This document shows, piece by piece, positions 1 through 57,323 of a stretch of DNA of 57,323 nt. Positions within the stretch are counted from its first letter, which is position 1, and every line of letters starts with the position of its first letter. Below the pieces are notes generated by a model. That model was not told the origin of the DNA. It made no database searches and saw only the letters and a list, made by a program, of their open reading frames with translations. The stretch is from Bacillota bacterium (lineage in GTDB: Bacteria > Sysuimicrobiota > Sysuimicrobiia > Sysuimicrobiales > Segetimicrobiaceae). The stretch is from NCBI GenBank assembly GCA_021324295.1, contig JAJPJJ010000078.1, forward strand, positions 1 to 57,323, in the 5' to 3' direction. The position numbers and the translations under genes were made by a program.

Positions 1-1
1 C

Positions 2-727
2 CGGATCCGGGAAGGGGAGCGGCTGGTGTTCGCGCCCGGGGTCCTCGAGGGGATCGCCGGGCCGCGCACCGCCTCCGGCGCGCGGACGATCACCCTCGAG
101 CACGAGGGCGACCTGCGGCGGATCCTCGAGCGGGTGGGGGAGATGCCGGTCCCGCCCTACATCGCGCGCCGGCTCGACGATCCCACAGAGTACCAGACGG
201 TGTACGCGGAGCGCGACGGAGCCGTCGCCGCGCCGACCGCGGGGCTGCACTTTACGGAGGCGCTGCTCGAGGCGGTGCGCCGGCGCGGCGCGCGCATCGC
301 GGTGATCACGCTGCACGTCGGCCCCGGCACGTTCCGGGCGGTGACGGCAGACGACGTCGCCGCCCACCGGATGGACGCCGAGGTCTACGAGGTGCGCGAG
401 GAGGCCGCGCACGCGATCAACGAGGCGCGCTCGCGCGGGGGGCGGATCGTGGCGGTCGGGACGACCGTTGTCCGCACGCTCGAGTCGGTCGCGGGCGCCG
501 ACGGGCGTGTGCGCCCGGGCAGCGGGTGGACCGATTTGTTCATCGCGCCGGGGTTTCGGTTCCGCGCCACCGACGCGCTGGTGACCAACTTCCACCTGCC
601 GCGGACGACGCTGCTGATGCTCGTGAGCGCGTTCGCCGGCCGCGAGCGCGTCCTGGCCGCCTACGAGACCGCGGTCCGGGAGGGGTATCGGTTCTACAGC
701 TTTGGGGACGCGATGCTGATCGTCTAG
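2..727 (+). CDS. queA: S-adenosylmethionine:tRNA ribosyltransferase-isomerase, 5' end outside window
   Basis: This enzyme transfers and isomerises the ribose of S-adenosylmethionine onto preQ1-modified tRNA to make epoxyqueuosine. The reading frame is already open at base 2, and the GTG at 26 is internal, so roughly the first 100 residues of a family member of about 340 lie upstream of the window. Family signatures are clear: PTAGLHFT, HVGPGTFR, GTTVVRTLES and, near the end, LVTNFHLPRTTLLMLVSAF. tgt, the enzyme that inserts preQ1, follows about 820 bases downstream, so the queuosine genes are close but separated by a minus-strand gene. The product is cytoplasmic. The family call is certain; only the N-terminus is unknown. 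Confidence 0.97.
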   Translation, partial: RIREGERLVFAPGVLEGIAGPRTASGARTITLEHEGDLRRILERVGEMPVPPYIARRLDDPTEYQTVYAERDGAVAAPTAGLHFTEALLEAVRRRGARIAVITLHVGPGTFRAVTADDVAAHRMDAEVYEVREEAAHAINEARSRGGRIVAVGTTVVRTLESVAGADGRVRPGSGWTDLFIAPGFRFRATDALVTNFHLPRTTLLMLVSAFAGRERVLAAYETAVREGYRFYSFGDAMLIV

Positions 728-742
728 AGCAGCGCAGCAGAC

Positions 743-797
743 GCCCCGTCGCAGCTACGACGGGGCAGGGGGGCTGGCTTCGCCAGCCCCCCTGCCC
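743..797. terminator. Two overlapping hairpins between convergent genes
   Basis: A 9-bp stem (743-751 with 758-766) overlaps a perfect 16-bp stem (763-778 with 782-797, loop ttc). They share bases 763-766, so they cannot both form fully. There is no T-tract on either side. The position between convergent queA and the minus-strand gene suggests a two-way transcription stop. Confidence 0.6.
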
Positions 798-825
798 TCT
801 GTCCCCGGGCGAATGCGGTGATGCG

Positions 826-1335
826 CTAACGCGGCGCGAGGCGGGTCCAGCCGCGCGTCTCCGGCGCCCACCGATCCAGCGGCCGGCCGAGGTAGTCCTT
901 GCCGTCGACCTGGTACCCGGCCTCCTGGAGCCGCCGGCGAGCCTCCGCGTAGTACCGATAGTCGAGCTGCCAGACGCCGCGCAGCGGGTTGCGGTAGAGG
1001 CCGAGCCCGCCGAGCAGGCGGCGGATGTTCTGGTCCTCGGTGCTCTCGCAGCGGAGCTCGACGCTCTGGGTGACCGTGCCGAACGCCTCGATCTTCGGGT
1101 TCTGGGGCGGCGCCACCGGCTGGCCGCCGGGGTTGTCGGAGGTGGCCCAGGCGCGCGGCGCGGCGGAGGGCGCCGGCCGCGGCGGCGCGGCCCCGGCACC
1201 GGCCGCCGCCCGCTGGGCCTTGAGCGCCTCGGCTTTGGCCTTGGCGGCCGCGATCTTCTCCTCCCGGCTCATCTCGCCCGCGGAAGGCTGGGGCTTCGGC
1301 GCCTCCCCGGGGGTGGCGGGCTTTTCGTCGGCCAT
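826..1335 (-). CDS. Hypothetical protein, 169 aa, Ala/Pro-rich N-terminus
   Basis: I do not recognise this family. The start is well supported: on the minus strand AGGAGG sits six bases before the ATG at 1335. The first 75 or so residues are low complexity (Ala, Pro, Lys, Glu, with a helical KIAAAKAKAEALKAQ stretch). A compact C-terminal half of about 90 residues follows, containing TVTQSVELRCESTEDQ and WQLDYRYYAEARRRLQEAGY. There is no signal peptide or membrane segment. It is the only minus-strand gene in the first 41 kb and lies between queA and tgt, facing away from tgt. A tethered folded domain, perhaps with a binding role, is an inference from the layout only. Confidence 0.7.
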   Translation of the reverse strand: MADEKPATPGEAPKPQPSAGEMSREEKIAAAKAKAEALKAQRAAAGAGAAPPRPAPSAAPRAWATSDNPGGQPVAPPQNPKIEAFGTVTQSVELRCESTEDQNIRRLLGGLGLYRNPLRGVWQLDYRYYAEARRRLQEAGYQVDGKDYLGRPLDRWAPETRGWTRLAPR

Positions 1336-1534
1336 CGTCGACCTCCTGATGTAAGCTGACTGGCCCGGGCCCCTATCGGACCGAGGCAGCGCGCGTCAGC
1401 GCCACGACCGGTTGCCGTCGTCGCGATACTCGTGTTACGGGCACCGCGCCACCTGCATTCTACTGAACGGCCCGCGACACCTCAAGCCGCGGGCGTGGAT
1501 CGCCGGCGCTCCGCCCCCGCGGCGTCGCGTGTGC

Positions 1535-1540
1535 TATATT
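1535..1540 (+). promoter_or_regulatory. -10 element TATATT of tgt, probably leaderless
   Basis: TATATT ends nine bases before the tgt ATG at 1549 and no Shine-Dalgarno sequence is present between them. A start of transcription about seven bases after the hexamer falls almost on the ATG, so the mRNA would have no leader. No clear -35 is visible. Confidence 0.55.
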
Positions 1541-1548
1541 CGACCGGG

Positions 1549-2661
1549 ATGTTCCGCTTCGAGCTCGTCCACGTCGACCGGCACACCGGCGCGCGCGCGG
1601 GCCTGCTGCACACGCCGCACGGCACCGTCGAGACGCCCGCGTTCATGCCGGTCGGCACACACGGGGCCGTCCGCGCGCTCACGCCCGAGGAGGTGCGCGC
1701 AGCGGGCGCGCAGATCGTCCTGGCGAACACGTTCCACCTGCTGCTCCGGCCGGGCCCGGAGCTGATCATGCGGTGCGGCGGCCTGCACCGGTTCATGCAC
1801 TGGGACGGCCCGATCCTGACCGACAGCGGAGGGTATCAACTCTTCAGCCTCGCCCACCTGCGCAGCGTGAGCGACGAGGGGGTGCTGTTCCGCTCCCCGA
1901 TCGAGGGGCGCGAGATCTACCTGACGCCCGAGCGCGTCACGGAGGCGCAGGAGCAGCTCGGCGCGGATCTCATCATGCCGCTCGACGTCTGCCTGGGGTT
2001 CCCGTCTGATCGAGACACCGCGGCGGACGCGCTGCGCCGGACCGCGCTCTGGGCGCGGCGCGCCCGGGCCGCGCACCGGCGGGTGGAGCAGGCGCTGTTC
2101 GGGATCGTCCAGGGCGGGTTCGAGCCCGACCTGCGGCGGCGCGCGGCCGACGAGATGGTGGAGCTCGACTTTCCCGGGTACGCGATCGGCGGCCTGTCCG
2201 TGGGCGAGCCGCGGGCGACGACCTACGACCTCTTGGCGGTCGTGACCGATCGCCTGCCCGCCGACCGGCCGCGGTACCTGATGGGCGTCGGCGTCCCGCC
2301 GGGCGTGATCGAAGGGACGCGGCGCGGCGTGGACATGTTCGACTGCGTGCTGCCGACGCGGGCGGGGCGGACCGGGATCGCGCTCACCGCGTCCGGCCGG
2401 ATCAACCTGCGGCAGGCGGTCCACGCGCACGCCCTCTCGCCGGTCGAGGAGGGTTGCCCGTGCCCGGCGTGCCGCGGGTACACGCGCGCGTACCTGCGGC
2501 ACCTGTTCAAGGCCGGGGAGATGCTGGGTCCCCGGCTCGTGAGCCTGCACAACCTCACCTTCATGGCGCGGCTCCAGGCGCAGATGCGCGCGGCGATCTG
2601 CGAGGACCGGTTCGAGCCGTGGAGCCGCGAGGTGCTGGACCGGTACGCGACGCCGTGGTGA
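1549..2661 (+). CDS. tgt: tRNA-guanine transglycosylase
   Basis: It exchanges guanine 34 of GUN-anticodon tRNAs for preQ1, the step before QueA acts. The protein is 370 aa, normal for bacterial Tgt. It starts MFRFELVHVDRHTGARAG and has the catalytic-aspartate segment DSGGYQLFSL and the C-terminal zinc site CPCPAC with a later histidine (LVSLHNLTF). An upstream in-frame start at 1432 is rejected, because the family begins at the ATG at 1549 and the promoter hexamer lies between the two. It is followed by yajC, the usual neighbour in many bacteria. Confidence 0.97.
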   Translation: MFRFELVHVDRHTGARAGLLHTPHGTVETPAFMPVGTHGAVRALTPEEVRAAGAQIVLANTFHLLLRPGPELIMRCGGLHRFMHWDGPILTDSGGYQLFSLAHLRSVSDEGVLFRSPIEGREIYLTPERVTEAQEQLGADLIMPLDVCLGFPSDRDTAADALRRTALWARRARAAHRRVEQALFGIVQGGFEPDLRRRAADEMVELDFPGYAIGGLSVGEPRATTYDLLAVVTDRLPADRPRYLMGVGVPPGVIEGTRRGVDMFDCVLPTRAGRTGIALTASGRINLRQAVHAHALSPVEEGCPCPACRGYTRAYLRHLFKAGEMLGPRLVSLHNLTFMARLQAQMRAAICEDRFEPWSREVLDRYATPW

Positions 2662-2800
2662 CGTGGAGGCGGCCCGGCAGGGGAGGGGCCACCCGGACCC
2701 CGAAGAACGGTGCTGACCGACGCGCGGCGGGCAGCGTGGGCGTGAGCGGCGCGGGCGCTGCGCCGGATCACGAGACCCGCGCTGACCGTGGAGGGTCCTG

Positions 2801-3082
2801 GTGACCGCCGAACAAGCAGCGCCGCTGCTCCTGTGGATCGCGATCTTCGTCGTCTTCTATTTCGTCCTCATCCGGCCGCAACAGGTGCAGCAGCGGCGAT
2901 ACCGGGAGATGCTCCGGCGCCTCAAGAAAGGCGACCGCGTGCTCACCCGAGGGGGGCTGTATGGCGTGATCGTGGAGATCAAGGACAACCAGATCATGCT
3001 GGAGCTGGCGCAGAACGTGCGCGTGCGGGCCGACCGGACCGCGGTGCAGGCGGTGGTGAACCGGCCCGCCGCCGGCAGCTGA
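2801..3082 (+). CDS. yajC: Preprotein translocase subunit YajC
   Basis: YajC is a small accessory membrane protein of the Sec translocon, associated with SecDF. The 93-aa product has one N-terminal membrane segment (about residues 8-24) followed by the hallmark IRPQQ and a basic cytoplasmic domain with KKGDRVLTRGGLYG. The start is GTG at 2801 with GGAGG about six bases upstream. It follows tgt, a very common arrangement, but secD/secF are not adjacent; an HD-domain gene follows instead. Confidence 0.95.
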   Translation: MTAEQAAPLLLWIAIFVVFYFVLIRPQQVQQRRYREMLRRLKKGDRVLTRGGLYGVIVEIKDNQIMLELAQNVRVRADRTAVQAVVNRPAAGS

Positions 3083-3130
3083 CGTTCCGCTGCCGGCGGC
3101 GGGCGGCGGTGGGAGAGGAGGGCGGGGATC

Positions 3131-3838
3131 ATGGCTGAGCCACGCGGCGGACCCGCGACGTCTCCTCTGCCCGGCCGGGCGCTCACGCTCGACGAGATCA
3201 AGCGCGACCGCGAGGTGGAGGCGTACGTCGCCAAGGCCGACGAGTACACCGGCGCGATCGGGTACACGGAGCACGGGTTCCGGCACGCGAACCTCGTCGC
3301 GAGCATCGCCGGGAACGTGTTGCGGCGCCTGGGCCGGCCGGAGAGGGCGGTGCAGCTCGCCGCGATCGCGGCGTACCTGCACGACATCGGCAACCTAGTC
3401 GGGCGCGTGAACCACGAGCACACCGGGGCGCTGCTGGCCAGCCGGATCCTCACCCGGCTCGGCATGGATCCCCTTGAGATGGCCGTGGTGATGGGCGCGA
3501 TCGGCAACCACGAGGAGGACACCGGCGACCCGGTGGGCGAGGTGTGCGCGGCGCTGATCATCTCGGACAAGTCGGACGTGCACCGCACGCGCGTTCGCAA
3601 CCCGGACCCGACCACGTTCGACGCGCACGACCGGGTCAACTTCGCGGTGCAGCACTCGTTCCTCCGCGTGGACGAGCAGGCGCACACCATCACGCTGGAG
3701 TTGACGATCGACACGGCGATCTCCCAGGTGATGGAATACTTCGAGATCTTCCTGCCCCGGATGGTGATGTGCCGCCGCGCGGCGAAGGTGCTCGGGTGCG
3801 AGTTCAAGCTTCAGATCAACGGCACGAAGTTGCTATAG
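3131..3838 (+). CDS. HD-domain metal-dependent phosphohydrolase
   Basis: This 235-aa cytoplasmic protein has the HD-superfamily metal ligands: HGFRHANLV (first His), LHDIGN (the His-Asp pair), a histidine in NHEEDTGDP and a terminal DKSD. The family hydrolyses phosphate esters, often of nucleotides; the substrate cannot be read here. GAGGAGGG lies about eight bases before the ATG at 3131. Related HD proteins occur next to yajC/secD in clostridia-like genomes. The C-terminal part (about residues 180-235) is an alpha/beta extension beyond the HD core. Confidence 0.88.
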   Translation: MAEPRGGPATSPLPGRALTLDEIKRDREVEAYVAKADEYTGAIGYTEHGFRHANLVASIAGNVLRRLGRPERAVQLAAIAAYLHDIGNLVGRVNHEHTGALLASRILTRLGMDPLEMAVVMGAIGNHEEDTGDPVGEVCAALIISDKSDVHRTRVRNPDPTTFDAHDRVNFAVQHSFLRVDEQAHTITLELTIDTAISQVMEYFEIFLPRMVMCRRAAKVLGCEFKLQINGTKLL

Positions 3839-3921
3839 GACCAGGGGAGCGCCCACCGGACCGGGTCTCCCCGACGCAGAGGTCCGGCACAGTCCCAATC
3901 TTGTGGCGAGGGGGGAACGGT

Positions 3922-4254
3922 ATGGCTACGTGGCAGTACCGATGCCGATCGTGCGGCGGGGTCCACGAGCTGTCCGTGCGGCCGGCGGGAGCGATGCTCC
4001 TGCGCTGCACCGTGACCCGAGACTGGACCTGGCACGACGAGTCCGCGTTCATGAGCGCGAGCGGCGGACCGGCCGGGGGTCCCGGGGGCGGGACCGCCGG
4101 CCGGCGCCGGGCGGCGGCCAAGGCGGTCCAGCGGCGGCCGCGCGGCCGGGCGGCGTCGAAGAAATCGCCTGTGCGCGGCGCCGCGTCCCGCAAGGGCAGC
4201 GCCCGGAAGACAGTGGCGCGCCGTCGCGCCCGCTCCGGATCGGGTCGTCGATAG
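3922..4254 (+). CDS. Small zinc-ribbon-like protein with histone-H1-like tail
   Basis: This 110-aa protein starts with a short CxxC element (YRCRSCGG), and a third cysteine follows near residue 30. After residue 50 it becomes a Gly/Ala/Lys/Arg tail with repeated AAKAV, RGRAAS and KKS elements, like bacterial H1-type histone tails. Start ATG 3922 is preceded by a G-rich stretch. Nucleic-acid binding is an inference from the basic tail; the CxxC may hold a metal with other residues. It lies between the HD hydrolase and a MerR-type regulator, with gaps too large to show an operon. Confidence 0.7.
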   Translation: MATWQYRCRSCGGVHELSVRPAGAMLLRCTVTRDWTWHDESAFMSASGGPAGGPGGGTAGRRRAAAKAVQRRPRGRAASKKSPVRGAASRKGSARKTVARRRARSGSGRR

Positions 4255-4314
4255 GCGCGGGGCGGCAGGATTCCGAATGTTCGCCTAGAATTTCATAGAT
4301 TTGTGGTAGGGTCA

Positions 4315-4914
4315 ATGGTCGCCGGGAGAGCAGAGGGGCAGTGGCTGTCCCTCGGGGAGGCTGCGCGGCTGCTCGGGGTGGACGCCACGACCCTCCGCGG
4401 CTGGGCCGATGCCGGCAAGGTCCGCGTGTTCCGGACCCCGGGCGGACACCGGAGGTTTGCGGCCGCCGACCTCTGGGCGCTGCTCGGCGGGGTGCCGCCC
4501 GCGTCCGGCGGTCCCGGCGACGCTGGGGCCCGTGCGTCTCCTCGCGAGTGGATCGCGTCCCGGCCCTGGTACGCGCGGGTGGGCGAGGACGCCCTCGGCC
4601 GAGCCCGCATCCGGTGCACGCAGCTCATGCAGGTCCTGACCGCGTACCTCGGGGAGGCCGCGGACCGGGGCCGGTGCCTGGCCGAAGGCCGCAGGATCGG
4701 CGGCGAGCTCGGCCACGACGTGGCGGGGTGGGGGCTGACGCCGGCGCAGTCTACCGAGGTGTTCCTGCACTTCAAGAAGATGGTGACGGACACGCTCGCA
4801 TCACCTCCCCTCGGTGCCTCCGGCCAGGTCCGCACGATGCGCGACGCCGACGCGTTCCTGGGCGAGGTGCTCCAGGCGATGATGGAGGCCTACGAGCAGG
4901 GGCGCCCGCGTTGA
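4315..4914 (+). CDS. MerR/excisionase-type HTH regulator with C-terminal helical domain
   Basis: Residues about 10-60 form a winged-helix DNA-binding domain of the MerR/BldC/excisionase type: LSLGEAARLLGVDATTLRGW, then VRVFRTPGGHRRF, the typical wing. The rest (about 80-195) is a helical domain with LGEAADRGRCLAEGRRIG and FLHFKKMVTDTL, which resembles the N-terminal domain of RsbRD-type co-antagonists; that match is tentative. An in-frame GTG at 4303 is an alternative start. TAGAAT at 4286-4291 is a possible -10. It sits just before hemA on the same strand, so control of haem synthesis is a reasonable guess, not shown. Confidence 0.82.
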   Translation: MVAGRAEGQWLSLGEAARLLGVDATTLRGWADAGKVRVFRTPGGHRRFAAADLWALLGGVPPASGGPGDAGARASPREWIASRPWYARVGEDALGRARIRCTQLMQVLTAYLGEAADRGRCLAEGRRIGGELGHDVAGWGLTPAQSTEVFLHFKKMVTDTLASPPLGASGQVRTMRDADAFLGEVLQAMMEAYEQGRPR

Positions 4915-5025
4915 CCCACCGCGCGCGCCGCTTCGCGCCGCGCCGTGCGCCGGGGAGCGGCAGACCGACTCAAGGAATCCCCGCGGATCTCCTCTTCGAG
5001 AGAGAGCGAGGCGCCGCGAATCGCC

Positions 5026-6270
5026 ATGAACGTTGACCGTTGCGACTACGTCGCCGTGGGCGTGAGCCATCACACCGCGCCGGTGGGGCTGCGGGAGCGG
5101 TTCGCCGTCGCGTCCTCCCGGATGCCCGAGGTCCTCGCCGCGGCCCGCGCGCGGGCGGGCGGCGAGGCGATGCTGCTCAGCACGTGCAACCGGGTCGAGT
5201 GGTACCTCGCCGCCCCGCACCCGGAGGAGGCGGCGGCGTCGGCCTCGGCGTTCTTCCTCGCGGAAGGCGACGCCTCCAGCCGCGCGGCGGTGCGGGTGCG
5301 GTACGGGGCGGACGCGGTGCGCCACCTCTTCCGGGTGACGAGCGGGCTCGATTCGATGCTGATCGGCGAGGCGCAGATCCTGGGGCAGGTGCGCGCCGCG
5401 TTCGCGGCGGCCCGGGCCGCCGGAACGGCTGGGACGCACCTCGACGCGCTGCTCCGGGCCGCGCTCGAGGCCGGCCGACGGGTCCGCCGGGAGTCCGGGA
5501 TCGGTCGGGCGGCGGACTCCGTGCCGCGCGCGGCGGTGACGCACGCCCGCCGGGTGCTCGGCGCGCTGGCCGGCCGGCGCGTGCTCGTGATCGGCGCGGG
5601 TCAGATGGCCGAAGCGATCGTGCGGGCGCTCGCCCGCGCCGGCTGCGACCACGTCGTGATCGCAAACCGGACCCCCGAGGCGGCGCGGCTGCTGGCCGCG
5701 GAGGCGGGCGGCGCGGTCGGATGCTTCGACCGGCTCGAGGACGAGGTGCGCCGCGCCGATATCGTGATCGCGAGCGCGGCGTCGCCCCGCGTCATCCTGG
5801 GCGCAGACCAGATCGCGGCCGCGATCGGTGGCCGCCGGTCACCCCTGCTCGTCGTCGACATCGCGGTGCCGCGCAACGTCGATCCCCGGAGCCGCGAGCT
5901 GGCCGGGGTGCACCTCTACGATATCGACGACCTGCAAGGCGCCGGCTCGGCGCTCAGCGGGTCCCCGCTCGCCGAGAGGGCGGAGCGCCTCGTCGAGGCG
6001 GAGGTGGCGGCGTTCCTGCGCGCCCGCGCCGCCCGGAGCGCGGCGGGTGCGATCGCCGCGGCGTGCGCCGAGGCCGAGGCGATCGTCGAACAGGAGTGGG
6101 CGCGGGCCCGCTCGCGGCTGGCGCTCGGACCCGCGGAGGAGGACGTCGTGCGCGCGGTGCTGCGGCGCGTCGCGCGCAAGATCCTGCACCGGCCGATCTC
6201 GCTGCTGGCCGACGCGGCGGGGCGTGCGGCCCCCGCCGCCGAGCGGGCCGGGCGCGCGGGCGGTCCATGA
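5026..6270 (+). CDS. hemA: Glutamyl-tRNA reductase
   Basis: It makes glutamate-1-semialdehyde from glutamyl-tRNA, the first committed step of C5-pathway tetrapyrrole synthesis. The 414-aa product has the catalytic cysteine in STCNRVEWY, the GEAQILGQVR motif and an NADPH-binding Rossmann loop GAGQMAEAIV. I choose ATG 5026 because family members begin close to the VGVSHHTAP motif; a GTG/ATG-type start at 4945 would add 27 atypical residues. It is the first gene of hemA-hemC-hemD-hemB-hemL, and its stop overlaps the hemC start (ATGA). Confidence 0.97.
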   Translation: MNVDRCDYVAVGVSHHTAPVGLRERFAVASSRMPEVLAAARARAGGEAMLLSTCNRVEWYLAAPHPEEAAASASAFFLAEGDASSRAAVRVRYGADAVRHLFRVTSGLDSMLIGEAQILGQVRAAFAAARAAGTAGTHLDALLRAALEAGRRVRRESGIGRAADSVPRAAVTHARRVLGALAGRRVLVIGAGQMAEAIVRALARAGCDHVVIANRTPEAARLLAAEAGGAVGCFDRLEDEVRRADIVIASAASPRVILGADQIAAAIGGRRSPLLVVDIAVPRNVDPRSRELAGVHLYDIDDLQGAGSALSGSPLAERAERLVEAEVAAFLRARAARSAAGAIAAACAEAEAIVEQEWARARSRLALGPAEEDVVRAVLRRVARKILHRPISLLADAAGRAAPAAERAGRAGGP

Positions 6271-7301
6271 CCCGCCCGCCCCTGCGCCTCGGGTCGAGAG
6301 GGAGCCGCCTGAGCCTGCGTCAGGCCGAGACGGTCCGGGAATCGCTCCGCAGGATCGCGCCGGACCTCGACGTCCAGATCGTCGTCGTGCACACGGCGGG
6401 CGACCGGGCGCCCGACGTCCCGCTCGAGCGGCTCGAGGGCGTCGGATTCTTCGCCAAGGAGCTGGAGGCGGCGCTGCTCGATGGGCGGTGCGACGTCGCC
6501 GTGCACAGCGCCAAGGACCTTCCCACCGCGATCCACCCGGACCTCTGCCTGGCCGCGATCCCCCCGCGGGCCGATCCGCGGGATGTCCTCGTGGCGCGCG
6601 GAGGCCTGCGCCTGGCGTGCCTGCCGCCGGGCGCGCGGATCGCGACGAGCAGCCTCCGCCGCAGCGCGCAGCTCCGCCACCACCGTCCCGACGTGGTCAC
6701 GGTCCCCGTCCGTGGGAACATCGACACCCGGCTCGGCAAGCTGGAGCGCGGCGGGTTCGACGCGCTATGCCTCGCCGGCGCCGGCCTGCTCCGCATGGGG
6801 TGGGAGGACCGCGTGACGGAGTGGCTGTCGCCGGAGGTCCTGCTGCCGGCGCCGGCCCAGGGGGCCCTGGCGGTGGAGGCGCGCCGGGCGGACCACGACC
6901 TCGTCGCCCTGCTCCGCTCGCTGGACGACGCCGCCACGCGGGAGGCGGTGACCGCGGAGCGCGCGTTCCTCGCCCGCCTCGGCAGCGGCTGCCGCGCCCC
7001 GGCGGCCGCGCTCGCCACGGTCGCGGGAGGCCGCGTGATGCTCGAAGGCCTCGTGGCCCGGGAGGACGGCAGCGTCGTGGTCCGCCACCGCGGCGGTGGG
7101 CCGGTCGGCGGCGCCGCCTGGCTCGGCATGGCCCTGGCCGACGCGCTCGTGGCGCGGGCCCGCCACCTGCTCGAGGATCCCGCCGGGGGCGAGGCCGGAT
7201 CCCACCCCGGCGATCGCCGCTCCCCGGCGCCCGAGGGCCCGCGGGGCTGGCAGGCCGCGCGCCCGCCGGCGCTCCCCGCGCTGCGGCCGGAGGCGTCGTG
7301 A
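6267..7301 (+). CDS. hemC: Porphobilinogen deaminase (hydroxymethylbilane synthase)
   Basis: It polymerises four porphobilinogen units into hydroxymethylbilane. The 344-aa protein starts RLGSRGSRLSLRQAE and carries AVHSAKDLPT, the TSSLRRSAQL motif and the LGSGCRAP loop whose cysteine carries the dipyrromethane cofactor. The start ATG overlaps the hemA stop and the end overlaps the hemD GTG, so translational coupling is likely. The C-terminal 40 residues are a Pro/Arg-rich extension beyond the usual fold. Confidence 0.97.
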   Translation: MTRPPLRLGSRGSRLSLRQAETVRESLRRIAPDLDVQIVVVHTAGDRAPDVPLERLEGVGFFAKELEAALLDGRCDVAVHSAKDLPTAIHPDLCLAAIPPRADPRDVLVARGGLRLACLPPGARIATSSLRRSAQLRHHRPDVVTVPVRGNIDTRLGKLERGGFDALCLAGAGLLRMGWEDRVTEWLSPEVLLPAPAQGALAVEARRADHDLVALLRSLDDAATREAVTAERAFLARLGSGCRAPAAALATVAGGRVMLEGLVAREDGSVVVRHRGGGPVGGAAWLGMALADALVARARHLLEDPAGGEAGSHPGDRRSPAPEGPRGWQAARPPALPALRPEAS

Positions 7302-8152
7302 CGGCCGAGGACCCGCGGCCCCTCGCGGGATGCCGGATCGTCGTGACGCGCGCCCGCGCGCAGGCCGGGGATCTGCGCCGCCTCCTGGAGGCCGAAGGCG
7401 CCGAGGTGATCGAGTTTCCGGTGATCCGGGTGAGCCCGCCCGCGGACTTCGGGCCGGCCGACCGGGCGATCCGGCGCCTCGGCGCGTACGAGTGGATCGT
7501 CTTCACCAGCCGGAACGGCGTCGCGGCGTTCCTGGACCGCGTGCATGCGGTCGCGGGGGACGCGGCCGCCGGGCCGCTCGGCCTGGCTCGCATCGCCGCG
7601 ATCGGCCCGGGGACGGCGGAGGCGCTGGCCGCGCGCGGGCTCGCGGTGGCGTTGGCCCCGTCCGAGTTTCGGGCGGAGGCGCTCGTGGCCGCGTTCGCGG
7701 GCGAGGATCTGCGCGGCCGGCGCGTGCTAGTCCCCCGCGCCGCGGACGCGCGTAGCGTGCTCCCCGACGGCCTGCGCGCGCTCGGCGCCAGCGTGGACGT
7801 CGTGCCCGTGTATCGCACGGAGCCCGAACAGGGCCCGCCCCCCGAGGTGCGGCGCCTGCTCGAGCGGGGAGAGGTGGACGCGGTGACGTTCACGAGTTCG
7901 TCGACGGTGCGCCACTTCGTCGCGCTGCTCGGCCCCACCGCCCGGCCGGCGCTCCGCCGGGTGCTCGTCGCGTGCATCGGCCCAGTGACCGCCGGGACCG
8001 TGCGCGAGCAGGGTCTGCACCCGGGCGCGGTGGCGGAGACCTACACGATCCCGGGACTGGTCGCCGCGCTGCGCGCGGCGCTCCCGGAGCGCCGCGCGCA
8101 GCGGACGTGGGGCCGGCGGCCGTCGGGTCGAGGCGAGGAGGCAACAGGATGA
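7298..8152 (+). CDS. hemD: Uroporphyrinogen-III synthase
   Basis: It closes hydroxymethylbilane to uroporphyrinogen III with inversion of ring D. The family is poorly conserved. Identification rests on the two-lobed layout (start GCRIVVTRARAQAGDLRRLL, then EWIVFTSRNGV, AAIGPGTAEAL, LVPRAADAR, VTFTSSSTVRHF, CIGPVTAGTVRE) and on its place between hemC and hemB. GTG 7298 overlaps the hemC stop (GTGA) and its own stop overlaps the hemB ATG. Length is 284 aa, normal for the family. Confidence 0.95.
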   Translation: MTAEDPRPLAGCRIVVTRARAQAGDLRRLLEAEGAEVIEFPVIRVSPPADFGPADRAIRRLGAYEWIVFTSRNGVAAFLDRVHAVAGDAAAGPLGLARIAAIGPGTAEALAARGLAVALAPSEFRAEALVAAFAGEDLRGRRVLVPRAADARSVLPDGLRALGASVDVVPVYRTEPEQGPPPEVRRLLERGEVDAVTFTSSSTVRHFVALLGPTARPALRRVLVACIGPVTAGTVREQGLHPGAVAETYTIPGLVAALRAALPERRAQRTWGRRPSGRGEEATG

Positions 8153-9198
8153 GGACGAGGGGCGAGGTACGATCCGCCGCGCTCGGAGGGCCGGCCGCGG
8201 GCGAAGGCGCGGGGGTGTCCTCCTTTCCCCGGCGCCGGATGCGGCGCCTGCGCCGCACCGACCGGCTGCGCGAGATGGTGCGCGAGACCACGCTCGCGCC
8301 CTCCCACCTCGCCGCGCCGCTGTTCGTGAAGGAAGGCCTCGCGCGGCCCGTCCCCCTGGACGTCCTGCCCGGCCAGCATCAGCACACGCTCGGCAGCCTC
8401 GTCGACGAGTGCAGCCGCCTCGCGGAGCTCGGGGTGCCGGCCGTGATGTTCTTCGGCATCCCCGCCCGCAAGGACCAGGCCGGGTCGGCCGCCTGGGACC
8501 CCGAGGGCATCGTGCAGCAGGCGCTGCGGGTGGTGCGGGCGGAGGTGGGCGACCGGCTCGCGCTGATCGCGGACCTCTGCCTCTGCGAGTACACCGCGCA
8601 CGGTCACTGCGGCGTGCTGCGGGGCGAAGCGGTGGACAACGACGCGACGCTGGAGGCGTATCGGCGGATCGCGGTGTCGTACGCGCAGGCCGGCGCGGAC
8701 CTGGTGGCCCCCTCCGGGATGATGGACGGCCAGGTGGCCGCGATCCGGGAGGCGCTCGACGAGGGCGGCTTCCACGACGTGGCGATCCTGGCGTATGCGG
8801 CGAAGTACGCGTCCGCGTTCTTCGAGCCGTTCCGGCACGCCGCGGAGTCGGCGCCGCGCTTCGGCGACCGACGCGGCTACCAGATGGATCCGGGGAACAC
8901 CGACGAGGCGCTGCGCGAGGTGCAGCTCGATATCGCGGAGGGCGCGGACATCGTGATGGTCAAGCCCGCGCTCCCGTACCTCGACGTGCTCGCGCGTGTC
9001 AAGGCCACGTTCGGCGTGCCGACCGCCGCCTATCACGTGAGCGGGGAGTACGCGATGCTGCGCGCGGCGGCCGCGCGCGGGTGGCTCGACGAGGAGCGGG
9101 CGATGCTGGAGGTGCTCCTGGCGATCCGCCGCGCGGGCGCGGATCTCGTCTTCACGTACTTCGCGGGAGAGGCGGCCGCGCGGCTCCGCCGCGGCTAG
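8149..9198 (+). CDS. hemB: Delta-aminolevulinic acid dehydratase (porphobilinogen synthase)
   Basis: It condenses two aminolevulinate molecules to porphobilinogen. The 349-aa product has the cysteine-rich zinc site DLCLCEYTAHGHCG, which indicates the zinc-dependent class, and the two active-site lysines in AYAAKYAS and MVKPALPYLD. The ATG at 8149 follows AGGAGG by six bases and overlaps the hemD stop. About 25 residues precede the conserved RMRRLRRT start, slightly longer than usual. Confidence 0.97.
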   Translation: MRTRGEVRSAALGGPAAGEGAGVSSFPRRRMRRLRRTDRLREMVRETTLAPSHLAAPLFVKEGLARPVPLDVLPGQHQHTLGSLVDECSRLAELGVPAVMFFGIPARKDQAGSAAWDPEGIVQQALRVVRAEVGDRLALIADLCLCEYTAHGHCGVLRGEAVDNDATLEAYRRIAVSYAQAGADLVAPSGMMDGQVAAIREALDEGGFHDVAILAYAAKYASAFFEPFRHAAESAPRFGDRRGYQMDPGNTDEALREVQLDIAEGADIVMVKPALPYLDVLARVKATFGVPTAAYHVSGEYAMLRAAAARGWLDEERAMLEVLLAIRRAGADLVFTYFAGEAAARLRRG

Positions 9199-9217
9199 CC
9201 CGCGCCGAGGCGGTTCC

Positions 9218-10537
9218 GTGAGCCTGTCGCCGGGCAGCTCCGAGGCGCTGTACGCGGAGGCGTGCCGGCTGATGCCGGGCGGGGTCAGCAGCCCGGTCCG
9301 CGCCTACCGCGCGGTCGGCGGCACCCCGCCGTTTCTGGTGCGCGGGGCGGGCGCGCAGGTCTGGGACGTCGACGGCCGCGCGTACCTCGACTACGTCGGC
9401 TCGTGGGGCCCGCTGATCGCGGGCCACGCGCACCCGGCGGTCGTGCGCGGGGTCACGGAGACCGCCGCGCGCGGCAGCAGCTTCGGGGCGCCCACGCCGC
9501 TCGAGGTCGCGCTCGCGCGCACGATCGTCGCCAGCGTCCCTTCGATCGAGATGGTCCGCCTCGTCAGCTCCGGCACCGAAGCGGCGATGAGCGCGCTGCG
9601 CGTGGCGCGGGCGGCGACCGGACGGCGCGCGATCGTGAAGTTCGACGGGTGCTACCACGGGCACGCCGATGCGCTGCTCGTGCGGGCGGGATCCGGGGTG
9701 ATGACGCTCGATGTCGCGGCCCGCAGCGGCGGGCCGTGGGCCTCAGGCGTGCCGGCGAGCGCCGGCGTCCCGCCCGAGGTCGCAACGCTCACGTTCACGC
9801 TGCCCTTCAACGACCTGGACGCGGCGGAGGGGCTCTTCCGCCAGCGGGGGGAGGAGATCGCGGCGGTGATCGTCGAGCCGATCCCCGGCAACATGGGCGT
9901 CGTGCTGCCGCGCCCCGGTTTCCTTGAGGGGATCTGCGGGCTGTGCGAGCGCGCGGGCGCGCTCGTGATCTTCGACGAGGTGATCACGGGGTTCCGGGTC
10001 GCGCGCGGGGGCGCGCAGGCGCTCTACGGGATCCGGCCCCAGCTCACGTGCCTCGGCAAGGTGATCGGCGGCGGCTTTCCCGTCGGAGCGTACGGCGGCC
10101 GGCGCGACCTGATGGGTCAGGTGGCCCCGCTCGGGCCCGTCTACCAGGCCGGGACGCTCTCCGGCAACCCGGTCGCGATGCGCGCCGGCCTGGAGACGCT
10201 TGCGCTCCTCGACGACGCGGCGTACCGCCGGCTCGACGAGCTCGGAGGGGCGCTTGCGGATGGCCTGCGGGACGCGGCGCGCCGGGCCGGGACGGCCCTG
10301 GTCGTCAACCGCGCGGGCTCGATGCTCACGCCGTTCTTCACGGCGGAGCCCGTCGTGGACGCGGAGAGCGCGCGGCGGGCCGATGTGGCGCGCTACGCGC
10401 GGTTCTTCCACGCGCTGCGCGAGCGGGGGATCCTGGTGCCGCCGTCGCAGTTCGAGGCGTGGTTCGTCTCGCTCGCGCACACCGAGGAGGATCTGCGCCG
10501 CACCTGCGACGCGGCGGCGGCCGCCCTCGCGGCGTGA
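9218..10537 (+). CDS. hemL: Glutamate-1-semialdehyde 2,1-aminomutase
   Basis: This PLP enzyme converts glutamate-1-semialdehyde to 5-aminolevulinate and so supplies HemB. The 439-aa protein shows MPGGVSSPVRA at the N-terminus, SSGTEAAMSALR, IFDEVITGFR, and the PLP lysine in LGKVIGGGFPVGAYGG. The GTG at 9218 is 19 bases after hemB. With hemA it completes the two-step route from glutamyl-tRNA, so the operon covers every step from there to uroporphyrinogen III. Later haem genes are not in the window. Confidence 0.97.
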   Translation: MSLSPGSSEALYAEACRLMPGGVSSPVRAYRAVGGTPPFLVRGAGAQVWDVDGRAYLDYVGSWGPLIAGHAHPAVVRGVTETAARGSSFGAPTPLEVALARTIVASVPSIEMVRLVSSGTEAAMSALRVARAATGRRAIVKFDGCYHGHADALLVRAGSGVMTLDVAARSGGPWASGVPASAGVPPEVATLTFTLPFNDLDAAEGLFRQRGEEIAAVIVEPIPGNMGVVLPRPGFLEGICGLCERAGALVIFDEVITGFRVARGGAQALYGIRPQLTCLGKVIGGGFPVGAYGGRRDLMGQVAPLGPVYQAGTLSGNPVAMRAGLETLALLDDAAYRRLDELGGALADGLRDAARRAGTALVVNRAGSMLTPFFTAEPVVDAESARRADVARYARFFHALRERGILVPPSQFEAWFVSLAHTEEDLRRTCDAAAAALAA

Positions 10538-10620
10538 GCGGCGGGCATACAGGGGCGCCTGCGGACGTTCTCCCGAGGAGTGGCTCGCCGAGAGGCGCGC
10601 CGGGCCGGAAGGAGACGCGC

Positions 10621-11349
10621 ATGCGGGCGGTCGTCGTGATGCCGCTCTACAACGAGGAGGAGACGCTCGCGCAGGTGGTGGAGGAGGTGCAGCGCCACAC
10701 CGATGCGCGCATCGTGGTCGTCAACGATGGATCCACCGACCGGTCCGCCGCGATCTTGCGGGATCTCCGCGGGATCGACGTGATCACGCACCCCCAGAAC
10801 GAGGGGTACGGGCAGTCGCTGATCGATGGCTTCCGCTACGCGGTGGACGGCGGGTTCGATGTGGCCGTCACGATCGATTGCGACCTGCAGCACGAGCCGC
10901 GCCTCATCCCGCGATTCCTGCGGGAGATCCCGCGGTGGGACATCGTCTCGGGCAGCCGCTACCACCCGGATGCGCCTGGGGTCCAGGACCCGGCGCCCCC
11001 GGACCGGCAGCGGATCAACGCGGAGATCACCCGGATCGTCAACGCGCTGACCGGGTACCACCTGACCGACGCGTGGTGCGGGTTCAAGGCGTACCAGGTC
11101 TCCGGGCTCGCCCGGATGCGGCTGACCGAGCGCAGCTACGGGCTGCCCCTGCAGGTGTGGCTCCAGGCGGCGCGGCTCGGGCTGAGCGTCACCGAGGTGC
11201 CGGTCCCCCGCATCTACAAGAACCCGGGCCGCCGGTTCTGGGGAGGGCTGGACGACCCGGAGGCACGGCGCACGTACTACCTCTCGGTCATCGACCGCGA
11301 GGCGAGCCGCTGGCGGAACCTCGCCGTCTCCCATCCGCACGATGGCTGA
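10621..11349 (+). CDS. Family 2 glycosyltransferase (DPM-synthase-like)
   Basis: The 242-aa protein has the GT-A fold signatures MPLYNEEETL, VVNDGSTDRSA and the metal-binding DCDLQHEP. Such enzymes move a sugar from a nucleotide donor to a polyprenyl phosphate or other acceptor. There is no membrane segment. AAGGAG lies nine bases before ATG 10621. Its last 8 bases overlap the next gene, a BshB1-like deacetylase, so the two are probably co-expressed. A role in making the glycosidic substrate of the deacetylase is possible but unproven; bacillithiol normally uses a GT4 enzyme (BshA). Confidence 0.9.
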   Translation: MRAVVVMPLYNEEETLAQVVEEVQRHTDARIVVVNDGSTDRSAAILRDLRGIDVITHPQNEGYGQSLIDGFRYAVDGGFDVAVTIDCDLQHEPRLIPRFLREIPRWDIVSGSRYHPDAPGVQDPAPPDRQRINAEITRIVNALTGYHLTDAWCGFKAYQVSGLARMRLTERSYGLPLQVWLQAARLGLSVTEVPVPRIYKNPGRRFWGGLDDPEARRTYYLSVIDREASRWRNLAVSHPHDG

Positions 11350-12034
11350 GGAGCGCACGGTCCTGGTGATCGGAGCCCACCCCGACGACGTGGAGATCGG
11401 GATGGGCGGCGCGATCGTCCGGCTCGTGCAGCAGGGCCACCGGGTCGCGATCCTGGACCTCACGAACGGCGAGCCGACGCCGATGGGCTCGCCCGAGCGC
11501 CGACGGGAGGAGGGCGAGGCCGCGGCGCGGATCCTGGGCGTCGCGCGCCGCATCACGCTGCCGCTGCCCAATCGCTACCTCGAGGACACCGTGGAGAACC
11601 GGGTGGCGGTCGCGGAGGTGATCCGCGAGGTCCGGCCGGATCTGCTGTTCGTCCCGTACTGGGTGGACGCGCACCCGGACCACGTCGCCGCGTCCCACCT
11701 CGCCGAGGCCGCCCGGTTCTACGCCAAGCTGACCAAGACCGAGATGCGAGGCGAGCCCCACTATCCGGCCCGGATCCTGCACTTCTTCTGTACGCACTAC
11801 CGGCTGCACGTCGAGCCGTCGTTCGTGCTCGACGTGAGCGAGCAGATGGAGCGCAAGATCGAGGCGGTGGCCTGCTACCGCTCCCAGTTCAACGAGACGC
11901 GCGGCAACCTCGGGATCCTGGACACGATCCGGACGGTCGGCCAGTACTGGGGCTCGCGCATCCGGCGTCCCTACGGGGAGCCGTTCGCCAGCCGGGAGGC
12001 GATCGGGCTCCGCGGCATCGGGGAGCTGGTGTGA
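11342..12034 (+). CDS. bshB1: PIG-L/LmbE deacetylase, BshB1-like
   Basis: The 230-aa product has the zinc motif GAHPDDVEIGMGG at the N-terminus and the second metal site HPDHVAASHL, both typical of N-acetylglucosaminyl deacetylases. The C-terminal segment with FVLDVSEQMERKIEAV and YRSQF followed by an aromatic/Arg-rich end is the pattern of BshB1, which deacetylates GlcNAc-malate in bacillithiol synthesis. The next gene is a distant BshC-like protein, which supports the call, but bshA is not seen. It overlaps the preceding glycosyltransferase by 8 bases. Confidence 0.88.
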   Translation: MAEERTVLVIGAHPDDVEIGMGGAIVRLVQQGHRVAILDLTNGEPTPMGSPERRREEGEAAARILGVARRITLPLPNRYLEDTVENRVAVAEVIREVRPDLLFVPYWVDAHPDHVAASHLAEAARFYAKLTKTEMRGEPHYPARILHFFCTHYRLHVEPSFVLDVSEQMERKIEAVACYRSQFNETRGNLGILDTIRTVGQYWGSRIRRPYGEPFASREAIGLRGIGELV

Positions 12035-12056
12035 GCGCATCCGGCGGGAGCGCCCG

Positions 12057-13646
12057 ATGAGGTGTGAGTCGCCGCCGCGGGAGGCGGCGTACACGGTCCC
12101 GGAGCGCTCCGGGGAGGTCCTGATCGTCCCTCCCCCCGCGTGCATCCCCGACCTCCTGGCGGCCGCCCGACGCGAGACGTGGGAGGACGCCGACGTGCTC
12201 GGCACGCCGCTCGCCGCGTTCCGGCGGCGCGCGCGGCAGCGTGCGCTCGCGCTCGCGGCGCGGTACACCGGCGCGGAGCCGCCGTCCCCCGACCGCCCGC
12301 TCATCGTGATGGGCCACCAGCCGGTGTTCTTCCACCCGGGCGTGTGGGTCAAGTACTTCCTCCTCACGCGCCTCTGCGCCGCGCACGGCGCGACGGGCCT
12401 CCACCTCATCGTCGATACGGACGCGCCCGGCCCCGTGGGCGCCGACGTGCCCACCGGCCGCACGCGGCTCGACCGCGTCCGGGAGACCCTGCTCGATCTC
12501 CCGGAAGACGTGCCGCTCGAGGCCGCGTCGCTCCCGGCGCCCGAGGCCTGGGCGGCGTGGACCGACCGGCTGCGGGACCACCTCGCGTCCCTATCGTCGC
12601 CCGGCCCCGCGCGCTGCCTCGAGGCGTTCGCCTCCGGGGAGCCGGTCGCGCGGCGGGGAGCGCGCACGCTCGGGGAGTTCCTCGGCCGCCTGCGCCGTGC
12701 CTACGAGGCGCGCGCCGGCGCCCCCCGCTACCTCGAGCTGCCGGTGTCGGCGCTCGCCGACACCCCGGAGTTCCGGGAGTTCGCCCTCCACCTCCTCCGG
12801 TCACCGGACGAGACGCTGCGCGTGTACAACGCGAGCCTGGAGGCGTACCGGCGGGCGCACCGGGTCCGCTCGGCGGCGAACCCGTTTCCCAACCTCTCCC
12901 AGGGCTGCGGTCGCATCGAGGCGCCGTTCTGGGTCCTGCGCGGCGCCCGACGGACCGAGCTGTTCGTGGCGCGCGAGGATGACCGGCTCGTCCTCGCGTC
13001 TCAGGCCGAACCGCTCGCGACCGTCCCGGCCGGAGCGGCGGGCGCCGGGGCGCTCGCCCAGGCGGGCGTGTCGCTGCGCCCGAAGGCGATGGCGCTCACC
13101 CTGTTTGCCCGCCTGTGCCTGGGCGACCTCTTCATCCACGGCGTGGGGGGCGGGCGGTACGATCGGGTGACCGACGCGATCTCCGAGGGGGTGTTCGGGT
13201 GTCGACCGGCGCCGTACCTGGTCACGACCGCCACCCTGCACCTCGCGCTGCCCGAGGAGGCCCGCGCGGCCGGCGAGCGGCCCGCGCTCGAGCAGCGACT
13301 CATGGAATTGCGCCACAACCCCGACCGGCACCTCACCGACCTCTCCGAGGCACAGCGGCGCCTCGTCGGCGAGAAGTGGGCGCTCATCCGGGAGCTCGAC
13401 GGGATGCGGCCCGGGCCGGCACGCCGCGCGGCCGCGCGGCGGATCCGCGAGATCAACCGTGAGCTCGCCGCGCCGCTCGCGCCGGAGATCGCGCGCATCG
13501 AGACCACCCTGGCGGCTCTCCGGGGTCAGAAGGACGTGGAGGACGTCGTCCGGTACCGCGAGTATCCGTTCTTCCTGTTCGACCCGCCCGCGGTCGCCGC
13601 GCTCGCCGCCGCGCCGGGGGACGGCACCGCGCCGCGTGGCGGCTGA
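12057..13646 (+). CDS. Divergent BshC-like protein (putative cysteine-adding enzyme)
   Basis: This 529-aa protein is not a clear match to any family I can name with confidence. The region VMGHQPVFFHPGVWVKYFL resembles the TGQQ...GGPLYTLYK substrate-binding segment of BshC, and the later SLRPKAMALTLFARLCLGDL followed by FIHGVGGGRYD is laid out like the RP...GGPGE segment of BshC. The C-terminus has a coiled helical stretch (about 400-490) ending in YREYPFFLFDP. Its place right after bshB1 (22-base gap) favours a role in bacillithiol or a related thiol. A different function in the same pathway is possible. Confidence 0.65.
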   Translation: MRCESPPREAAYTVPERSGEVLIVPPPACIPDLLAAARRETWEDADVLGTPLAAFRRRARQRALALAARYTGAEPPSPDRPLIVMGHQPVFFHPGVWVKYFLLTRLCAAHGATGLHLIVDTDAPGPVGADVPTGRTRLDRVRETLLDLPEDVPLEAASLPAPEAWAAWTDRLRDHLASLSSPGPARCLEAFASGEPVARRGARTLGEFLGRLRRAYEARAGAPRYLELPVSALADTPEFREFALHLLRSPDETLRVYNASLEAYRRAHRVRSAANPFPNLSQGCGRIEAPFWVLRGARRTELFVAREDDRLVLASQAEPLATVPAGAAGAGALAQAGVSLRPKAMALTLFARLCLGDLFIHGVGGGRYDRVTDAISEGVFGCRPAPYLVTTATLHLALPEEARAAGERPALEQRLMELRHNPDRHLTDLSEAQRRLVGEKWALIRELDGMRPGPARRAAARRIREINRELAAPLAPEIARIETTLAALRGQKDVEDVVRYREYPFFLFDPPAVAALAAAPGDGTAPRGG

Positions 13647-13690
13647 CGCCCCCGGTGGACAGAGGGCGCAGCCGGACGCCGGGAGGCCCG

Positions 13691-14512
13691 ATGGACCGCT
13701 GGCCCGTCCCCACGGGCGCCCACGATCCCGACGGCGAGGGCGGGGCGCGAGGGGCCTCCGTCGTCGCCGAAGACGTCTGGCGGGCGTTCGGCCGGGCGCG
13801 CGTGCTCCGCGGTGCCCGCCTGGAGGCGCCCCCGGGGTCCGGGATCGCGATCCTGGGCCCCAACGGCGCCGGCAAGTCGACGCTGCTCCGCGTGCTCGCC
13901 GCCCTGCTGCGTCCACAGCGCGGGCGGGTGTGGATCTGCGGAGACGACCCGTGGACCGTTCCCGCCGCGCGCCGCAACGTCGGCTTCGTCGGCCACGAGC
14001 CGATGCTGTACGGAGGGCTGAGCGTGGCCGAGAACCTGCGGCTGTTTGCCTCCCTGTACGGCCTGCCGGACGCCCGCGCCCGCGTCGAGGCGGTATGCGA
14101 CCTGCTCGGGATCGGGCGCCGGCACGAGCCGGTCCGCAGGCTCTCGCGCGGGATGCAGCAGCGCGCGGCGCTCGCCCGGGCGCTCGTGCATCGGCCCCGC
14201 GTGCTGCTCCTCGATGAGGCGCTCACCGGGCTCGATCCCGAGGCGGCGCAGCGCCTGGCGGGCTTCCTGGCCGAGTTCCGCGCCGGGGGCGGCGCGGTCG
14301 TCATGGCGACCCACAGCGCGGCCGAGGCCGTCCGCGTCGCGGACCGCGCGCACGTGCTGGCCGGCGGGCGCCTGGGCGAGGCGCAGCCGCTTGCCGGGAT
14401 GGACGCGGACGCGGTGCAGGCATGGTACGGGTGGACCGTCGCCGCGGGACCGGGCGCCGTGACACCCGCGTCCCGCGCGGGCGGGGCGGCCGATCGGGGG
14501 CCCGGGCGATGA
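13691..14512 (+). CDS. ccmA: Haem ABC exporter, ATP-binding subunit CcmA
   Basis: CcmA is the ATPase that releases holo-CcmE from CcmC/CcmD in System I cytochrome c maturation. The 273-aa protein has Walker A GPNGAGKST, signature LSRGMQQRAALARAL and Walker B VLLLDEALTGLD. I prefer ATG 13691 (GGGAGG just upstream) over an in-frame GTG at 13655. The stop overlaps the ccmB start (ATGA). An ABC ATPase alone would be ambiguous; the ccmB-F genes after it settle the role. Confidence 0.93.
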   Translation: MDRWPVPTGAHDPDGEGGARGASVVAEDVWRAFGRARVLRGARLEAPPGSGIAILGPNGAGKSTLLRVLAALLRPQRGRVWICGDDPWTVPAARRNVGFVGHEPMLYGGLSVAENLRLFASLYGLPDARARVEAVCDLLGIGRRHEPVRRLSRGMQQRAALARALVHRPRVLLLDEALTGLDPEAAQRLAGFLAEFRAGGGAVVMATHSAAEAVRVADRAHVLAGGRLGEAQPLAGMDADAVQAWYGWTVAAGPGAVTPASRAGGAADRGPGR

Positions 14513-15177
14513 ATCCGATCATCGCCCTCGTCTGGAAGGACCTCTCGATCGAGCTGCGCACCCGCGAGCTCGTGACCTCGATGAGCCTCGTCGCGTTCCT
14601 GTCCCTGGTCATCCTTGGCCTCGCCGCCCGTTCGACGCCGCCCGCGGCGTCCGGCATCACGCCGGCCGCGCTGTGGGTCACGGTGGCGTTCGCCGCGACG
14701 CTCGGGCTGGCGCGCGCGCACGCCCTCGACCACGAGCGCGAGGCCCTCCAGGGACTCCTCCTCACGCCCGTCAGCCGCAGCGCGCTGTTCGTGGCGAAGT
14801 GGGCGAGCAACCTCATCCTCGTCCTGGTGCTCGAGGCCGCGGTGCTCCTCGCCTCCACAGCGCTCATCGACCCGGGGATCGGCCGGCGCGCGTCGGTGCT
14901 GGCGCTGCCCCTCGCGCTGGGCGCGGTCGGGTTCACCGCGACGGGCACCCTCCTCGGGGCGATGACGGTGACGACCCGCCTGCGCGAGGTGCTGCTGCCG
15001 ATCCTGCTGCTGCCGCTCGCGCTGCCGGTCATCATCGTCTCGGTCGCGGCGATCGCCCGCGCCCTCGAAGGCGCGGGCGTCGCGGCCCTCGCCGGTCCGC
15101 TCAAGATGCTGGCCGCCTACGACGTCGTGTTTGCCGCGCTCGGCGTGTGGCTGTTCGCGCACGTGGTGGAGGAGTAG
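14509..15177 (+). CDS. ccmB: Haem exporter permease CcmB
   Basis: This 222-aa integral membrane protein has about six hydrophobic helices, the early motif ALVWKDLSIELRTRELV and the family segment FAATLGLARAHALDHERE followed by LQGLLLTPVSR. CcmB forms the membrane part of the CcmAB complex. It overlaps ccmA by four bases. A gap of about 190 bases follows, with its own promoter for ccmC, so the ccm genes form at least two transcription units. Confidence 0.95.
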   Translation: MNPIIALVWKDLSIELRTRELVTSMSLVAFLSLVILGLAARSTPPAASGITPAALWVTVAFAATLGLARAHALDHEREALQGLLLTPVSRSALFVAKWASNLILVLVLEAAVLLASTALIDPGIGRRASVLALPLALGAVGFTATGTLLGAMTVTTRLREVLLPILLLPLALPVIIVSVAAIARALEGAGVAALAGPLKMLAAYDVVFAALGVWLFAHVVEE

Positions 15178-15300
15178 GCGAAGGCGCGTGTAACGAACCC
15201 GCGGCGCGCCCGCCGGCGCAGCCGGGCCGCGCAGACGATCGGGCGAGATCCGCCGGCGCCGGGATCAGGGGTGGGGTCGTGAGCCCGCCGGCGCGCTTCG

Positions 15301-15329
15301 TTGAAAGCACCGGGGGGGTTTGTTATCAT
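15301..15329 (+). promoter_or_regulatory. Sigma-70-type promoter of ccmC
   Basis: TTGAAA (15301-15306), a 17-base spacer and TATCAT (15324-15329) form a near-consensus promoter. Transcription would start near 15336, about 34 bases before the ccmC GTG. The TTG of the -35 box is in frame with ccmC but cannot be its start, because it would not be transcribed. Confidence 0.82.
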
Positions 15330-15369
15330 CGTCGTGACTTCATGTGCCTCGCGCACCAGGAGCGTGAAC

Positions 15370-16041
15370 GTGCGCCGATCTCCGGATGGCCCCCTGGCCG
15401 GGGCGCTCCTTGTCGCCATGCTCCTCGCCCTGTACGGCGCGTTCGTCTACGCGCAGACCGAGCGCGTCATGGGCGACATCCAGCGCATCTTCTACGTGCA
15501 CCTGCCGCTCGCGTGGGTCGGGTTCGTCGCGTTTGGGCACGCGGCGTGGGGAGGGATCCGCTACCTCGCGACGGGACGGCGCGAGTGGGACGTGGTGAGC
15601 GCGTCCGCCGCCGAGATCGGGGTCCTCTTCGCGACGCTCGTGATCGTGACCGGGTCCCTGTGGGCGCGTCCCGTGTGGGGGACGTGGTGGACGTGGGATC
15701 CGCAGCTCGTGACCTACCTCATCCTCTGGTTCATCTACGTGGGCTACCTCGTCCTGCGGGCCGCGGCGGGCGACGACGCCCGACAGGCGCGGTTCGCGGC
15801 GGTGTTTGCGATCGCGGGCTTCGTGGACGTGCCGCTGGTGTGGCTGTCGGCGCGCTACCTGCGCGCCCTGTCCCCGGTGATCTTCACCTCGCACAGCATC
15901 GGGCTCGCGCCCTCGATGGCATGGGCCCTACTGGCCGGCCTCGTCGCCTGGAGCCTCGTGTACGTCGCGCTGGTGAGGACCCGGATCCGGCTCGGGCTGC
16001 TCGAGGTCCGGGTGCAGGCGCTGGAGGACGCGGCCGCGTAG
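15370..16041 (+). CDS. ccmC: Haem lyase/transporter CcmC
   Basis: CcmC brings haem to CcmE on the outer face of the membrane. The product (223 aa) has six membrane helices and the tryptophan-rich haem-binding motif WGTWWTWDPQL, with conserved histidines before it (YVHLPLAW) and after it (FTSHSIG). The start GTG 15370 has AGGAG seven bases upstream; GTG 15364 is an alternative but lies almost on the ribosome site. The promoter at 15301 drives it, and ccmD, ccmE and ccmF follow closely. Confidence 0.95.
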   Translation: MRRSPDGPLAGALLVAMLLALYGAFVYAQTERVMGDIQRIFYVHLPLAWVGFVAFGHAAWGGIRYLATGRREWDVVSASAAEIGVLFATLVIVTGSLWARPVWGTWWTWDPQLVTYLILWFIYVGYLVLRAAAGDDARQARFAAVFAIAGFVDVPLVWLSARYLRALSPVIFTSHSIGLAPSMAWALLAGLVAWSLVYVALVRTRIRLGLLEVRVQALEDAAA

Positions 16042-16045
16042 AGCG

Positions 16046-16258
16046 ATGACGTACCTGTTCTGGGCGTTCGCGCTCGTCTGGCTCGGGTTGTTCGCGTACC
16101 TGTACTCGCTGCTGCGCCGCAGCCAGGCGCTCGAGCGGCAGGTCTCGGAGCTCCTCGAGCGCTCCGGCGCCGTCCACGCGCCCGGCGGCACGCCGCCGGG
16201 GGAGGCTCCTGCCGGCCCGGCGGTGACGATCTCGAGGACCACCGGGGCCGGTGGATGA
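16046..16258 (+). CDS. ccmD: CcmD-family small membrane protein
   Basis: This 70-aa protein starts with one membrane helix (FWAFALVWLGLFAYLYSLL) followed by a basic/helical stretch RRSQALERQVSELLER and a Pro/Gly-rich tail. CcmD is needed for release of haem-loaded CcmE from CcmC. The family is recognised by size, topology and location between ccmC and ccmE. It begins four bases after ccmC ends and overlaps the ccmE start (ATGA). Confidence 0.85.
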   Translation: MTYLFWAFALVWLGLFAYLYSLLRRSQALERQVSELLERSGAVHAPGGTPPGEAPAGPAVTISRTTGAGG

Positions 16259-16689
16259 GCGCCGTACACCCCGGGCGGGTCGGGCAGCGCCGGCACACGC
16301 TTGTCTTCGTCTGCGGGGCGGCCGCGATCGTCGTCGCGCTCGCGTATCTCGTCTACGGCGGCATCCAGCAGGGGGCCACGTACTGGGTGACCGTGGGCGA
16401 GCTCGAGCAGCGCGCGGGAGCGCTGCCGGCGCGCGTCCGGCTCGGCGGGACGGTGGCGCCGGGGTCGGTGCGCTGGGACGCATCCCACCGGCACCTCCGC
16501 TTCGCGGTCACCGACGGCGTGCACACGCTCCCGGTGGCGTATGCCGGCGTGGTCCCGGACATCTTCAGCGAGGGGCGCCAGGTCGTCGTCGAGGGGACGC
16601 TGGGGCGGGACGGGACGTTCGATGCCACGACGCTCCTCGCGAAGTGCCCGACGAAGTACACGCCGGCCGATCCGGCCTCCTCGCGGTGA
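16255..16689 (+). CDS. ccmE: Haem chaperone CcmE, CxxxY variant
   Basis: CcmE carries haem covalently from CcmC to the CcmF ligase. The 144-aa product has one N-terminal membrane anchor (about 15-35) and an OB-fold domain with VRLGGTVAPGSVRW and LRFAVTDG. The haem-binding motif is LAKCPTKY, with Cys131 where classical CcmE has the haem-binding His of HxxxY. The CxxxY form is known from archaea and some Deltaproteobacteria, where it goes with loss of CcmH (System I*). No CcmH gene is seen here, in agreement. Confidence 0.95.
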   Translation: MSAVHPGRVGQRRHTLVFVCGAAAIVVALAYLVYGGIQQGATYWVTVGELEQRAGALPARVRLGGTVAPGSVRWDASHRHLRFAVTDGVHTLPVAYAGVVPDIFSEGRQVVVEGTLGRDGTFDATTLLAKCPTKYTPADPASSR

Positions 16690-16758
16690 TCTCGAACCCT
16701 CCGTCGCTCCGTCAGCCCCACGGGAGGGCGGGCGGCGGCGTGGCCGGAGACGGTGGGC

Positions 16759-18762
16759 ATGGCTGACCTGGGTCGGTTCGCGCTGCTGGCGGCGCTTGCG
16801 CTTGCGCTGTACGCGCTCGTGGCGGGCATGCTTGCGGGACGGACGCGGCGCGCGGAGATCGCCGCGAGCGCCGGGCGCGCGCTGGGGGCGGCCGCGGCGC
16901 TGGAAGGCGTGGCCGCCGCGGTGCTGCTGGTCGCGCTCGGCACGCGGGACTACACCCTGCGCTACGTCGCCGCCCACGTGAGCAACGCGCAGCCGCTCCT
17001 CTACGATCTGACGGCGTTCTGGGGCGGCATGGAGGGCTCGTTGCTCCTGTGGGCGCTCGTCCTCAGCGGCTACACGCTCGCGGCGCTGCGGACGGTGCGC
17101 CGCCAGCGGCCGGCGCTCGTACCGGGGGTCGCGGCGGTGTGTGCGGGCACCTCCAGCTTCTTCCTGCTGCTGCTCACCACCGTGGCCTCCCCGTTTGCGA
17201 CGTCCCCGTTCCCCCCCTCCGATGGCCGCGGGATGAACCCTCTGCTCCTCAACCCCTGGATGGCGATCCACCCGCCGACGCTGTATCTGGGCTACGTGGG
17301 GCTCACGGTGCCGTTCGCCATCGTCTGCGCCGCGCTCGCCAGTGGCGGGCACGACGACGCCGGCGTCCTCGTCGCGCGCCGGTGGCTGCTGTGGGCGTGG
17401 TACTGCCTCAGCATGGGCCTCTGGTTCGGCGCGAAGTGGTCCTACGTCGTGCTGGGGTGGGGCGGGTACTGGGCGTGGGATCCGGTGGAGAACGCGGCCC
17501 TCATGCCGTGGCTCGTCGCGACGGCGTTCATCCACTCCGTGATGATCCAGGAGCGCCGCGAGATGCTGACGCGGTGGAACGTCGTGCTGGTGATCCTCGC
17601 CTTTGGCCTCTCGATCTTCGGGACGTTTCTCACGCGCAGCGGCGTGCTCAGCAGCATCCACTCCTTTACCCAGTCGCCGCTCGGCGCCTACTTCCTTACG
17701 TTCCTCGCGCTGGCGCTGCTCGTCGGGTTCGGCCTCGCCGCCTGGCGCTGGGACCGGCTCCGCAGCCGCCACGAGCTGGACGCGGCGCTCTCGCGCGAGA
17801 GCGCGTTCGTCCTCAACAACGTCCTCTTCCTCGCCGCCGCGTTCGCGGTCTTCCTGGGCACCGTGTTCCCGGTGGTCTCCGAGGCCCTGGGGGGACGGGC
17901 GATCAACGTGGGGCCGCCGTTCTTCGACCATGTGGTCGTCCCGCTCGCCCTCGGGATCCTGCTGCTCATGGGCGTGGGGCCGCTCCTCGCCTGGCGGCGC
18001 GCCTCCCTCGACCACCTGCACCGGCAGTTTCTCGCGCCGGGCGCCGCGGGCGTGCTGGCGGGGGCGGGCCTGCTGGGCGCGGGCGTACGGCCGGCGGGCG
18101 CGGCGCTGGCGTTTGCGCTCTGTGCGTTCGTCGCGGCGACCATCGCGCTGGAGTTCGCCCGCGGCGTCCGGGTACGGCGGGCGCACCGGGGCGAGAGCGC
18201 GGTGTGGGCGCTCGGGGCGCTCGTGCTGCGCAACCGCCGGCGGTACGGCGGGGACATCGTCCACCTCGGCATGCTGCTGCTCGCCTGCGGGATCATCGGG
18301 TCGTCGGCGTTCGCGACCCAGCGCCTCGCGACGCTCGCGCCCGGGCAGGACGCGGCGATCGGCGAGTACCGGGTGCGGTTCGATGGCCTCGCGCAGGAGA
18401 CCCGGGGCGGCGCGCTGTCGATCATCGGGCGCCTGCGCGTGTTCGCGGGCACCCGCGACCTCGGCGCCTTCGAGGCCCGCCGCAACCTGTTCCTCCGGAG
18501 CCAGGACGCGACGACCGACGTGGCGCTGCGCAGCACGCCGCGGGACGACCTGTACGTGATCCTCGCCGGGTGGACCGCCGACGGCCGCGCCACGCTGCGC
18601 CTGCTCGTGAACCCGATGATGATGTGGATCTGGGCCGGAGGCCTCGTGCTCACCGCGGGCGCCGTGATCGCGATGCTGCCCGAGCGTCGGGCGGCGCCCC
18701 AGGTCGCGGTGCCCGCGCCCGGGGTCAGCGCTGGCGGCGCCTGGAGCCCGGGCGGGCTGTGA
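16759..18762 (+). CDS. ccmF: Cytochrome c haem ligase subunit CcmF
   Basis: CcmF attaches haem from CcmE to the CXXCH cysteines of apocytochrome c. The product is 667 aa with many membrane helices and the WWD domain GWGGYWAWDPVENA. Further signatures are NPWMAIHPPTLYLGY and TFLTRSGVLSSIHSF. ATG 16759 is chosen, with GGAG nine bases upstream; a GTG two codons earlier is possible. Its stop overlaps the GTG of the next short gene. In System I* CcmF is thought to work without CcmH, so it may take over thiol handling here. Confidence 0.96.
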   Translation: MADLGRFALLAALALALYALVAGMLAGRTRRAEIAASAGRALGAAAALEGVAAAVLLVALGTRDYTLRYVAAHVSNAQPLLYDLTAFWGGMEGSLLLWALVLSGYTLAALRTVRRQRPALVPGVAAVCAGTSSFFLLLLTTVASPFATSPFPPSDGRGMNPLLLNPWMAIHPPTLYLGYVGLTVPFAIVCAALASGGHDDAGVLVARRWLLWAWYCLSMGLWFGAKWSYVVLGWGGYWAWDPVENAALMPWLVATAFIHSVMIQERREMLTRWNVVLVILAFGLSIFGTFLTRSGVLSSIHSFTQSPLGAYFLTFLALALLVGFGLAAWRWDRLRSRHELDAALSRESAFVLNNVLFLAAAFAVFLGTVFPVVSEALGGRAINVGPPFFDHVVVPLALGILLLMGVGPLLAWRRASLDHLHRQFLAPGAAGVLAGAGLLGAGVRPAGAALAFALCAFVAATIALEFARGVRVRRAHRGESAVWALGALVLRNRRRYGGDIVHLGMLLLACGIIGSSAFATQRLATLAPGQDAAIGEYRVRFDGLAQETRGGALSIIGRLRVFAGTRDLGAFEARRNLFLRSQDATTDVALRSTPRDDLYVILAGWTADGRATLRLLVNPMMMWIWAGGLVLTAGAVIAMLPERRAAPQVAVPAPGVSAGGAWSPGGL

Positions 18763-19019
18763 GCGCGGCCCTCATGGTCGTCCTGGCCGCGGCCGCCGCG
18801 CTGTGGGTCCTGGCGCCGCTGCGCCGGCCCGCTGTGGCCGCGGAGGAGGAGACCGAGCGCGAGGGTCTCCTGCGGGAGCGCGACAGCATCTCCCGCTCGC
18901 TGCGTGACCTCGAGCTCGACCGGGCCACCGGCAAGCTGAGCGACGCGGACTACGCGGTGCTCGCCGCGCGGTACCGGGCCCGGGCGCTCGCGGTGCTGCG
19001 CCGGCTCGATGCCCGCTAG
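18759..19019 (+). CDS. Short CcmI-like membrane protein
   Basis: This 86-aa protein has an N-terminal membrane helix and a helical tail (EREGLLRERDSISRSLRDLE, then DRATGKLSDADYAVL). That tail matches the pattern of the N-terminal part of CcmI and of short proteins seen next to ccmF in other genomes. CcmI normally presents apocytochrome to the ligase, but the TPR part is missing here. There is no CxxC, so it is not CcmH. GTG 18759 overlaps the ccmF stop (GTGA), showing tight coupling. Confidence 0.75.
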   Translation: MSAALMVVLAAAAALWVLAPLRRPAVAAEEETEREGLLRERDSISRSLRDLELDRATGKLSDADYAVLAARYRARALAVLRRLDAR

Positions 19020-19112
19020 CGCCGCGTCGCGCACCGTCGGGGAGGAACGCGGCCGGTGTGAGCCCTCGGACGCCGGAGAGCATGCGCCAGTCCGCCCCAC
19101 GGACCGGCTCCG

Positions 19113-19215
19113 ATGCTGGGAGGGCCCGGGCCCCGAGATCGCACGTATCACGACGTCGGGAGACGGCGATGGAGGCGAAGCGTCGCGCGCTGGGCCGCTC
19201 GGACCCCGGGCCTCT
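19113..19215. repeat. Diverged copy of the 78/79-bp CCCGGG repeat
   Basis: Two CCCGGG centres (19125-19130 and 19205-19210) are 80 bases apart. The segment between them, with CACGACGTCGGGAGACGG, closely resembles the unit at 28303-28380 (GCGACGCCGGGAGACGG). It covers the ribosome-binding region and first codons of the following gene. Confidence 0.55.
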
Positions 19216-20215
19216 GGATCGGGGCCGCGGCCGTAGCCTGCCCCGCGCCACGGGCGCGGCCGCCCTGCTCGGCCTCGCCCTCGCGGCCGGCCTCGCCGCG
19301 CGCCCCGCCCCGGCCCACGCGCTCGGCCGCCCCGCCCCAAGCGCCCGGGGGGAGATCGCCGGCCGCGTGATCGACCGCACGGCTCCCGCCCACGCGCTGC
19401 CGGGACGCGTGGTGCGGCTCGAGATCGTCGAGCGCGGCTCGTCCGCGGAGCGGCGCGCCGTGACCGATGCGCGGGGCCGGTTCGCATTCACCGGGCTCCC
19501 CGTCGGAGGAATCCGCGTCTTCCTGCTCGCGACGGAGTACCGGGGCGTCCCGTACGAGAGCGGCCAAATCGTGCTCACCCCGGAGGCGCCGGCGCGCTCC
19601 GTGGACCTCACGGTGTACGAGCCCGCTCCCGATCGCTCGGCTGCGCGCCTGGCGCTCGTCTTCGGCGTGATCGACGTCGCGCGCGGGGGCATCCGCGTGA
19701 GCACCATCCAGCGGTACGAGAACGCGACGGACCGGGCGGTTCCCGCGGGCGAGCGGGATCCGCTCACCGTCCCGCTGCCGCGCGGGGCCGAGGCGGTGAG
19801 CCCGCTGGCCGGCTGGCGGGATCCGCGCGTCGCGGACGGCCGCATCACGGATGTGCTCCCGCTGCTGCCCGGGGTCACCCAGGTGGCGTACGCCTACGCC
19901 CTCGAGGCCCGCGCGGCGGCCCGCGTGCCCTGGCGGTTGCCGGACGGCGCCGGCGACGTGGAGGTGCTCGTCGCGGATGCGGGGGTCCGTGTGGCCGGAG
20001 ACGGCCTGCGCTTCGTGGGCACCGTGACCGAGGCGGGGCACCGCTACCAGCGGTGGTCCGGCGGCCCCGTGCCGCGCGGCGGCGAGGTGAGCCTGCGCCT
20101 CGAGGGCGTGCCGGCCGGGCAGGACGCGTGGCCCGCCGCGGTGGCTGGCGGCCTCGCGATCGTGCTCGGCGGCGGCCTGGCGCACGCGCTGCGAACGCGC
20201 CGCGCCCGCTCCTAG
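19169..20215 (+). CDS. Secreted protein with carboxypeptidase-like regulatory domain and C-terminal anchor
   Basis: The 348-aa product has a long basic N-region and a hydrophobic signal segment (ATGAAALLGLALAAGLA, ending AHA). A beta-sandwich of the carboxypeptidase regulatory-like type follows (about 55-140: GEIAGRVIDRT, DARGRFAFTGLPVGGIRV). A second beta-rich domain comes next, and one membrane helix (AAVAGGLAIVLGGGLAHAL) with a basic tail closes the protein. It would stand outside the membrane, anchored at its C-terminus. It sits between the Ccm genes and the cytochrome c/Rieske cluster, so a role in assembling or anchoring extracytoplasmic cytochromes is possible. ATG 19169 is chosen by the signal peptide; a start at 19058 is unlikely. 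Confidence 0.8.
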   Translation: MEAKRRALGRSDPGPLDRGRGRSLPRATGAAALLGLALAAGLAARPAPAHALGRPAPSARGEIAGRVIDRTAPAHALPGRVVRLEIVERGSSAERRAVTDARGRFAFTGLPVGGIRVFLLATEYRGVPYESGQIVLTPEAPARSVDLTVYEPAPDRSAARLALVFGVIDVARGGIRVSTIQRYENATDRAVPAGERDPLTVPLPRGAEAVSPLAGWRDPRVADGRITDVLPLLPGVTQVAYAYALEARAAARVPWRLPDGAGDVEVLVADAGVRVAGDGLRFVGTVTEAGHRYQRWSGGPVPRGGEVSLRLEGVPAGQDAWPAAVAGGLAIVLGGGLAHALRTRRARS

Positions 20216-20389
20216 TGGATGGCGCGACTGCCGACGGGGGACGCGGCGGTCCCCCTCTCGGCGCCGGCCGGATCGCGGCACCGGAGCGCCGATCCAGCCG
20301 GGCGGCGCGCGGCAAAGGGAGGAGAGCCGGTCGACGCCGTGGAAGGAGAAACCCCCGTGCGCTTCGCCCCGGTGAAGGAGAGATCCCGC

Positions 20390-21346
20390 ATGCTGCGACG
20401 ATGCACCCGGCCTGCCGTTCCCCCGCGCGGGGGCGCGGAGGCGGCGGCGAGGTGCCGGCACGCGTCCGCATCGCCGGTCGCGCCGGCGCGGGCGCGCGCG
20501 GCGCTCGCGTGCGTGCTCGTGCTCGCCGCGGCCCTGGCCACGGCCGGGTGCCAGCCCAGCGTGAGCGTCACCGGGGCGCTGGTGGACCGGCGCCTGCCGC
20601 CGCCGCAGCAGGTGGAGATCCAGCTCGTCACGGACGAAGACAACCGCCCGATCACCCCGGACGCGATCAAGGGCAAGCAGGTCTTCGACGCCAACTGCGC
20701 GGTCTGCCACGGCACGACCGGGCGGGGGAACGGGCCGATGGCGCCCACGCTCGTCGCGCCGCAGAAGGACGTGCTGACGGTGTTCATGGCGCTGTTTGGG
20801 ATCCAGATCCACGAGCCTCCGCTGCCGAGCCATCCGGCCGATTTCCACAACCGCGACCTGGAGAACGTCATCTCGCCCGCGGAGATGTACCAGACCGTCA
20901 CCGAGGGCCGCCCCCACACCGCGATGCCGGCCTTCGGGCCGCAGGCGTCGTTCGGCGCGAACAAGGCCCAGACGCTCACCAACGCGGATCGGTGGGACGC
21001 GAACGCCTACGAGCTGTCCCTGCGCGCCACCCCGCAGAGCCTCAGCGCCGCCAAGGCGCTGTACAACCAGCAGTGCGCGGTCTGCCACGGGGTGAACGGC
21101 GACGGCAAGGGGCCCCGGGGCCCGGAGATGGCGGCGCGCGTGTGGTCGTGGTCGCGCGGCGAGGGGCCGGGCATCTTCACCGATATCAACTACATCGTGC
21201 AGCGAAACCCGAGCGAGCTCATGAACGCGATCCTGGACGGGCACGGCCTGATGCCGGGGTACCGCGGCAAGCTCTCGCCGGAGCAGCTCAACGGGCTTGT
21301 CGACTACATCTACACGTTCTTCTACAAGCACCCCCCGATCCGGTAG
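20390..21346 (+). CDS. Dihaem c-type cytochrome lipoprotein
   Basis: The 318-aa product has a lipobox LATAGC (Cys54) after a hydrophobic segment, so it is probably lipid-anchored on the outer face. Two CXXCH sites, NCAVCHGTTGRGNG (Cys103-His107) and QCAVCHGVNGDGKG (Cys229-His233), define two cytochrome c domains; candidate Met ligands lie in TAMPAFG and LMPGYRG. GAAGGAGAG lies eight bases before ATG 20390. A second good pair (GGAAGGAGAA and GTG 20357) would add 11 residues before the same signal. It precedes the Rieske gene by about 165 bases and is the natural high-potential acceptor for it. Confidence 0.92.
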   Translation: MLRRCTRPAVPPRGGAEAAARCRHASASPVAPARARAALACVLVLAAALATAGCQPSVSVTGALVDRRLPPPQQVEIQLVTDEDNRPITPDAIKGKQVFDANCAVCHGTTGRGNGPMAPTLVAPQKDVLTVFMALFGIQIHEPPLPSHPADFHNRDLENVISPAEMYQTVTEGRPHTAMPAFGPQASFGANKAQTLTNADRWDANAYELSLRATPQSLSAAKALYNQQCAVCHGVNGDGKGPRGPEMAARVWSWSRGEGPGIFTDINYIVQRNPSELMNAILDGHGLMPGYRGKLSPEQLNGLVDYIYTFFYKHPPIR

Positions 21347-21459
21347 CACGAGGGCCCGCGGGCACGTGGGCGGGCGGTGTGGCGCAGGCCGCCGGCCGGG
21401 GCGTGGGATCGGGGGTGCGCCGGGCCCCGGGCGCGTGTGGGCGCGACGAGGCGGCGTAG

Positions 21460-21465
21460 TACAAT
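21460..21465 (+). promoter_or_regulatory. -10 element TACAAT upstream of the Rieske gene
   Basis: TACAAT matches five of six consensus positions and lies 47 bases before the Rieske ATG, in a short AT-richer patch. No convincing -35 is seen 17 bases upstream. It probably marks the start of the Rieske/cytochrome b transcription unit. Confidence 0.5.
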
Positions 21466-21512
21466 GAAAGCACACGCGGGCGGACCGAAGTGATGCGGGA
21501 GGGGTTCAAGGG

Positions 21513-22211
21513 ATGACGTTCGACCGGCGGAGGCTGCTGCAGGCGCTCACCGCGATCCCCGTGGTCGGGGGGGTCATCGCCATTCTCTCGCCGCTGTTCC
21601 GGTACCTCAAGCCCAACGACAAGCCGTGGCAGATCTTCACCGTCGCCCCGGACGCCCCCGCGGGGGGGGCGCAGATCGTCGGGACGACGCGATCGCTCGC
21701 GAAGCCGTGGGACTATTTCTACTTCACGTACGTGCAGAAGTTCGTCCAGTACGACCCGACCGGGTTCAAGGCGTCCAACATCCCGGGGGTCGCGATCCGG
21801 CTGCCCAGGAAGGTGAGGTTCGCCAACTCGCAGGGGTTCGTCGGCTATCGGGGCGAGACCGACATCGTGCTCTTCCAGCGAATCTGTCCCCACCTGGGCT
21901 GCATCTTCAACTACGAGCCCGACTGGCACAACGTCACCGCGGGGTACGGCGGGTTCACGCCGCCGGCGTTCGAGCGGCACGCCCTCATGGCGTGCCCGTG
22001 CCACTTCAGCATCTACGATCCGGAGTACCCGGCCGACCCCGGCAACGTGATCTCCGGGCCCGCGCCCCGGGGCGCACGGTACTTCGAGTTCCACATCGAC
22101 GGCGAGAACATCGTCGTGACCGGGGCCGAGCTCGGCGGGATCGCCCGCATCGAGCCGGCGGACGCCGCCCCGCCGGCGCGTGGCGGCGAGCACACACGCG
22201 CGCCATCCTGA
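21513..22211 (+). CDS. Rieske 2Fe-2S protein
   Basis: This is the high-potential iron-sulfur subunit of a bc-type complex, moving one electron from quinol to cytochrome c. The 232-aa product has an N-terminal anchor (about 9-30) preceded by DRRRLLQ, a weak Tat-type signal. The cluster site is CPHLGC (Cys125, His127, Cys130) and CPCHFS (Cys161, Cys163, His164), which keeps both cluster ligands and the disulfide pair. An insert of about 30 residues separates the halves. GGGAGGGG precedes the ATG. The cytochrome b gene starts 34 bases downstream. Confidence 0.95.
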   Translation: MTFDRRRLLQALTAIPVVGGVIAILSPLFRYLKPNDKPWQIFTVAPDAPAGGAQIVGTTRSLAKPWDYFYFTYVQKFVQYDPTGFKASNIPGVAIRLPRKVRFANSQGFVGYRGETDIVLFQRICPHLGCIFNYEPDWHNVTAGYGGFTPPAFERHALMACPCHFSIYDPEYPADPGNVISGPAPRGARYFEFHIDGENIVVTGAELGGIARIEPADAAPPARGGEHTRAPS

Positions 22212-22245
22212 GCGTCACCGGACGCGGAGGGCCGGAGGGAGAGCC

Positions 22246-23415
22246 GTGGAGGCCGTGCTGAGCAACCTCAAGGAGTGGCTCCGGGACCGCAAGGAGCACC
22301 TGGACCTCTTCGACGAGACGAAGACCGCCAGACAGGACAACCCCCTCTACATCGTGGGGGGGCTGGTCTGGTTGTCGTGGATGATCGTGATCGTCTCGGG
22401 CGTGATCCTGATGCTGTGGTACATCCCGACGACGACCGCCGCGTACCGCTCGATCGAGCACATCACCCTGGACATCCCGTTCGGCTGGCTGGTGCGCGGG
22501 ATGCACAAGTACGGCGCGGACATGCTGATCACGTGCATCACCCTGCGCATCTACCGGATGTACTTCGCCGGGGAGTACAAGAAGCCGGGCGAGCTGTCGT
22601 GGATGATCCTCTTCGCCTCGCTCGTCCTCGCGATGATCTCCGGGATCACCGGGTACCTGCTGATCTGGAACCAGCGGGCGTTCTGGGCGGCGAAGGTCGT
22701 GCTCACGGTGCCGACGTACTACGACGAGATCCCCGTGCTCGGCAACCTCGGCCTCGGCCGGGCGATCGCGTTCATCTTCCTCGGCGGCCCGGCGGTCGGC
22801 CAGGCCGCGATCACGCGGTTCTACGCGATCCACTTCGGGATCTCCGCGGTGTTCGCGATCCTCGCGGAGATCTTCTTCTACCGGACACGGCGCCGCCGCC
22901 TCAACCTCTCGCCGCTCGCCATCGGGCTCGTGCTGGGCTTCCTGGCGTTCGTGAGCTTCGACCGCCTGACGGAGATGGGGCGGTGGGCCAACCCGAACCG
23001 CACGCCGCTGCCGATCCTCTCGGACTGGTACTTTCTCGCGCTCTACCAGCTCGTGAAGTACATGCCGCCGCTGTGGGCCGGCATCGCCCCGGCCCTGCTG
23101 ATCGGCTACGGGATGCTCGTCCCGTTCATGGACCGGACCCGGGAGACCCGGCCGCTCGAGCGGCCGTTCTTCTTCGTCGTGGGGCTGCTCGCCCTCTTCT
23201 ACTTCATCGTGTTCACCGCGCTCATCATGCTGAACATCGCCGTGATCAGCCGCGACCCGCCGATCATCCTGGGGGTGACGTTCGTCGTGCTGGCGCTCGC
23301 GTTCGTCTGGGAGATCGCCCACCGGCGCCGCAAGGCCCAGCGGGCGGCGCAGCCTGCCCCGCGGGCGGTGCCCGCCCGGCCGGCCCCGGCGCCGCGGCCG
23401 GCGCAGGCCGGGTGA
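22246..23415 (+). CDS. Cytochrome b, full-length type, n-side haem ligands missing
   Basis: The 389-aa product is a cytochrome b with about eight membrane helices. Helix B has His87 (RGMHKYGADM) and helix D has His196 (TRFYAIHFG), the pair for the p-side haem. The partners expected 14-15 residues later are Arg101 (TLRIYRMYFAGEYKKP) and Phe210/Phe211, so the n-side haem should not bind in the usual way. The quinol-site PEWY motif reads SDWY (259-262), with Asp in place of Glu. The segment around YKKPGELSW aligns well with cytochrome b6, so the register is firm. GTG 22246 is preceded by GGAGGGAG. A basic, Ala/Pro-rich tail ends the protein. Confidence 0.9.
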   Translation: MEAVLSNLKEWLRDRKEHLDLFDETKTARQDNPLYIVGGLVWLSWMIVIVSGVILMLWYIPTTTAAYRSIEHITLDIPFGWLVRGMHKYGADMLITCITLRIYRMYFAGEYKKPGELSWMILFASLVLAMISGITGYLLIWNQRAFWAAKVVLTVPTYYDEIPVLGNLGLGRAIAFIFLGGPAVGQAAITRFYAIHFGISAVFAILAEIFFYRTRRRRLNLSPLAIGLVLGFLAFVSFDRLTEMGRWANPNRTPLPILSDWYFLALYQLVKYMPPLWAGIAPALLIGYGMLVPFMDRTRETRPLERPFFFVVGLLALFYFIVFTALIMLNIAVISRDPPIILGVTFVVLALAFVWEIAHRRRKAQRAAQPAPRAVPARPAPAPRPAQAG

Positions 23416-23419
23416 GCCG

Positions 23420-23761
23420 ATGCGGCGAAAGGCGCTCTTCTACGTGCTGCTGGCCGCCGCGACGGTGTCGCTCAGCCAGCTCCTCGCCGCGTGGCGGGCG
23501 TGGCGCGCCGCGGCGACGCTCGAGGGCGGCGCAACCGTCGCGGCGTACGCGCTGGCCGTCCTGGCGGCGCTGCTCTGGCTGGGGTTCATCCTGTACGAGG
23601 TGGACCGGGCGGCCGGCCGCGTCCGCCACCGGGTGGCGCTCTACGAGTGGGTGCTGACGGTGCGCCGCCCGCCGGAGCGGCGCACGGGGACGGCGGGGCG
23701 CGGCGGGGGCGAGTGGACGTGGCGCGATGAGGCGCGGGAGGCGGGGCAGCGGCATGGGTGA
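23420..23761 (+). CDS. Small two-helix membrane protein of the cytochrome b cluster
   Basis: I do not recognise this 113-aa protein. It has two predicted membrane helices (LFYVLLAAATVSLSQLLAAW and AAYALAVLAALLWLGFILYE), followed by an arginine-rich segment of about 45 residues that should be cytoplasmic. There are no haem or metal motifs. It starts five bases after the cytochrome b stop and overlaps the next small gene by 8 bases, so it is surely in the operon. An accessory subunit of the complex is the simplest reading. Confidence 0.75.
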   Translation: MRRKALFYVLLAAATVSLSQLLAAWRAWRAAATLEGGATVAAYALAVLAALLWLGFILYEVDRAAGRVRHRVALYEWVLTVRRPPERRTGTAGRGGGEWTWRDEAREAGQRHG

Positions 23762-23948
23762 CCGCGCGGCGGCGTACGGGGCGGGGATCGTGCTCCTCGC
23801 GCTCCTCAGCCTCCTCTGCGTCATCGGGATCGTCTGGGGGGAGCTGACCGGCCACCGCCTCGTCACCGGGGCGCTCGTCGGCGTGGTGTTGCTCGCCTAC
23901 TCCTTTGTCCTGCTGTTCCTGCGCAAGGGAGGGTTCACGGGTGTATAA
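23754..23948 (+). CDS. Small two-helix membrane protein, 64 aa
   Basis: The product consists almost entirely of two hydrophobic helices (GIVLLALLSLLCVIGIVWGE and LVTGALVGVVLLAYSFVLLF) with a short polar turn GHR and a Lys/Gly end. Start ATG 23754 overlaps the previous gene by 8 bases, and its stop overlaps the GTG of the cytochrome b-ferredoxin gene by 8 bases. It has no named family that I can see. Position and size suggest a structural subunit like the small helices of b6f or bc1 complexes. Confidence 0.72.
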   Translation: MGDRAAAYGAGIVLLALLSLLCVIGIVWGELTGHRLVTGALVGVVLLAYSFVLLFLRKGGFTGV

Positions 23949-25104
23949 GCGGCTGCTGCGCCGGCTCCTCGGCTGGACGCTCGCGCTCGACGTGTGGGTC
24001 AACCGCGTCTATCCGGCCGACTTCAACCCCCTGTACTACACCGGCGGGCTGTCCAACCTGTTCCTCACGATCCTCGTGCTCTCGGGGATCTTCCTGTTCT
24101 TCTACTACGTGCCGTCGTTCAACGACGCGTACACGTCGGTCCAGTTCATCACGGCCGAGGTGCCGTACGGCCAGATCATTCGCGGGATCCACCGCTATGC
24201 GGCGGACGGCTTCATCATCGCAATCCTGCTCCACTTCTTCCGGAACTGGTTCACGGAGCGGTTCCGCTTCTCCCGCGACGAGCCGTGGATCAGCGGGATG
24301 ATGCTCCTGGTGTTCGCGGGGTTCATCGGCGTGACCGGGTACGTGCTGGTGTGGGACCAGCGCAGCGCGCTGCTGGTGGCGATGACCGGCAACTCGCTGG
24401 CGTCGATCCCGCTGGTCGGCGGCTGGCTGCGCTCCGCGCTGTTCGGCGGGACCGGGCTCACCAACCTGCTGCTGCCCCGGATGCTGTACCTGCACATCGG
24501 CCCGGCGGTCTTCCTCTACATCCTGCTGTGGTGGCACTACGTGCGCATCCGCCACCCCAAGGTCTGGCCGCCCGCCGTCTGGACCCTCTTCGCGCTCGGG
24601 ATCGTCATGCTCTTGGCCGGCGTGCTGCCGGTGACCAGCCAGCCGCCGGCGTCGGCGCTCTCCACGCCGGGCCGCCTGGCGGTGGATTGGTTCTTCCTGC
24701 TGCCGTACGTGGGTCTCAAGTACCTGCCGCCGCTCGGGCTGATCCTCGTCGGCGCGGTCATCGTCGCGTACGGGCTGTACATTCCCTATCAGCTCCCGGA
24801 GACGGAGACGGAGCTCGGGATCCGGGACTCGGGGGTCGCGCAGGTCATCGACGCCAACTGCACCGGCTGCGAGCTGTGCTACTACGACTGCCCCTACGAT
24901 GCCATCGTGATGGTGCCGAGTCCACATCCCGGCGTCACGAAGGCCGCACAGGCGCGCAAGCTCCTGGCTGTGGTCCTCGAGTCACGCTGCGTCGAGTGCG
25001 GCATCTGCATCGGGGCGTGCCCGTTCGAGGCGCTCGAGCTGCCGCGCTACCTCGAGCGGGACATCCACGAGAAGGTGTTGAGCGCATGCCGAAGCGAGAC
25101 GTGA
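23941..25104 (+). CDS. Cytochrome b fused to a 2x[4Fe-4S] ferredoxin domain
   Basis: The 387-aa protein begins as a cytochrome b. Helix B has His84 and His98 (IHRYAADGFIIAILLHFF) and helix D has His185 and His199 (YLHIGPAVFLYILLWWH), so both b haems can bind. The quinol-site motif is VDWF (248-251). After helix F (GLILVGAVIVAYGLYIPY) the usual last helices are missing. A ferredoxin domain follows, with Cys307/310/313/317 (NCTGCELCYYDCPYD) and Cys350/353/356/360 (RCVECGICIGACPFE). Six helices place this domain in the cytoplasm. GTG 23941 has AGGGAGGG upstream. The MvhD-family gene follows after 16 bases. Confidence 0.93.
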   Translation: MYKRLLRRLLGWTLALDVWVNRVYPADFNPLYYTGGLSNLFLTILVLSGIFLFFYYVPSFNDAYTSVQFITAEVPYGQIIRGIHRYAADGFIIAILLHFFRNWFTERFRFSRDEPWISGMMLLVFAGFIGVTGYVLVWDQRSALLVAMTGNSLASIPLVGGWLRSALFGGTGLTNLLLPRMLYLHIGPAVFLYILLWWHYVRIRHPKVWPPAVWTLFALGIVMLLAGVLPVTSQPPASALSTPGRLAVDWFFLLPYVGLKYLPPLGLILVGAVIVAYGLYIPYQLPETETELGIRDSGVAQVIDANCTGCELCYYDCPYDAIVMVPSPHPGVTKAAQARKLLAVVLESRCVECGICIGACPFEALELPRYLERDIHEKVLSACRSET

Positions 25105-25120
25105 GGCGGGGGGAGGCGCG

Positions 25121-25660
25121 ATGACCGCGGACGCGCGGCGGCCCAGGATCGTCGGGTTCCTCTGCGACTACGCGGTGAGCCGCGAGGGGATCGTCCGCGA
25201 GGACGGCACGATGCGGGATCTCCCCAACGTGACGCTGATCCAGGTGCCGTGCTCGGGGTTCGTCCGGCCCGCGTGGCTCGAGTTCGCCCTGCGGAACGGC
25301 GCGGAGGGCGCGTTCGTCTGCGGGTGCCCGCTGGGAGACTGCTTCAACCGCCTGGGCAATAACCTGATTGGGGACCGGGTGGCGCAGATGCGGCGCCGGC
25401 TCGAGCGGCAGAAGATCCACCCCGATCGCGTGGCGACGATCTACCACGGCCTCCACGAGCAGGCCGAGTTCGTGGCCGCGGTCCGCGCGTTCAGCGAGCG
25501 CGTCGCGGCCCTGCCCGGCCCTGTCGTGCCCGCGCCGAGGACGGCGGCGGCGCGGCCGCCCGCGAGCCCCACCCGGTCGCCGGGGACCGGCGTGACGGGC
25601 GGCGCGCCCGGCCCGGCCGCCGGCCCGGGCGCGCCGCCGGGCGAACAGGAGGGAGGATGA
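25121..25660 (+). CDS. MvhD/FlpD-family iron-sulfur electron-transfer subunit
   Basis: The family links [NiFe]-hydrogenase or formate dehydrogenase to HdrA in electron-bifurcating complexes. The first 120 of 179 residues match it: PRIVGFLCDY, VPCSGFVRP, and EGAFVCGCPLGDCFNRLGN. Cysteines are at 15, 44, 67, 69 and 74. The usual second cysteine of the N-terminal FCCxWC motif is replaced (CDYA), so the 2Fe-2S site may differ. The last 50 residues are a Pro/Ala/Gly-rich tail. No hydrogenase or Hdr gene is in the window; its neighbour is the ferredoxin-fused cytochrome b, the likely partner. Confidence 0.88.
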   Translation: MTADARRPRIVGFLCDYAVSREGIVREDGTMRDLPNVTLIQVPCSGFVRPAWLEFALRNGAEGAFVCGCPLGDCFNRLGNNLIGDRVAQMRRRLERQKIHPDRVATIYHGLHEQAEFVAAVRAFSERVAALPGPVVPAPRTAAARPPASPTRSPGTGVTGGAPGPAAGPGAPPGEQEGG

Positions 25661-25830
25661 TGGCAGAGCACCCACCGTCTGCGACGCCGGCTCCGGCATC
25701 TCGCGGAGCCGAGGGAGCGGCGCCCGGCCCGGCCGCCACCGTGGTGTACTGGCGGTACCTGATCTTCTGGCTGCTGTTCTTCGGGCTCCTCTATTTCATC
25801 TCGCTGTACGGCATCGTCGCAGAGGCGTAG
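25660..25830 (+). CDS. Small single-helix membrane protein closing the cluster
   Basis: A 56-codon frame begins at ATG 25660, seven bases after AGGAGG; an ATG one codon earlier overlaps the MvhD stop. The product has a 25-residue Pro/Ala-rich soluble start, then VVYWRYLIFWLLFFGLLYFI as a membrane helix and a short SLYGIVAEA end. I know no family for it. It is translationally coupled to the MvhD-like gene, so it probably belongs to the same complex. Confidence 0.7.
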   Translation: MAEHPPSATPAPASRGAEGAAPGPAATVVYWRYLIFWLLFFGLLYFISLYGIVAEA

Positions 25831-25861
25831 CGGTCGGTCCCGGCGAGACCGGACCATCGCC

Positions 25862-26884
25862 ATGGACCTCGACCTCATCTACGCTCCGGTGCGCGACGAC
25901 CTCGCCGCGCTGGAGCGGTTCCTGCGCGAGGAGCTCTCCTCCGACGACCCCTTCATCGGCGAGCTCGTCACCCATGTCCTGACGACGCAGGGCAAGATGA
26001 TCCGCCCGGCGCTCGTCTGCCTGAGCGCGCTCGCGTGCGGCGGCCGGGAGGCGGCGCGGCGCACGGCCCGGGGCTCCGGGCAGGGCGACGAGGCATCCGC
26101 GCGGCTGGGGATCGCGGGCGCCGTGGAGCTCATCCACATCGCATCGCTGATCCACGACGACGTCATCGACGCCGCCGACGTCCGCCGCGGGCACGCGTCC
26201 GTGAACGCGGTGTGGGGCAACCAGGTGGCGGTCCTCCTGGGCGACTACCTCTTCAGCAAGGCATTTCACATCCTGGCCCGCCTGCGCCAGCACGAGATCA
26301 GCGCGGCGGTGGCCTGGGCGACGGTCCGCATGAGCCAGGCCGAGATCAAGCAGATCAAGTACGGGAACACCCCGCACACGAGCGAGACGATCTACTTCGA
26401 TATCATCGAGGGCAAGACGGCGCAGCTCATGAGCGCGGCCTGCCGGTGCGGGGCCCTTACCGCGGGCGCACCGGAGGAGGACGCGGCGGCGCTGTCGAGA
26501 TTCGGGCTGGAGTGGGGCATGGCGTTTCAGATCACCGACGACGCCCTCGATCTCACGGCCACCGCCGATCACCTGGGCAAGCCGATCGGCAGCGACATCC
26601 AGACCGGCAAAGTGACGCTGCCGATCATCCACGCCCTCGTGCACTCCCCGGAGGAGGATCGACGGCGGCTCGAGGAGATCCTGGTGCGCGCCGACGGGGA
26701 CCACGCCGGCTGCGTCGAGGACGTGCAGGAGATCCTCGCGCGCTGCGGCGCGATCGACCACGCGCTCGAGGTGGCGCGCTCGCGCGCCCGGAGCGCGGCC
26801 GCGGCGCTCGCCGCGCTCCGGCGCTCGCCGGCCCGCGAGAGCCTGCTGGCGCTCGTGGAGTTCGTCACCGCGCGCCAGCGGTAG
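25862..26884 (+). CDS. Polyprenyl diphosphate synthase (trans-type)
   Basis: It makes the long isoprenoid side chain, most likely of menaquinone given the neighbouring quinol-oxidising complex. The 340-aa protein has the first aspartate-rich motif LIHDDVID, the lysine/arginine site QGKMIRPAL, GDYLFSKAF and the second aspartate motif FQITDDALD. Chain length cannot be read from sequence alone with confidence. ATG 25862 lies 31 bases after the preceding small gene. An insertion of about 15 residues (ARRTARGSGQGDEASAR) before the first motif is unusual. Confidence 0.92.
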   Translation: MDLDLIYAPVRDDLAALERFLREELSSDDPFIGELVTHVLTTQGKMIRPALVCLSALACGGREAARRTARGSGQGDEASARLGIAGAVELIHIASLIHDDVIDAADVRRGHASVNAVWGNQVAVLLGDYLFSKAFHILARLRQHEISAAVAWATVRMSQAEIKQIKYGNTPHTSETIYFDIIEGKTAQLMSAACRCGALTAGAPEEDAAALSRFGLEWGMAFQITDDALDLTATADHLGKPIGSDIQTGKVTLPIIHALVHSPEEDRRRLEEILVRADGDHAGCVEDVQEILARCGAIDHALEVARSRARSAAAALAALRRSPARESLLALVEFVTARQR

Positions 26885-27152
26885 CCGACCCGCCGGACCG
26901 ACCCCGGCGCCGCGCATTCAGGAACAGGGGCCCGACCGCGGGAGGTGGCCCGGCACCGACGCGGCCCGCGCCGGGTCCCACGGGGGCCCGGGCCATCCAG
27001 TCGCGTCCTCGGCCTTCTACCGGGCGTCCGATCGCGCGTGACCGGAACGCCGCGCCCCCCGGCGTCGCTCCTCACACGGGGACCGGTGCGGCGCCCGTCC
27101 CGGGACCCCGGCGGCGCCCCGCGTCGCGAGGCCGCGGGTCGGCGGGATGGTG

Positions 27153-27158
27153 TATAAT
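27153..27158 (+). promoter_or_regulatory. -10 element TATAAT of tatA
   Basis: A perfect TATAAT lies 17 bases before the tatA ATG, with GGAGG (27165-27169) between them; no clear -35. The transcript leader would be about ten bases. The rest of the 26885-27152 gap shows no gene, only GC-rich sequence with one GGCCCGGGCC palindrome near 26985-26994. Confidence 0.7.
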
Positions 27159-27175
27159 CAGGCCGGAGGTGTGCC

Positions 27176-27361
27176 ATGGGACCAAAGTTTTGGGAGCTGA
27201 TCATCGTCCTCGCGATCATCATCCTGCTGTTCGGTCCGAGCCGGCTGGCGGGGCTCGGCGGGGCTATCGGCAAGGCGATGCGCGAGTTTCGCGAGGCGAC
27301 GAAGCCCGAGGAGCCCAAGCCAGCCGCGCCGTCGGAGAAGGGCACCGCTGAGAAGAGTTGA
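27176..27361 (+). CDS. tatA: Twin-arginine translocase subunit TatA/E
   Basis: TatA oligomers form the pore that exports folded proteins carrying twin-arginine signals. The 61-aa product has the short N-terminal helix (FWELIIVLAIIILLF), the conserved FGPSRL turn, the amphipathic helix GLGGAIGKAMREFRE and a charged Lys/Glu/Pro tail. GGAGG lies six bases before ATG 27176. tatC is not nearby. The Rieske protein about 5 kb upstream is a plausible substrate. Confidence 0.95.
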   Translation: MGPKFWELIIVLAIIILLFGPSRLAGLGGAIGKAMREFREATKPEEPKPAAPSEKGTAEKS

Positions 27362-27424
27362 GGGAAACGCCGTCGCGCGTGGGAGTAGCAGCCGGTGTGC
27401 TCCGCCTGAGGACGAGCGGTAGCC

Positions 27425-27458
27425 GGGGGGCGGCGACGCGCCGCCCCCCGCTTCGTTT
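27425..27458 (+). terminator. Intrinsic terminator after tatA
   Basis: An 11-bp perfect GC stem (27425-27435 with 27439-27449, loop acg) is followed by gcttcgttt, a short T-rich run. It lies 64 bases after the tatA stop. Confidence 0.65.
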
Positions 27459-27534
27459 GATCACAGGGATCGCGGCGAGAGGGTATCGCGACGACGCGAA
27501 GACGGCTCCGGAGCCGAGACGTGTCGTACCGGCC

Positions 27535-27870
27535 CGCCGGGGGACCCGGGCCCGTGACCCGGGTATCGCGGCGTGGCCGCACGGCTTGGGAGCTGAAGCG
27601 GCCTGTCTGCGTGCGTTGGGGGCCCGGGCCTGTGACCCGAGGTATCGTGACGTGGGCAAGCGGCCTTGGACTTGAAGCGAGCTGCCTCCGCGCGCTGGGG
27701 GCCCGGGCCTGTGACCCGGGTATCGTGACGTGGGCAAGCGGCCTTGGACTTGAAACGAGCTGCCTCCGTGCGCTGGGGGCCCGGGCCTGTGACCCGAGGC
27801 ATCGTGACGTGGGCAAGCGGCCTTGGACTTGAAGCGAGCTGCCTCCGTGCGCTGGGGGCCCGGGCCTGTA
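27535..27870. repeat. Tandem array of 78/79-bp units, block 1
   Basis: CCCGGG centres occur at 27545, 27623, 27702, 27780 and 27859, so the period is 78 or 79 bases. Each unit is centred on GGCCCGGGCC and continues with GTGACCC, then ATCGTGACGTGGGCAAGC, then CTTGGACTTGAAGCGAGCT. The first unit is more diverged and the last is cut off where the DUF4321 gene begins. One-base length changes alternate between units, so no frame stays open for functional reasons. No unique spacers occur. Confidence 0.9.
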
Positions 27871-27888
27871 AGTCGCGGGAGGGGAGCG

Positions 27889-28158
27889 GTGGCCAGGGAG
27901 GCCAAGCGGGCGCGAGAGCCGTGGTGGGTGCTCATCGTCATCGTCGTCGCTGGAGCGATGCTGGGCAGCGTCTTCGCCGATGCGGTCGGCGACTTCACCT
28001 ATCTGGCGCCGCTCGCTCGCTCGGTGGCCTTCGGCATCAATCCGCCGATCACGCTGGACCTGCACGTGCTCACCCTCACGCTCGGGTTCACCGTGCGGTT
28101 GAACCTTTCTATCGTCCTTGGTATAATGGCCGCGATTTACCTGTTCCGCGTGCTGTAG
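27889..28158 (+). CDS. DUF4321 family small membrane protein
   Basis: The 89-aa product has an N-terminal helix (WWVLIVIVVAGAMLGSVFAD) and a second half with SVAFGINPPITLDLHVLTLT and LNLSIVLGIMAAIYLF. This is the pattern of DUF4321, found next to radC/mreB in Firmicutes-like genomes. Function is unknown. GTG 27889 follows GGGAGGGGAG; an upstream in-frame ATG at 27823 lies inside the repeat array and is rejected. The gene is bracketed by the two repeat blocks, and its last 60 bases carry a promoter. Confidence 0.88.
   Translation: MAREAKRAREPWWVLIVIVVAGAMLGSVFADAVGDFTYLAPLARSVAFGINPPITLDLHVLTLTLGFTVRLNLSIVLGIMAAIYLFRVL
28099..28127 (+). promoter_or_regulatory. Near-consensus promoter inside the DUF4321 3' end
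   Basis: TTGAAC (28099-28104), a 17-base spacer and TATAAT (28122-28127) with an extended TGG at 28119-28121. This is one of the two best sigma-70-type promoters in the window. It would start near 28134 and read through the second repeat block toward radC, whose ATG is about 455 bases away. Confidence 0.82.
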
Positions 28159-28284
28159 CGATGGGCGCACGCGGCCAGGCGTCGAGGGGGTGGGGTGGCG
28201 CGCCCGCAGAGCCGCGCCGGCCTCGCCCCATTGCTGTCCATGAGCGGTGTCGCGGCGAGGCGGCAGCGGAGTTGACGCGGCCTG

Positions 28285-28470
28285 CCCCGGGTGCGTTGGG
28301 GACCCGGGCCTGTAACACGGGCCTCGCGACGCCGGGAGACGGCAGTGGAAGCGACGTGTCGTGGTCCGGCCGCTGGGGGCCCGGGCCTGTGAGCCGGGTA
28401 TCGCGGCGTGGGCGCACGGCTTTGGAATTGAAGCGGCCTGCCTCCGTGCGCTGGGGGCCCGGGCCTTTAG
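28285..28470. repeat. Tandem array of 77-78-bp units, block 2
   Basis: CCCGGG centres at 28303, 28380 and 28458 continue the family seen before the DUF4321 gene. Units here are more diverged (GTAACACGGGCCTCGCGACG, GTGAGCCGGGTATCGCGGCG). The stretch 28159-28588 otherwise holds no gene. The array ends in an AT-richer patch at 28470-28500. Confidence 0.85.
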
Positions 28471-28588
28471 CCTTAGGTCCAGATTTCGATATAGCTACAC
28501 CCGCCGGCGTGGCCGCCGGTTCGAAGTGAGCAACGGCCGATCGGGGGCAGCCCTGACGCAGGTCCCCAACCCAGTCCGGCGACAACGG

Positions 28589-29275
28589 ATGAAGGATCTG
28601 CCCGAGGAGATCCGCCCGCGCGAGCGCCTCCTCCGGCAGGGTGCGGCCGCGCTCAGCAGCGCGGAGCTGGTCGCCGTGCTGCTGCGGACGGGCTCGCCCA
28701 CCCGCAGCGCGCTCGAGGTCGCGACCGAGCTGCTCAGCCGCCACGGCAGCCTGGACCGGCTCGCGGCCGCGACAGCGCGCGAGCTCTCCGAGACCCCGGG
28801 CATCGGCCCGGTCAAGGCGCTGCACCTGCTCGCGGCGTTCGAGCTCGGCCGACGCCTGCGGAGCCTGCCGCCCCGGCAGCGCCCGGCGGTACACCGGCCC
28901 AGCGACGCGGCGGGGCTCGTGATGGACGCGCTGCGGTTCTGCGAGACCGAGCGCTTCTGGGTGCTGCTGCTCAACACGCGTCACGAGGTGCTCGACCGCA
29001 TCGAGCTGGCCCACGGCGGCCTGGCGAGCTCCCCGGTCCACCCGCGCGAGGTGTTCCGGGCGGCGGTCCGGGCGGGCGCGGCGGCGGTGATCCTCGTCCA
29101 CAACCATCCGTCGGGAGATCCCACGCCGAGCCGCGCGGACTTGGCGACGACCACGCGGCTCTGCCGCGCTGCCCGTATCATGGGGATCCCGGTCCTGGAC
29201 CACTTGATCGTGGGCGACGGGCGGTACGTGAGCCTCCGGGAGCGCGGCGTGCCGTTCGATCCCGTGTCATCCTAG
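28589..29275 (+). CDS. radC: RadC/YeaD-type JAB-domain protein
   Basis: The 228-aa protein has a helix-hairpin-helix part ([19 protein letters not shown]) and a C-terminal JAB/MPN metalloprotease-like domain with the metal motif [14 protein letters not shown]. Despite the name, a DNA-repair role is not established. ATG 28589 begins [15 protein letters not shown], the usual start; longer in-frame extensions run into the repeat array and are rejected. It sits in front of mreB as in many Gram-positive genomes. Confidence 0.94.
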
Positions 29276-29346
29276 CCGGGTTCCGGGGGCACAAGGGGAG
29301 AGGCGCCCGCGCCGCGGCGCAGCTGGGAGGCCAGAAGGAGGAAAGG

Positions 29347-30384
29347 ATGCTCTTCGACGGACTGCTCGGACGGTTCACCCGGGATATGGGGGTGGACCTC
29401 GGGACCGCGAACACGCTGGTCTACGTGCGCCGCGAGGGCATCGTCCTCCGGGAGCCCTCGGTCGTCGCGCGGCGCGTCGACGGCGGCGAGGTGCTCGCGG
29501 TCGGCGACGAGGCCAAGAAGATGATCGGCCGCACGCCGGGGGACATCGTGGCGACACGGCCGCTGCGGGACGGGGTGATCGCGGATTTCGACACGACGGC
29601 CTCGATGCTCTCGTACTTCATCCGCCGCGGTTTGCGCGGCCGGAGCCTGATGCGGCCCCGCGTCATCGTCGGGATCCCGAGCGGCGTGACGGAGGTCGAG
29701 AAGAGGGCGGTGATCGACGCGACGCTGCAGGCCGGCGCCCGGGAAGCCTACCTGATCGAGGAGCCGATGGCGGCGGCGATCGGCGCCGGCCTGCCGGTCT
29801 CCGAGCCCGTCGGTAGCATGGTCGTCGACGTCGGCGGCGGCACGACCGAGGTCGCCGTGATCGCGCTCGGCGGCATCGTGACCGCCCGCAGCATCCGCGT
29901 GGCCGGCGACGAGATGGACGAGGCGATCATCCAGTACGCGCGCAAGGCGTACAACTTGCTGATCGGCGAGCGGACGGCCGAGGACATCAAGATCCGGATC
30001 GGCTCCGCCTATCCTCAGAAGGAGGAGCAGACGATCGAGGTGCGGGGCCGGGACCTCGTCTCCGGCCTGCCCCGTACGGTGCGGATGACCGGCACGGAGA
30101 TCCGGGAGGCGATGGCCGAGCCGATCGCCGCGATCGTGGAGGCTGTGAAGATGACGCTCGAACGCACCCCGCCCGAGCTGGCCGCCGACATCGTGGACCG
30201 CGGCATCATCATGGCCGGCGGCGGATCGCTCCTCCGCGGCCTGGACCGCCTGCTCGGGGAGGAAACCGGCATGCCGGTGATGCTGACGGACGATCCGCTG
30301 AGCAGCGTCGTGCTCGGGACCGGCAAGGCGCTCGAAGAAATCGAGACCCTCAAGAAGGTCCTCGTCACCAGCAAGAAGATGTAG
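29347..30384 (+). CDS. mreB: Rod-shape actin homologue MreB
   Basis: MreB forms membrane-associated filaments that direct elongation-phase wall synthesis. The 345-aa product has the actin-fold phosphate loops ([11 protein letters not shown] and [13 protein letters not shown]), the [14 protein letters not shown] segment and [18 protein letters not shown] lies just before ATG 29347. It heads mreB-mreC-mreD-mrdA-rodA, so the organism is likely rod-shaped. Confidence 0.97.
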
Positions 30385-30390
30385 AGTGGC

Positions 30391-31236
30391 GTGTCGCCAT
30401 CGTCCACCGCCCGCCGCCGGCGCTTCGTCCTGCTCGTGCTCCTCGGCGTCCTGGCCCTCGGCGTGCTCACCGGGCAGGTCCGGACCCCGGACGACCGGCG
30501 GATCGGGTGGCTCGGCGCGGCGCTCGAGACGGTGCTGACCCCGGGCGCGGCCGTGCTGGCTCGTGCGAGCGGCGCGATCGAGCAGAGCTGGGCGTTCCTG
30601 CAGGAGATCGGCCGCCTGCGGACCGAGAACGCCAGGCTGCGGGCCGAGAACGCGCGCCTCCGCGAGGAGAACGCGCGCCTGGGGGCCGCCGCGCAGGAGA
30701 GCGGCCGGCTGCGCGCCCTGCTCGGCTTCAAGGAGCAGCAGCCGTACCGCACCGTGGCCGCCCGGGTGGTCGGGCGGGATCCGAGCCACTGGTTCAGCAC
30801 GATCCTCGTGGACCGCGGGAGCGCGGATGGCATCGCCCGGAACGACCCCGTGGTGACGAGCGACGGCCTCGTCGGCCACGTCATCGAGACCGGAGGGGCA
30901 TGGTCCCGGGTGCTGTTGATCCTGGATCCCCGGAGCGCGGTCGGGGTGCTCGTGGAGCGCTCCCGTGAAGCCGGGGTCGCCGGAGGGCAGGGCGGGGCGG
31001 CTCTTCGGGTCACGTATCTCTCGCGGGACGCGGAGGTCCATCCCGGCGACCGGGTGATCACCTCCGGCCTGGGCCAGATCTATCCCCCGGGCCTGGTCGT
31101 CGGCACGATCACCGGCGTGACGCGGGCCGCAGGCGGCCTGTTCCAGGAGGCCACGCTGCGTCCGGCCGCCGACTTGGACCACCTGGAAGATGTCCTCGTC
31201 ATCATCCGCGGGCCCCGGGGCCTGCTGCCACGATGA
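30391..31236 (+). CDS. mreC: Rod-shape protein MreC
   Basis: MreC is a bitopic scaffold that links MreB to the extracellular wall enzymes. The 281-aa product has one N-terminal membrane helix (FVLLVLLGVLALGVLTGQV), a coiled coil with three heptad-like LRTENARLRAENARLREEN repeats, and a beta-rich domain with VDRGSADGIARNDPV and GDRVITSGLGQIYPPGL. GTG 30391 lies six bases after mreB. The stop overlaps mreD (ATGA). Confidence 0.95.
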   Translation: MSPSSTARRRRFVLLVLLGVLALGVLTGQVRTPDDRRIGWLGAALETVLTPGAAVLARASGAIEQSWAFLQEIGRLRTENARLRAENARLREENARLGAAAQESGRLRALLGFKEQQPYRTVAARVVGRDPSHWFSTILVDRGSADGIARNDPVVTSDGLVGHVIETGGAWSRVLLILDPRSAVGVLVERSREAGVAGGQGGAALRVTYLSRDAEVHPGDRVITSGLGQIYPPGLVVGTITGVTRAAGGLFQEATLRPAADLDHLEDVLVIIRGPRGLLPR

Positions 31237-31739
31237 TCCGCTACGCCTTCTACTTCCTCGCGGCGTGCGTCGCGGTCATCCTGGAGGTCACGTGGCTGGA
31301 GCGCCTGAGCGTGGGCGCTCCCGTCGATCCGCTGCTCGTGCTGGTCATCGTCGTCGGGCTCCTGCACGGGGCCGAGGAAGGGGCGCTCGTGGGCGCGGGC
31401 TGCGGGCTCCTGCAGGACGTGATGACCGGGGTGCCGCTCGGCCTGGGGATGCTCGGGGGCCTCGGCGTCGGGTTCTGCGCCGGGCTCGCCGAGCGCAGCA
31501 TCTATCTCGAGAACGTGTGGCTGCCCCCGCTGGCGGCCGTGACGCTGACGCTTCTCTGGCACGCGTTGTGGGTGGGGGCGGCGGCCCTCGTCGGATGGGT
31601 CCACGCGTCCGTGTTCGAGGTGGCCCGCACGGCGGCGCTCGGCGCGTGCTATAATGGAAGCATCGCGGTACCAATTTTTCACGGCCTCCGCCGCCTCGAT
31701 GGAGCGCTCGTGCGCCTGTACGAGCGGCCCCGGTCATGA
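31233..31739 (+). CDS. mreD: Rod-shape membrane protein MreD
   Basis: This 168-aa protein has about five membrane helices and the conserved acidic/glycine segment LLHGAEEGALVGAGCGLLQD. It acts with MreC in the elongasome. Its ATG overlaps the mreC stop. A consensus extended -10 lies within its last 100 bases, which may drive mrdA. Sequence conservation is low in this family, so the call leans on topology and gene order. Confidence 0.92.
   Translation: MIRYAFYFLAACVAVILEVTWLERLSVGAPVDPLLVLVIVVGLLHGAEEGALVGAGCGLLQDVMTGVPLGLGMLGGLGVGFCAGLAERSIYLENVWLPPLAAVTLTLLWHALWVGAAALVGWVHASVFEVARTAALGACYNGSIAVPIFHGLRRLDGALVRLYERPRS
31647..31655 (+). promoter_or_regulatory. Extended -10 TGCTATAAT inside mreD
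   Basis: A perfect TATAAT at 31650-31655 with TGC before it lies within mreD, about 145 bases before the mrdA ATG. No clear -35 is present. It could give mrdA-rodA extra transcription independent of mreB. Confidence 0.55.
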
Positions 31740-31798
31740 GGATCGCGGCTGCCCGGGGCGCGTGTGCGCGGGGCGCCTGATGCCAGACGCCGCCTGGG

Positions 31799-33562
31799 AT
31801 GGATCGGGAGCTGTTTGAGCGCCGGCTCGCCGTCCTGCGGGCGCTGATCGCTGGCCTTCTGGCGATCCTCGCCCTGCGCCTCTGGCAGGTGCAGATCGTT
31901 CAAGGCGACTACTTCCTGCGCCTCTCGCAGGAGAATGGCCTTCGGGTCACCAGCATCGCGGCCCCGCGCGGCCTGATCGTCGACCGGCGGGGCCGGCCCA
32001 TCGTCGCCAACCGCCCGGCGTTCACGGTCGCCGTCCTGCCGATGGAGATGCGGCATCCCCGCGAGGAGGTGCCGCTCCTCGCCCGTCTCCTCGCACTCGA
32101 CCCGCAGGACGTCACGCGTCGCCTGGCCGCCTCGCGGGATCGACCCTTCGAGCCCGTGCGCCTGCGCCGGGACGTGCCCAAGGAAGTCGTGGCGGCGGTC
32201 GAGGAGAGCCGCATGGACCTCCCCGGCGTCCTCGTCGAGATCGAGCCGGTCCGCCAGTACATCTATCGGGACCTGGCGGCCCACCTCCTCGGGTACCTCG
32301 GCGAGATCAGCGACGCGGAGCTGCGGTCGCTCCGCGCCCAGGGCTATGGGCCCGGCGAGCTGATCGGGAAGGACGGCATCGAGCGCGCGTACGACCGGTA
32401 CCTGCGGGGGCGCAACGGGCAGATCCAGGTCGAGGTCGACGCCCAGGGCCGGCCGTTCCGCACGCTCGGAACCGTGCCGGCGGTGCCCGGCGACACGGTG
32501 GTGCTCGGGTTGGACCTGGACGTGCAGCGGGCCGCCGAGGCCGCGCTCGGCGACCGCGCGGGCGCGGTCGTCGCGATGGATCCCGCCAACGGCGCGATCG
32601 TTGCGATGGTCAGCCACCCCGCGTTCGATCCCGACCTCTTCTCGGCCGGGATCACGCGGGCGGCCTGGAGCAGCCTGCTCCGCGACCCGCGCCAGCCGCT
32701 CATCGACCGCGCGATCCAGGGGGGGTATCCGACGGGGTCGGTCTTCAAGATCGTGACGGCGTCGGCGGCGCTCGACCTGGGGCTGGTCAACCCCGACACG
32801 CGGTTCTACTGCCCGGGGTTCTACAACCTGGGCGGCCACATCTTTCACGACCACGAGGCCCACGGGCATCTCAACTTCCTCGATGCGATCGCCCAGTCGT
32901 GCAACGTCGTCTTCTGGACGGTCTCCCGGCCGGTGGGGCCGGAGCACCTCGCCGCGTACGCGCGGATGTTCGGGCTCGGGCAGCGGACCGGGATCGACCT
33001 GCCGCAGGAGAGCCGCGGGGTGGTCCCCGATCCCGGGTGGAAGCGGCGCGTGTACCGGCAGCCGTGGTACGCCGGCGACACCCTGAACACCGCGGTGGGC
33101 CAGGGCTACGTGCTCGCGACGCCGCTCCAGGTGGCGCGCATGCTCGCCGCCGTCGCCAACGGGGGCGAGCTCGTGACGCCGCACGTCGTCACCGAGGTCC
33201 GCTCTCCGGAGGGCCAGGTCGTGGCGCGCATCGCGCCGCCGTCCGCGGGCCGCGTGCGCGTGAGCGCGCAGACGATGGCCGTGCTGCAGGCCGGGCTGGC
33301 CGCGGTCGTCACGCGGGGCACCGCGTCCTCGATCCAGATCCCCGGCCTCGCGGTGGCCGGCAAGACGGGGACCGCAGAGAACCCCCACGGCAAGCCGCAC
33401 GCGTGGTTCGCGGGGTACGCGCCGGCCGACGCGCCCCGGCTCGTCGTGGTGGCGATCGTGGAGAACGCGGGGTTCGGGGCGGAGTTTGCCGCGCCGATCG
33501 TGCGGCGGGTGGTGGAGGCCGCGTTCGGTATCCCCGCGGCCCCCTCGGGGGACCGCCGGTGA
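31799..33562 (+). CDS. mrdA: Penicillin-binding protein 2 (elongation transpeptidase)
   Basis: It cross-links peptidoglycan during cell elongation. The 587-aa product has an N-terminal membrane anchor, the pedestal segment with PRGLIVDRRGRPIVAN, and a transpeptidase domain. Catalytic motifs are SVFK (in YPTGSVFKIVTA), SCN (in QSCNVVFW) and KTG (in GKTGTAENPHG). A pair of histidines and a cysteine around FYCPGFYNLGGHIFHDHEAH may hold a metal, as described for some PBP2s. The stop overlaps the rodA GTG, so polymerase and transpeptidase are coupled. Confidence 0.96.
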   Translation: MDRELFERRLAVLRALIAGLLAILALRLWQVQIVQGDYFLRLSQENGLRVTSIAAPRGLIVDRRGRPIVANRPAFTVAVLPMEMRHPREEVPLLARLLALDPQDVTRRLAASRDRPFEPVRLRRDVPKEVVAAVEESRMDLPGVLVEIEPVRQYIYRDLAAHLLGYLGEISDAELRSLRAQGYGPGELIGKDGIERAYDRYLRGRNGQIQVEVDAQGRPFRTLGTVPAVPGDTVVLGLDLDVQRAAEAALGDRAGAVVAMDPANGAIVAMVSHPAFDPDLFSAGITRAAWSSLLRDPRQPLIDRAIQGGYPTGSVFKIVTASAALDLGLVNPDTRFYCPGFYNLGGHIFHDHEAHGHLNFLDAIAQSCNVVFWTVSRPVGPEHLAAYARMFGLGQRTGIDLPQESRGVVPDPGWKRRVYRQPWYAGDTLNTAVGQGYVLATPLQVARMLAAVANGGELVTPHVVTEVRSPEGQVVARIAPPSAGRVRVSAQTMAVLQAGLAAVVTRGTASSIQIPGLAVAGKTGTAENPHGKPHAWFAGYAPADAPRLVVVAIVENAGFGAEFAAPIVRRVVEAAFGIPAAPSGDRR

Positions 33563-34695
33563 CCACCGGGGCCGCCGCCGGGAGTCCCCCGCGCCCGCGG
33601 GCGCGGCGCCTCCTGCGCAACCTGGACCCGTTGCTGATCGGGACGACCCTGGCCCTCGTCGCGTTCGGGCTGGTGATGGTCTACAGCACCACGCGCGGGG
33701 GCCCGCATCCGTTCATCTTTCTCCGCAGCCAGCTCGTGCACCTGGTCGTCGGTGTGCTGGTCGGCGTCGTGATCCTGGCCGTGGACTACCGGTCGCTCGC
33801 CGCCGGCGCGCGCGGGCTGTACGTGCTCAACCTCGTCCTGCTCGCGGCCGTGCTCGTGCTGGGCCGCAGCAGCCTCGGGGCGCAGCGCTGGATCTCGCTG
33901 GGGCCGCTCGGGCAGTTCCAGCCCTCCGAGTTCGCCAAGCTCGCGATCGTGATCACGCTCGCCAAGCACATGGCCGACCGTCCCGGTCCGTACGAGTCCC
34001 TCGTGGATCTCCTGCCGTTCCTGGCGCACATCGCGCTGCCGATGGTGCTCATCTTCCGGCAGCCGGACCTCGGCACGGCCCTCGTCTACGGGGCGATCCT
34101 GCTCGGGATGCTGTACGCCGGGGGCGCGCGGCGGCGGGACCTGGCGACGCTGGCGGCGGGCGCCGCGCTCCTCTCCCCGCTCGCCTGGCACGTGCTGAAG
34201 GAGTACCAGCGGCGCCGCCTCCTGGTGTTCCTGGACCCCTCGCTCGATCCCCTCGGGTCCGGGTACGGGATCATCCAGTCCAAGATCGCGGTCGGCAGCG
34301 GCATGCTGTGGGGCAAGGGGCTGTTCGCAGGGACCCAGAACGTGCTGCAGTTCGTCCCGGAGCACCACACGGACTTCATCTTCTCCGTGGTCGGGGAAGA
34401 GCTGGGGTTCATCGGGGCGTTGGTCCTCCTGGGGCTGTTCTTCACGTGGCTGGCCCGTGGCCTGCGGATCGCCGTGGTGGCGCGCGACCGGTTCGGGGCA
34501 CTGGCCGCCGTGGGGATCGTGTCGATGGTAGCGTTCCACGTCGTCGTGAACATCGGGATGACGGTGGGGATCATGCCGATCACCGGCATCCCCCTGCCGT
34601 TCATCAGCTACGGCGGCAGCGCGCTCATGACGATGCTGTGGGCCACGGCGCTGCTGCTGAACATCGGCATGCGGCACCAGAAGATCCTGTTCTAG
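33559..34695 (+). CDS. rodA: SEDS peptidoglycan glycosyltransferase RodA
   Basis: RodA polymerises lipid II and works with PBP2. The 378-aa protein has about ten membrane helices, the SEDS signatures GRSSLGAQRW and QPSEFAKLAIV, the catalytic-aspartate neighbourhood EHHTDFIFSVVGEELGF and the end GIPLPFISYGGSALM. GTG 33559 overlaps the mrdA stop (GTGA). The first 20 residues are a Pro/Arg-rich cytoplasmic lead. Confidence 0.96.
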   Translation: MTTGAAAGSPPRPRARRLLRNLDPLLIGTTLALVAFGLVMVYSTTRGGPHPFIFLRSQLVHLVVGVLVGVVILAVDYRSLAAGARGLYVLNLVLLAAVLVLGRSSLGAQRWISLGPLGQFQPSEFAKLAIVITLAKHMADRPGPYESLVDLLPFLAHIALPMVLIFRQPDLGTALVYGAILLGMLYAGGARRRDLATLAAGAALLSPLAWHVLKEYQRRRLLVFLDPSLDPLGSGYGIIQSKIAVGSGMLWGKGLFAGTQNVLQFVPEHHTDFIFSVVGEELGFIGALVLLGLFFTWLARGLRIAVVARDRFGALAAVGIVSMVAFHVVVNIGMTVGIMPITGIPLPFISYGGSALMTMLWATALLLNIGMRHQKILF

Positions 34696-34744
34696 GGCGT
34701 CTCCCGCTCGGTTCTCGCGCCACCCGAGACGAGCACCAGCGGCA

Positions 34745-34765
34745 CGGCCCCGCGCCGCGGGGCCG
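34745..34765 (+). other. 9-bp hairpin between rodA and rng
   Basis: Perfect inverted repeat (34745-34753 with 34757-34765, loop gcc) without a T-run. It lies 50 bases after rodA and 57 bases before rng. It could be a weak terminator or part of the rng leader; RNase E/G genes are often controlled through leader structure. Confidence 0.4.
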
Positions 34766-34822
34766 ACGAGAGGGGCCGGGTCCGCGTCGCCGCGGCGCGG
34801 CCGGCAAAGGAGTTGCGTTGGA

Positions 34823-36616
34823 ATGGCCAAGGAGATCCTGGTCAACGTCGAGCAGTTCGAGGTGCGCGTCGCGGTCGTCGAGGACGGCGTGCTCACCGGC
34901 ATCCTGATCGAGCGGCAGGAGCCCCTCGCCGGGAACGTCTACAAGGGCCGCGTCGCGAGCGTGCTCCCGGGCATGGAGGCGGCGTTCGTCGACATCGGCC
35001 TCGAGCGCAACGCGTTCCTCCACGTCGCGGACGTCCGCGCGTACCGCGTGGGCGGCGACGAGCCGGAGGACCAGATCGGCCGCGGCCCGATCGCCGAGCG
35101 CCTGCGGGTCGGTCAGGAGATCCTCGTCCAGGTCACCAAGGAGCCGCGCGGCACGAAGGGCGCGCGCGTCACGACGTACCTCGCGCTCCCCGCGCACTAC
35201 CTCGTGCTGATGCCGACGGTGACCGGCGTGGGCGTCAGCCGGCGTATCGAGAGCGAGCAGGAGCGCAAGCGCCTGCGCGCGATCGCCGAGCGGCTGCGGC
35301 CCGACGGCATGGGCCTCATCGTCCGCACCGCGGCCGAGGGGGTCGAGGAGGCGGATCTTGCGGACGACGTGCGGTTCCTGCGGCAGCTGTGGACGCGGGT
35401 GGCCGAGCGCGCCCGCGCGGGGCGGGCGCCGGCGCTGCTGTACCAGGACCTCGGCCTCATCCGCCGCGTCGTCCGCGATCTGTTCACCGGCGAGGTGGAT
35501 CGGTTCATCATCGACTCGCCGCGCGAGTACGAGCGCGTGCGGGACCTCGTGGGGTCGTTCGCGCCGGAGCTGCGTGATCGGATCCGGCTGCACGAGGGCG
35601 CCGAGCCGATCTTCGACGCGCACGGGGTCGAGCGCGAGGTCGAACGCGCCCTGCACCGCAAAGTCTGGCTGCGCAGCGGCGGCTACGCGGTGTTCGACCG
35701 GACGGAGGCGGCGACGGTGATCGACGTCAACACCGGCAAGTACGTGGGCAAGACCGATCTTGCGAGCACGATCCTCAAGACCAACCTCGAAGCCGCGCAG
35801 GAGATCGCCCGCCAGATCCGCCTGCGCGACATCGGCGGCATCATCCTGATCGACTTCATCGATATGGAGCAGGAGCGCCACCGCCGGCGCGTCATGGCCG
35901 CGCTGCAGGAGGCCGTGCGGGCCGACCGCGCGAAGACGCACGTGATCGACCTCACCGCGCTCGGCCTCGTGGAGATCACCCGCAAGCGCGTCTACCAGGA
36001 CCTCGAGGAGCTGATGCGCATCCCGTGCCCGTACTGCGAGGGGCGCGGCCGGGTGCTCTCGCCGCGCAGCGTCGCGGTCCGGGTGCGCCGCGAGCTGCGC
36101 CGGCTCGCGGCGACGTCCCGGGCGCGGTGCTTGCTGGCCGAGGTGCACCCGGAGGTGGCCGCGCTGCTCGACCAGGACCGGGAGTGGCGCGAGGAGCTGG
36201 CCGGGCGATCCGGCAAGGCGATCGTGATCAAGCCGGAGCCGGGCATCTACCTGGACCGCGTGAGCATCATCCAGGCGGAGTCGCCGGCGGCCGCGGAGCA
36301 GGAGCTCGCCCAGGGGCGCCGGAACGGGCAGCGGGAGCGGGCGTTCTGGCTCGACCCCGCTCGCGGGGAGGCGCTCGACATCCCGGAGGACGAGGCGCTC
36401 GAGCCGCCGGCTCCACCGGCGCGGCCGCGTCCGGAGAGAGGTGGCCTCCTCCGGCGCGCGTGGGCGTGGCTGCGTGGCCGCTCGTCGGCGGCCGCGCCGG
36501 GAGGGAGCCCGGTCCGCGAGACGCCGCCGCTGCCGCGGCGCCGGACCGCCGGGACGGGCGGGGAGCCGGCGGGGCGCGAGGAGGCCGCGCGGTCTGCGCC
36601 GTCCGCGCGCCGTTGA
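34823..36616 (+). CDS. rng: Ribonuclease G/E
   Basis: This endoribonuclease processes rRNA and starts mRNA decay. The 597-aa protein has an S1 domain near the N-terminus (YKGRVASVLPGMEAAFVDIG), the 5'-sensor/DNase I-like core with catalytic aspartates in VIDVNTGKYVG and LIDFIDM, and the zinc-link CPYCEGRG. The last 110 residues (about 485-597) are Arg/Pro/Ala-rich and disordered, a short tail compared with E. coli RNase E. AAAGGAG lies ten bases before the ATG. rplU-rpmA follow, a common arrangement. Confidence 0.95.
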   Translation: MAKEILVNVEQFEVRVAVVEDGVLTGILIERQEPLAGNVYKGRVASVLPGMEAAFVDIGLERNAFLHVADVRAYRVGGDEPEDQIGRGPIAERLRVGQEILVQVTKEPRGTKGARVTTYLALPAHYLVLMPTVTGVGVSRRIESEQERKRLRAIAERLRPDGMGLIVRTAAEGVEEADLADDVRFLRQLWTRVAERARAGRAPALLYQDLGLIRRVVRDLFTGEVDRFIIDSPREYERVRDLVGSFAPELRDRIRLHEGAEPIFDAHGVEREVERALHRKVWLRSGGYAVFDRTEAATVIDVNTGKYVGKTDLASTILKTNLEAAQEIARQIRLRDIGGIILIDFIDMEQERHRRRVMAALQEAVRADRAKTHVIDLTALGLVEITRKRVYQDLEELMRIPCPYCEGRGRVLSPRSVAVRVRRELRRLAATSRARCLLAEVHPEVAALLDQDREWREELAGRSGKAIVIKPEPGIYLDRVSIIQAESPAAAEQELAQGRRNGQRERAFWLDPARGEALDIPEDEALEPPAPPARPRPERGGLLRRAWAWLRGRSSAAAPGGSPVRETPPLPRRRTAGTGGEPAGREEAARSAPSARR

Positions 36617-36641
36617 CACCCCCCGGGGCCCGTGCTACGAT
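36613..36641 (+). promoter_or_regulatory. Consensus promoter of rplU-rpmA
   Basis: TTGACA (36613-36618), 17 bases, TACGAT (36636-36641), with an extended TGC at 36633-36635. The -35 overlaps the rng stop codon. Transcription would start near 36648, exactly where a perfect palindrome begins. Confidence 0.88.
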
Positions 36642-36647
36642 TTCGTC

Positions 36648-36681
36648 GGCCCACGCGGGGCGGATCCGCCCCGCGTGGGCC
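36648..36681 (+). promoter_or_regulatory. Perfect 34-bp palindrome at the 5' end of the rplU leader
   Basis: Arms of 17 bases (36648-36664 and 36665-36681) are exact reverse complements, centred on GGATCC. In RNA this gives a very stable hairpin at the extreme 5' end of the rplU mRNA; as DNA it could bind a dimeric repressor. rplU leaders are known to carry L21-binding structures in some Firmicutes. Confidence 0.7.
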
Positions 36682-36722
36682 GCGCACGGCAGGTCGCGAG
36701 TGCGACTCGTGGGGTGGCGCGG

Positions 36723-38392
<1,670 letters not shown>

Positions 38393-38576
38393 CGGGCGGC
38401 GTCTTCCGCTGGGCCGCGCGCCGGACGCGCCCCTCCGCACCCGGCGTCGCGCGGTGGCGGGCGGCCGGCGGGACGGGTGGGGCTGCGGAGGAGACAGCGC
38501 GCGGAGGAGAGAAGCCGGAGCCCAGGATCGCGCGGCGTCTGTGGGTTTCCGCGCGCCCCACGGGGGTAATAATGCG

Positions 38577-39221
38577 TTGAGCCGGATCGGCATCATGGGC
38601 GGGACGTTCGATCCCATCCACTACGGCCACCTGATGACCGCCGGCGAGGCCCGGTGGCGGTTCGGCCTCAGCCGGGTAATCTTCGTGCCCAACCGCCACC
38701 CGCCGCACAAGGAACCGCGCGATGTATCGGATCCCGAGCACCGGTACCTGATGACGTTCCTGGCGACCGTCACCAATCCGCACTTCACGGTATCCCGGAT
38801 CGAGATCGATCGGCCGGGGCCGTCGTACACGATCGATACGATCGCGGAGCTGCGCCGGCGGCGGCCGGACGTGGAGCTCTACTACATCACGGGCGCGGAC
38901 GCGCTCGAGCAGATCCTGCGCGGCGAGTGGCGGGAGACCGCGCAGCTGCTCGGGCTCTGCCGGTTCATCGGCGCGAGCCGCCCCGGCTATCACCTGGATC
39001 CCGAGCGGTGGTCCCTGGAGAACCGTGAGCTGCGCGCCTACCTTGAGAACGTCCATACGATGGAGATCCCGGCGATGGCCATCAGTAGCACGGATATCCG
39101 GAGCCGCGTCCGCGACGGCCGGCCGATCACGTACTTGGTGCCCGAGGCGGTGGAGGGATACATCGTCAAGCACCGTCTGTACACGCCCACGCCGGCGGCA
39201 CCGCGGGAGGGACAGTGGTAG
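38577..39221 (+). CDS. nadD: Nicotinate-mononucleotide adenylyltransferase
   Basis: It makes nicotinate adenine dinucleotide in NAD synthesis. The 214-aa protein has the nucleotidyltransferase motif GGTFDPIHYGHL, NRHPPHK and the ISSTDIRSRV motif. The likely start is TTG 38577, giving MSRIGIMGGTFDP; an ATG at 38572 is out of frame and stops after two codons. The stop overlaps the rsfS start. The gap 38393-38576 before it shows no gene. Confidence 0.94.
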   Translation: MSRIGIMGGTFDPIHYGHLMTAGEARWRFGLSRVIFVPNRHPPHKEPRDVSDPEHRYLMTFLATVTNPHFTVSRIEIDRPGPSYTIDTIAELRRRRPDVELYYITGADALEQILRGEWRETAQLLGLCRFIGASRPGYHLDPERWSLENRELRAYLENVHTMEIPAMAISSTDIRSRVRDGRPITYLVPEAVEGYIVKHRLYTPTPAAPREGQW

Positions 39222-39559
39222 TGGAGTCCAGGCACAAGGCGCTGCTGGCGGCGGAGGCCGCCGAGGCCAAGCTGGCCGACCGGGTCGTGGTCCTCGATCT
39301 CCAGGAGCACACCCCGGTGACCGATTTCTTCGTGATCGCGAGCGGCACCAACCGGGTCCAGATCAAGGCGATCACCGAAGGCGTGGAAGAGGCGCTGGGA
39401 GCCGCGGGCGAGCGGCCCGCGCATACCGAGGGCCGGGACGACGGCCGCTGGGTGCTCCTCGACTTCGGGGACGTCGTGGTGCACATCTTTGCCCCCCGGG
39501 AGCGCGAGTATTACAACCTGGAGCGGTTGTGGGGCGATGCGCCGCTCCTCGAACGGTAG
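39215..39559 (+). CDS. rsfS: Ribosomal silencing factor RsfS
   Basis: RsfS binds L14 and blocks subunit joining when nutrients are low. The 114-aa product has VLDLQEHTPVTDFFVIASG, then WVLLDFGDVVVHIF and REREYYNLERLW, the family signatures. GTG 39215 overlaps the nadD stop by seven bases. It is the last gene before the tRNA and the accessory region. Confidence 0.95.
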   Translation: MVVESRHKALLAAEAAEAKLADRVVVLDLQEHTPVTDFFVIASGTNRVQIKAITEGVEEALGAAGERPAHTEGRDDGRWVLLDFGDVVVHIFAPREREYYNLERLWGDAPLLER

Positions 39560-39598
39560 CGACGGCGCATCCCTACCGCGCCGGCGCCACGGGGCCAG

Positions 39599-39627
39599 TA
39601 GACCGGAGCCCCGCTGTCGGTTATAAT
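39599..39627 (+). promoter_or_regulatory. Promoter of the tRNA-Ala gene
   Basis: TAGACC (39599-39604), 17 bases, TATAAT (39622-39627). Transcription would begin near 39634, about 25 bases before the mature tRNA. Confidence 0.75.
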
Positions 39628-39658
39628 AGCTGGCGTGCCGCGGATCGCGGCCGGGTGC

Positions 39659-39733
39659 GGGGCTGTAGCTCAGCGGGAGAGCGCCTCTTTGGCGTAGAGG
39701 AGGTCGAGGGTTCAATTCCCTCCAGCTCCACCA
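39659..39733 (+). tRNA. tRNA-Ala(GGC) with encoded CCA
   Basis: All four arms fold: acceptor 39659-39665 with 39723-39729, D stem GCTC/GAGC, anticodon stem CCTCT/AGAGG with loop TTGGCGT, T stem GAGGG/CCCTC. The anticodon is GGC (39691-39693). The acceptor contains G3-U70, the identity element of alanine tRNAs. CCA is encoded at 39731-39733. What follows looks like an island, so this may be an integration site. Confidence 0.97.
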
Positions 39734-39782
39734 GATTTATCAAGGGCTAGCGCGAGATCGCTCATTCGCCGGAACCCCCTGG

Positions 39783-39804
39783 AAGTACTAGCAAAGTACT
39801 AGCA
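39783..39804. repeat. Tandem 11-bp repeat AAGTACTAGCA x2
   Basis: Two exact adjacent copies (39783-39793 and 39794-39804), each containing the palindrome AGTACT. They lie 50 bases after the tRNA 3' end. AT-rich relative to the surroundings; a possible integrase arm site or scar of an element inserted at the tRNA. Confidence 0.6.
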
Positions 39805-39866
39805 GTCCCCAGGACCCTGTCGGGCGGTGGGTCAACCGCCCCACGACCGTACGGGCGTGGAGCGCC

Positions 39867-40556
39867 TTGTGGTACGACCTCACGACCCCCGGTCTCCCAG
39901 TAGGAGACATGATTCGGGTCAAGCTCACGCTTCCGCTGTTCCTGCTCGTGCTGCTCGGCGTTGTGAGTCTCCGACGTTGGAAGACCGCGGTGCCGCCGCT
40001 CATCGCGTTGGGCGGGGTGCCCATCGTGATGGCCGCGGCGTTGGGCGTGATGGGAGTGCCGGTCTTCGTGAGCCGCGCGCTCATCCCTGTGTCGATCGCC
40101 GTCTGCGTACTCTTGGCGGCAGGACTTCTCAGCCTGCCGACAACGCCGCGCCTTGTGCTGGGTGCCGCGGCGATGGCGCTGATCGTCACGGCCGTGGTCG
40201 GGCAGTTGCGCGGGCAGTCCGAGGACTGGCGTGCAGTGGCCCGCTATCTTCAGCCACGCGTGGCCGCAGGCGAGATGGTCGTGGCGCCCACGGACTTTCT
40301 CGCGGACGCCCTTCGCTACTACTGGGGATCCACGACGCCAGTCCGTGCCTGGGAGACCATCGGTGCGGACGAGGTGACGCGATCGGCCGGCGTCTGGGTC
40401 GTGGAGAAGTCCTTGCTCGTGTTGCAACGGGAGACCTACCCGCGGGTCCTATGCCACGCGTTTGGCGACCCAGAGATTACCGCGGTCGGACCCGTCCTTG
40501 TCTTACACTACGGGACGCGAATGAGGGCAGGGAAATGCACGCCTACGGGGAGGTGA
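39867..40556 (+). pseudogene. C-terminal fragment of a membrane glycosyltransferase (GT39/ArnT-like)
   Basis: The readable 229 residues hold four membrane helices (such as LTLPLFLLVLLGVVSL and ALIPVSIAVCVLLAAGLLSL), then EDWRAVARYLQPRVAAGEMV and FLADALRYYWG. This is the usual C-terminal end of dolichol-phosphate-mannose-type glycosyltransferases of about 500 residues. The N-terminal half with the catalytic aspartates is missing, and the tRNA lies in its place. There is no ribosome site at the first codon (TTG 39867). It is best read as a truncated gene left by insertion or deletion next to the tRNA. Confidence 0.7.
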
Positions 40557-41054
40557 CCGGTCTCCAGTGCATGGACGATCCGGTCCCCCACCATCTCCGA
40601 CAGCGAGGGCCAGGCCGGCCTCCCAAGGGGCGCATCCGAGTGCCGGTCCGTAGCGTGGATGCGCGCGGCCGTCCCTCCTGCATGATCGCCTTGCCCCACC
40701 GGCAGCACCCCGCGTCGACCGGACATTGTAAGCGGTTTACAGACCCCGGCGTCTGGCCGCAGGCCTGACGCTGGTTCGGCGGGCCCACGCAGCGCGGCGG
40801 CCCCGGTGCGCACGCGCTCCGGCGCGCGAGGGACGGGCCGGTGTGGAGACGGGTCCGGTGCCGAGCACGAGCGGTTCGGTTGGCAGGGAGTTTTCAACGG
40901 CCCCTATGGGGAGGTTTCACCCGACCTTGACAAGGATGCACGGGTGGTCACCGCGCACGGCGGACCGCCTTCAGCGATCGACCCTCCCGTCTGGCTGAAG
41001 AAAGCACGGATGCCGCGGCAGAGCGTGCTGGTATCAATGACGTATCGACGGCGC
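40557..41054. other. Gap without a supported gene
   Basis: Open frames here overlap each other on both strands and match nothing I recognise. The only structure seen is a short dyad TGTAA-gcggt-TTACA at 40727-40741. Base composition is a little less GC-rich than the core genes, in keeping with an island. Confidence 0.5.
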
Positions 41055-41567
41055 CTACGGCGCCGGGATCGTGACAACCGCCTCGTGGATCCTCGCCTGC
41101 CGTCTGCGGGCGCGGACGCTCTCGATCGCCGCGTCAATCTGCTCGTCCGAGATACGCTTAGCCTGCATCTCTTTGCTGAGTGCGTCTATGGCCTTGCTGA
41201 ACATCGTTCTCCAGTCCTCCTTCGGGCGACCTCGCTGGACACGCGCGAGTTCGTCCTTGGCTGCAGCTGCCGTAGCCAGGCACGACCGCAGAAGCCGAGT
41301 GTCAAACACCAGCTCTGGCCACATACACGTGGCATGGCGGTCGCCTCGAGGCGCGAAGTGGACCCTTAGGCGCTCTGGCCGCTGGCCCAGGAGTCGTGGA
41401 TACTCGGGCCGCAGCCGCTCGACCACTTTGGTGGCGGTCTCTTGCCGCATCCCGAGTTTCTTGCACGAGTGCGCAAAGAAGACATCGCAGAGCGACCACG
41501 TATCGAGCAGGCGACCACCGGCCGAAATCGGTGCCGCCGCGCGTGATACTATGGTCAATAGCAGCAT
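41055..41567 (-). CDS. Hypothetical protein, 170 aa, possible helix-turn-helix
   Basis: I do not recognise this protein. It is read from the ATG at 41567 on the minus strand; longer upstream extensions cross plausible + strand genes and are rejected. The stretch WSLCDVFFAHSCKKLGMRQE followed by TATKVVERL is laid out like a MerR-type helix-turn-helix. A middle part with FAPRGDRHATCMWPELVFDT and a charged helical C-terminus (EMQAKRISDEQIDAAIESVR) follow. The tail could be oligomerising. It stands alone in the accessory region, facing the truncated glycosyltransferase. Confidence 0.6.
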   Translation of the reverse strand: MLLLTIVSRAAAPISAGGRLLDTWSLCDVFFAHSCKKLGMRQETATKVVERLRPEYPRLLGQRPERLRVHFAPRGDRHATCMWPELVFDTRLLRSCLATAAAAKDELARVQRGRPKEDWRTMFSKAIDALSKEMQAKRISDEQIDAAIESVRARRRQARIHEAVVTIPAP

Positions 41568-41665
41568 GGGTGCGCCGTCCCACCGCGGGATTCCGCTCAC
41601 CTGTGCCGGGCTGCGCGGCGGAAGAAGAGGGGCCGGAGTCGACGGAGGTGTGCGCGCGTGGAGGG

Positions 41666-41978
41666 ATGATGGGCCCCGGCATGATGGGCGGGGGCGGGAT
41701 GATGGGCGGCGGGGCGGGGCCCGAGGCGAACGCCCCCGGTTCCTTCCGCCCAGATCTCTGAGGCCCAGGCCCGCCGGAACGCCGATCAATTCCTGGCGGG
41801 GTACCTTCCCGGCACGACGGCTGGCGACATGGACGTCTTCTACGGGTACTACCACTTCGATGTGATGCGGGGCGGCCGGCAGGTAGGCATGCTCAGCGTC
41901 AACGCCGCGACCGGGCAGGTGTGGTATCACACGTGGCATGGTGAGTTCATCGAAAAGCGCGAGATGGCGCGCCCGTAG
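41666..41978 (+). pseudogene. Frameshifted Met/Gly-rich PepSY-like small protein
   Basis: The frame starts MMGPGMMGGGGMMGGG and runs to a TGA near 41759. The protein clearly continues in another frame from about 41748: QISEAQARRNADQFLAGYLP, then FYGYYHFDVMRGG, VGMLSVNAATGQVWYHTW and a stop at 41976-41978. One inserted base around 41745-41757 would explain it. The second half looks like a small PepSY-type domain. Intact, the protein would be about 103 aa. Such Met-rich proteins often occur with SHOCT-domain and metal-efflux genes, as here. Confidence 0.7.
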
Positions 41979-42203
41979 CCTGCGCTCCGGCGTATTGGCG
42001 AGCATGGCTGCCTCCGCGGATCCTCCGCCGGCGGTGCATCCGTCTGACCGGGCATCTGCGCGCGCCCGGCGGCCCTCGCCGATCATCCTCTTCGCTGCTC
42101 TCATCATCGGCGTGGGACTCGCGAAGCGTGAGGCGTGGCGCGCGGCGGCCTCGGCGTCGCTCGCCGGCCGGACTCGAATCCCGTAGAGTACGGGGGGGTG
42201 CCG

Positions 42204-42452
42204 ATGATGCCGTACGGGCCGTACGGACCCGGGCCGTGGGGCTGGGGCTGGATGGTCGGAGGCTGGATCATCATGCTCGTGTTTTGGGGGCTCGTCATCG
42301 TGGGCATTGTGGTGCTGATTCGGGCGCTCGCGGGCCGCGGCCCCGCGGGCGCGACGCATCCGGACAGCGCGATGGAAATGCTCAGGCGCCGCTACGCCGC
42401 CGGAGACATCACGAAGGAGCAATTTGAAGAGATGAAGCGCACGCTCGGGTAG
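42204..42452 (+). CDS. SHOCT-domain small membrane protein
   Basis: The 82-aa product has a Tyr/Gly/Pro/Trp-rich start (MMPYGPYGPGPWGWGWMVGG), one membrane helix (IIMLVFWGLVIVGIVVLIRAL) and a C-terminal SHOCT motif EMLRRRYAAGDITKEQFEEM. SHOCT is a short domain of unknown role, common beside metal and stress genes. An ATG one codon downstream or GTG 42198 are alternative starts. It follows the frameshifted Met-rich gene and precedes arsC. The 225 bases before it hold no supported gene. Confidence 0.85.
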   Translation: MMPYGPYGPGPWGWGWMVGGWIIMLVFWGLVIVGIVVLIRALAGRGPAGATHPDSAMEMLRRRYAAGDITKEQFEEMKRTLG

Positions 42453-42473
42453 GTTCCGCCGCGGCGCGTATCG

Positions 42474-42905
42474 ATGGCTCGCGTCCTGTTTGTCTGTCTC
42501 CATAGCGCCGGCCGCTCTCAGATGAGCCGGGCGTTCTTCGAGCAGGTCGCCACGGGCCGGCACGAGGCGCGGTCGGCGGGAACGATGCCGGCGGACCGCG
42601 TGCACCCCGCAGTCGTCGAGGCCATGCGGGAGGTGGGGATCGACCTGTCGTCCCGGATCCCCCAGAATCTTACCGACGAGTTGGCCGCGTGGGCCGATAT
42701 CGTGGTGACGATGGGGTGCGGGGACCGGTGCCCGTACATCCCGGGCAAGCAGTATGTCGACTGGGATCTCCCCGATCCACACGGGATGCCGCTTTCAGAG
42801 GTCCGCCGGATCCGGGATGAGATCCAGCGGCGAGTGCGGGGGCTGGTGCACGAGCTGGACCGCAGCGGGGAGCCGCGTCGAACCGGAGGACCGGGAACGC
42901 GGTGA
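42474..42905 (+). CDS. arsC: Arsenate reductase, thioredoxin-coupled (LMW phosphatase fold)
   Basis: It reduces arsenate to arsenite. The 143-aa product has the P-loop CLHSAGRSQ with the first catalytic cysteine and arginine, ARSAGTMPADRVHP, and the second and third redox cysteines in MGCGDRCPYIPG. The aspartate of WDLPDPHG is the usual general acid. These three cysteines define the thioredoxin-coupled type. No arsB or arsR is intact nearby; an ArsA-like ATPase 5.4 kb away is not obviously linked. Confidence 0.93.
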   Translation: MARVLFVCLHSAGRSQMSRAFFEQVATGRHEARSAGTMPADRVHPAVVEAMREVGIDLSSRIPQNLTDELAAWADIVVTMGCGDRCPYIPGKQYVDWDLPDPHGMPLSEVRRIRDEIQRRVRGLVHELDRSGEPRRTGGPGTR

Positions 42906-43308
42906 CACGGCGTGCCGCGTTGCGTCAGCGCGTCGGCGGCCCCGGGGCGGCCGGGGGCTGCGCCGGGGGCAGGCGGGACCGCCGCCGCTGCTGGCCCTCT
43001 TCGACCGCATCGCCGTGCCGCTGCCTCTGCGTCGATCGTCTTGATGCTGATCGGCGCGGCGCCTGCCGGGCGGCGAGCCGTGGCCGCGGTGACCTTCGGA
43101 AGCAATCATCTGGTGGCGGACGTGCTCGTCCCGGCGTCCGCGCCCGAGGGCGGCCGCACTCGTAGGAGGGGGATATCTTCCGGTCCTCCTCGGCCACCTG
43201 GCGACCGGGAAGGCCACGCGGGCCCGCCGCACGGGCCGGTCGCCCGTCTAACCGGTCACGCGTCTCTCTTCGGATCGCGGCGGGCGCCTCGTGTGCTGTC
43301 TTGGGCCC
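42906..43308 (+). other. Gap without a supported gene, possible decayed remnants
   Basis: No frame here combines a ribosome site, a normal start and a recognisable sequence. A short stretch reading AVAAVTFGSNHLVADVLVPA near 43080-43140 looks protein-like, which suggests a decayed gene. The MerR-regulated promoter follows directly. Confidence 0.4.
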
Positions 43309-43339
43309 TTGACCTTCCGGTCACTGGAAGGTGTACCGT
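43309..43339 (+). promoter_or_regulatory. MerR-type promoter and operator of the regulator gene
   Basis: TTGACC (43309-43314) and TACCGT (43334-43339) are 19 bases apart, the long spacer typical of MerR-controlled promoters. The spacer region holds the dyad ACCTTCC-n7-GGAAGGT (43312-43332), very like CueR/ZntR-type operators. Confidence 0.88.
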
Positions 43340-43365
43340 TATGGGGACGGGCGCAGGAGGAGACC

Positions 43366-43800
43366 ATGCTGATCGGCGAGTTGGCCCGAAGGACCGGCGT
43401 CAACCCCAAGACGATCCGCTACTACGAAGAGGTCGGCGTCTTGCCCCCCGCGCGCCGCGCGCCATCGCGATACCGGCAGTACGGCGACGAGGATGTGGAG
43501 CGGCTTGAGTTCATCCGGAACGCGAAAGCGCTGGGCGTCACGCTGGAGGAGATCAAGGAGGTGCTGGCGTTCCGGGACCGCGGCGTGGCCCCGTGCCCGT
43601 ATGTCTTGCGGCTTCTGGATGCCAAGGTGAAGGAGATTCAGGGCCGGATCCGCGGACTGCGGATGCTGGCCAGGGATCTCAGACGCCTCCAGCGCGCCGC
43701 GGCCAAGGTCCCCGCGAAGGAGCTCGCCGCGCGGGCCCGATTCTGCCACATCCTCGAGAACAGACGGCTCGTCGCCACTGCGGGCGCATCCCGGCATTGA
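43366..43800 (+). CDS. Heavy-metal-responsive MerR-family regulator
   Basis: The 144-aa protein has the winged helix LIGELARRTGVNPKTIRYYE, the dimerisation helix and a C-terminal metal site. Cys76 in VAPCPYVLRLLD and the late cysteine in RFCHILE match the ZntR/CadR-like group rather than CueR, so a divalent metal is likelier, but this is not certain. GCAGGAGG precedes ATG 43366. Two MerR-type operators, one before itself and one before the P-type ATPase, point to control of both genes. Confidence 0.92.
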   Translation: MLIGELARRTGVNPKTIRYYEEVGVLPPARRAPSRYRQYGDEDVERLEFIRNAKALGVTLEEIKEVLAFRDRGVAPCPYVLRLLDAKVKEIQGRIRGLRMLARDLRRLQRAAAKVPAKELAARARFCHILENRRLVATAGASRH

Positions 43801-43983
43801 ATCGCATGAGCGGGCCCCTGCGCGCCGGGCAGGACGCGCCGGGAGTCCCGGCGTCCGGGATCGAGCACGGCGCGTGCGGGGAGCCGGCGGATCGCGGCCT
43901 GGATGTGCTCGTCGCCGCTGCCGGCCGTGGCCCGGCGTTTTAACGCCCGGGCTGTGTTCTGGTGGCGAGCCGCGAGCAACCGC

Positions 43984-44014
43984 TTGACGTTCCAGCCGCT
44001 GGAAGGCGTAGGGT
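43984..44014 (+). promoter_or_regulatory. MerR-type promoter and operator of the P-type ATPase
   Basis: TTGACG (43984-43989) and TAGGGT (44009-44014) are 19 bases apart. The dyad TTCCAGC-c-GCTGGAA (43990-44004) lies in the spacer and shares TTCC...GGAAGG with the operator at 43312. The 43801-43983 stretch before it holds no gene. Confidence 0.86.
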
Positions 44015-44059
44015 GATGACGCCGCCAGCACGAAGGCCGCGGCACCCAAGGAGCGCGTC

Positions 44060-46510
44060 ATGAGCGCATCATCCGCTACGCTCGACCGCCTGTGGAGCGA
44101 GGAGCCCTCCAGCCGCCCGGGCCGGAAGCAGATCCGCGCGCGGATCGGAGGACTCCACTGCTCGCTGTGCACCGGCACGATCGAGAAGGCGCTCGGCCGC
44201 CTGCCGGGGGTCGACCGCGTAGCCGTCAGCCTGACCCATGAGCAGGCGCTTGTGGAGTACGATCCCGCGCTGGTCCGCCCGGAGCAACTGCTTGGGACAC
44301 TGCGCGATATCGGGTACACGATCCACGACCCCCGCAAGGTCCGCCGGTTCGAGGAAGAGGAGCACGACCTGGTGCGCGAGGGCCGGCGGTTCGTCGCCGC
44401 CGCCGGGCTCAGCCTGGCCGCGATCGCGCTGATTGCGAACCCGACAGGGATCTGGACGGCCGCGCTTCCCGCGGGCATCGTGCTCAGCCTGGCGGCGCTC
44501 GCGTTTCTTGCTCTGCGCGCCATCGGCCTGTGGAGAGCGGTCGCCGGCGCCGCCGGCCTGGGTGTCATGGCGGCTGGGCTGTTTGCGCTGCGGCGGCTGA
44601 GCCTCGGCGGTGAGACGGCCCCATGGATCGTGGGCGGGCTCGCCGGTGCCCTCGTCTTCGGCGTCGGCGGGCACATCCTGTACATGGCCGTCCAGGCGGT
44701 CCGGCGCGGCATCCTCAATCAGCATGTGCTGCTCGAGCTCGGCGCCGCGGCCGGCATCGCGGGCGGCGTCATCGGGCTCGCGCTGCGGCCCCCCGGGTAC
44801 CCGACGGCGTCGTTCTTCGCCGTCGCGGTGATGGTGGGCACCTACCATCTCTTCTCGGAGTGGCTCTCGCTGGTCGTCAAGACGCGGAGCTCGCAGGCGG
44901 TCAAGCGGCTGCTCGACCTCCAGCCGGACACGGCCCGGGTGGTCCGGGGGGGCGAGGCGCGCGAGGTCCCGCTGGCAGCGGTGGCGATCGGCGACCTGGT
45001 GCGAATCCGGCCGGGCGAGCGCGTGCCCGTCGATGGGGACGTCGTGGACGGATATTCCGCGGTCGACCAATCGCTCGTGACCGGCGAGCCGGTACCCGTC
45101 GACAAGCGGGCCGGTGACCGGGTCGTCGACGGCTCGATCAACGGCACCGGCACGCTCCTCGTCCGCGTGACGGCGGTGGGCGAGGAGAGCTTCCTCCAGC
45201 GGGTCGCCCGCCAGGTCGAGGACGCGCGCGCCCTCAAGCCGGGCGTCCTGCACCTCGTCGACCGCGTCCTGCGAGTCTACACGCCAACCGTACTGGCGGT
45301 CGCCGCCCTGGCGCTGGTCGGCTGGCTCGTCGGCCCGCTGCTCGTGGGGGGCCATGCCGACCTCGGCCGCGCGATCTTCGCAGCGCTCAGCGTGCTGGTG
45401 ATGGGCTATCCCTGCGCCATCGGCATCTCGGCTCCCCTGTCGATCGTGCGCGGGGCCGGCGAGGCGGCCGATCGCGGCATCCTGATGCGCACGGGCGAGG
45501 CGTTCCAGGCCTGCCGCCTCGTCACGCACGTCGTGCTCGACAAGACCGGCACGCTCACCGAGGGGAAGCCCGTGGTCCGCGCAGTTGTCGCGTCGGGTCC
45601 CGACGAGGACGAGCTGCTGGCCCTTGCCGCGGCGGCCGAGGCCGCGTCAGAGCACCCCCTGGCGCGGGCCGTCGTGACAGAGGCTGTCCGCCGTCGCCTC
45701 GAGCTGCCGGGCGTCGAAGCGTTCGAGGCGGTCCCGGGCCAGGGGGTGGCCGGCCGTATCGCGGGGCACGACGTCCTCGTGGGCAGCCCGAGATTCGTCC
45801 ACGAGCGGGGCATCGATCTTGCCCCGCTGGCCACCCGCATCGCCGGGCTCGAGGAGGCTGGCCACACGGTCGTCGTCGTCGGACGCGGCGGGCGGCCTCT
45901 CGGCCTGGTCGCGCTCGGCGACCGGCTCAAGGCCGATGCGGCCGACACGGTGGCGGCGCTCCGGCGGGCCGGGCTGCGGGCGGTTCTCGTCACGGGGGAC
46001 AACGAGCGGGCGGCCCGGCGGATCGCCCGCGAGGCCGGGATCGACGAGGCCTACGCCGCGGTTCTCCCCGGCGGGAAAGCCGAGATCGTGCGCAGCCTCC
46101 AGCGGGAAGGCGCCCGGGTCGCGATGGTCGGCGACGGCATCAACGACGCGCCGGCCCTCATGCAGGCGGATGTCGGCATCGCGATGGGCACCGGCACCGA
46201 CATCGCGATCGAGTCGGCGGACGTCATCGTCCTCGGCCAGGGTCTCGGCCTGATCCTGCTCGCCCGGGAGATCAGCCGCCGGAGCTACCGGAAGATGCTG
46301 CAGAACGTCGCGCTGGCGTTCGGCTTCAACGGCATCGGCATCCCGATCGCGGCGACCGGCCTCATCGATCCCGTCTGGGCGATGGCCGCGATGGCGACGA
46401 GCGTCACCGCGATCTTCCTCAACTCGCTGTGGGGGCGGCCGGAGCTGTTCATCGACGCCGTGCTCAGCGTGGGCCGTCCGCCGGTCGCGGCCGAATCGGG
46501 GACAGCATGA
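44060..46510 (+). CDS. P1B-type heavy-metal ATPase with YPC motif
   Basis: The 816-aa protein exports a metal ion at the cost of ATP. It has an N-terminal heavy-metal domain (GGLHCSLCTG), several membrane helices, the actuator motif VTGEP, the phosphorylation site DKTGTLTEG and the hinge MVGDGINDAPAL. The metal-site helix reads GYPCAIGIS, with Tyr where CopA/ZntA-type pumps have Cys (CPC). AAGGAG lies seven bases before ATG 44060. The promoter is MerR-type, so expression should follow the metal sensed by the regulator upstream. The metal cannot be named safely. Confidence 0.94.
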   Translation: MSASSATLDRLWSEEPSSRPGRKQIRARIGGLHCSLCTGTIEKALGRLPGVDRVAVSLTHEQALVEYDPALVRPEQLLGTLRDIGYTIHDPRKVRRFEEEEHDLVREGRRFVAAAGLSLAAIALIANPTGIWTAALPAGIVLSLAALAFLALRAIGLWRAVAGAAGLGVMAAGLFALRRLSLGGETAPWIVGGLAGALVFGVGGHILYMAVQAVRRGILNQHVLLELGAAAGIAGGVIGLALRPPGYPTASFFAVAVMVGTYHLFSEWLSLVVKTRSSQAVKRLLDLQPDTARVVRGGEAREVPLAAVAIGDLVRIRPGERVPVDGDVVDGYSAVDQSLVTGEPVPVDKRAGDRVVDGSINGTGTLLVRVTAVGEESFLQRVARQVEDARALKPGVLHLVDRVLRVYTPTVLAVAALALVGWLVGPLLVGGHADLGRAIFAALSVLVMGYPCAIGISAPLSIVRGAGEAADRGILMRTGEAFQACRLVTHVVLDKTGTLTEGKPVVRAVVASGPDEDELLALAAAAEAASEHPLARAVVTEAVRRRLELPGVEAFEAVPGQGVAGRIAGHDVLVGSPRFVHERGIDLAPLATRIAGLEEAGHTVVVVGRGGRPLGLVALGDRLKADAADTVAALRRAGLRAVLVTGDNERAARRIAREAGIDEAYAAVLPGGKAEIVRSLQREGARVAMVGDGINDAPALMQADVGIAMGTGTDIAIESADVIVLGQGLGLILLAREISRRSYRKMLQNVALAFGFNGIGIPIAATGLIDPVWAMAAMATSVTAIFLNSLWGRPELFIDAVLSVGRPPVAAESGTA

Positions 46511-46778
46511 CTTGAGGGCGTGGCGCGTCAGGCGCGAGGGATCAGGTTACAGACGACGCGGCGGTCGAACCTCGCAAGACCACGAATCCCGTCCGGCGGC
46601 AGCGCCGAGGGGTTCGCACCCGCCGGGGGGGCAGGCACGCGCCCGCGCCTGTGCCGGGCGGAGGTGGCGTCGTGGTACCTTCCCAGTCCCCGTCCCGGCG
46701 CCGACCGGGGCATGGGGCCGCCGGGAGCCGTCTAAGATCCGCCCATCGTGGGTATGGGCCTGTTGGAGGGGCGACCCG

Positions 46779-47120
46779 ATGCCTGACGCCGGCGGCCGAC
46801 CGCATCAGGAGAGACGGGACACGAGCCCAGCCGGCCTCGCGCGGCGCGCACGGTTCGAAGCATCCCTCGCCCTGCTGCGCTCGCTCGGGCTGTCGCCGCG
46901 CGCCGTCGAGCACTACCGGCAGCGTGCACGGGAAACGCATAGGCTACCCCACGAGCTGGTGCGCGACGTCGCGGAGGCGGCCGCCCGGCCTCGTGGCAGG
47001 GCCGCCCCGCGCTCGGCCCGTTCGCGGCACCGGGCGGCCCGCGCATCCCCCTCCACCCCCGCACCTGCACTCGCAGATATGGCCGCGCTGCGCGCGTTGC
47101 TCACGCTCAAGGGCGTGTGA
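46779..47120 (+). CDS. Hypothetical protein, 113 aa, basic
   Basis: I do not recognise this protein. It has a helical core (ASLALLRSLGLSPRAVEHYR followed by ETHRLPHELVRDVAEA) and a basic Ala/Arg/Ser/Pro-rich tail. There is no membrane segment. TTGGAGGGG lies about nine bases before ATG 46779. The 268 bases between the ATPase and this gene hold no gene; TAAGAT near 46734 may be a -10. Confidence 0.55.
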   Translation: MPDAGGRPHQERRDTSPAGLARRARFEASLALLRSLGLSPRAVEHYRQRARETHRLPHELVRDVAEAAARPRGRAAPRSARSRHRAARASPSTPAPALADMAALRALLTLKGV

Positions 47121-47304
47121 CCGATCGGGAGCCGCTGCGCCGGGGCGGCCCCCGGGCCGCGCGCCCGAGCGGACCCCGCCCCGGCACAGCGCACAGCGTC
47201 CGGTGCCGGCCGCCGTGAGCGGTCCGCGAGGGATTCGCACCTTCGGCGGCCTGGGGAAAAATGGACCGGAGGCGAGCGCGCCCACACAGGACGCTCGTCG
47301 CGAG

Positions 47305-47751
47305 GTGTACGCGCTGCCGTCCCTCACCGTGACCCTGACGACCGATCCGGCCGTGCTGCGACTCGCGCGGAAGCTCCTGGCGGACTTCGTCCGTATCGTG
47401 GGCGGGTCCCACGCGGAAGCCCTGGACGTCGAGGTGGCCGTGGGGGAGATCTTCGCCAACGCGTATTACCACGCCTATGGCCAGCGGGCCGGCCCGCTCC
47501 GCGTCGAGATCTCCTACGCTCCGCCACGGCTCCAGCTGCTCATCCAGGACCACGGCGCGCCCCTCGTGGACCGGCCGACGATCCCCGCGGCCCCGCCGGC
47601 GGGCGGGACCGGGTTGGGCCTCTACATGGTCGGCCGGCTCATGGACGAGGCCGAGGTGATCCACCCCTCTCGGGCCAGCCGCGGCACCGCGGTGCGCATG
47701 GTCAAGCGCCTCAGGGCCGCGGACTCGCCGACGCGCGGGGCACCGGGCTGA
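47305..47751 (+). CDS. Anti-sigma-type HATPase (RsbW/SpoIIAB-like)
   Basis: The 148-aa protein has a GHKL ATPase fold: N box AVGEIFANAYYHAYG, G1 box QDHGAPL and G2 box GGTGLGLYMVGRLMDE. Stand-alone proteins of this size are anti-sigma kinases or related switch proteins. The start is uncertain: GTG 47305 gives a normal N-terminus (YALPSLTVTL) but has no clear ribosome site. No partner sigma factor or STAS protein is adjacent; the ECF system at 54.7 kb uses another type of anti-sigma. Confidence 0.85.
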   Translation: MYALPSLTVTLTTDPAVLRLARKLLADFVRIVGGSHAEALDVEVAVGEIFANAYYHAYGQRAGPLRVEISYAPPRLQLLIQDHGAPLVDRPTIPAAPPAGGTGLGLYMVGRLMDEAEVIHPSRASRGTAVRMVKRLRAADSPTRGAPG

Positions 47752-47779
47752 CGTGCCCGCGCACGGCTGCGTGGGGCCG

Positions 47780-48170
47780 GTCCGCGCTCGCTCGAATCCG
47801 CTCGCGACGACGCCGCGGGCGTAGTACCGCCGCAGCAGGGAGCACAGGAGGACCACCGGCAGGCTGCTTGCGACCACGGCGGCCAGCAGGCGATCCCGGT
47901 ACGCCGCGCACTCCGTGACGTACCGGGTCAGCGCCCGGTGCGCGTGCGTGAGGCACGTCCGTGTCGTGACGTCCAGCGGGAGCATCGTGATAGGCCGGCC
48001 AGCTGTGAGCACGATGCGGGCGGCCTCGGGCTCGCAGCGCGCGTTCAGCTCGGCGGCCGGGGCCGGCGTGCCCGGCCCGTGCACCGCGTCGCCCATCCAG
48101 CCGATCGGCCCGACCGTGGCGCAAATCGCGGCTCCACGCGGATCGCGGTCGCGAGGTCGGTCGGTGGCCC
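47780..48170 (-). pseudogene. Nucleoside hydrolase remnant
   Basis: On the minus strand a frame reads MGDAVHGPGTPAPAAELNAR, then EPEAARIVLTAGRPITMLPL and DVTTRTCLTHAHRAL. This is the middle of an inosine/uridine-preferring nucleoside hydrolase (canonical MGGAV...NxxxDPEAA...GLDVT). The N-terminal DxDxxxDD calcium site is absent and the end loses similarity after about 60 residues. It marks decay at the far end of the accessory region. The rest of the gap 47752-48309 holds a hairpin and the arsA promoter. Confidence 0.72.
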
Positions 48171-48196
48171 GACACGGCTCCGCGCGTCGGCGGGTG

Positions 48197-48224
48197 GGCC
48201 CCGCGGCCCGAGGGCCGCGGGGCC
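48197..48224. terminator. 13-bp GC hairpin in front of arsA
   Basis: Perfect arms 48197-48209 and 48212-48224 around a two-base centre (effective loop cgag). No T-run. It may separate the accessory region from the arsA unit as a two-way stop. Confidence 0.45.
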
Positions 48225-48277
48225 GCCTCGGACCGGCGAAGGTCCGCGGCGCGAGGCGCAGCGGTCCGCCGCCGGTG

Positions 48278-48283
48278 TAGAAT
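48278..48283 (+). promoter_or_regulatory. -10 element TAGAAT of arsA
   Basis: TAGAAT lies 26 bases before the arsA ATG; no clear -35. The leader would be about 20 bases. Confidence 0.5.
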
Positions 48284-48309
48284 AGGGGTGTACCCGCGGA
48301 GCGCTCACG

Positions 48310-49491
48310 ATGCGGATGATCCTGTACACGGGCAAGGGAGGCGTCGGCAAGACCACGATCGCCGCGGCCACCGCGCTCGCCGCCGCGGCTCGCGGCCACC
48401 GCACGCTCGTCGTCAGCACCGACGCCGCCCACAGCCTCAGCGACTCGTTCGACACCCCGATCGGGCACGACGTCCGCCGGATCGGCACGAATCTCTGGGG
48501 CCAGGAGATCGACGCCCTCCACCAGCTCGAGACGTACTGGGGCGTGCTGCGGCGGTACATCGCCTCGGTGATGCGCGCGCATGGTCTGGACGACGTCGTC
48601 GCCGAGGAACTGGCCAACCTGCCGGGGATGGAAGAGATCGCGAGCCTGATGCAGCTCACCGCGCTGGCGCGGGACGGCCGCTTCGAGGTGATCGTCGTCG
48701 ACTGCGCCCCGACCGGGGAGACGATGCAACTGCTGAGCTTCCCGGAGATGGCGCGGTGGTGGCTCGAGAAGCTGTTCCCGATCCAGCGGGCGGTGGTGCG
48801 CGTCACGAGGCCGGTGGTACAGCGGTTCGTGGAGATCCCGCTGCCGACGGACGACGTCTTCGAGGCCGTGAAGGACCTGATCCTGAACGTGAACGAGATG
48901 CGGAACCTGCTGGCCGACCCCGCGGCGACGTCGATCCGCCTCGTGCTCAACCTCGAGAAGATGGTGATCCGGGAGGCCCAGCGCGCCTACACCTACTTCA
49001 GCCTGTTCGGCTACAGCACGGACGCCGTGATCGTCAACCGCGTCCTGCCCCAAGACGCGGACGGCCGCTTCCTGCGGCCGTGGGTCGAGGCGCAGCGGCG
49101 CTACCGCGCGATGGTCGAGGAAGCCTTCGCGCCGCTCCCGATCCTCGAGCTTCCGCTCGCCGAGCACGAGGTCGTGGGTCGCGCCGCCCTCGCACAGGCG
49201 GCCCGCGTGCTGTACGGGGACCGGGATCCCGCATCACGGCTCTACACCGATGCGCCGCAGCGGATCCAGCGCCGCGACGGCCGCTACGTGCTGTCGCTCG
49301 CCGCCCCGTTCGTCCGGAAGGGCGCGGTGGCGGTCTCCCAGAGGGGCTCAGATCTCGTGGTGCGCGTCGGCGACTACAAGCGGAACCTGGCGCTTCCCCG
49401 CACGCTCGCCGCGCTCGTGGCCACGAGCGCGCGCCTGGAGGACGACCGGCTCCTCATCACGTTCGCGAAGGAGGCGAGGCCCGATGGCTAA
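48310..49491 (+). CDS. ArsA/Get3-family ATPase
   Basis: The 393-aa protein has the deviant Walker A GKGGVGKTT, switch I STDAAHSLSDSF and switch II DCAPTGETMQLL of the ArsA/Get3 family. The last 90 residues form the small C-terminal HSP20-like domain found in many bacterial homologues (VLSLAAPFVRKGAV to VRVGDYKRNLALP). With one ATPase half and no ArsB, an arsenite pump is unlikely. Members of this form are common in photosynthetic and Terrabacteria genomes with unknown clients. It overlaps a small basic gene by 8 bases. Confidence 0.9.
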   Translation: MRMILYTGKGGVGKTTIAAATALAAAARGHRTLVVSTDAAHSLSDSFDTPIGHDVRRIGTNLWGQEIDALHQLETYWGVLRRYIASVMRAHGLDDVVAEELANLPGMEEIASLMQLTALARDGRFEVIVVDCAPTGETMQLLSFPEMARWWLEKLFPIQRAVVRVTRPVVQRFVEIPLPTDDVFEAVKDLILNVNEMRNLLADPAATSIRLVLNLEKMVIREAQRAYTYFSLFGYSTDAVIVNRVLPQDADGRFLRPWVEAQRRYRAMVEEAFAPLPILELPLAEHEVVGRAALAQAARVLYGDRDPASRLYTDAPQRIQRRDGRYVLSLAAPFVRKGAVAVSQRGSDLVVRVGDYKRNLALPRTLAALVATSARLEDDRLLITFAKEARPDG

Positions 49492-49741
49492 GAGGCAGGT
49501 CCGGTCGACGCGGCGGCGCGCCCGGGCAGCGCGCCGGGCCCCCATCGCGTCGGCGGCGCGGCCGGCGCGTGTCGCGCGGGCGCTCGGCGATCTCGTGCCG
49601 CCCGCGGCGCGCGCGCACCTCCGCCGGGCGGGGCGCGAGGTGGCGCTGGCGGTCCGCCACATCCTCGACCACGCGATCGCGCGCGCCCAAACGGCCGTGC
49701 GCGGCCGCGGCCGAGGCCTCCGCCGGGTCCGGGTCGAGTAG
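49484..49741 (+). CDS. Small basic protein coupled to the ArsA-like ATPase
   Basis: The 85-aa product has a very basic start (MAKRQVRSTRRRARAARR) and a helical remainder (LVPPAARAHLRRAGREVALA, VRHILDHAIARAQ). I know no family for it. AGGAGG lies about 11 bases before ATG 49484, and the gene overlaps arsA by 8 bases, so the pair is probably co-translated. It may be a partner or client of the ATPase. The 193 bases after it show no gene. Confidence 0.65.
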   Translation: MAKRQVRSTRRRARAARRAPIASAARPARVARALGDLVPPAARAHLRRAGREVALAVRHILDHAIARAQTAVRGRGRGLRRVRVE

Positions 49742-49934
49742 CCGGTCGTGGACCGCTCGCGCACGAGCGGCGAAGTCGCACAGACGGATCGGCCGCGGGG
49801 GGCCCCGCGCGTCCGGTCGAGGAACGGCGTCCCACCCCAACGCATCGCGGGGGAACGGCGATGCGTCGGGGCCCCGGGAGGGCGCGGAGCGCGGGCCCGC
49901 CGCGTCCCCTCGCCGAAAATCGCGCGACGCGAGG

Positions 49935-50735
49935 CTAGTTGGGCGTAAGCGTCGCCTCGAACCCCGCGCCGCGCAGGTGCTGGGCCAGGCGCTCCGCGGT
50001 CGCCTGGTCGAGGTAGCCTCCCACCCACACCCGGTACGGCGGTCCGTCCACCACCGTCGCGGCGTAGCCCATCGACGTCAGCCGCAGCGCGAGCGCCACC
50101 GCGTCCTGCCGCGCTGGAAACGCCGCGACCTGGACGTGGAAGCGCGGCACCGGCGGGGGCGAGGCCTCGCCCCCGGCGCCGGCGGCACCGGCGGGGGTGA
50201 CCGGGATCGCCATGTCGCCACGCCCCGGCGCGGGTTCCGTGCCGGGGGCGGGGGGCTCGGCGCTCCCCGCGGGCTGGCGCCCGGGCGCCGTGGCGTGGTC
50301 GGGCGGTGGCGCCGACGGCTCGGACCCGGAGGGGGGAGATGCGGGAGCACCGGCCTGCGGCGCATCCGGAGGCGGGGGCGAATCCTCCGGCGCGGATGTC
50401 GCGTGCGCGCCGGGCGGGGCATGCGTCTCGGGGGCCGCCGGCGCGGGGGGCGGCGGCACCGGGGGCTGCTTGGGGCCGGGCGTGTGCGGTGCCGGGATCG
50501 GCGCCCGCGCACCGGACGCTTGCCGGCGCGCGGGCGCCTCGCCGGACGGCGCCGAGAGGGCCGGCCGGCGCGGGCCGGCGGATGGCGCGGGCAGCGGTGC
50601 CGCAAGCGGCGGAGCGTTCGAAACGCCCGGGGGCGCTGGCCACGGCCGCCGGAACGCCGTCTGCCCGATCGCGAATCCCGCCGCGAGCGCAGCGCCGAAC
50701 AGCGCTACGAAGATGATCCCGCTCACTCGTCTCAT
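49935..50735 (-). CDS. SPOR-domain membrane protein
   Basis: The 266-aa product has one N-terminal membrane helix (VSGIIFVALFGAALAAGFAI), a linker of about 150 residues that is mostly Pro/Ala/Gly/Ser, and a C-terminal SPOR domain (FHVQVAAFPARQDAVALALR, YRVWVGGYLDQATAERL). SPOR domains bind denuded glycan strands at division sites. The start ATG 50735 has GAGG upstream; the ATG at 50780 is too close to the promoter. It is one of few minus-strand genes in the window. Confidence 0.9.
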   Translation of the reverse strand: MRRVSGIIFVALFGAALAAGFAIGQTAFRRPWPAPPGVSNAPPLAAPLPAPSAGPRRPALSAPSGEAPARRQASGARAPIPAPHTPGPKQPPVPPPPAPAAPETHAPPGAHATSAPEDSPPPPDAPQAGAPASPPSGSEPSAPPPDHATAPGRQPAGSAEPPAPGTEPAPGRGDMAIPVTPAGAAGAGGEASPPPVPRFHVQVAAFPARQDAVALALRLTSMGYAATVVDGPPYRVWVGGYLDQATAERLAQHLRGAGFEATLTPN

Positions 50736-50785
50736 CGCCGGTCCTCGGGGAGCGCCGCTCCGCGGGCGTCCCTCCTCCACATCCT

Positions 50786-50791
50786 ATAATA
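50786..50791 (-). promoter_or_regulatory. -10 element TATTAT of the SPOR gene
   Basis: On the minus strand TATTAT lies about 50 bases before the SPOR ATG. The same AT-rich patch reads TATAAT on the + strand (50785-50790), so it could serve both directions. Confidence 0.5.
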
Positions 50792-50934
50792 AATCATCCC
50801 CTCGGCCGCAGGCCGCGCCCCGGACCCCGTCCGCCGCGGCCCCGGTCGCCTGCGGCCGGGCGAGGCCGCCTCCACGCGACCCGGCGGTCGAGGCCCGCGC
50901 CGGCGGCACAGGCCGCCCCGCCGCCAGACAGGTT

Positions 50935-50943
50935 TGTTACAAT
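50935..50943 (+). promoter_or_regulatory. Extended -10 TGTTACAAT
   Basis: TACAAT (50938-50943) with TGT before it, 94 bases before the secreted-protein GTG. No clear -35. The rest of 50792-51036 holds no gene. Confidence 0.6.
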
Positions 50944-51036
50944 ATCCGACGATCATCGGGACGGCAGGCACGGACGCTTCGGTCCCACGGTAGCGCATCA
51001 GGCTCTGATTCCACATCACACGTGAGGAGGCGGCTC

Positions 51037-51495
51037 GTGAGATACGTCGCGGCGGGGATCCTGGTGATGGTGTGTGCGCTCGCGCTCGGCGCCCCTCGGC
51101 CCGCCGGCGCAGCGATGGCCGGCGCCGGGGAGATCAAGGTCGAGCTCCGGACGGCGATCTTCCACTCGAGCGAGCTGGCGCAGAAGGCCACGGCGGCGAC
51201 CGCGGTGCAGCTCCACCTGCAGCACACGATCAACTGCCTCGAGGGCCCGCAGGGCATGCACTTCAAGGCCGCCGCCGGGAACCCGTGCCAGGGGCAGGGC
51301 AACGGCATCGTCCCCGACCTCACGGCCGCCGCGGCCCGCGGCGTCCCCGGCGCGCGCGCCGCGCTCCAGGATGCGAACATCGCGTTGACCCTCGCGCTGC
51401 GGGCGCAGAGCATGGCGGACGTCAACGAGGCGCAGCCCTGGACCAAGGTCGTCGCCGAGTACCTCCAGAAGGCCTCCGACGCGCTGAGCGGCTGA
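51037..51495 (+). CDS. Secreted helical protein, 152 aa
   Basis: The product has a clear signal peptide (VAAGILVMVCALALGAPRPA, cut near AGAAMA). The mature part is all-helical with HSSELAQKATAATAVQLHLQ, two cysteines in NCLEGPQGMHF and NPCQGQGNG, and a C-terminal YLQKASDAL. The two cysteines may form a disulfide; there is no CXXCH. GTG 51037 has AGGAGG six bases upstream. The next gene is a DUF2231 membrane protein. I know no function. Confidence 0.75.
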   Translation: MRYVAAGILVMVCALALGAPRPAGAAMAGAGEIKVELRTAIFHSSELAQKATAATAVQLHLQHTINCLEGPQGMHFKAAAGNPCQGQGNGIVPDLTAAAARGVPGARAALQDANIALTLALRAQSMADVNEAQPWTKVVAEYLQKASDALSG

Positions 51496-51560
51496 GCGCC
51501 CCGGAGCGTGCTCCGGGCCACGGGGTGGGACGCGCTGCGGCGACGGGGTGACCGGGCCGG

Positions 51561-51959
51561 ATGCTGATCCACCCCCTCGTCGTCCATTTCCCGATTGCGC
51601 TGTGGCTCACGAGCACGTTCTTCGATGTCGTGGGGTGGCGGCGCAAGGATCCGGCGGCCCGACAGTCGGCGTACTGGCTCGTGGGCCTGGGCCTCGTGGC
51701 CGCCGCGGCGAGCATCGCCCTGGGGTGGGTCGACCTCCTGGCCGTCGAGCGCCAAGGCGTCGGCACCGGGCTCCTCATCCGCCACCGCACCCACAGCCTC
51801 CTCGCCTACGCCGCGACCGCCGTCTACCTCGGGAACTTCGTGTGGCGGTGGCGGTCGGGCAACCGCCCCGCCCCCGGGCTGCTCGCCGTCTCCGTGGCCG
51901 GCTCGCTTCTCATCGCGGCCGCCGCGTTCCTCGGCGGCGCCATGCGCGACGTGATGTAG
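51561..51959 (+). CDS. DUF2231 membrane protein
   Basis: The 132-aa protein starts MLIHPLVVHFPIALW, the DUF2231 signature with a conserved His pair, and has four membrane helices. In many genomes this family occurs with redox or cytochrome-like proteins, and the paired histidines could bind haem, but this is not established. It follows the small secreted protein by 65 bases and may act with it. Confidence 0.87.
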   Translation: MLIHPLVVHFPIALWLTSTFFDVVGWRRKDPAARQSAYWLVGLGLVAAAASIALGWVDLLAVERQGVGTGLLIRHRTHSLLAYAATAVYLGNFVWRWRSGNRPAPGLLAVSVAGSLLIAAAAFLGGAMRDVM

Positions 51960-52064
51960 GGCCTGGAGGGCTGCTCTCCCGCGAGCGCGAATACGCCGGT
52001 GCGGCGCCGGCACCGGAAGAGGCGGGCGCGGGGCCTGCCCGTCGCCGGCCGGCGCCCGAGCACG

Positions 52065-52151
52065 GTCCGCTCCCGCGCGCCAGGATGGTACGTGTGGGTC
52101 GGCACGACATCGGGCGCGGAGTCCGTCCGCTCCCGCGCGCCAGGATGGTAC
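52065..52151. repeat. 27-bp direct repeat, 60 bases apart
   Basis: The same 27 bases occur at 52065-52091 and 52125-52151, beginning GTCCGCTCCCGCGCGCCAGG and ending in TGGTAC. The second copy runs into the leuS -10. The first gives TGGTACGTG in the same place, a poor -10, so it looks like a duplicated promoter region. Confidence 0.85.
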
Positions 52152-52154
52152 ACT
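52146..52154 (+). promoter_or_regulatory. Extended -10 TGGTACACT of leuS, probably leaderless
   Basis: TACACT (52149-52154) with TGG before it ends eight bases before the leuS ATG. There is no ribosome-binding site between. The transcript should begin at or within two bases of the ATG. Confidence 0.65.
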
Positions 52155-52162
52155 AGACCCGT

Positions 52163-54613
52163 ATGAGCGAGCCGTACGATCCCAAAGCCATCGAAGCCCG
52201 CTGGCAGCGCCGGTGGGAGGCCGACGGGCTGTACCGGGTCGCGCCCGACCCGTCCCGGCCGAAGTTCTACTTCCTGACGATGTACCCGTACCCGAGCGGC
52301 GACCTGCACATCGGCCACTGGTACGCGATGGCCCCCTCGGACTGCAAGGCCCGGTACCTCCGCATGCGCGGCTACGACGTGCTGTTCCCGATCGGCTTCG
52401 ATGCGTTCGGGCTGCCCGCCGAGAACGCCGCGATCCAGCACGGGATCCACCCGTACAAGTGGACGATGGCCAACATCGAGCGGATGCGCGGGCAGCTCCG
52501 GTCGATGGGCGCGATGTTCGACTGGTCCCGCGAGGTGGTGACCTGCCGGCCCGAGTACTACAAGTGGAACCAGTGGTTCTTCCTCAAGTTCTACGACGCC
52601 GGGCTGGCGTACCGCGCGATGGCGGCGGTCGACTGGTGCCCCCGCTGCAACACGACGCTGGCGCGCGAGCAGGTCGTCGGCGCGGAGCGGGTCTGCGAGC
52701 GGTGCGGGACGCCGGTGATCAAGAAGGACCTGGAGCAGTGGTTCTTCCGGATCACCAAGTACGCGGAGGAGCTGCTGGATTTCAGCAAGATGGACTGGCC
52801 GGAGCGGGTCGCCACGCTCCAGCGCAACTGGATCGGCCGCAGCGAGGGCACCGAGGTCGTCTACACGACCGAGCAGGGCGACCCGATCACGGTGTTCACG
52901 ACGCGGCCGGACACCCTCTTTGGCGCGACGTTCCTCGTGCTCGCGCCGGAGCACCCGCTGGTCGAGAAGCTCACCACCCCCGAGCGCCGCGCCGAGGTCG
53001 CCGCCTACGTGCAGCGCGCGCGGCGGCAGACGGAGATCGAGCGGCTCGCGGAGGACCGCGAGAAGACGGGCGTGTTCATCGGGGCGTACGCGCGCCACCC
53101 CCTCACGGGGGCGCGGATCCCGATCTACATCGGCGACTACGTCCTGCTCACGTACGGCACGGGGGCGATCCACGCGGTGCCGGCGCACGACACCCGGGAC
53201 TACGCGTTCGCGAAGCGGTACAAGCTGCCGATCCCCGTCGTGATCGCGCCGCCCGATTGGGACGGGAAACCGCTCCCCGAGGCCTACATCGGGGAAGGGG
53301 TGATGGTCAACTCGGGCCCGTTCGACGGCACGCCGAGCGCAGAGGGGCGCCGCCGCGTCACCGAGGCGCTCGAGCGGGCCGGGCGGGGGCGTCCGGCCGT
53401 CACCTACCGCCTGCGCGACTGGCTGATCAGCCGCCAGCGGTACTGGGGCACGCCGATCCCGATCGTCTACTGCCCGCGCTGCGGGACGGTGCCGGTCCCC
53501 TACGAGCATCTGCCGGTGCTGCTGCCGGAGGACGCGGAGTTCCTCCCGACCGGGGAATCGCCGCTCAGGCACCACGAGGGCTTCCGCCGGACGACGTGCC
53601 CGCGGTGCGGGGCGCCGGCCGAGCGCGAGACGGACACGATGGATACGTTCGTGGACTCCTCCTGGTACCAATACCGGTACCTGAGCCCGCACGACCCGGA
53701 CCGCCCGTTCGATCCCGAGGCGGGCCGCCGCTGGCTGCCCGTGGACCAGTACACGGGGGGGGTCGAGCACGCGGTCATGCACCTGCTCTACACGCGGTTC
53801 TTCACCAAGGTGATGCGCGACCTGGGGCTCGTGGCCTTCGACGAGCCGATGGTGCGGCTGTTCAACCAGGGCATCATCCTGGGGCCGGACGGGAACCGGA
53901 TGAGCAAGTCCCGCGGCAACGTCGTGAACCCCGACGACTACGTCGGGACGATGGGCGCGGACGTGGTCCGGGCGTATCTGATGTTCCTGGGCCCCTGGGA
54001 CAGCGGCGGGCCGTGGAACCCGCAGGGGATCGAGGGGATCCACCGCTTCCTCCACCGGGTGTGGCACCTCGTGCTCGACACGGCGCCGGGTGACGAGACG
54101 CCGCCGGAGGCGGGGTCGCCGCTCGCCTCCGCGGTGCGCCGGACGGTCCACCGGACGCTGCGGCGCGTCACGGACGATCTGGAGAGCTTCCGCTTCAATA
54201 CCGCGCTCGCCGCGCTCATGGAGTGCACGAATGCCCTCGCGCGGCTGCGCGACGAGGGGGCCTCGCGCACCGCGGAGTGGGCGCCGGCCCTGCGCACGCT
54301 CGTGCTGATGCTGGCGCCGTTTACGCCGCACCTCGCCGAGGAGCTGTGGGCGCGGCTCGGCCAGCCGTACAGCGTGCACCGGCAGCCGTGGCCGGAGGTG
54401 GACCCCGACGCCGTGCGGGAGGAGACGATCACGCTCGTCCTCCAGGTCAACGGCCGCGTCCGCGACCGGGTCACGGTCCCGGCCGATCTGCCGGCCGCCC
54501 AGGCCCGCGACGTGGCGCTGGCGAGCGAGAAGGTCCGGAGGTTCATCGACGGGAAGGCGGTCGAGGACGTGATCGTCGTCCCCGGGAAGCTCGTGAATGT
54601 GGTCGTGCGTTAG
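52163..54613 (+). CDS. leuS: Leucyl-tRNA synthetase
   Basis: It charges tRNA-Leu. The 816-aa class I synthetase has the HIGH motif in YPSGDLHIGHWYAM, zinc-type cysteine pairs (WCPRCNTTLA and CERCGTPV), the editing domain with TTRPDTLFGATFLVLAPEHP, and KMSKS as RMSKSRGNVVNPDD. The C-terminal anticodon and LeuRS-specific parts are complete. Translation probably starts without a Shine-Dalgarno site. Confidence 0.98.
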   Translation: MSEPYDPKAIEARWQRRWEADGLYRVAPDPSRPKFYFLTMYPYPSGDLHIGHWYAMAPSDCKARYLRMRGYDVLFPIGFDAFGLPAENAAIQHGIHPYKWTMANIERMRGQLRSMGAMFDWSREVVTCRPEYYKWNQWFFLKFYDAGLAYRAMAAVDWCPRCNTTLAREQVVGAERVCERCGTPVIKKDLEQWFFRITKYAEELLDFSKMDWPERVATLQRNWIGRSEGTEVVYTTEQGDPITVFTTRPDTLFGATFLVLAPEHPLVEKLTTPERRAEVAAYVQRARRQTEIERLAEDREKTGVFIGAYARHPLTGARIPIYIGDYVLLTYGTGAIHAVPAHDTRDYAFAKRYKLPIPVVIAPPDWDGKPLPEAYIGEGVMVNSGPFDGTPSAEGRRRVTEALERAGRGRPAVTYRLRDWLISRQRYWGTPIPIVYCPRCGTVPVPYEHLPVLLPEDAEFLPTGESPLRHHEGFRRTTCPRCGAPAERETDTMDTFVDSSWYQYRYLSPHDPDRPFDPEAGRRWLPVDQYTGGVEHAVMHLLYTRFFTKVMRDLGLVAFDEPMVRLFNQGIILGPDGNRMSKSRGNVVNPDDYVGTMGADVVRAYLMFLGPWDSGGPWNPQGIEGIHRFLHRVWHLVLDTAPGDETPPEAGSPLASAVRRTVHRTLRRVTDDLESFRFNTALAALMECTNALARLRDEGASRTAEWAPALRTLVLMLAPFTPHLAEELWARLGQPYSVHRQPWPEVDPDAVREETITLVLQVNGRVRDRVTVPADLPAAQARDVALASEKVRRFIDGKAVEDVIVVPGKLVNVVVR

Positions 54614-54666
54614 CGCCGCCGCGCGACGCGGCTGAACCGGTGGCAGATCCGAGGCGCGCGCGGCGC

Positions 54667-54693
54667 GAACTTTTCGCCGGCCCTGCGCGTTTA
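54667..54693 (+). promoter_or_regulatory. Possible ECF-type promoter of the sigma gene
   Basis: GAACTT (54667-54672) and CGTTTA (54688-54693) are 15 bases apart and resemble the GAAC and CGT-type elements used by ECF sigma factors. They lie just before the sigma gene, which would fit self-activation. Confidence 0.4.
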
Positions 54694-54702
54694 CCAGGCA
54701 AG

Positions 54703-55326
54703 ATGGGCAGGCCGGCCGCGGTGATACCCATGGCGCGACCCGACGCCATGCAGGCCGCCTCGTACACGCCCGAGGAGCTGGCGCGCTACGAGGCCATCGT
54801 GCAGCGGTACGCCCGCCACGTCTACAACATCGCCTACCGGATGGCCGGGAACGAAGCGGACGCGCGGGACCTGTCCCAGGAGGCGTTCCTGCGCGTCTAC
54901 CGGGCGCTCCGGCGCGTGGAGCCGGGCGCGCCGCTCGAGAGCTGGCTGTACCGGATCGTCAGCAACCTGTACATCGACCTGCTGCGCAAGCGGCCCCGCC
55001 ACCGGGTCGAGTCGCTCGATGTGCCGCTGGAGACGGCCCGCGGCGAGCTCGCCCGCGAGCTGCCGGACGCGGCGGCCAACCCGGAGGCGATCTTCGAGCG
55101 CGAGCAGATCGACAGCACGATTCAACGGGCGTTGGGCGCGTTGAGCGAGGAGCTGCGCATGGTGGCCGTGCTGAGCGACATCGAGGGGTTCTCCTACGAG
55201 GAGATCGCAACGATCCTGCACGTTCCGCTGGGCACCGTGAAGTCGCGCCTGCACCGCGCGCGGCAGATCCTCCAGGAGCGGCTGCGGCCGTACGTGGAGG
55301 CCCGGCGGCGGGGGTGGGAGCCGTGA
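54703..55326 (+). CDS. ECF RNA polymerase sigma factor
   Basis: The protein (207 aa from 54703, 198 from ATG 54730) has sigma region 2 (IVQRYARHVYNIAYRMAGNE, DARDLSQEAFLRVYRAL) and region 4 (FSYEEIATILHVPLGTVKSR), as in RpoE/SigW-type factors. No strong ribosome site marks either start. It overlaps the anti-sigma gene (GTGA) and is followed by an RseB-like gene, so it senses envelope conditions. Confidence 0.93.
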   Translation: MGRPAAVIPMARPDAMQAASYTPEELARYEAIVQRYARHVYNIAYRMAGNEADARDLSQEAFLRVYRALRRVEPGAPLESWLYRIVSNLYIDLLRKRPRHRVESLDVPLETARGELARELPDAAANPEAIFEREQIDSTIQRALGALSEELRMVAVLSDIEGFSYEEIATILHVPLGTVKSRLHRARQILQERLRPYVEARRRGWEP

Positions 55327-55862
55327 GGCTGAATCACCATCGAGCCGGACACCTGCTCTCCGCCTACCTCGACGGGGAGCTGTCCCCCCAGGACGCGGCG
55401 GGCGTTCAGGAGCATCTCCTGGACTGCGCCGCCTGCCGGGAGGCCTACGAGCGTCTCCGGACGACGAAGGCCCTGCTGGGCGAACTTCCGCCCGCCGAGC
55501 CCCCGGCCGAGTTTTGGGCCGCGCTGCGCGCGCCGCAGGCGCCCCCGCGACGCCGTACCGCCGGCCGCGCCCCGGCCGCCCCCGACGTCTCGATCTGGCG
55601 GGGGCTGACGATCGTCCGGCGCCCCGCGTGGGCGCTCGCCGCGATCCTGCTGGTGGTGGCGCTCGCGGCCACCCCGCTCATCAAGGGCACGGTGGACCGG
55701 CTCCACGCGACCGAGATCGGCGTCGACCTGTACGTGCGCGAGCACGCGATCCAGATGGGCACGGGGCCGCTCGCGGACCGGGCCTACCTCGGATTGGTCG
55801 CCACGGACGCCGACCTGGTGCTCGTCGGCGAGACCCCGCGGGCGGGGGCGGCCGGGCCGTGA
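55323..55862 (+). CDS. Zinc-finger anti-sigma factor (RseA-like)
   Basis: The 179-aa protein has a cytoplasmic ZAS domain (LSAYLDGELSPQDAAGVQEH followed by LLDCAACREAY, a HxxxCxxC site) and one membrane helix (WALAAILLVVALAATPLI). A short outer domain follows, with LYVREHAIQMGTG. It should hold the sigma factor inactive at the membrane until cleaved. GTG 55323 overlaps the sigma stop; its own stop overlaps the next GTG. Confidence 0.9.
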   Translation: MRLNHHRAGHLLSAYLDGELSPQDAAGVQEHLLDCAACREAYERLRTTKALLGELPPAEPPAEFWAALRAPQAPPRRRTAGRAPAAPDVSIWRGLTIVRRPAWALAAILLVVALAATPLIKGTVDRLHATEIGVDLYVREHAIQMGTGPLADRAYLGLVATDADLVLVGETPRAGAAGP

Positions 55863-57220
55863 GGCGCCTCGTGCCGGCCCGCGCCCTCGCCGCCGCCGCC
55901 GCGGCCGTGCTCCTCGGGGCGACCGCGGATCTCGCCGCGCCGGCGCCGCCGGCGCCCCCGATCGATGCGACCCGCGTGGTCGAGATGGCGCTCGAAGCGC
56001 CCCGGCTGATCGACTACGAGGGCACCAAGGTGATCACCGCCCTGCGGGGCGGCCGCACGGAGACCGTGACGGTCGCGGAGTCGCACAAGCGGCCCAACAT
56101 GATGCGGCTGGAGTACCTCTCCCCGGAGGACGTCGCGGGGCGCCTCGTCGTGGACAACGGGACGATCGCGTGGCACTACGAGCCGCGCCTCAACATGGCG
56201 TTCGAGGACCAGACCGTCCAGCAGCGGCTGCTCGGCCATGACCTCACGCTGCTCCGCCGCAACTACCTCCTCACCCTGCTCGGGACCGATGAGGTGATCG
56301 GCCGGCAGGCCTACGTGATCGCGCTCGTGCCGAGGGGCGCCGGCGTGCGCCGGCAGCTCTGGGTCGACCGCGCCACCGGGACCGTGCTGCGCAGCGAGGA
56401 CCGCGACCCCTCCCGCGGCGTCATCCTCACCGCGTACTTCTCGCGGGTGAGTTTCAGCCTGAACCTGCCGGAAGCCCTCTTCCGGTTCCGGATGCCCGCC
56501 GGGGCCCGCGTCTTCCCGATGCGCACCATCGAGGGCGACTCGATGAGCCCGGCCGCGCTCGCGAAGCGGGTGGGCTTTCCGGTGCTGATCCCCACGGTGC
56601 TGCCCGAGGGGTACACCTTCCGCGGCGGGGCGGTGAGCCGCTTCGGCAGCCTTACGTCCGTGTACCTGCGCTACAGCGACGGCGGGAACCTGATCTCGTT
56701 CTTCGAGGCGCCGGCCGGATCGATCGGCTGGCCGGCGTTCGGGCAGCCGGTGCGGGTCGGCGCCTCCACCGGCCGGTTCATCGATCTCGGATACTTCCGC
56801 GTGCTGATCTGGGAGCAGCATGGGCTGCGCGTGACCGCCGTCGGGACCGCCCCCACCGAGACGCTGCTCGCGGTGGCGGGCCAGATCGACACCGCGCGCG
56901 AGCAGGCGCTGGTGCGCGACGTCGCGCACCGCGTGGAGAGCGATCCGGCCACGGTCCGGCAGCTCCGCGGCGAGGGCCTCACGTTCCCCGAGATCGCGCG
57001 AACGCTCGTGCTCGCCCACCAGCTCGGGACCGACCTGGGGACCACCGTGCAATTCGTGCGGGGCACGCTGGCGCTCCGCGAGGTCGCGCAGCGCCTGGGG
57101 ATGCGCCCCGAGGCGCTGCGGCAGACCGTGCGCGAGGCGGTCCGGCGCGCGTCGGCGATCTCGCCGGTCGTGCCCCCCTCGGGCGGGGGGAGGCCGCCCG
57201 CGCCGCTCCCACACCCCTAG
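55859..57220 (+). CDS. MucB/RseB-like sigma regulator with extended C-terminus
   Basis: The 453-aa product has a signal peptide (ALAAAAAAVLLGATADLAAP), then a LolA/RseB-type beta domain (EGTKVITALRGGRTETVTVA, RLEYLSPEDVAGRLVVDNG). A second domain with PTVLPEGYTFRGGAVSRFG resembles the MucB C-terminal domain. The last 130 residues are a helical, charged extension ending in a Pro-rich tail, not usual for RseB. It would stand outside the membrane and guard the anti-sigma factor. GTG 55859 overlaps the anti-sigma stop. Confidence 0.87.
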   Translation: MRRLVPARALAAAAAAVLLGATADLAAPAPPAPPIDATRVVEMALEAPRLIDYEGTKVITALRGGRTETVTVAESHKRPNMMRLEYLSPEDVAGRLVVDNGTIAWHYEPRLNMAFEDQTVQQRLLGHDLTLLRRNYLLTLLGTDEVIGRQAYVIALVPRGAGVRRQLWVDRATGTVLRSEDRDPSRGVILTAYFSRVSFSLNLPEALFRFRMPAGARVFPMRTIEGDSMSPAALAKRVGFPVLIPTVLPEGYTFRGGAVSRFGSLTSVYLRYSDGGNLISFFEAPAGSIGWPAFGQPVRVGASTGRFIDLGYFRVLIWEQHGLRVTAVGTAPTETLLAVAGQIDTAREQALVRDVAHRVESDPATVRQLRGEGLTFPEIARTLVLAHQLGTDLGTTVQFVRGTLALREVAQRLGMRPEALRQTVREAVRRASAISPVVPPSGGGRPPAPLPHP

Positions 57221-57323
57221 CAGGATGCTGAAAAACTGCCTGGGAAAGCAGGTGTTTGCGCGGTCATATAGAAGGATACTCCGAAGCGTTCCCATTCCAC
57301 TCGTCCCACCCCTTCGGAGGGTC
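57221..57323. mobile_element. Possible insertion-sequence edge at the window end
   Basis: The sequence after the last gene turns abruptly AT-richer and reads GATGCTGAAAAACTGCCTGG, a style of end seen in several transposase-bearing elements. A short dyad CCTG-ggaaag-CAGG lies inside it. No transposase is visible before the window stops. Confidence 0.35.

Follow-up and report, generated by a model that had tools for sequence, protein, structure and literature searches.

A putative heterodimeric complex III with a ferredoxin-FlpD connection in Sysuimicrobiota

Here we describe a gene cluster of the uncultured bacterial phylum Sysuimicrobiota (CSP1-3) that encodes a Rieske protein, a dihaem cytochrome c, two unlike cytochromes b and an iron-sulfur protein of the FlpD/MvhD family. 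One of the cytochromes b, b1, has lost the ligands of haem bH and kept the quinol-oxidizing (Qo) motif, and the other, b-Fd, has kept the ligands of both haems, carries a ferredoxin (Fd) domain and has lost the Qo tyrosine. Judging from the sequences, we consider it probable that the cluster encodes the complex III of this phylum, in the form of an obligate b1/b-Fd heterodimer equipped with an Fd-FlpD wire. The wider proposal, namely that a natural heterodimeric complex III operates throughout the phylum, with bL-bL transfer as part of normal catalysis and with exchange of electrons at the level of ferredoxin with the cytoplasm, is one that we favour by a small degree. We found no description in the open PubMed Central literature of an FlpD/MvhD protein together with Rieske, of a heterodimeric cytochrome b or of a cytochrome b without haem bH, and the words Rieske, FlpD, Hdr, complex III and cytochrome b are absent from the paper on the phylum (PMC11604079).

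The gene cluster and its distribution in the phylum

The window, by which we mean the whole stretch of 57,323 nucleotides that was analysed, comes from a genome (G000) that we take to belong to the phylum CSP1-3, for which the name Sysuimicrobiota is used in PMC11604079. Public-genome loci labelled 'Terrabacteria group bacterium ANGP1', Armatimonadetes MAGs or HRbin32 were also taken to belong to this phylum, by our own matching of names. Members of the phylum are common in soils and hot springs. All the genes that an earlier, sequence-only reading of the window had named are present where it had placed them, on a single strand, as follows (residue numbers are counted from the ORF starts at 22180 for b1 and 23905 for b-Fd).

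20219..21346, + strand: dihaem cytochrome c lipoprotein; two CxxCH motifs, lipobox ATAGC; Pfam Cytochrome_CBB3/Cytochrom_C; exact start uncertain
21513..22211, + strand: Rieske [2Fe-2S] protein; one N-terminal membrane helix; CPHLGC...CPCHFS; NCBIfam Rieske models
22180..23415, + strand: cytochrome b1, probable start GTG at 22246; Pfam Cytochrome_B 2e-33; bL ligands present, bH ligands absent, Qo motif SDWY
22546..22548, + strand: codon of Arg123 of cytochrome b1, at the position of the first bH ligand (ligand alignment)
22873..22875, + strand: codon of Phe232 of cytochrome b1, at the position of the second bH ligand (ligand alignment)
23020..23031, + strand: Qo-site motif SDWY of cytochrome b1, invariant in 31 of 31 sequences
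23420..23761, + strand: small protein 1; two membrane helices predicted from hydropathy; conserved position
23727..23948, + strand: small protein 2; two membrane helices predicted from hydropathy; conserved position
23905..25104, + strand: cytochrome b-Fd, probable start GTG at 23941, inside the 3' end of the small protein 2 gene; Pfam Cytochrome_B and Fer4, with the 2x[4Fe-4S] domain at the C terminus
24682..24693, + strand: VDWF of cytochrome b-Fd, a degenerate Qo motif; every sequence has lost the Tyr
24856..25038, + strand: 2x[4Fe-4S] ferredoxin domain of cytochrome b-Fd; eight conserved cysteines
25121..25660, + strand: FlpD/MvhD-family iron-sulfur protein; Pfam FlpD 3e-23, 5odc_D 7e-15; four of five canonical cysteines
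25657..25830, + strand: small protein 3; one membrane helix predicted from hydropathy; recognisable in a part of the phylum only

A polyprenyl synthetase gene lies downstream of small protein 3. There is a single Rieske gene in the cluster, and the four Cys and two His ligands of the Rieske protein, plus a Ser, are invariant in the 29 Rieske sequences of the phylum. The gene that adjoins it, encoding the dihaem lipoprotein, supplies a membrane-bound c-type cytochrome and is retained upstream of Rieske in other genomes of the phylum.

Cytochrome b-Fd is present in 37 of 43 genomes, representing 21 of the 22 genera. Moreover, the order cytochrome c, Rieske, b1, two small membrane proteins, b-Fd and FlpD is the same in all 20 of the larger loci compared, which come from seven families and of which two are cut or incomplete at an edge. 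Because of this constant order and the wide occurrence of b-Fd, the arrangement is not a matter of chance. The small proteins are recognisable in nearly all 20 loci, small protein 3 mostly in the window's own family. Nearly all of the genomes are metagenome assemblies, and about 30 independent ones are concordant. The pairing of an MvhD protein with a ferredoxin-fused cytochrome b, on which the sequence-only reading had made its case depend, therefore recurs across the phylum, and beyond the phylum the two are found as one fused polypeptide.

In seven genomes (G001, G002, G020, G034, G036, G038 and G040), b1 and b-Fd are the sole Cytochrome_B matches, and the complex encoded by the cluster should therefore serve as the complex III of these organisms. 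Additional conventional cytochromes b are present in the window's genome, G028 and G032. The fused cytochrome b is missing from genus g11 (G008-G011), in which HdrA was found together with FlpD. Haem-copper oxidase subunit I is likewise missing from G008 and G011, two genomes of this genus, and this joint absence ties the complex to aerobic respiration. Genes of PF01558, the 2-oxoacid:ferredoxin oxidoreductase family, were present in all six genomes tested, and PF02621, of the futalosine menaquinone pathway, is absent from the window's genome.

Two cytochromes b with complementary losses

In the bc1 fold, haems bL and bH are each ligated by one histidine of helix B and one of helix D, the positions for the two haems being 14 residues apart. 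The bL ligands of b1 are histidines in 30 of 30 sequences. The first bH position of b1 is Arg in 30 of 30 (Arg123 in the window), and the second is Phe, Tyr, Leu, Trp or Met, and never His, in 31 of 31. Among 69 aligned cytochromes b, both bH ligands are histidines in all 55 other than b1, including 11 conventional ones of the same phylum. A glutamate located two residues ahead of the second bH position (Glu230) is invariant in b1, and a salt bridge between it and Arg123 may have taken the place of the haem. It could be argued that b1 binds haem bH through other ligands, in which case the complex would not be asymmetric, and unusual haem ligation does have precedents in other proteins. We regard this as highly improbable, since only two histidines are conserved across the entire b1 sequence, leaving no conserved alternative, and since the former ligand positions have been taken over by an invariant arginine and a hydrophobic or aromatic residue, next to the invariant glutamate. 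The SDWY motif of b1, which is of the PEWY type, is invariant, as listed above.

Cytochrome b-Fd, for its part, retains the four haem histidines in 32 of 32 sequences, and hence the ligands for two bis-His haems, and the eight cysteines of its ferredoxin domain in at least 31 of 32. The Qo tyrosine is absent from every b-Fd, the tryptophan is often absent too, and the cd1 helix of the sequences inspected by eye lacks the [FY]W[AG] found in Qo-competent cytochromes b. At the position of the cysteine that anchors haem ci in b6f, b-Fd carries Tyr or Phe and the window's b1 carries Ile. Helix counting, hydropathy, homology to b6/subunit IV and the pattern in a modelled fused homologue lead us to expect six membrane helices in b-Fd, and with six helices the ferredoxin domain should be cytoplasmic and close to haem bH. 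The AlphaFold model of the window's b-Fd was poor (pLDDT 54) and not usable. The fused b-Fd-FlpD of a Deltaproteobacterium, however, was modelled with a pTM of 0.74 as six long helices plus the ferredoxin and FlpD domains, and this model matches both the bc1 cytochrome b and the FlpD of Hdr complexes.

Thus, b1 lacks bH and has SDWY, b-Fd has bH and lacks the Qo tyrosine, and what is missing from one half is present in the other. The sequence-only reading had spoken of two different cytochromes b; this is correct, but it understates the case, as they are complementary halves of which one has lost its bH ligands. This complementarity makes it probable that the complex is an asymmetric heterodimer, and the sequences argue against a symmetric homodimer, as a b1 homodimer without haem bH could not complete the Q cycle and b-Fd lacks a good Qo site and stems from a line that has no Rieske. 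A heterodimer is also the simplest reading, because there is one Rieske gene, the gene order is fixed and seven genomes have no other cytochrome b. With the bc1 and b6f complexes the cluster shares a Rieske protein, cytochrome b, a c-type cytochrome, a Qo motif and small membrane subunits; it differs from them in having two unlike cytochromes b, one without bH and the other with a degraded Qo motif, and in lacking the haem ci cysteine.

FlpD and the relatives outside the phylum

The FlpD domain is readily recognised by its Pfam and 5odc_D matches, but the protein of the cluster keeps four of the five canonical cysteines. These four are retained in practically all 33 sequences, and the remaining one, the 'WC' cysteine, is Ala or Ser in 33 of 33. 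HdrA-linked FlpD proteins of the phylum possess the 'WC' cysteine; the eNOR-linked FlpD domains that we inspected lack it, as the cluster FlpD does. A tree of FlpD sequences did not decide between an eNOR-linked and an HdrA-linked origin for the cluster FlpD. The sequence-only reading had noted that the HdrA partner is not in the cluster, and its absence extends to the whole genome: in G000 the HdrA2 model matches nothing but the cluster FlpD and, next to it, the ferredoxin domain of b-Fd. In searches with this model, no HdrA flavoprotein was found in G000, G001, G002, G028, G032 or G034. As HdrA is absent from the window's genome and from other carriers, a link of FlpD to HdrA or to a hydrogenase was rejected for them. 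A connection with flavin-based bifurcation of the MvhD/HdrA type, which the reading had brought into play, is not supported, as this FlpD is one cysteine short and occurs in several carriers without HdrA, including the window's genome; neither did our searches find a dedicated partner of FlpD. Like the heterodisulfide reductase HdrA2/MvhD, the cluster has a ferredoxin and an FlpD that align to consecutive parts of HdrA2. Unlike it, the cluster has no HdrA flavin domain, its FlpD has four cysteines instead of five, and a membrane cytochrome b is attached.

A single pattern scan of the contigs of 84,980 species, with the b-Fd alignment as query, found no proteins of this kind outside the phylum apart from homologues of about 33% identity in Deltaproteobacteria. 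Cytochrome b-Fd was detected in 22 of 695 sampled genomes of Chloroflexota and the Desulfobacterota group. The loci fetched from these genomes mostly adjoin COX2, haem-copper subunit I and SCO, and in none of them was a Rieske gene found near b-Fd. For b1, searches run without a positive control gave no strong match in 798 genomes (phyla of two further loci).

Outside the phylum, FlpD is usually fused to the b-Fd homologue, and the setting is mostly that of operons for eNOR-type NO reductases. Subunit I of two such loci (L083 and L114) has Gln (HSSQQ) where oxygen reductases carry the cross-linked Tyr. This replacement is among the features listed for eNOR in PMC8756737, whose appendix names a cytochrome b6/FlpD neighbour but does not discuss it there. 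The domain order of b-Fd-FlpD in the eNOR operons (Desulfobacterota-type, Chloroflexota and a Defluviimonas plasmid), namely cytochrome b, 2x[4Fe-4S] and FlpD, is the same as in the cluster, but there FlpD is fused, COX2, eNOR subunit I and SCO are adjacent, and no Rieske or b1 is nearby in the fetched loci. Since FlpD and b-Fd form one polypeptide in Deltaproteobacteria and on the Defluviimonas plasmid, FlpD belongs on, and works with, b-Fd. In some Chloroflexota relatives of the eNOR setting the cysteines of the FlpD domain have been lost, and FlpD therefore need not always carry electrons.

In a tree of cytochromes b, built with a quick method, rooted at the midpoint and containing some long branches, b-Fd joins the eNOR-linked b-Fd-FlpD clade, and b1 the conventional cytochromes b, each with an SH-aLRT of 99. 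Based on these two placements, the complex looks like a merger, that is, a complex III assembled from two lineages of cytochrome b. The cluster itself is not accompanied by a COX2/eNOR subunit I operon; only a divergent COX1-like gene is present, in two families.

The proposed electron path and its alternatives

We infer the following path. Quinol would be oxidized at the Qo site of b1, the only one that is competent, by this cytochrome together with Rieske and the dihaem cytochrome c, the first electron passing to Rieske and on to cytochrome c, and the second to haem bL of b1. As b1 is without haem bH, the jump between the halves would be compulsory: the second electron would move from bL of b1 to bL of b-Fd, then to bH of b-Fd, and so reach the putative Qi side, where quinone would be reduced. 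On the cytoplasmic side of bH, an iron-sulfur wire would be made up of the Fd domain of b-Fd and the FlpD docked on it. The sequence-only reading had proposed a quinol-cytochrome c complex that exchanges electrons with the cytoplasm; its Rieske/cytochrome b core with an iron-sulfur connection stands, but the asymmetry of the heterodimer had escaped it. There is a precedent for such a path in Rhodobacter, where cross-inactivated heterodimers with G158W (Qo dead) in one half and H212N (bH ligand lost) in the other are functional, with bL-bL transfer in milliseconds and catalytically relevant (PMC4330944). As in these B-B and BS-B variants, Qo would lie in one half and the bH/Qi branch in the other, and crossing between the bL haems would be forced. 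However, the Rhodobacter variants carry their mutations in a fused cytochrome b, whereas here there are two unlike natural genes, throughout the phylum, and an iron-sulfur wire in addition.

Regarding the direction of the wire, a 2x[4Fe-4S] ferredoxin usually has a potential far lower than that of haem bH. In addition, electrons enter Hdr-Mvh (5odc) through FlpD, and the Fd and FlpD of the cluster align to HdrA2, as noted above. For these two reasons, and because of the PF01558 genes, whose oxidoreductases may be a source of reduced ferredoxin, and the electron sink that eNOR constitutes in the relatives, input is our default. Thus, injection of electrons from a reduced cytoplasmic donor at bH/Qi is the most likely role of the wire, a view that we hold with middling confidence; the Qi site would then receive one of its electrons from Qo and the other from the cytoplasm, and merging of electron flow appears likelier than its splitting. 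The main alternative, which we consider rather unlikely, is that the same heterodimer drives the wire outwards, bifurcating quinol electrons so that one branch ends at cytochrome c and the other runs along bL-bL-bH-Fd-FlpD to a low-potential acceptor in the cytoplasm; CO2 fixation would thereby be supplied with reduced ferredoxin or NAD(P)H. The reductive glycine pathway, whose genes are present in every family of the phylum (PMC11604079), would suit this, and a parallel proposal exists for anammox, in which Rieske/cytochrome b complexes are combined with cytoplasmic NAD(P) oxidoreductases (PMC12954380). The anammox complexes Kuste4569-4574 and Kustd1480-1485 indeed resemble the cluster in that iron-sulfur centres connect their b haems with the cytoplasmic side. 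On the other hand, they possess a flavin NAD(P) oxidoreductase, multihaem c and a cytochrome b modelled as a homodimer with a novel b haem (PMC12954380), while the cluster has Fd-FlpD and two unlike cytochromes b, and neither a flavoprotein nor an NAD(P) enzyme. Outward flow would also need b haems of unusually low potential and a low-potential acceptor, which was not found here; export to the negative side would have a cost against the membrane potential; and the close eNOR-linked homologues serve an enzyme that consumes electrons.

The wire might also carry no electrons. That Fd-FlpD is a leftover of an eNOR-type ancestor that only stabilises a complex in which electrons flow as in an ordinary complex III would agree with the cysteine missing from the cluster FlpD, with the loss of cysteines from the FlpD domains of some Chloroflexota and with the lack of an obvious donor or acceptor. 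We nevertheless consider it unlikely, because a structural part would need none of the cysteines that the ferredoxin domain and FlpD have kept so consistently. Alternatively, the operon could encode two machines, one being a homodimer of b1 with Rieske and the other a ferredoxin-quinone oxidoreductase composed of b-Fd and FlpD, as might be expected from the different ancestry of the two cytochromes b in the tree and from the b-Fd homologues that work elsewhere without Rieske. This seems quite improbable in view of the seven genomes in which no other cytochrome b was found that could replace a b1 homodimer, with its Q cycle broken, and of the joint presence of the b1 and b-Fd genes in 20 of 20 loci.

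It has been disputed for years whether, in cells, an electron passes from one half of complex III to the other, and such crossing has been shown mainly by engineered heterodimers. If the heterodimer proposed here is real, a natural complex in which crossing is the only exit would answer this dispute, and it would be directly testable. It would also mean that the complex III of these bacteria is made from halves of two ancestries and has an iron-sulfur link to cytoplasmic metabolism.

The former haem bH site of cytochrome b1

Where haem bH was lost in cytochrome b1, the first cytochrome b of the gene cluster, an invariant Arg123/Glu230 pair is found (residues numbered from the ORF start), and it is possible that a salt bridge between these two residues fills the haem pocket.

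Window 22546-22548, + strand: Arg123 codon
Window 22867-22869, + strand: Glu230 codon

Degenerate GC-rich repeats occur further downstream, at window 27540-28530. There are about seven of them, their period is about 78 bases, and they form two groups, one on each side of a small membrane-protein gene.

Oxidase genes and the complex

In some families, the genes immediately 3' of FlpD, the MvhD-family protein, encode CcoO/CcoP-like cytochromes c and a COX1-like protein of divergent sequence, an arrangement that suggests a linked terminal oxidase.

L043 1391-3899: COX1-like and CcoO/CcoP-like genes
L044 1689-4143: the same
L051 7571-10085: the same

Two genomes of the window's phylum, G008 and G011, lack both a haem-copper oxidase and the Rieske/cytochrome b-Fd complex, contain HdrA and a canonical FlpD, and apparently represent an anaerobic branch of the phylum.

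Fusion proteins beside eNOR-type genes

Cytochrome b-ferredoxin-FlpD fusion proteins are encoded at the following public loci.

L083-L099: Deltaproteobacteria
L114: Defluviimonas plasmid NZ_CP156080
L163-L178: further fusion loci
L166 6253-8361 and L171 5079-7217: Chloroflexota, FlpD part without cluster cysteines

The FlpD part has also lost these cysteines at similar Chloroflexota loci, whose fused ORFs, like those of L166 and L171, carry an additional C-terminal extension. The fusions adjoin COX2, eNOR-type subunit I and SCO, and they look like one regular partner of eNOR-type NO reductases.

Follow-up and report, generated by a model that had tools for sequence, protein, structure and literature searches.

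A conserved Rieske/cytochrome b gene cluster with a cytochrome b-ferredoxin fusion and a second cytochrome b lacking n-side haem ligands, which may send electrons into the cell

We analyzed a 57,323-nucleotide stretch of DNA (the window) from a genome of the uncultured phylum Sysuimicrobiota (CSP1-3; assembly GCA_021324295.1, contig JAJPJJ010000078.1). The window contains a cluster encoding, in this order, a dihaem cytochrome c, a Rieske protein, a cytochrome b that we call cytb1, two small membrane proteins (A and B), a cytochrome b-ferredoxin fusion (cyt b-Fd), an MvhD/FlpD-like protein (MvhD), and a polyprenyl diphosphate synthase (Table 1). This order recurs at the loci of relatives, the exceptions being losses at contig ends and small proteins A and B, which are not always detected. 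A slightly longer piece containing small protein B gave no accepted Pfam match, and Pfam and NCBIfam scans identified no flavoprotein or FAD/NAD(P) oxidoreductase among the cluster genes. Upstream of the cluster (7972-18762), the window carries genes for the supply of haem and cytochrome c, encoding ALAD (HemB), a class-III aminotransferase, an ABC ATPase, and CcmF. Between the polyprenyl synthase gene and radC (27536-28531) lie GC-rich direct repeats of approximately 78 nucleotides, with a 32-nucleotide core present seven times.

Table 1. Features of the cluster, in window coordinates.
Feature	Position	Strand	Remarks
Dihaem cytochrome c	20219..21346	+	two CAVCH motifs; one TM anchor
Rieske protein	21513..22211	+	CPHLGC and CPCHFSIYD; Pfam 0.0037 (weak, below cut-off); NCBIfam 2e-8; motif conserved in relatives
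Second cytochrome b, cytb1	22180..23415	+	start not certain; ligands for one haem; Qo-motif position reads SDWY
Small membrane protein A	23420..23761	+	no family match; tblastn matches in some relatives
Small membrane protein B	23754..23948	+	two TM helices; overlaps both flanking genes; start placed from sequence
Cytochrome b-ferredoxin fusion, cyt b-Fd	23941..25104	+	387 aa; GTG start; six TM helices, four haem His, 2x[4Fe-4S]
cyt b-Fd haem-ligand His (H84, H98, H185, H199)	24190..24537	+	codons from 24190, 24232, 24493, 24535
cyt b-Fd ferredoxin cysteines, Cys307 to Cys360	24859..25020	+	two CxxCxxCxxxCP motifs
MvhD/FlpD-like [2Fe-2S] protein	25121..25660	+	dedicated partner; PF02662 3.2e-23
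Polyprenyl diphosphate synthase	25862..26884	+	conserved downstream neighbour

In cyt b-Fd, a cytochrome b occupying the first ≈290 residues is joined to a 2x[4Fe-4S] ferredoxin in the last ≈85, with positions 24841-25104 encoding residues 301-387 of 387. Pfam matches, numbered on an open reading frame that begins 12 codons upstream of the gene start, were Cytochrome_B (1.4e-31; residues 35-216) followed by Fer4_21 (8e-10) and Fer4_7 (5.7e-9) at residues 309-376. The original prediction, made from the letters alone, had placed eight cysteines in two CxxCxxCxxxCP motifs within 30 residues; the motifs are indeed there (Cys307/310/313/317 and Cys350/353/356/360), but they span 54 residues (307-360).

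Structural models place six transmembrane helices in cyt b-Fd, at residues 30-53, 77-104, 114-137, 177-201, 212-228, and 264-284. This is the number first proposed, and the even count leaves that proposal standing. Its structural match to bc1 cytochrome b is confined to residues 25-295 (Z 22-27 across 260-269 residues); residues 25-312 of the 380 in 7o37_C, for instance, match with a Z of 26.1 and an rmsd of 2.8 over 260 aligned residues. Because the model has six helices and the best matches stop at helix F of bc1 cytochrome b, helices G and H are absent, as had been claimed. The ferredoxin is modeled at a pLDDT of only about 35-60 in both AlphaFold2 models (built from 23 and 57 sequences), and the 22-residue linker before it (285-306) is of low confidence in both. 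The Foldseek matches listed mostly span residues 25-295 and include no ferredoxin-fold row, which is uninformative given the low confidence of that domain.

Lysine and arginine are more frequent on the predicted n-side loops in 57/57 cyt b-Fd homologues (mean 11.8 versus 5.4), and by this positive-inside count the N terminus is predicted to lie inside and the ferredoxin to face the cytoplasm. All four haem histidines are present in the same 57 rows, consistent with two bis-His haems, so that the predicted topology sets the cytoplasmic ferredoxin beside the n-side haem. The original prediction thus had the topology right and the surroundings incomplete, and its interpretation is partly supported. 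Seven of the eight ferredoxin cysteines are invariant in all 57 rows, and Cys313 is kept in 56. Since these cysteines and the haem histidines are nearly or fully invariant, the fusion is not a product of chance or of an assembly join; it is real and conserved. The exception at Cys313 is locus L006 (1501-2655, minus strand), where a serine replaces this third cysteine in a single metagenome-assembled genome (MAG), possibly through sequencing error. His205, six residues past the n-side ligand, is near-invariant in the 23-row alignment and lost in a second, more distant group described below, and the Qo-motif position holds variants around a conserved aspartate. Both alignments represent part of the available loci, with one locus per phylum genome; several rows begin at the BLAST match and lack the 12 N-terminal residues, and the 57-row alignment leaves out L085, whose frame is split in three pieces, and L070, L071, L098, and L099, which encode the same or very similar proteins.

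The other cytochrome b of the cluster, cytb1, keeps the p-side histidines (codons at 22504 and 22831) and has arginine (22546) and phenylalanine (22873) in place of the n-side pair; PDB cytochrome b6, when aligned, has histidine at both of these n-side positions. Among relatives, His89 and His198 on the p side are kept in all 32 rows that cover both (27 distinct proteins), and the helix-B n-side position is Arg103 in those 32. The helix-D n-side position is F, Y, L, W, or M in 33/33 rows and never histidine, with no histidine at +13 to +15. Glu210 (codon at 22867) is invariant in 33/33. These counts leave out rows below 45% identity and two fragments that do not cover helix B (L047, which covers part of helix D, and L062), and they come from loci (L032-L067) that partly repeat genomes, 34 rows representing 29 distinct proteins. 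The Rieske-side cytochrome b thus does not have the ligands for two bis-His haems; judged by its ligands, cytb1 is a mono-haem protein with p-side ligands only. The same genome also encodes a canonical Rieske/cytochrome b complex (L118, contig G000:C98, 3452-5230), whose cytochrome b has a C-terminal cytochrome c fusion and a PEWY motif, versus SDWY in cytb1. Because this canonical protein keeps all four haem histidines, the n-side ligand loss is specific to cytb1.

The Rieske protein shows both cluster-binding boxes, CxHxGC and CxCH, in the window and in 30/30 relative rows, with the serine and tyrosine of box 2 kept in 29/30. These two residues are among the features linked to high potential in PMC12954380. 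Rieske counts across the phylum are not used here, since this is a broad family whose cut-off the Rieske protein of the window does not reach. Searches for quinone pathways found MqnA/D matches in 3/43 phylum genomes and none in that of the window organism, and MenD above the cut-off in 17/43; in the window organism, the MenD-like matches all fall below the cut-off.

The MvhD protein scores 82.5 bits against PF02662, well above the curated cut-off of 22.3, and its gene lies directly downstream of cyt b-Fd in 37/37 genomes when coordinates are compared by eye. Cysteines 15, 44, 69, and 74 are kept in the phylum and the second group alike. The second cysteine of the N-terminal CxxC of 5odc is missing in both, being alanine or serine in separate MvhD rows and a residue other than cysteine in the fused versions displayed. 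We considered whether MvhD might belong to a soluble heterodisulfide reductase (Hdr/Mvh) and rejected this as the general case because the cyt b-Fd-adjacent copy is the sole FlpD in 31/37 genomes; the CCG domain (PF02754) is present in all 43 phylum genomes and hence uninformative. Four genomes of one genus (G008-G011), which have no cyt b-Fd, each carry three FlpD proteins, two of them high-scoring. At locus L055, a CcoN-like haem-copper oxidase subunit (7577-8989; TIGR00780 2.3e-37, below cut-off) directly follows MvhD.

Matches to cyt b-Fd above 420 bits occur in 37/43 phylum genomes, the protein being missing from G004, G008-G011, and G019. In G004, a cytochrome b match near a contig start has 32% identity, within the range of cytb1 elsewhere. 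Relatives at 56-80% identity include MAGs labelled Terrabacteria group ANGP1 and Armatimonadetes. The second group, picked up by the same scan at ≈30-35% identity, comprises 18 loci, of which 16 are labelled Deltaproteobacteria; in 17 of these 18 loci, a continuous frame encodes cyt b-Fd and MvhD as a single polypeptide. This fusion was found in 11/297 sampled genomes of the group's phylum, and because the genome scan used ferredoxin peptide patterns, distant relatives may have been missed. At L068, genes for a COX2-like protein (just below the Pfam cut-off), COX1, and SCO1 precede the fusion; this Pfam assignment covers L068, and the oxidase-gene neighbourhoods of L078, L084, L111, L112, and L114 resemble it by eye. 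L110 has only an SCO-like gene beside the fusion, and at L115 no oxidase genes are visible. The unit stands without cytb1 or Rieske alongside at L068, L078, and L084, and no Rieske protein was detected in 5/12 second-group genomes with the fusion, so it does not require a bifurcating partner everywhere.

In three second-group loci (L112, 7738-9801; L113, 7339-9372; L115, 3651-5738), fusions of 677-695 residues extend beyond MvhD: a basic stretch leads into a single hydrophobic segment, and an additional domain comes last, a layout that also fits a cytoplasmic MvhD. This extra membrane segment and domain form a separate gene of 173-217 residues in L068, L111, and L114, and the L068 copy matched no accepted Pfam family.

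The cluster is a variant within the Rieske/cytochrome b kind. It resembles bc1 and b6f complexes in its Rieske protein, its dihaem cytochrome c, the A-F fold of cytochrome b, and perhaps the SDWY that cytb1 has at the Qo-motif position. It differs in having two dissimilar cytochromes b, cytb1 without n-side haem ligands and cyt b-Fd with a ferredoxin instead of helices G and H, and in its dedicated MvhD. The ferredoxin followed by MvhD is colinear with residues 572-769 of HdrA2, to which the second group aligns as one stretch. Unlike in HdrA2, this module is joined to a cytochrome b and not to the FAD-binding HdrA part; matches are confined to the ferredoxin (569-641) and MvhD (644-771) parts. 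A ferredoxin-MvhD-type module is also carried by QmoB, in a complex that has a NarI/HdrE-type cytochrome b, whereas cytb1 and cyt b-Fd both belong to PF00033. For the Rieske/cytochrome b complexes of Kuenenia stuttgartiensis (Kuste4569-4573 and Kustd1480-1485), PMC12954380 proposes that the low-potential quinol electron reaches cytoplasmic Fe-S clusters; there, four [4/3Fe4S] clusters belong to a separate FAD/NAD(P) oxidoreductase that forms the output, and the models are homodimers with a haem cN. Here, the clusters are instead fused to the second cytochrome b, and the Pfam and NCBIfam scans found no oxidoreductase of the Kuenenia type in the cluster. The engineered asymmetric bc1 dimers of PMC4330944 are also similar, in that one half has no working n-side haem and electrons exit via the bL-bL bridge, but these are point mutants whose n-side acceptor is still quinone. 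Searches of the open-licence PMC literature yielded no report of a cytochrome b combined with ferredoxin or MvhD, or of haem bH loss, and the accessible portion of the Sysuimicrobiota paper (PMC11604079) makes no mention of cytochrome or Rieske.

Starting from what can be read in the sequences, namely the cluster, the ligand loss in cytb1, the ligand retention in cyt b-Fd, the predicted topology, and the pairing with MvhD, we regard as the best explanation, held with middling confidence, an asymmetric Rieske/cytochrome b complex that passes the low-potential electron to the cyt b-Fd haems, the ferredoxin, and MvhD. The quinol-oxidising site would be carried by cytb1, from which the first electron would go via Rieske to the dihaem cytochrome c and the second would enter the p-side haem. 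Having no n-side haem, cytb1 would have to hand this electron sideways, to the p-side haem of cyt b-Fd in a heterodimer. Within cyt b-Fd, it would then travel from the p-side to the n-side haem, the fused ferredoxin, and MvhD, which would pass it to a cytoplasmic acceptor. We infer the heterodimer, the transfers between subunits and from haem to cluster, and the outward direction to the cytoplasm; the path from n-side haem to MvhD is suggested by the fusion, the topology, and the strict pairing, and a heterodimer with p-side haem crossing is the simplest reading. In bc1, a crossing of this type is fast enough; in engineered dimers made asymmetric by H212N in one half, transfer between the two haems bL, which lie 14 Å apart edge to edge, is relevant to catalysis (PMC4330944). 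The conserved serine and tyrosine of Rieske box 2 would suit a high-potential Rieske protein and so favor outward flow, by the argument in PMC12954380. The second group's fusion, colinear with the HdrA2 stretch, also counts in favor of this explanation. Against this explanation count the absence of a flavoprotein or NAD(P) protein from the cluster in the Pfam and NCBIfam scans, the module's presence in second-group genomes with no detected Rieske protein, and His205, which could belong to a quinone-reducing n-site. A high-potential quinone, if present, would also mean that low-potential reduction needs more drive.

The genomes with no detected Rieske protein leave room for electrons to enter rather than exit through MvhD. 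A cytoplasmic dehydrogenase or reduced ferredoxin would feed MvhD and the ferredoxin, the n-side haem of cyt b-Fd would pass the electrons to quinone, and Rieske and cytb1 would then oxidise the quinol to the benefit of cytochrome c. Entry into the respiratory chain fits the triple fusion beside oxidase genes at L068 and the 5/12 genomes in which no Rieske protein was detected, and MvhD of solved structures sits in hydrogenase assemblies. Such an input would, however, leave unexplained why cytb1 has lost its n-side ligands in every row, with cyt b-Fd as the sole outlet of its p-side haem, and we consider it somewhat unlikely.

His205 bears on another possibility, an asymmetric Q-cycle in which the electron from cytb1 would cross to cyt b-Fd and reduce quinone at an n-side site, with ferredoxin and MvhD serving as an accessory port through which cyclic or regulatory electron flow would pass. 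Both haem ligand pairs are present in all cyt b-Fd rows, and the near-invariance of His205 agrees with such a site, but the second group does not retain this histidine, and the ferredoxin cysteines and MvhD are conserved about as well as the haem ligands, which would be odd for an accessory port; this arrangement strikes us as distinctly improbable. The cluster might also encode two separate enzymes: a complex of cytb1, Rieske, and cytochrome c, and a quinone oxidoreductase in which cyt b-Fd and MvhD act on their own. Second-group loci without a neighbouring cytb1 or Rieske gene show that the latter can stand apart, yet a complex with a p-side haem b alone has no outlet for the second quinol electron, and we think this separation very unlikely.

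The asymmetric complex, if true, would be nature's parallel to the asymmetric bc1 dimers that were engineered to demonstrate inter-haem transfer (PMC4330944). Delivery of the quinol's low-potential electron to a soluble carrier by a Rieske/cytochrome b complex is an open proposal in PMC12954380, and a proposed wire that is covalently built in, together with removal of the normal exit from the Rieske-side cytochrome b, makes that question directly testable. We tentatively propose, with rather less than even confidence, a natural heterodimeric complex III in which cytb1 splits quinol, cyt b-Fd is a pure wire, and quinol oxidation by cytochrome c would drive the reduction of a low-potential cytoplasmic carrier, a quinone-based bifurcation to ferredoxin. 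In this uncultured phylum, a complex III built of cyt b-Fd and cytb1 may thus send electrons into the cell rather than back to the membrane.
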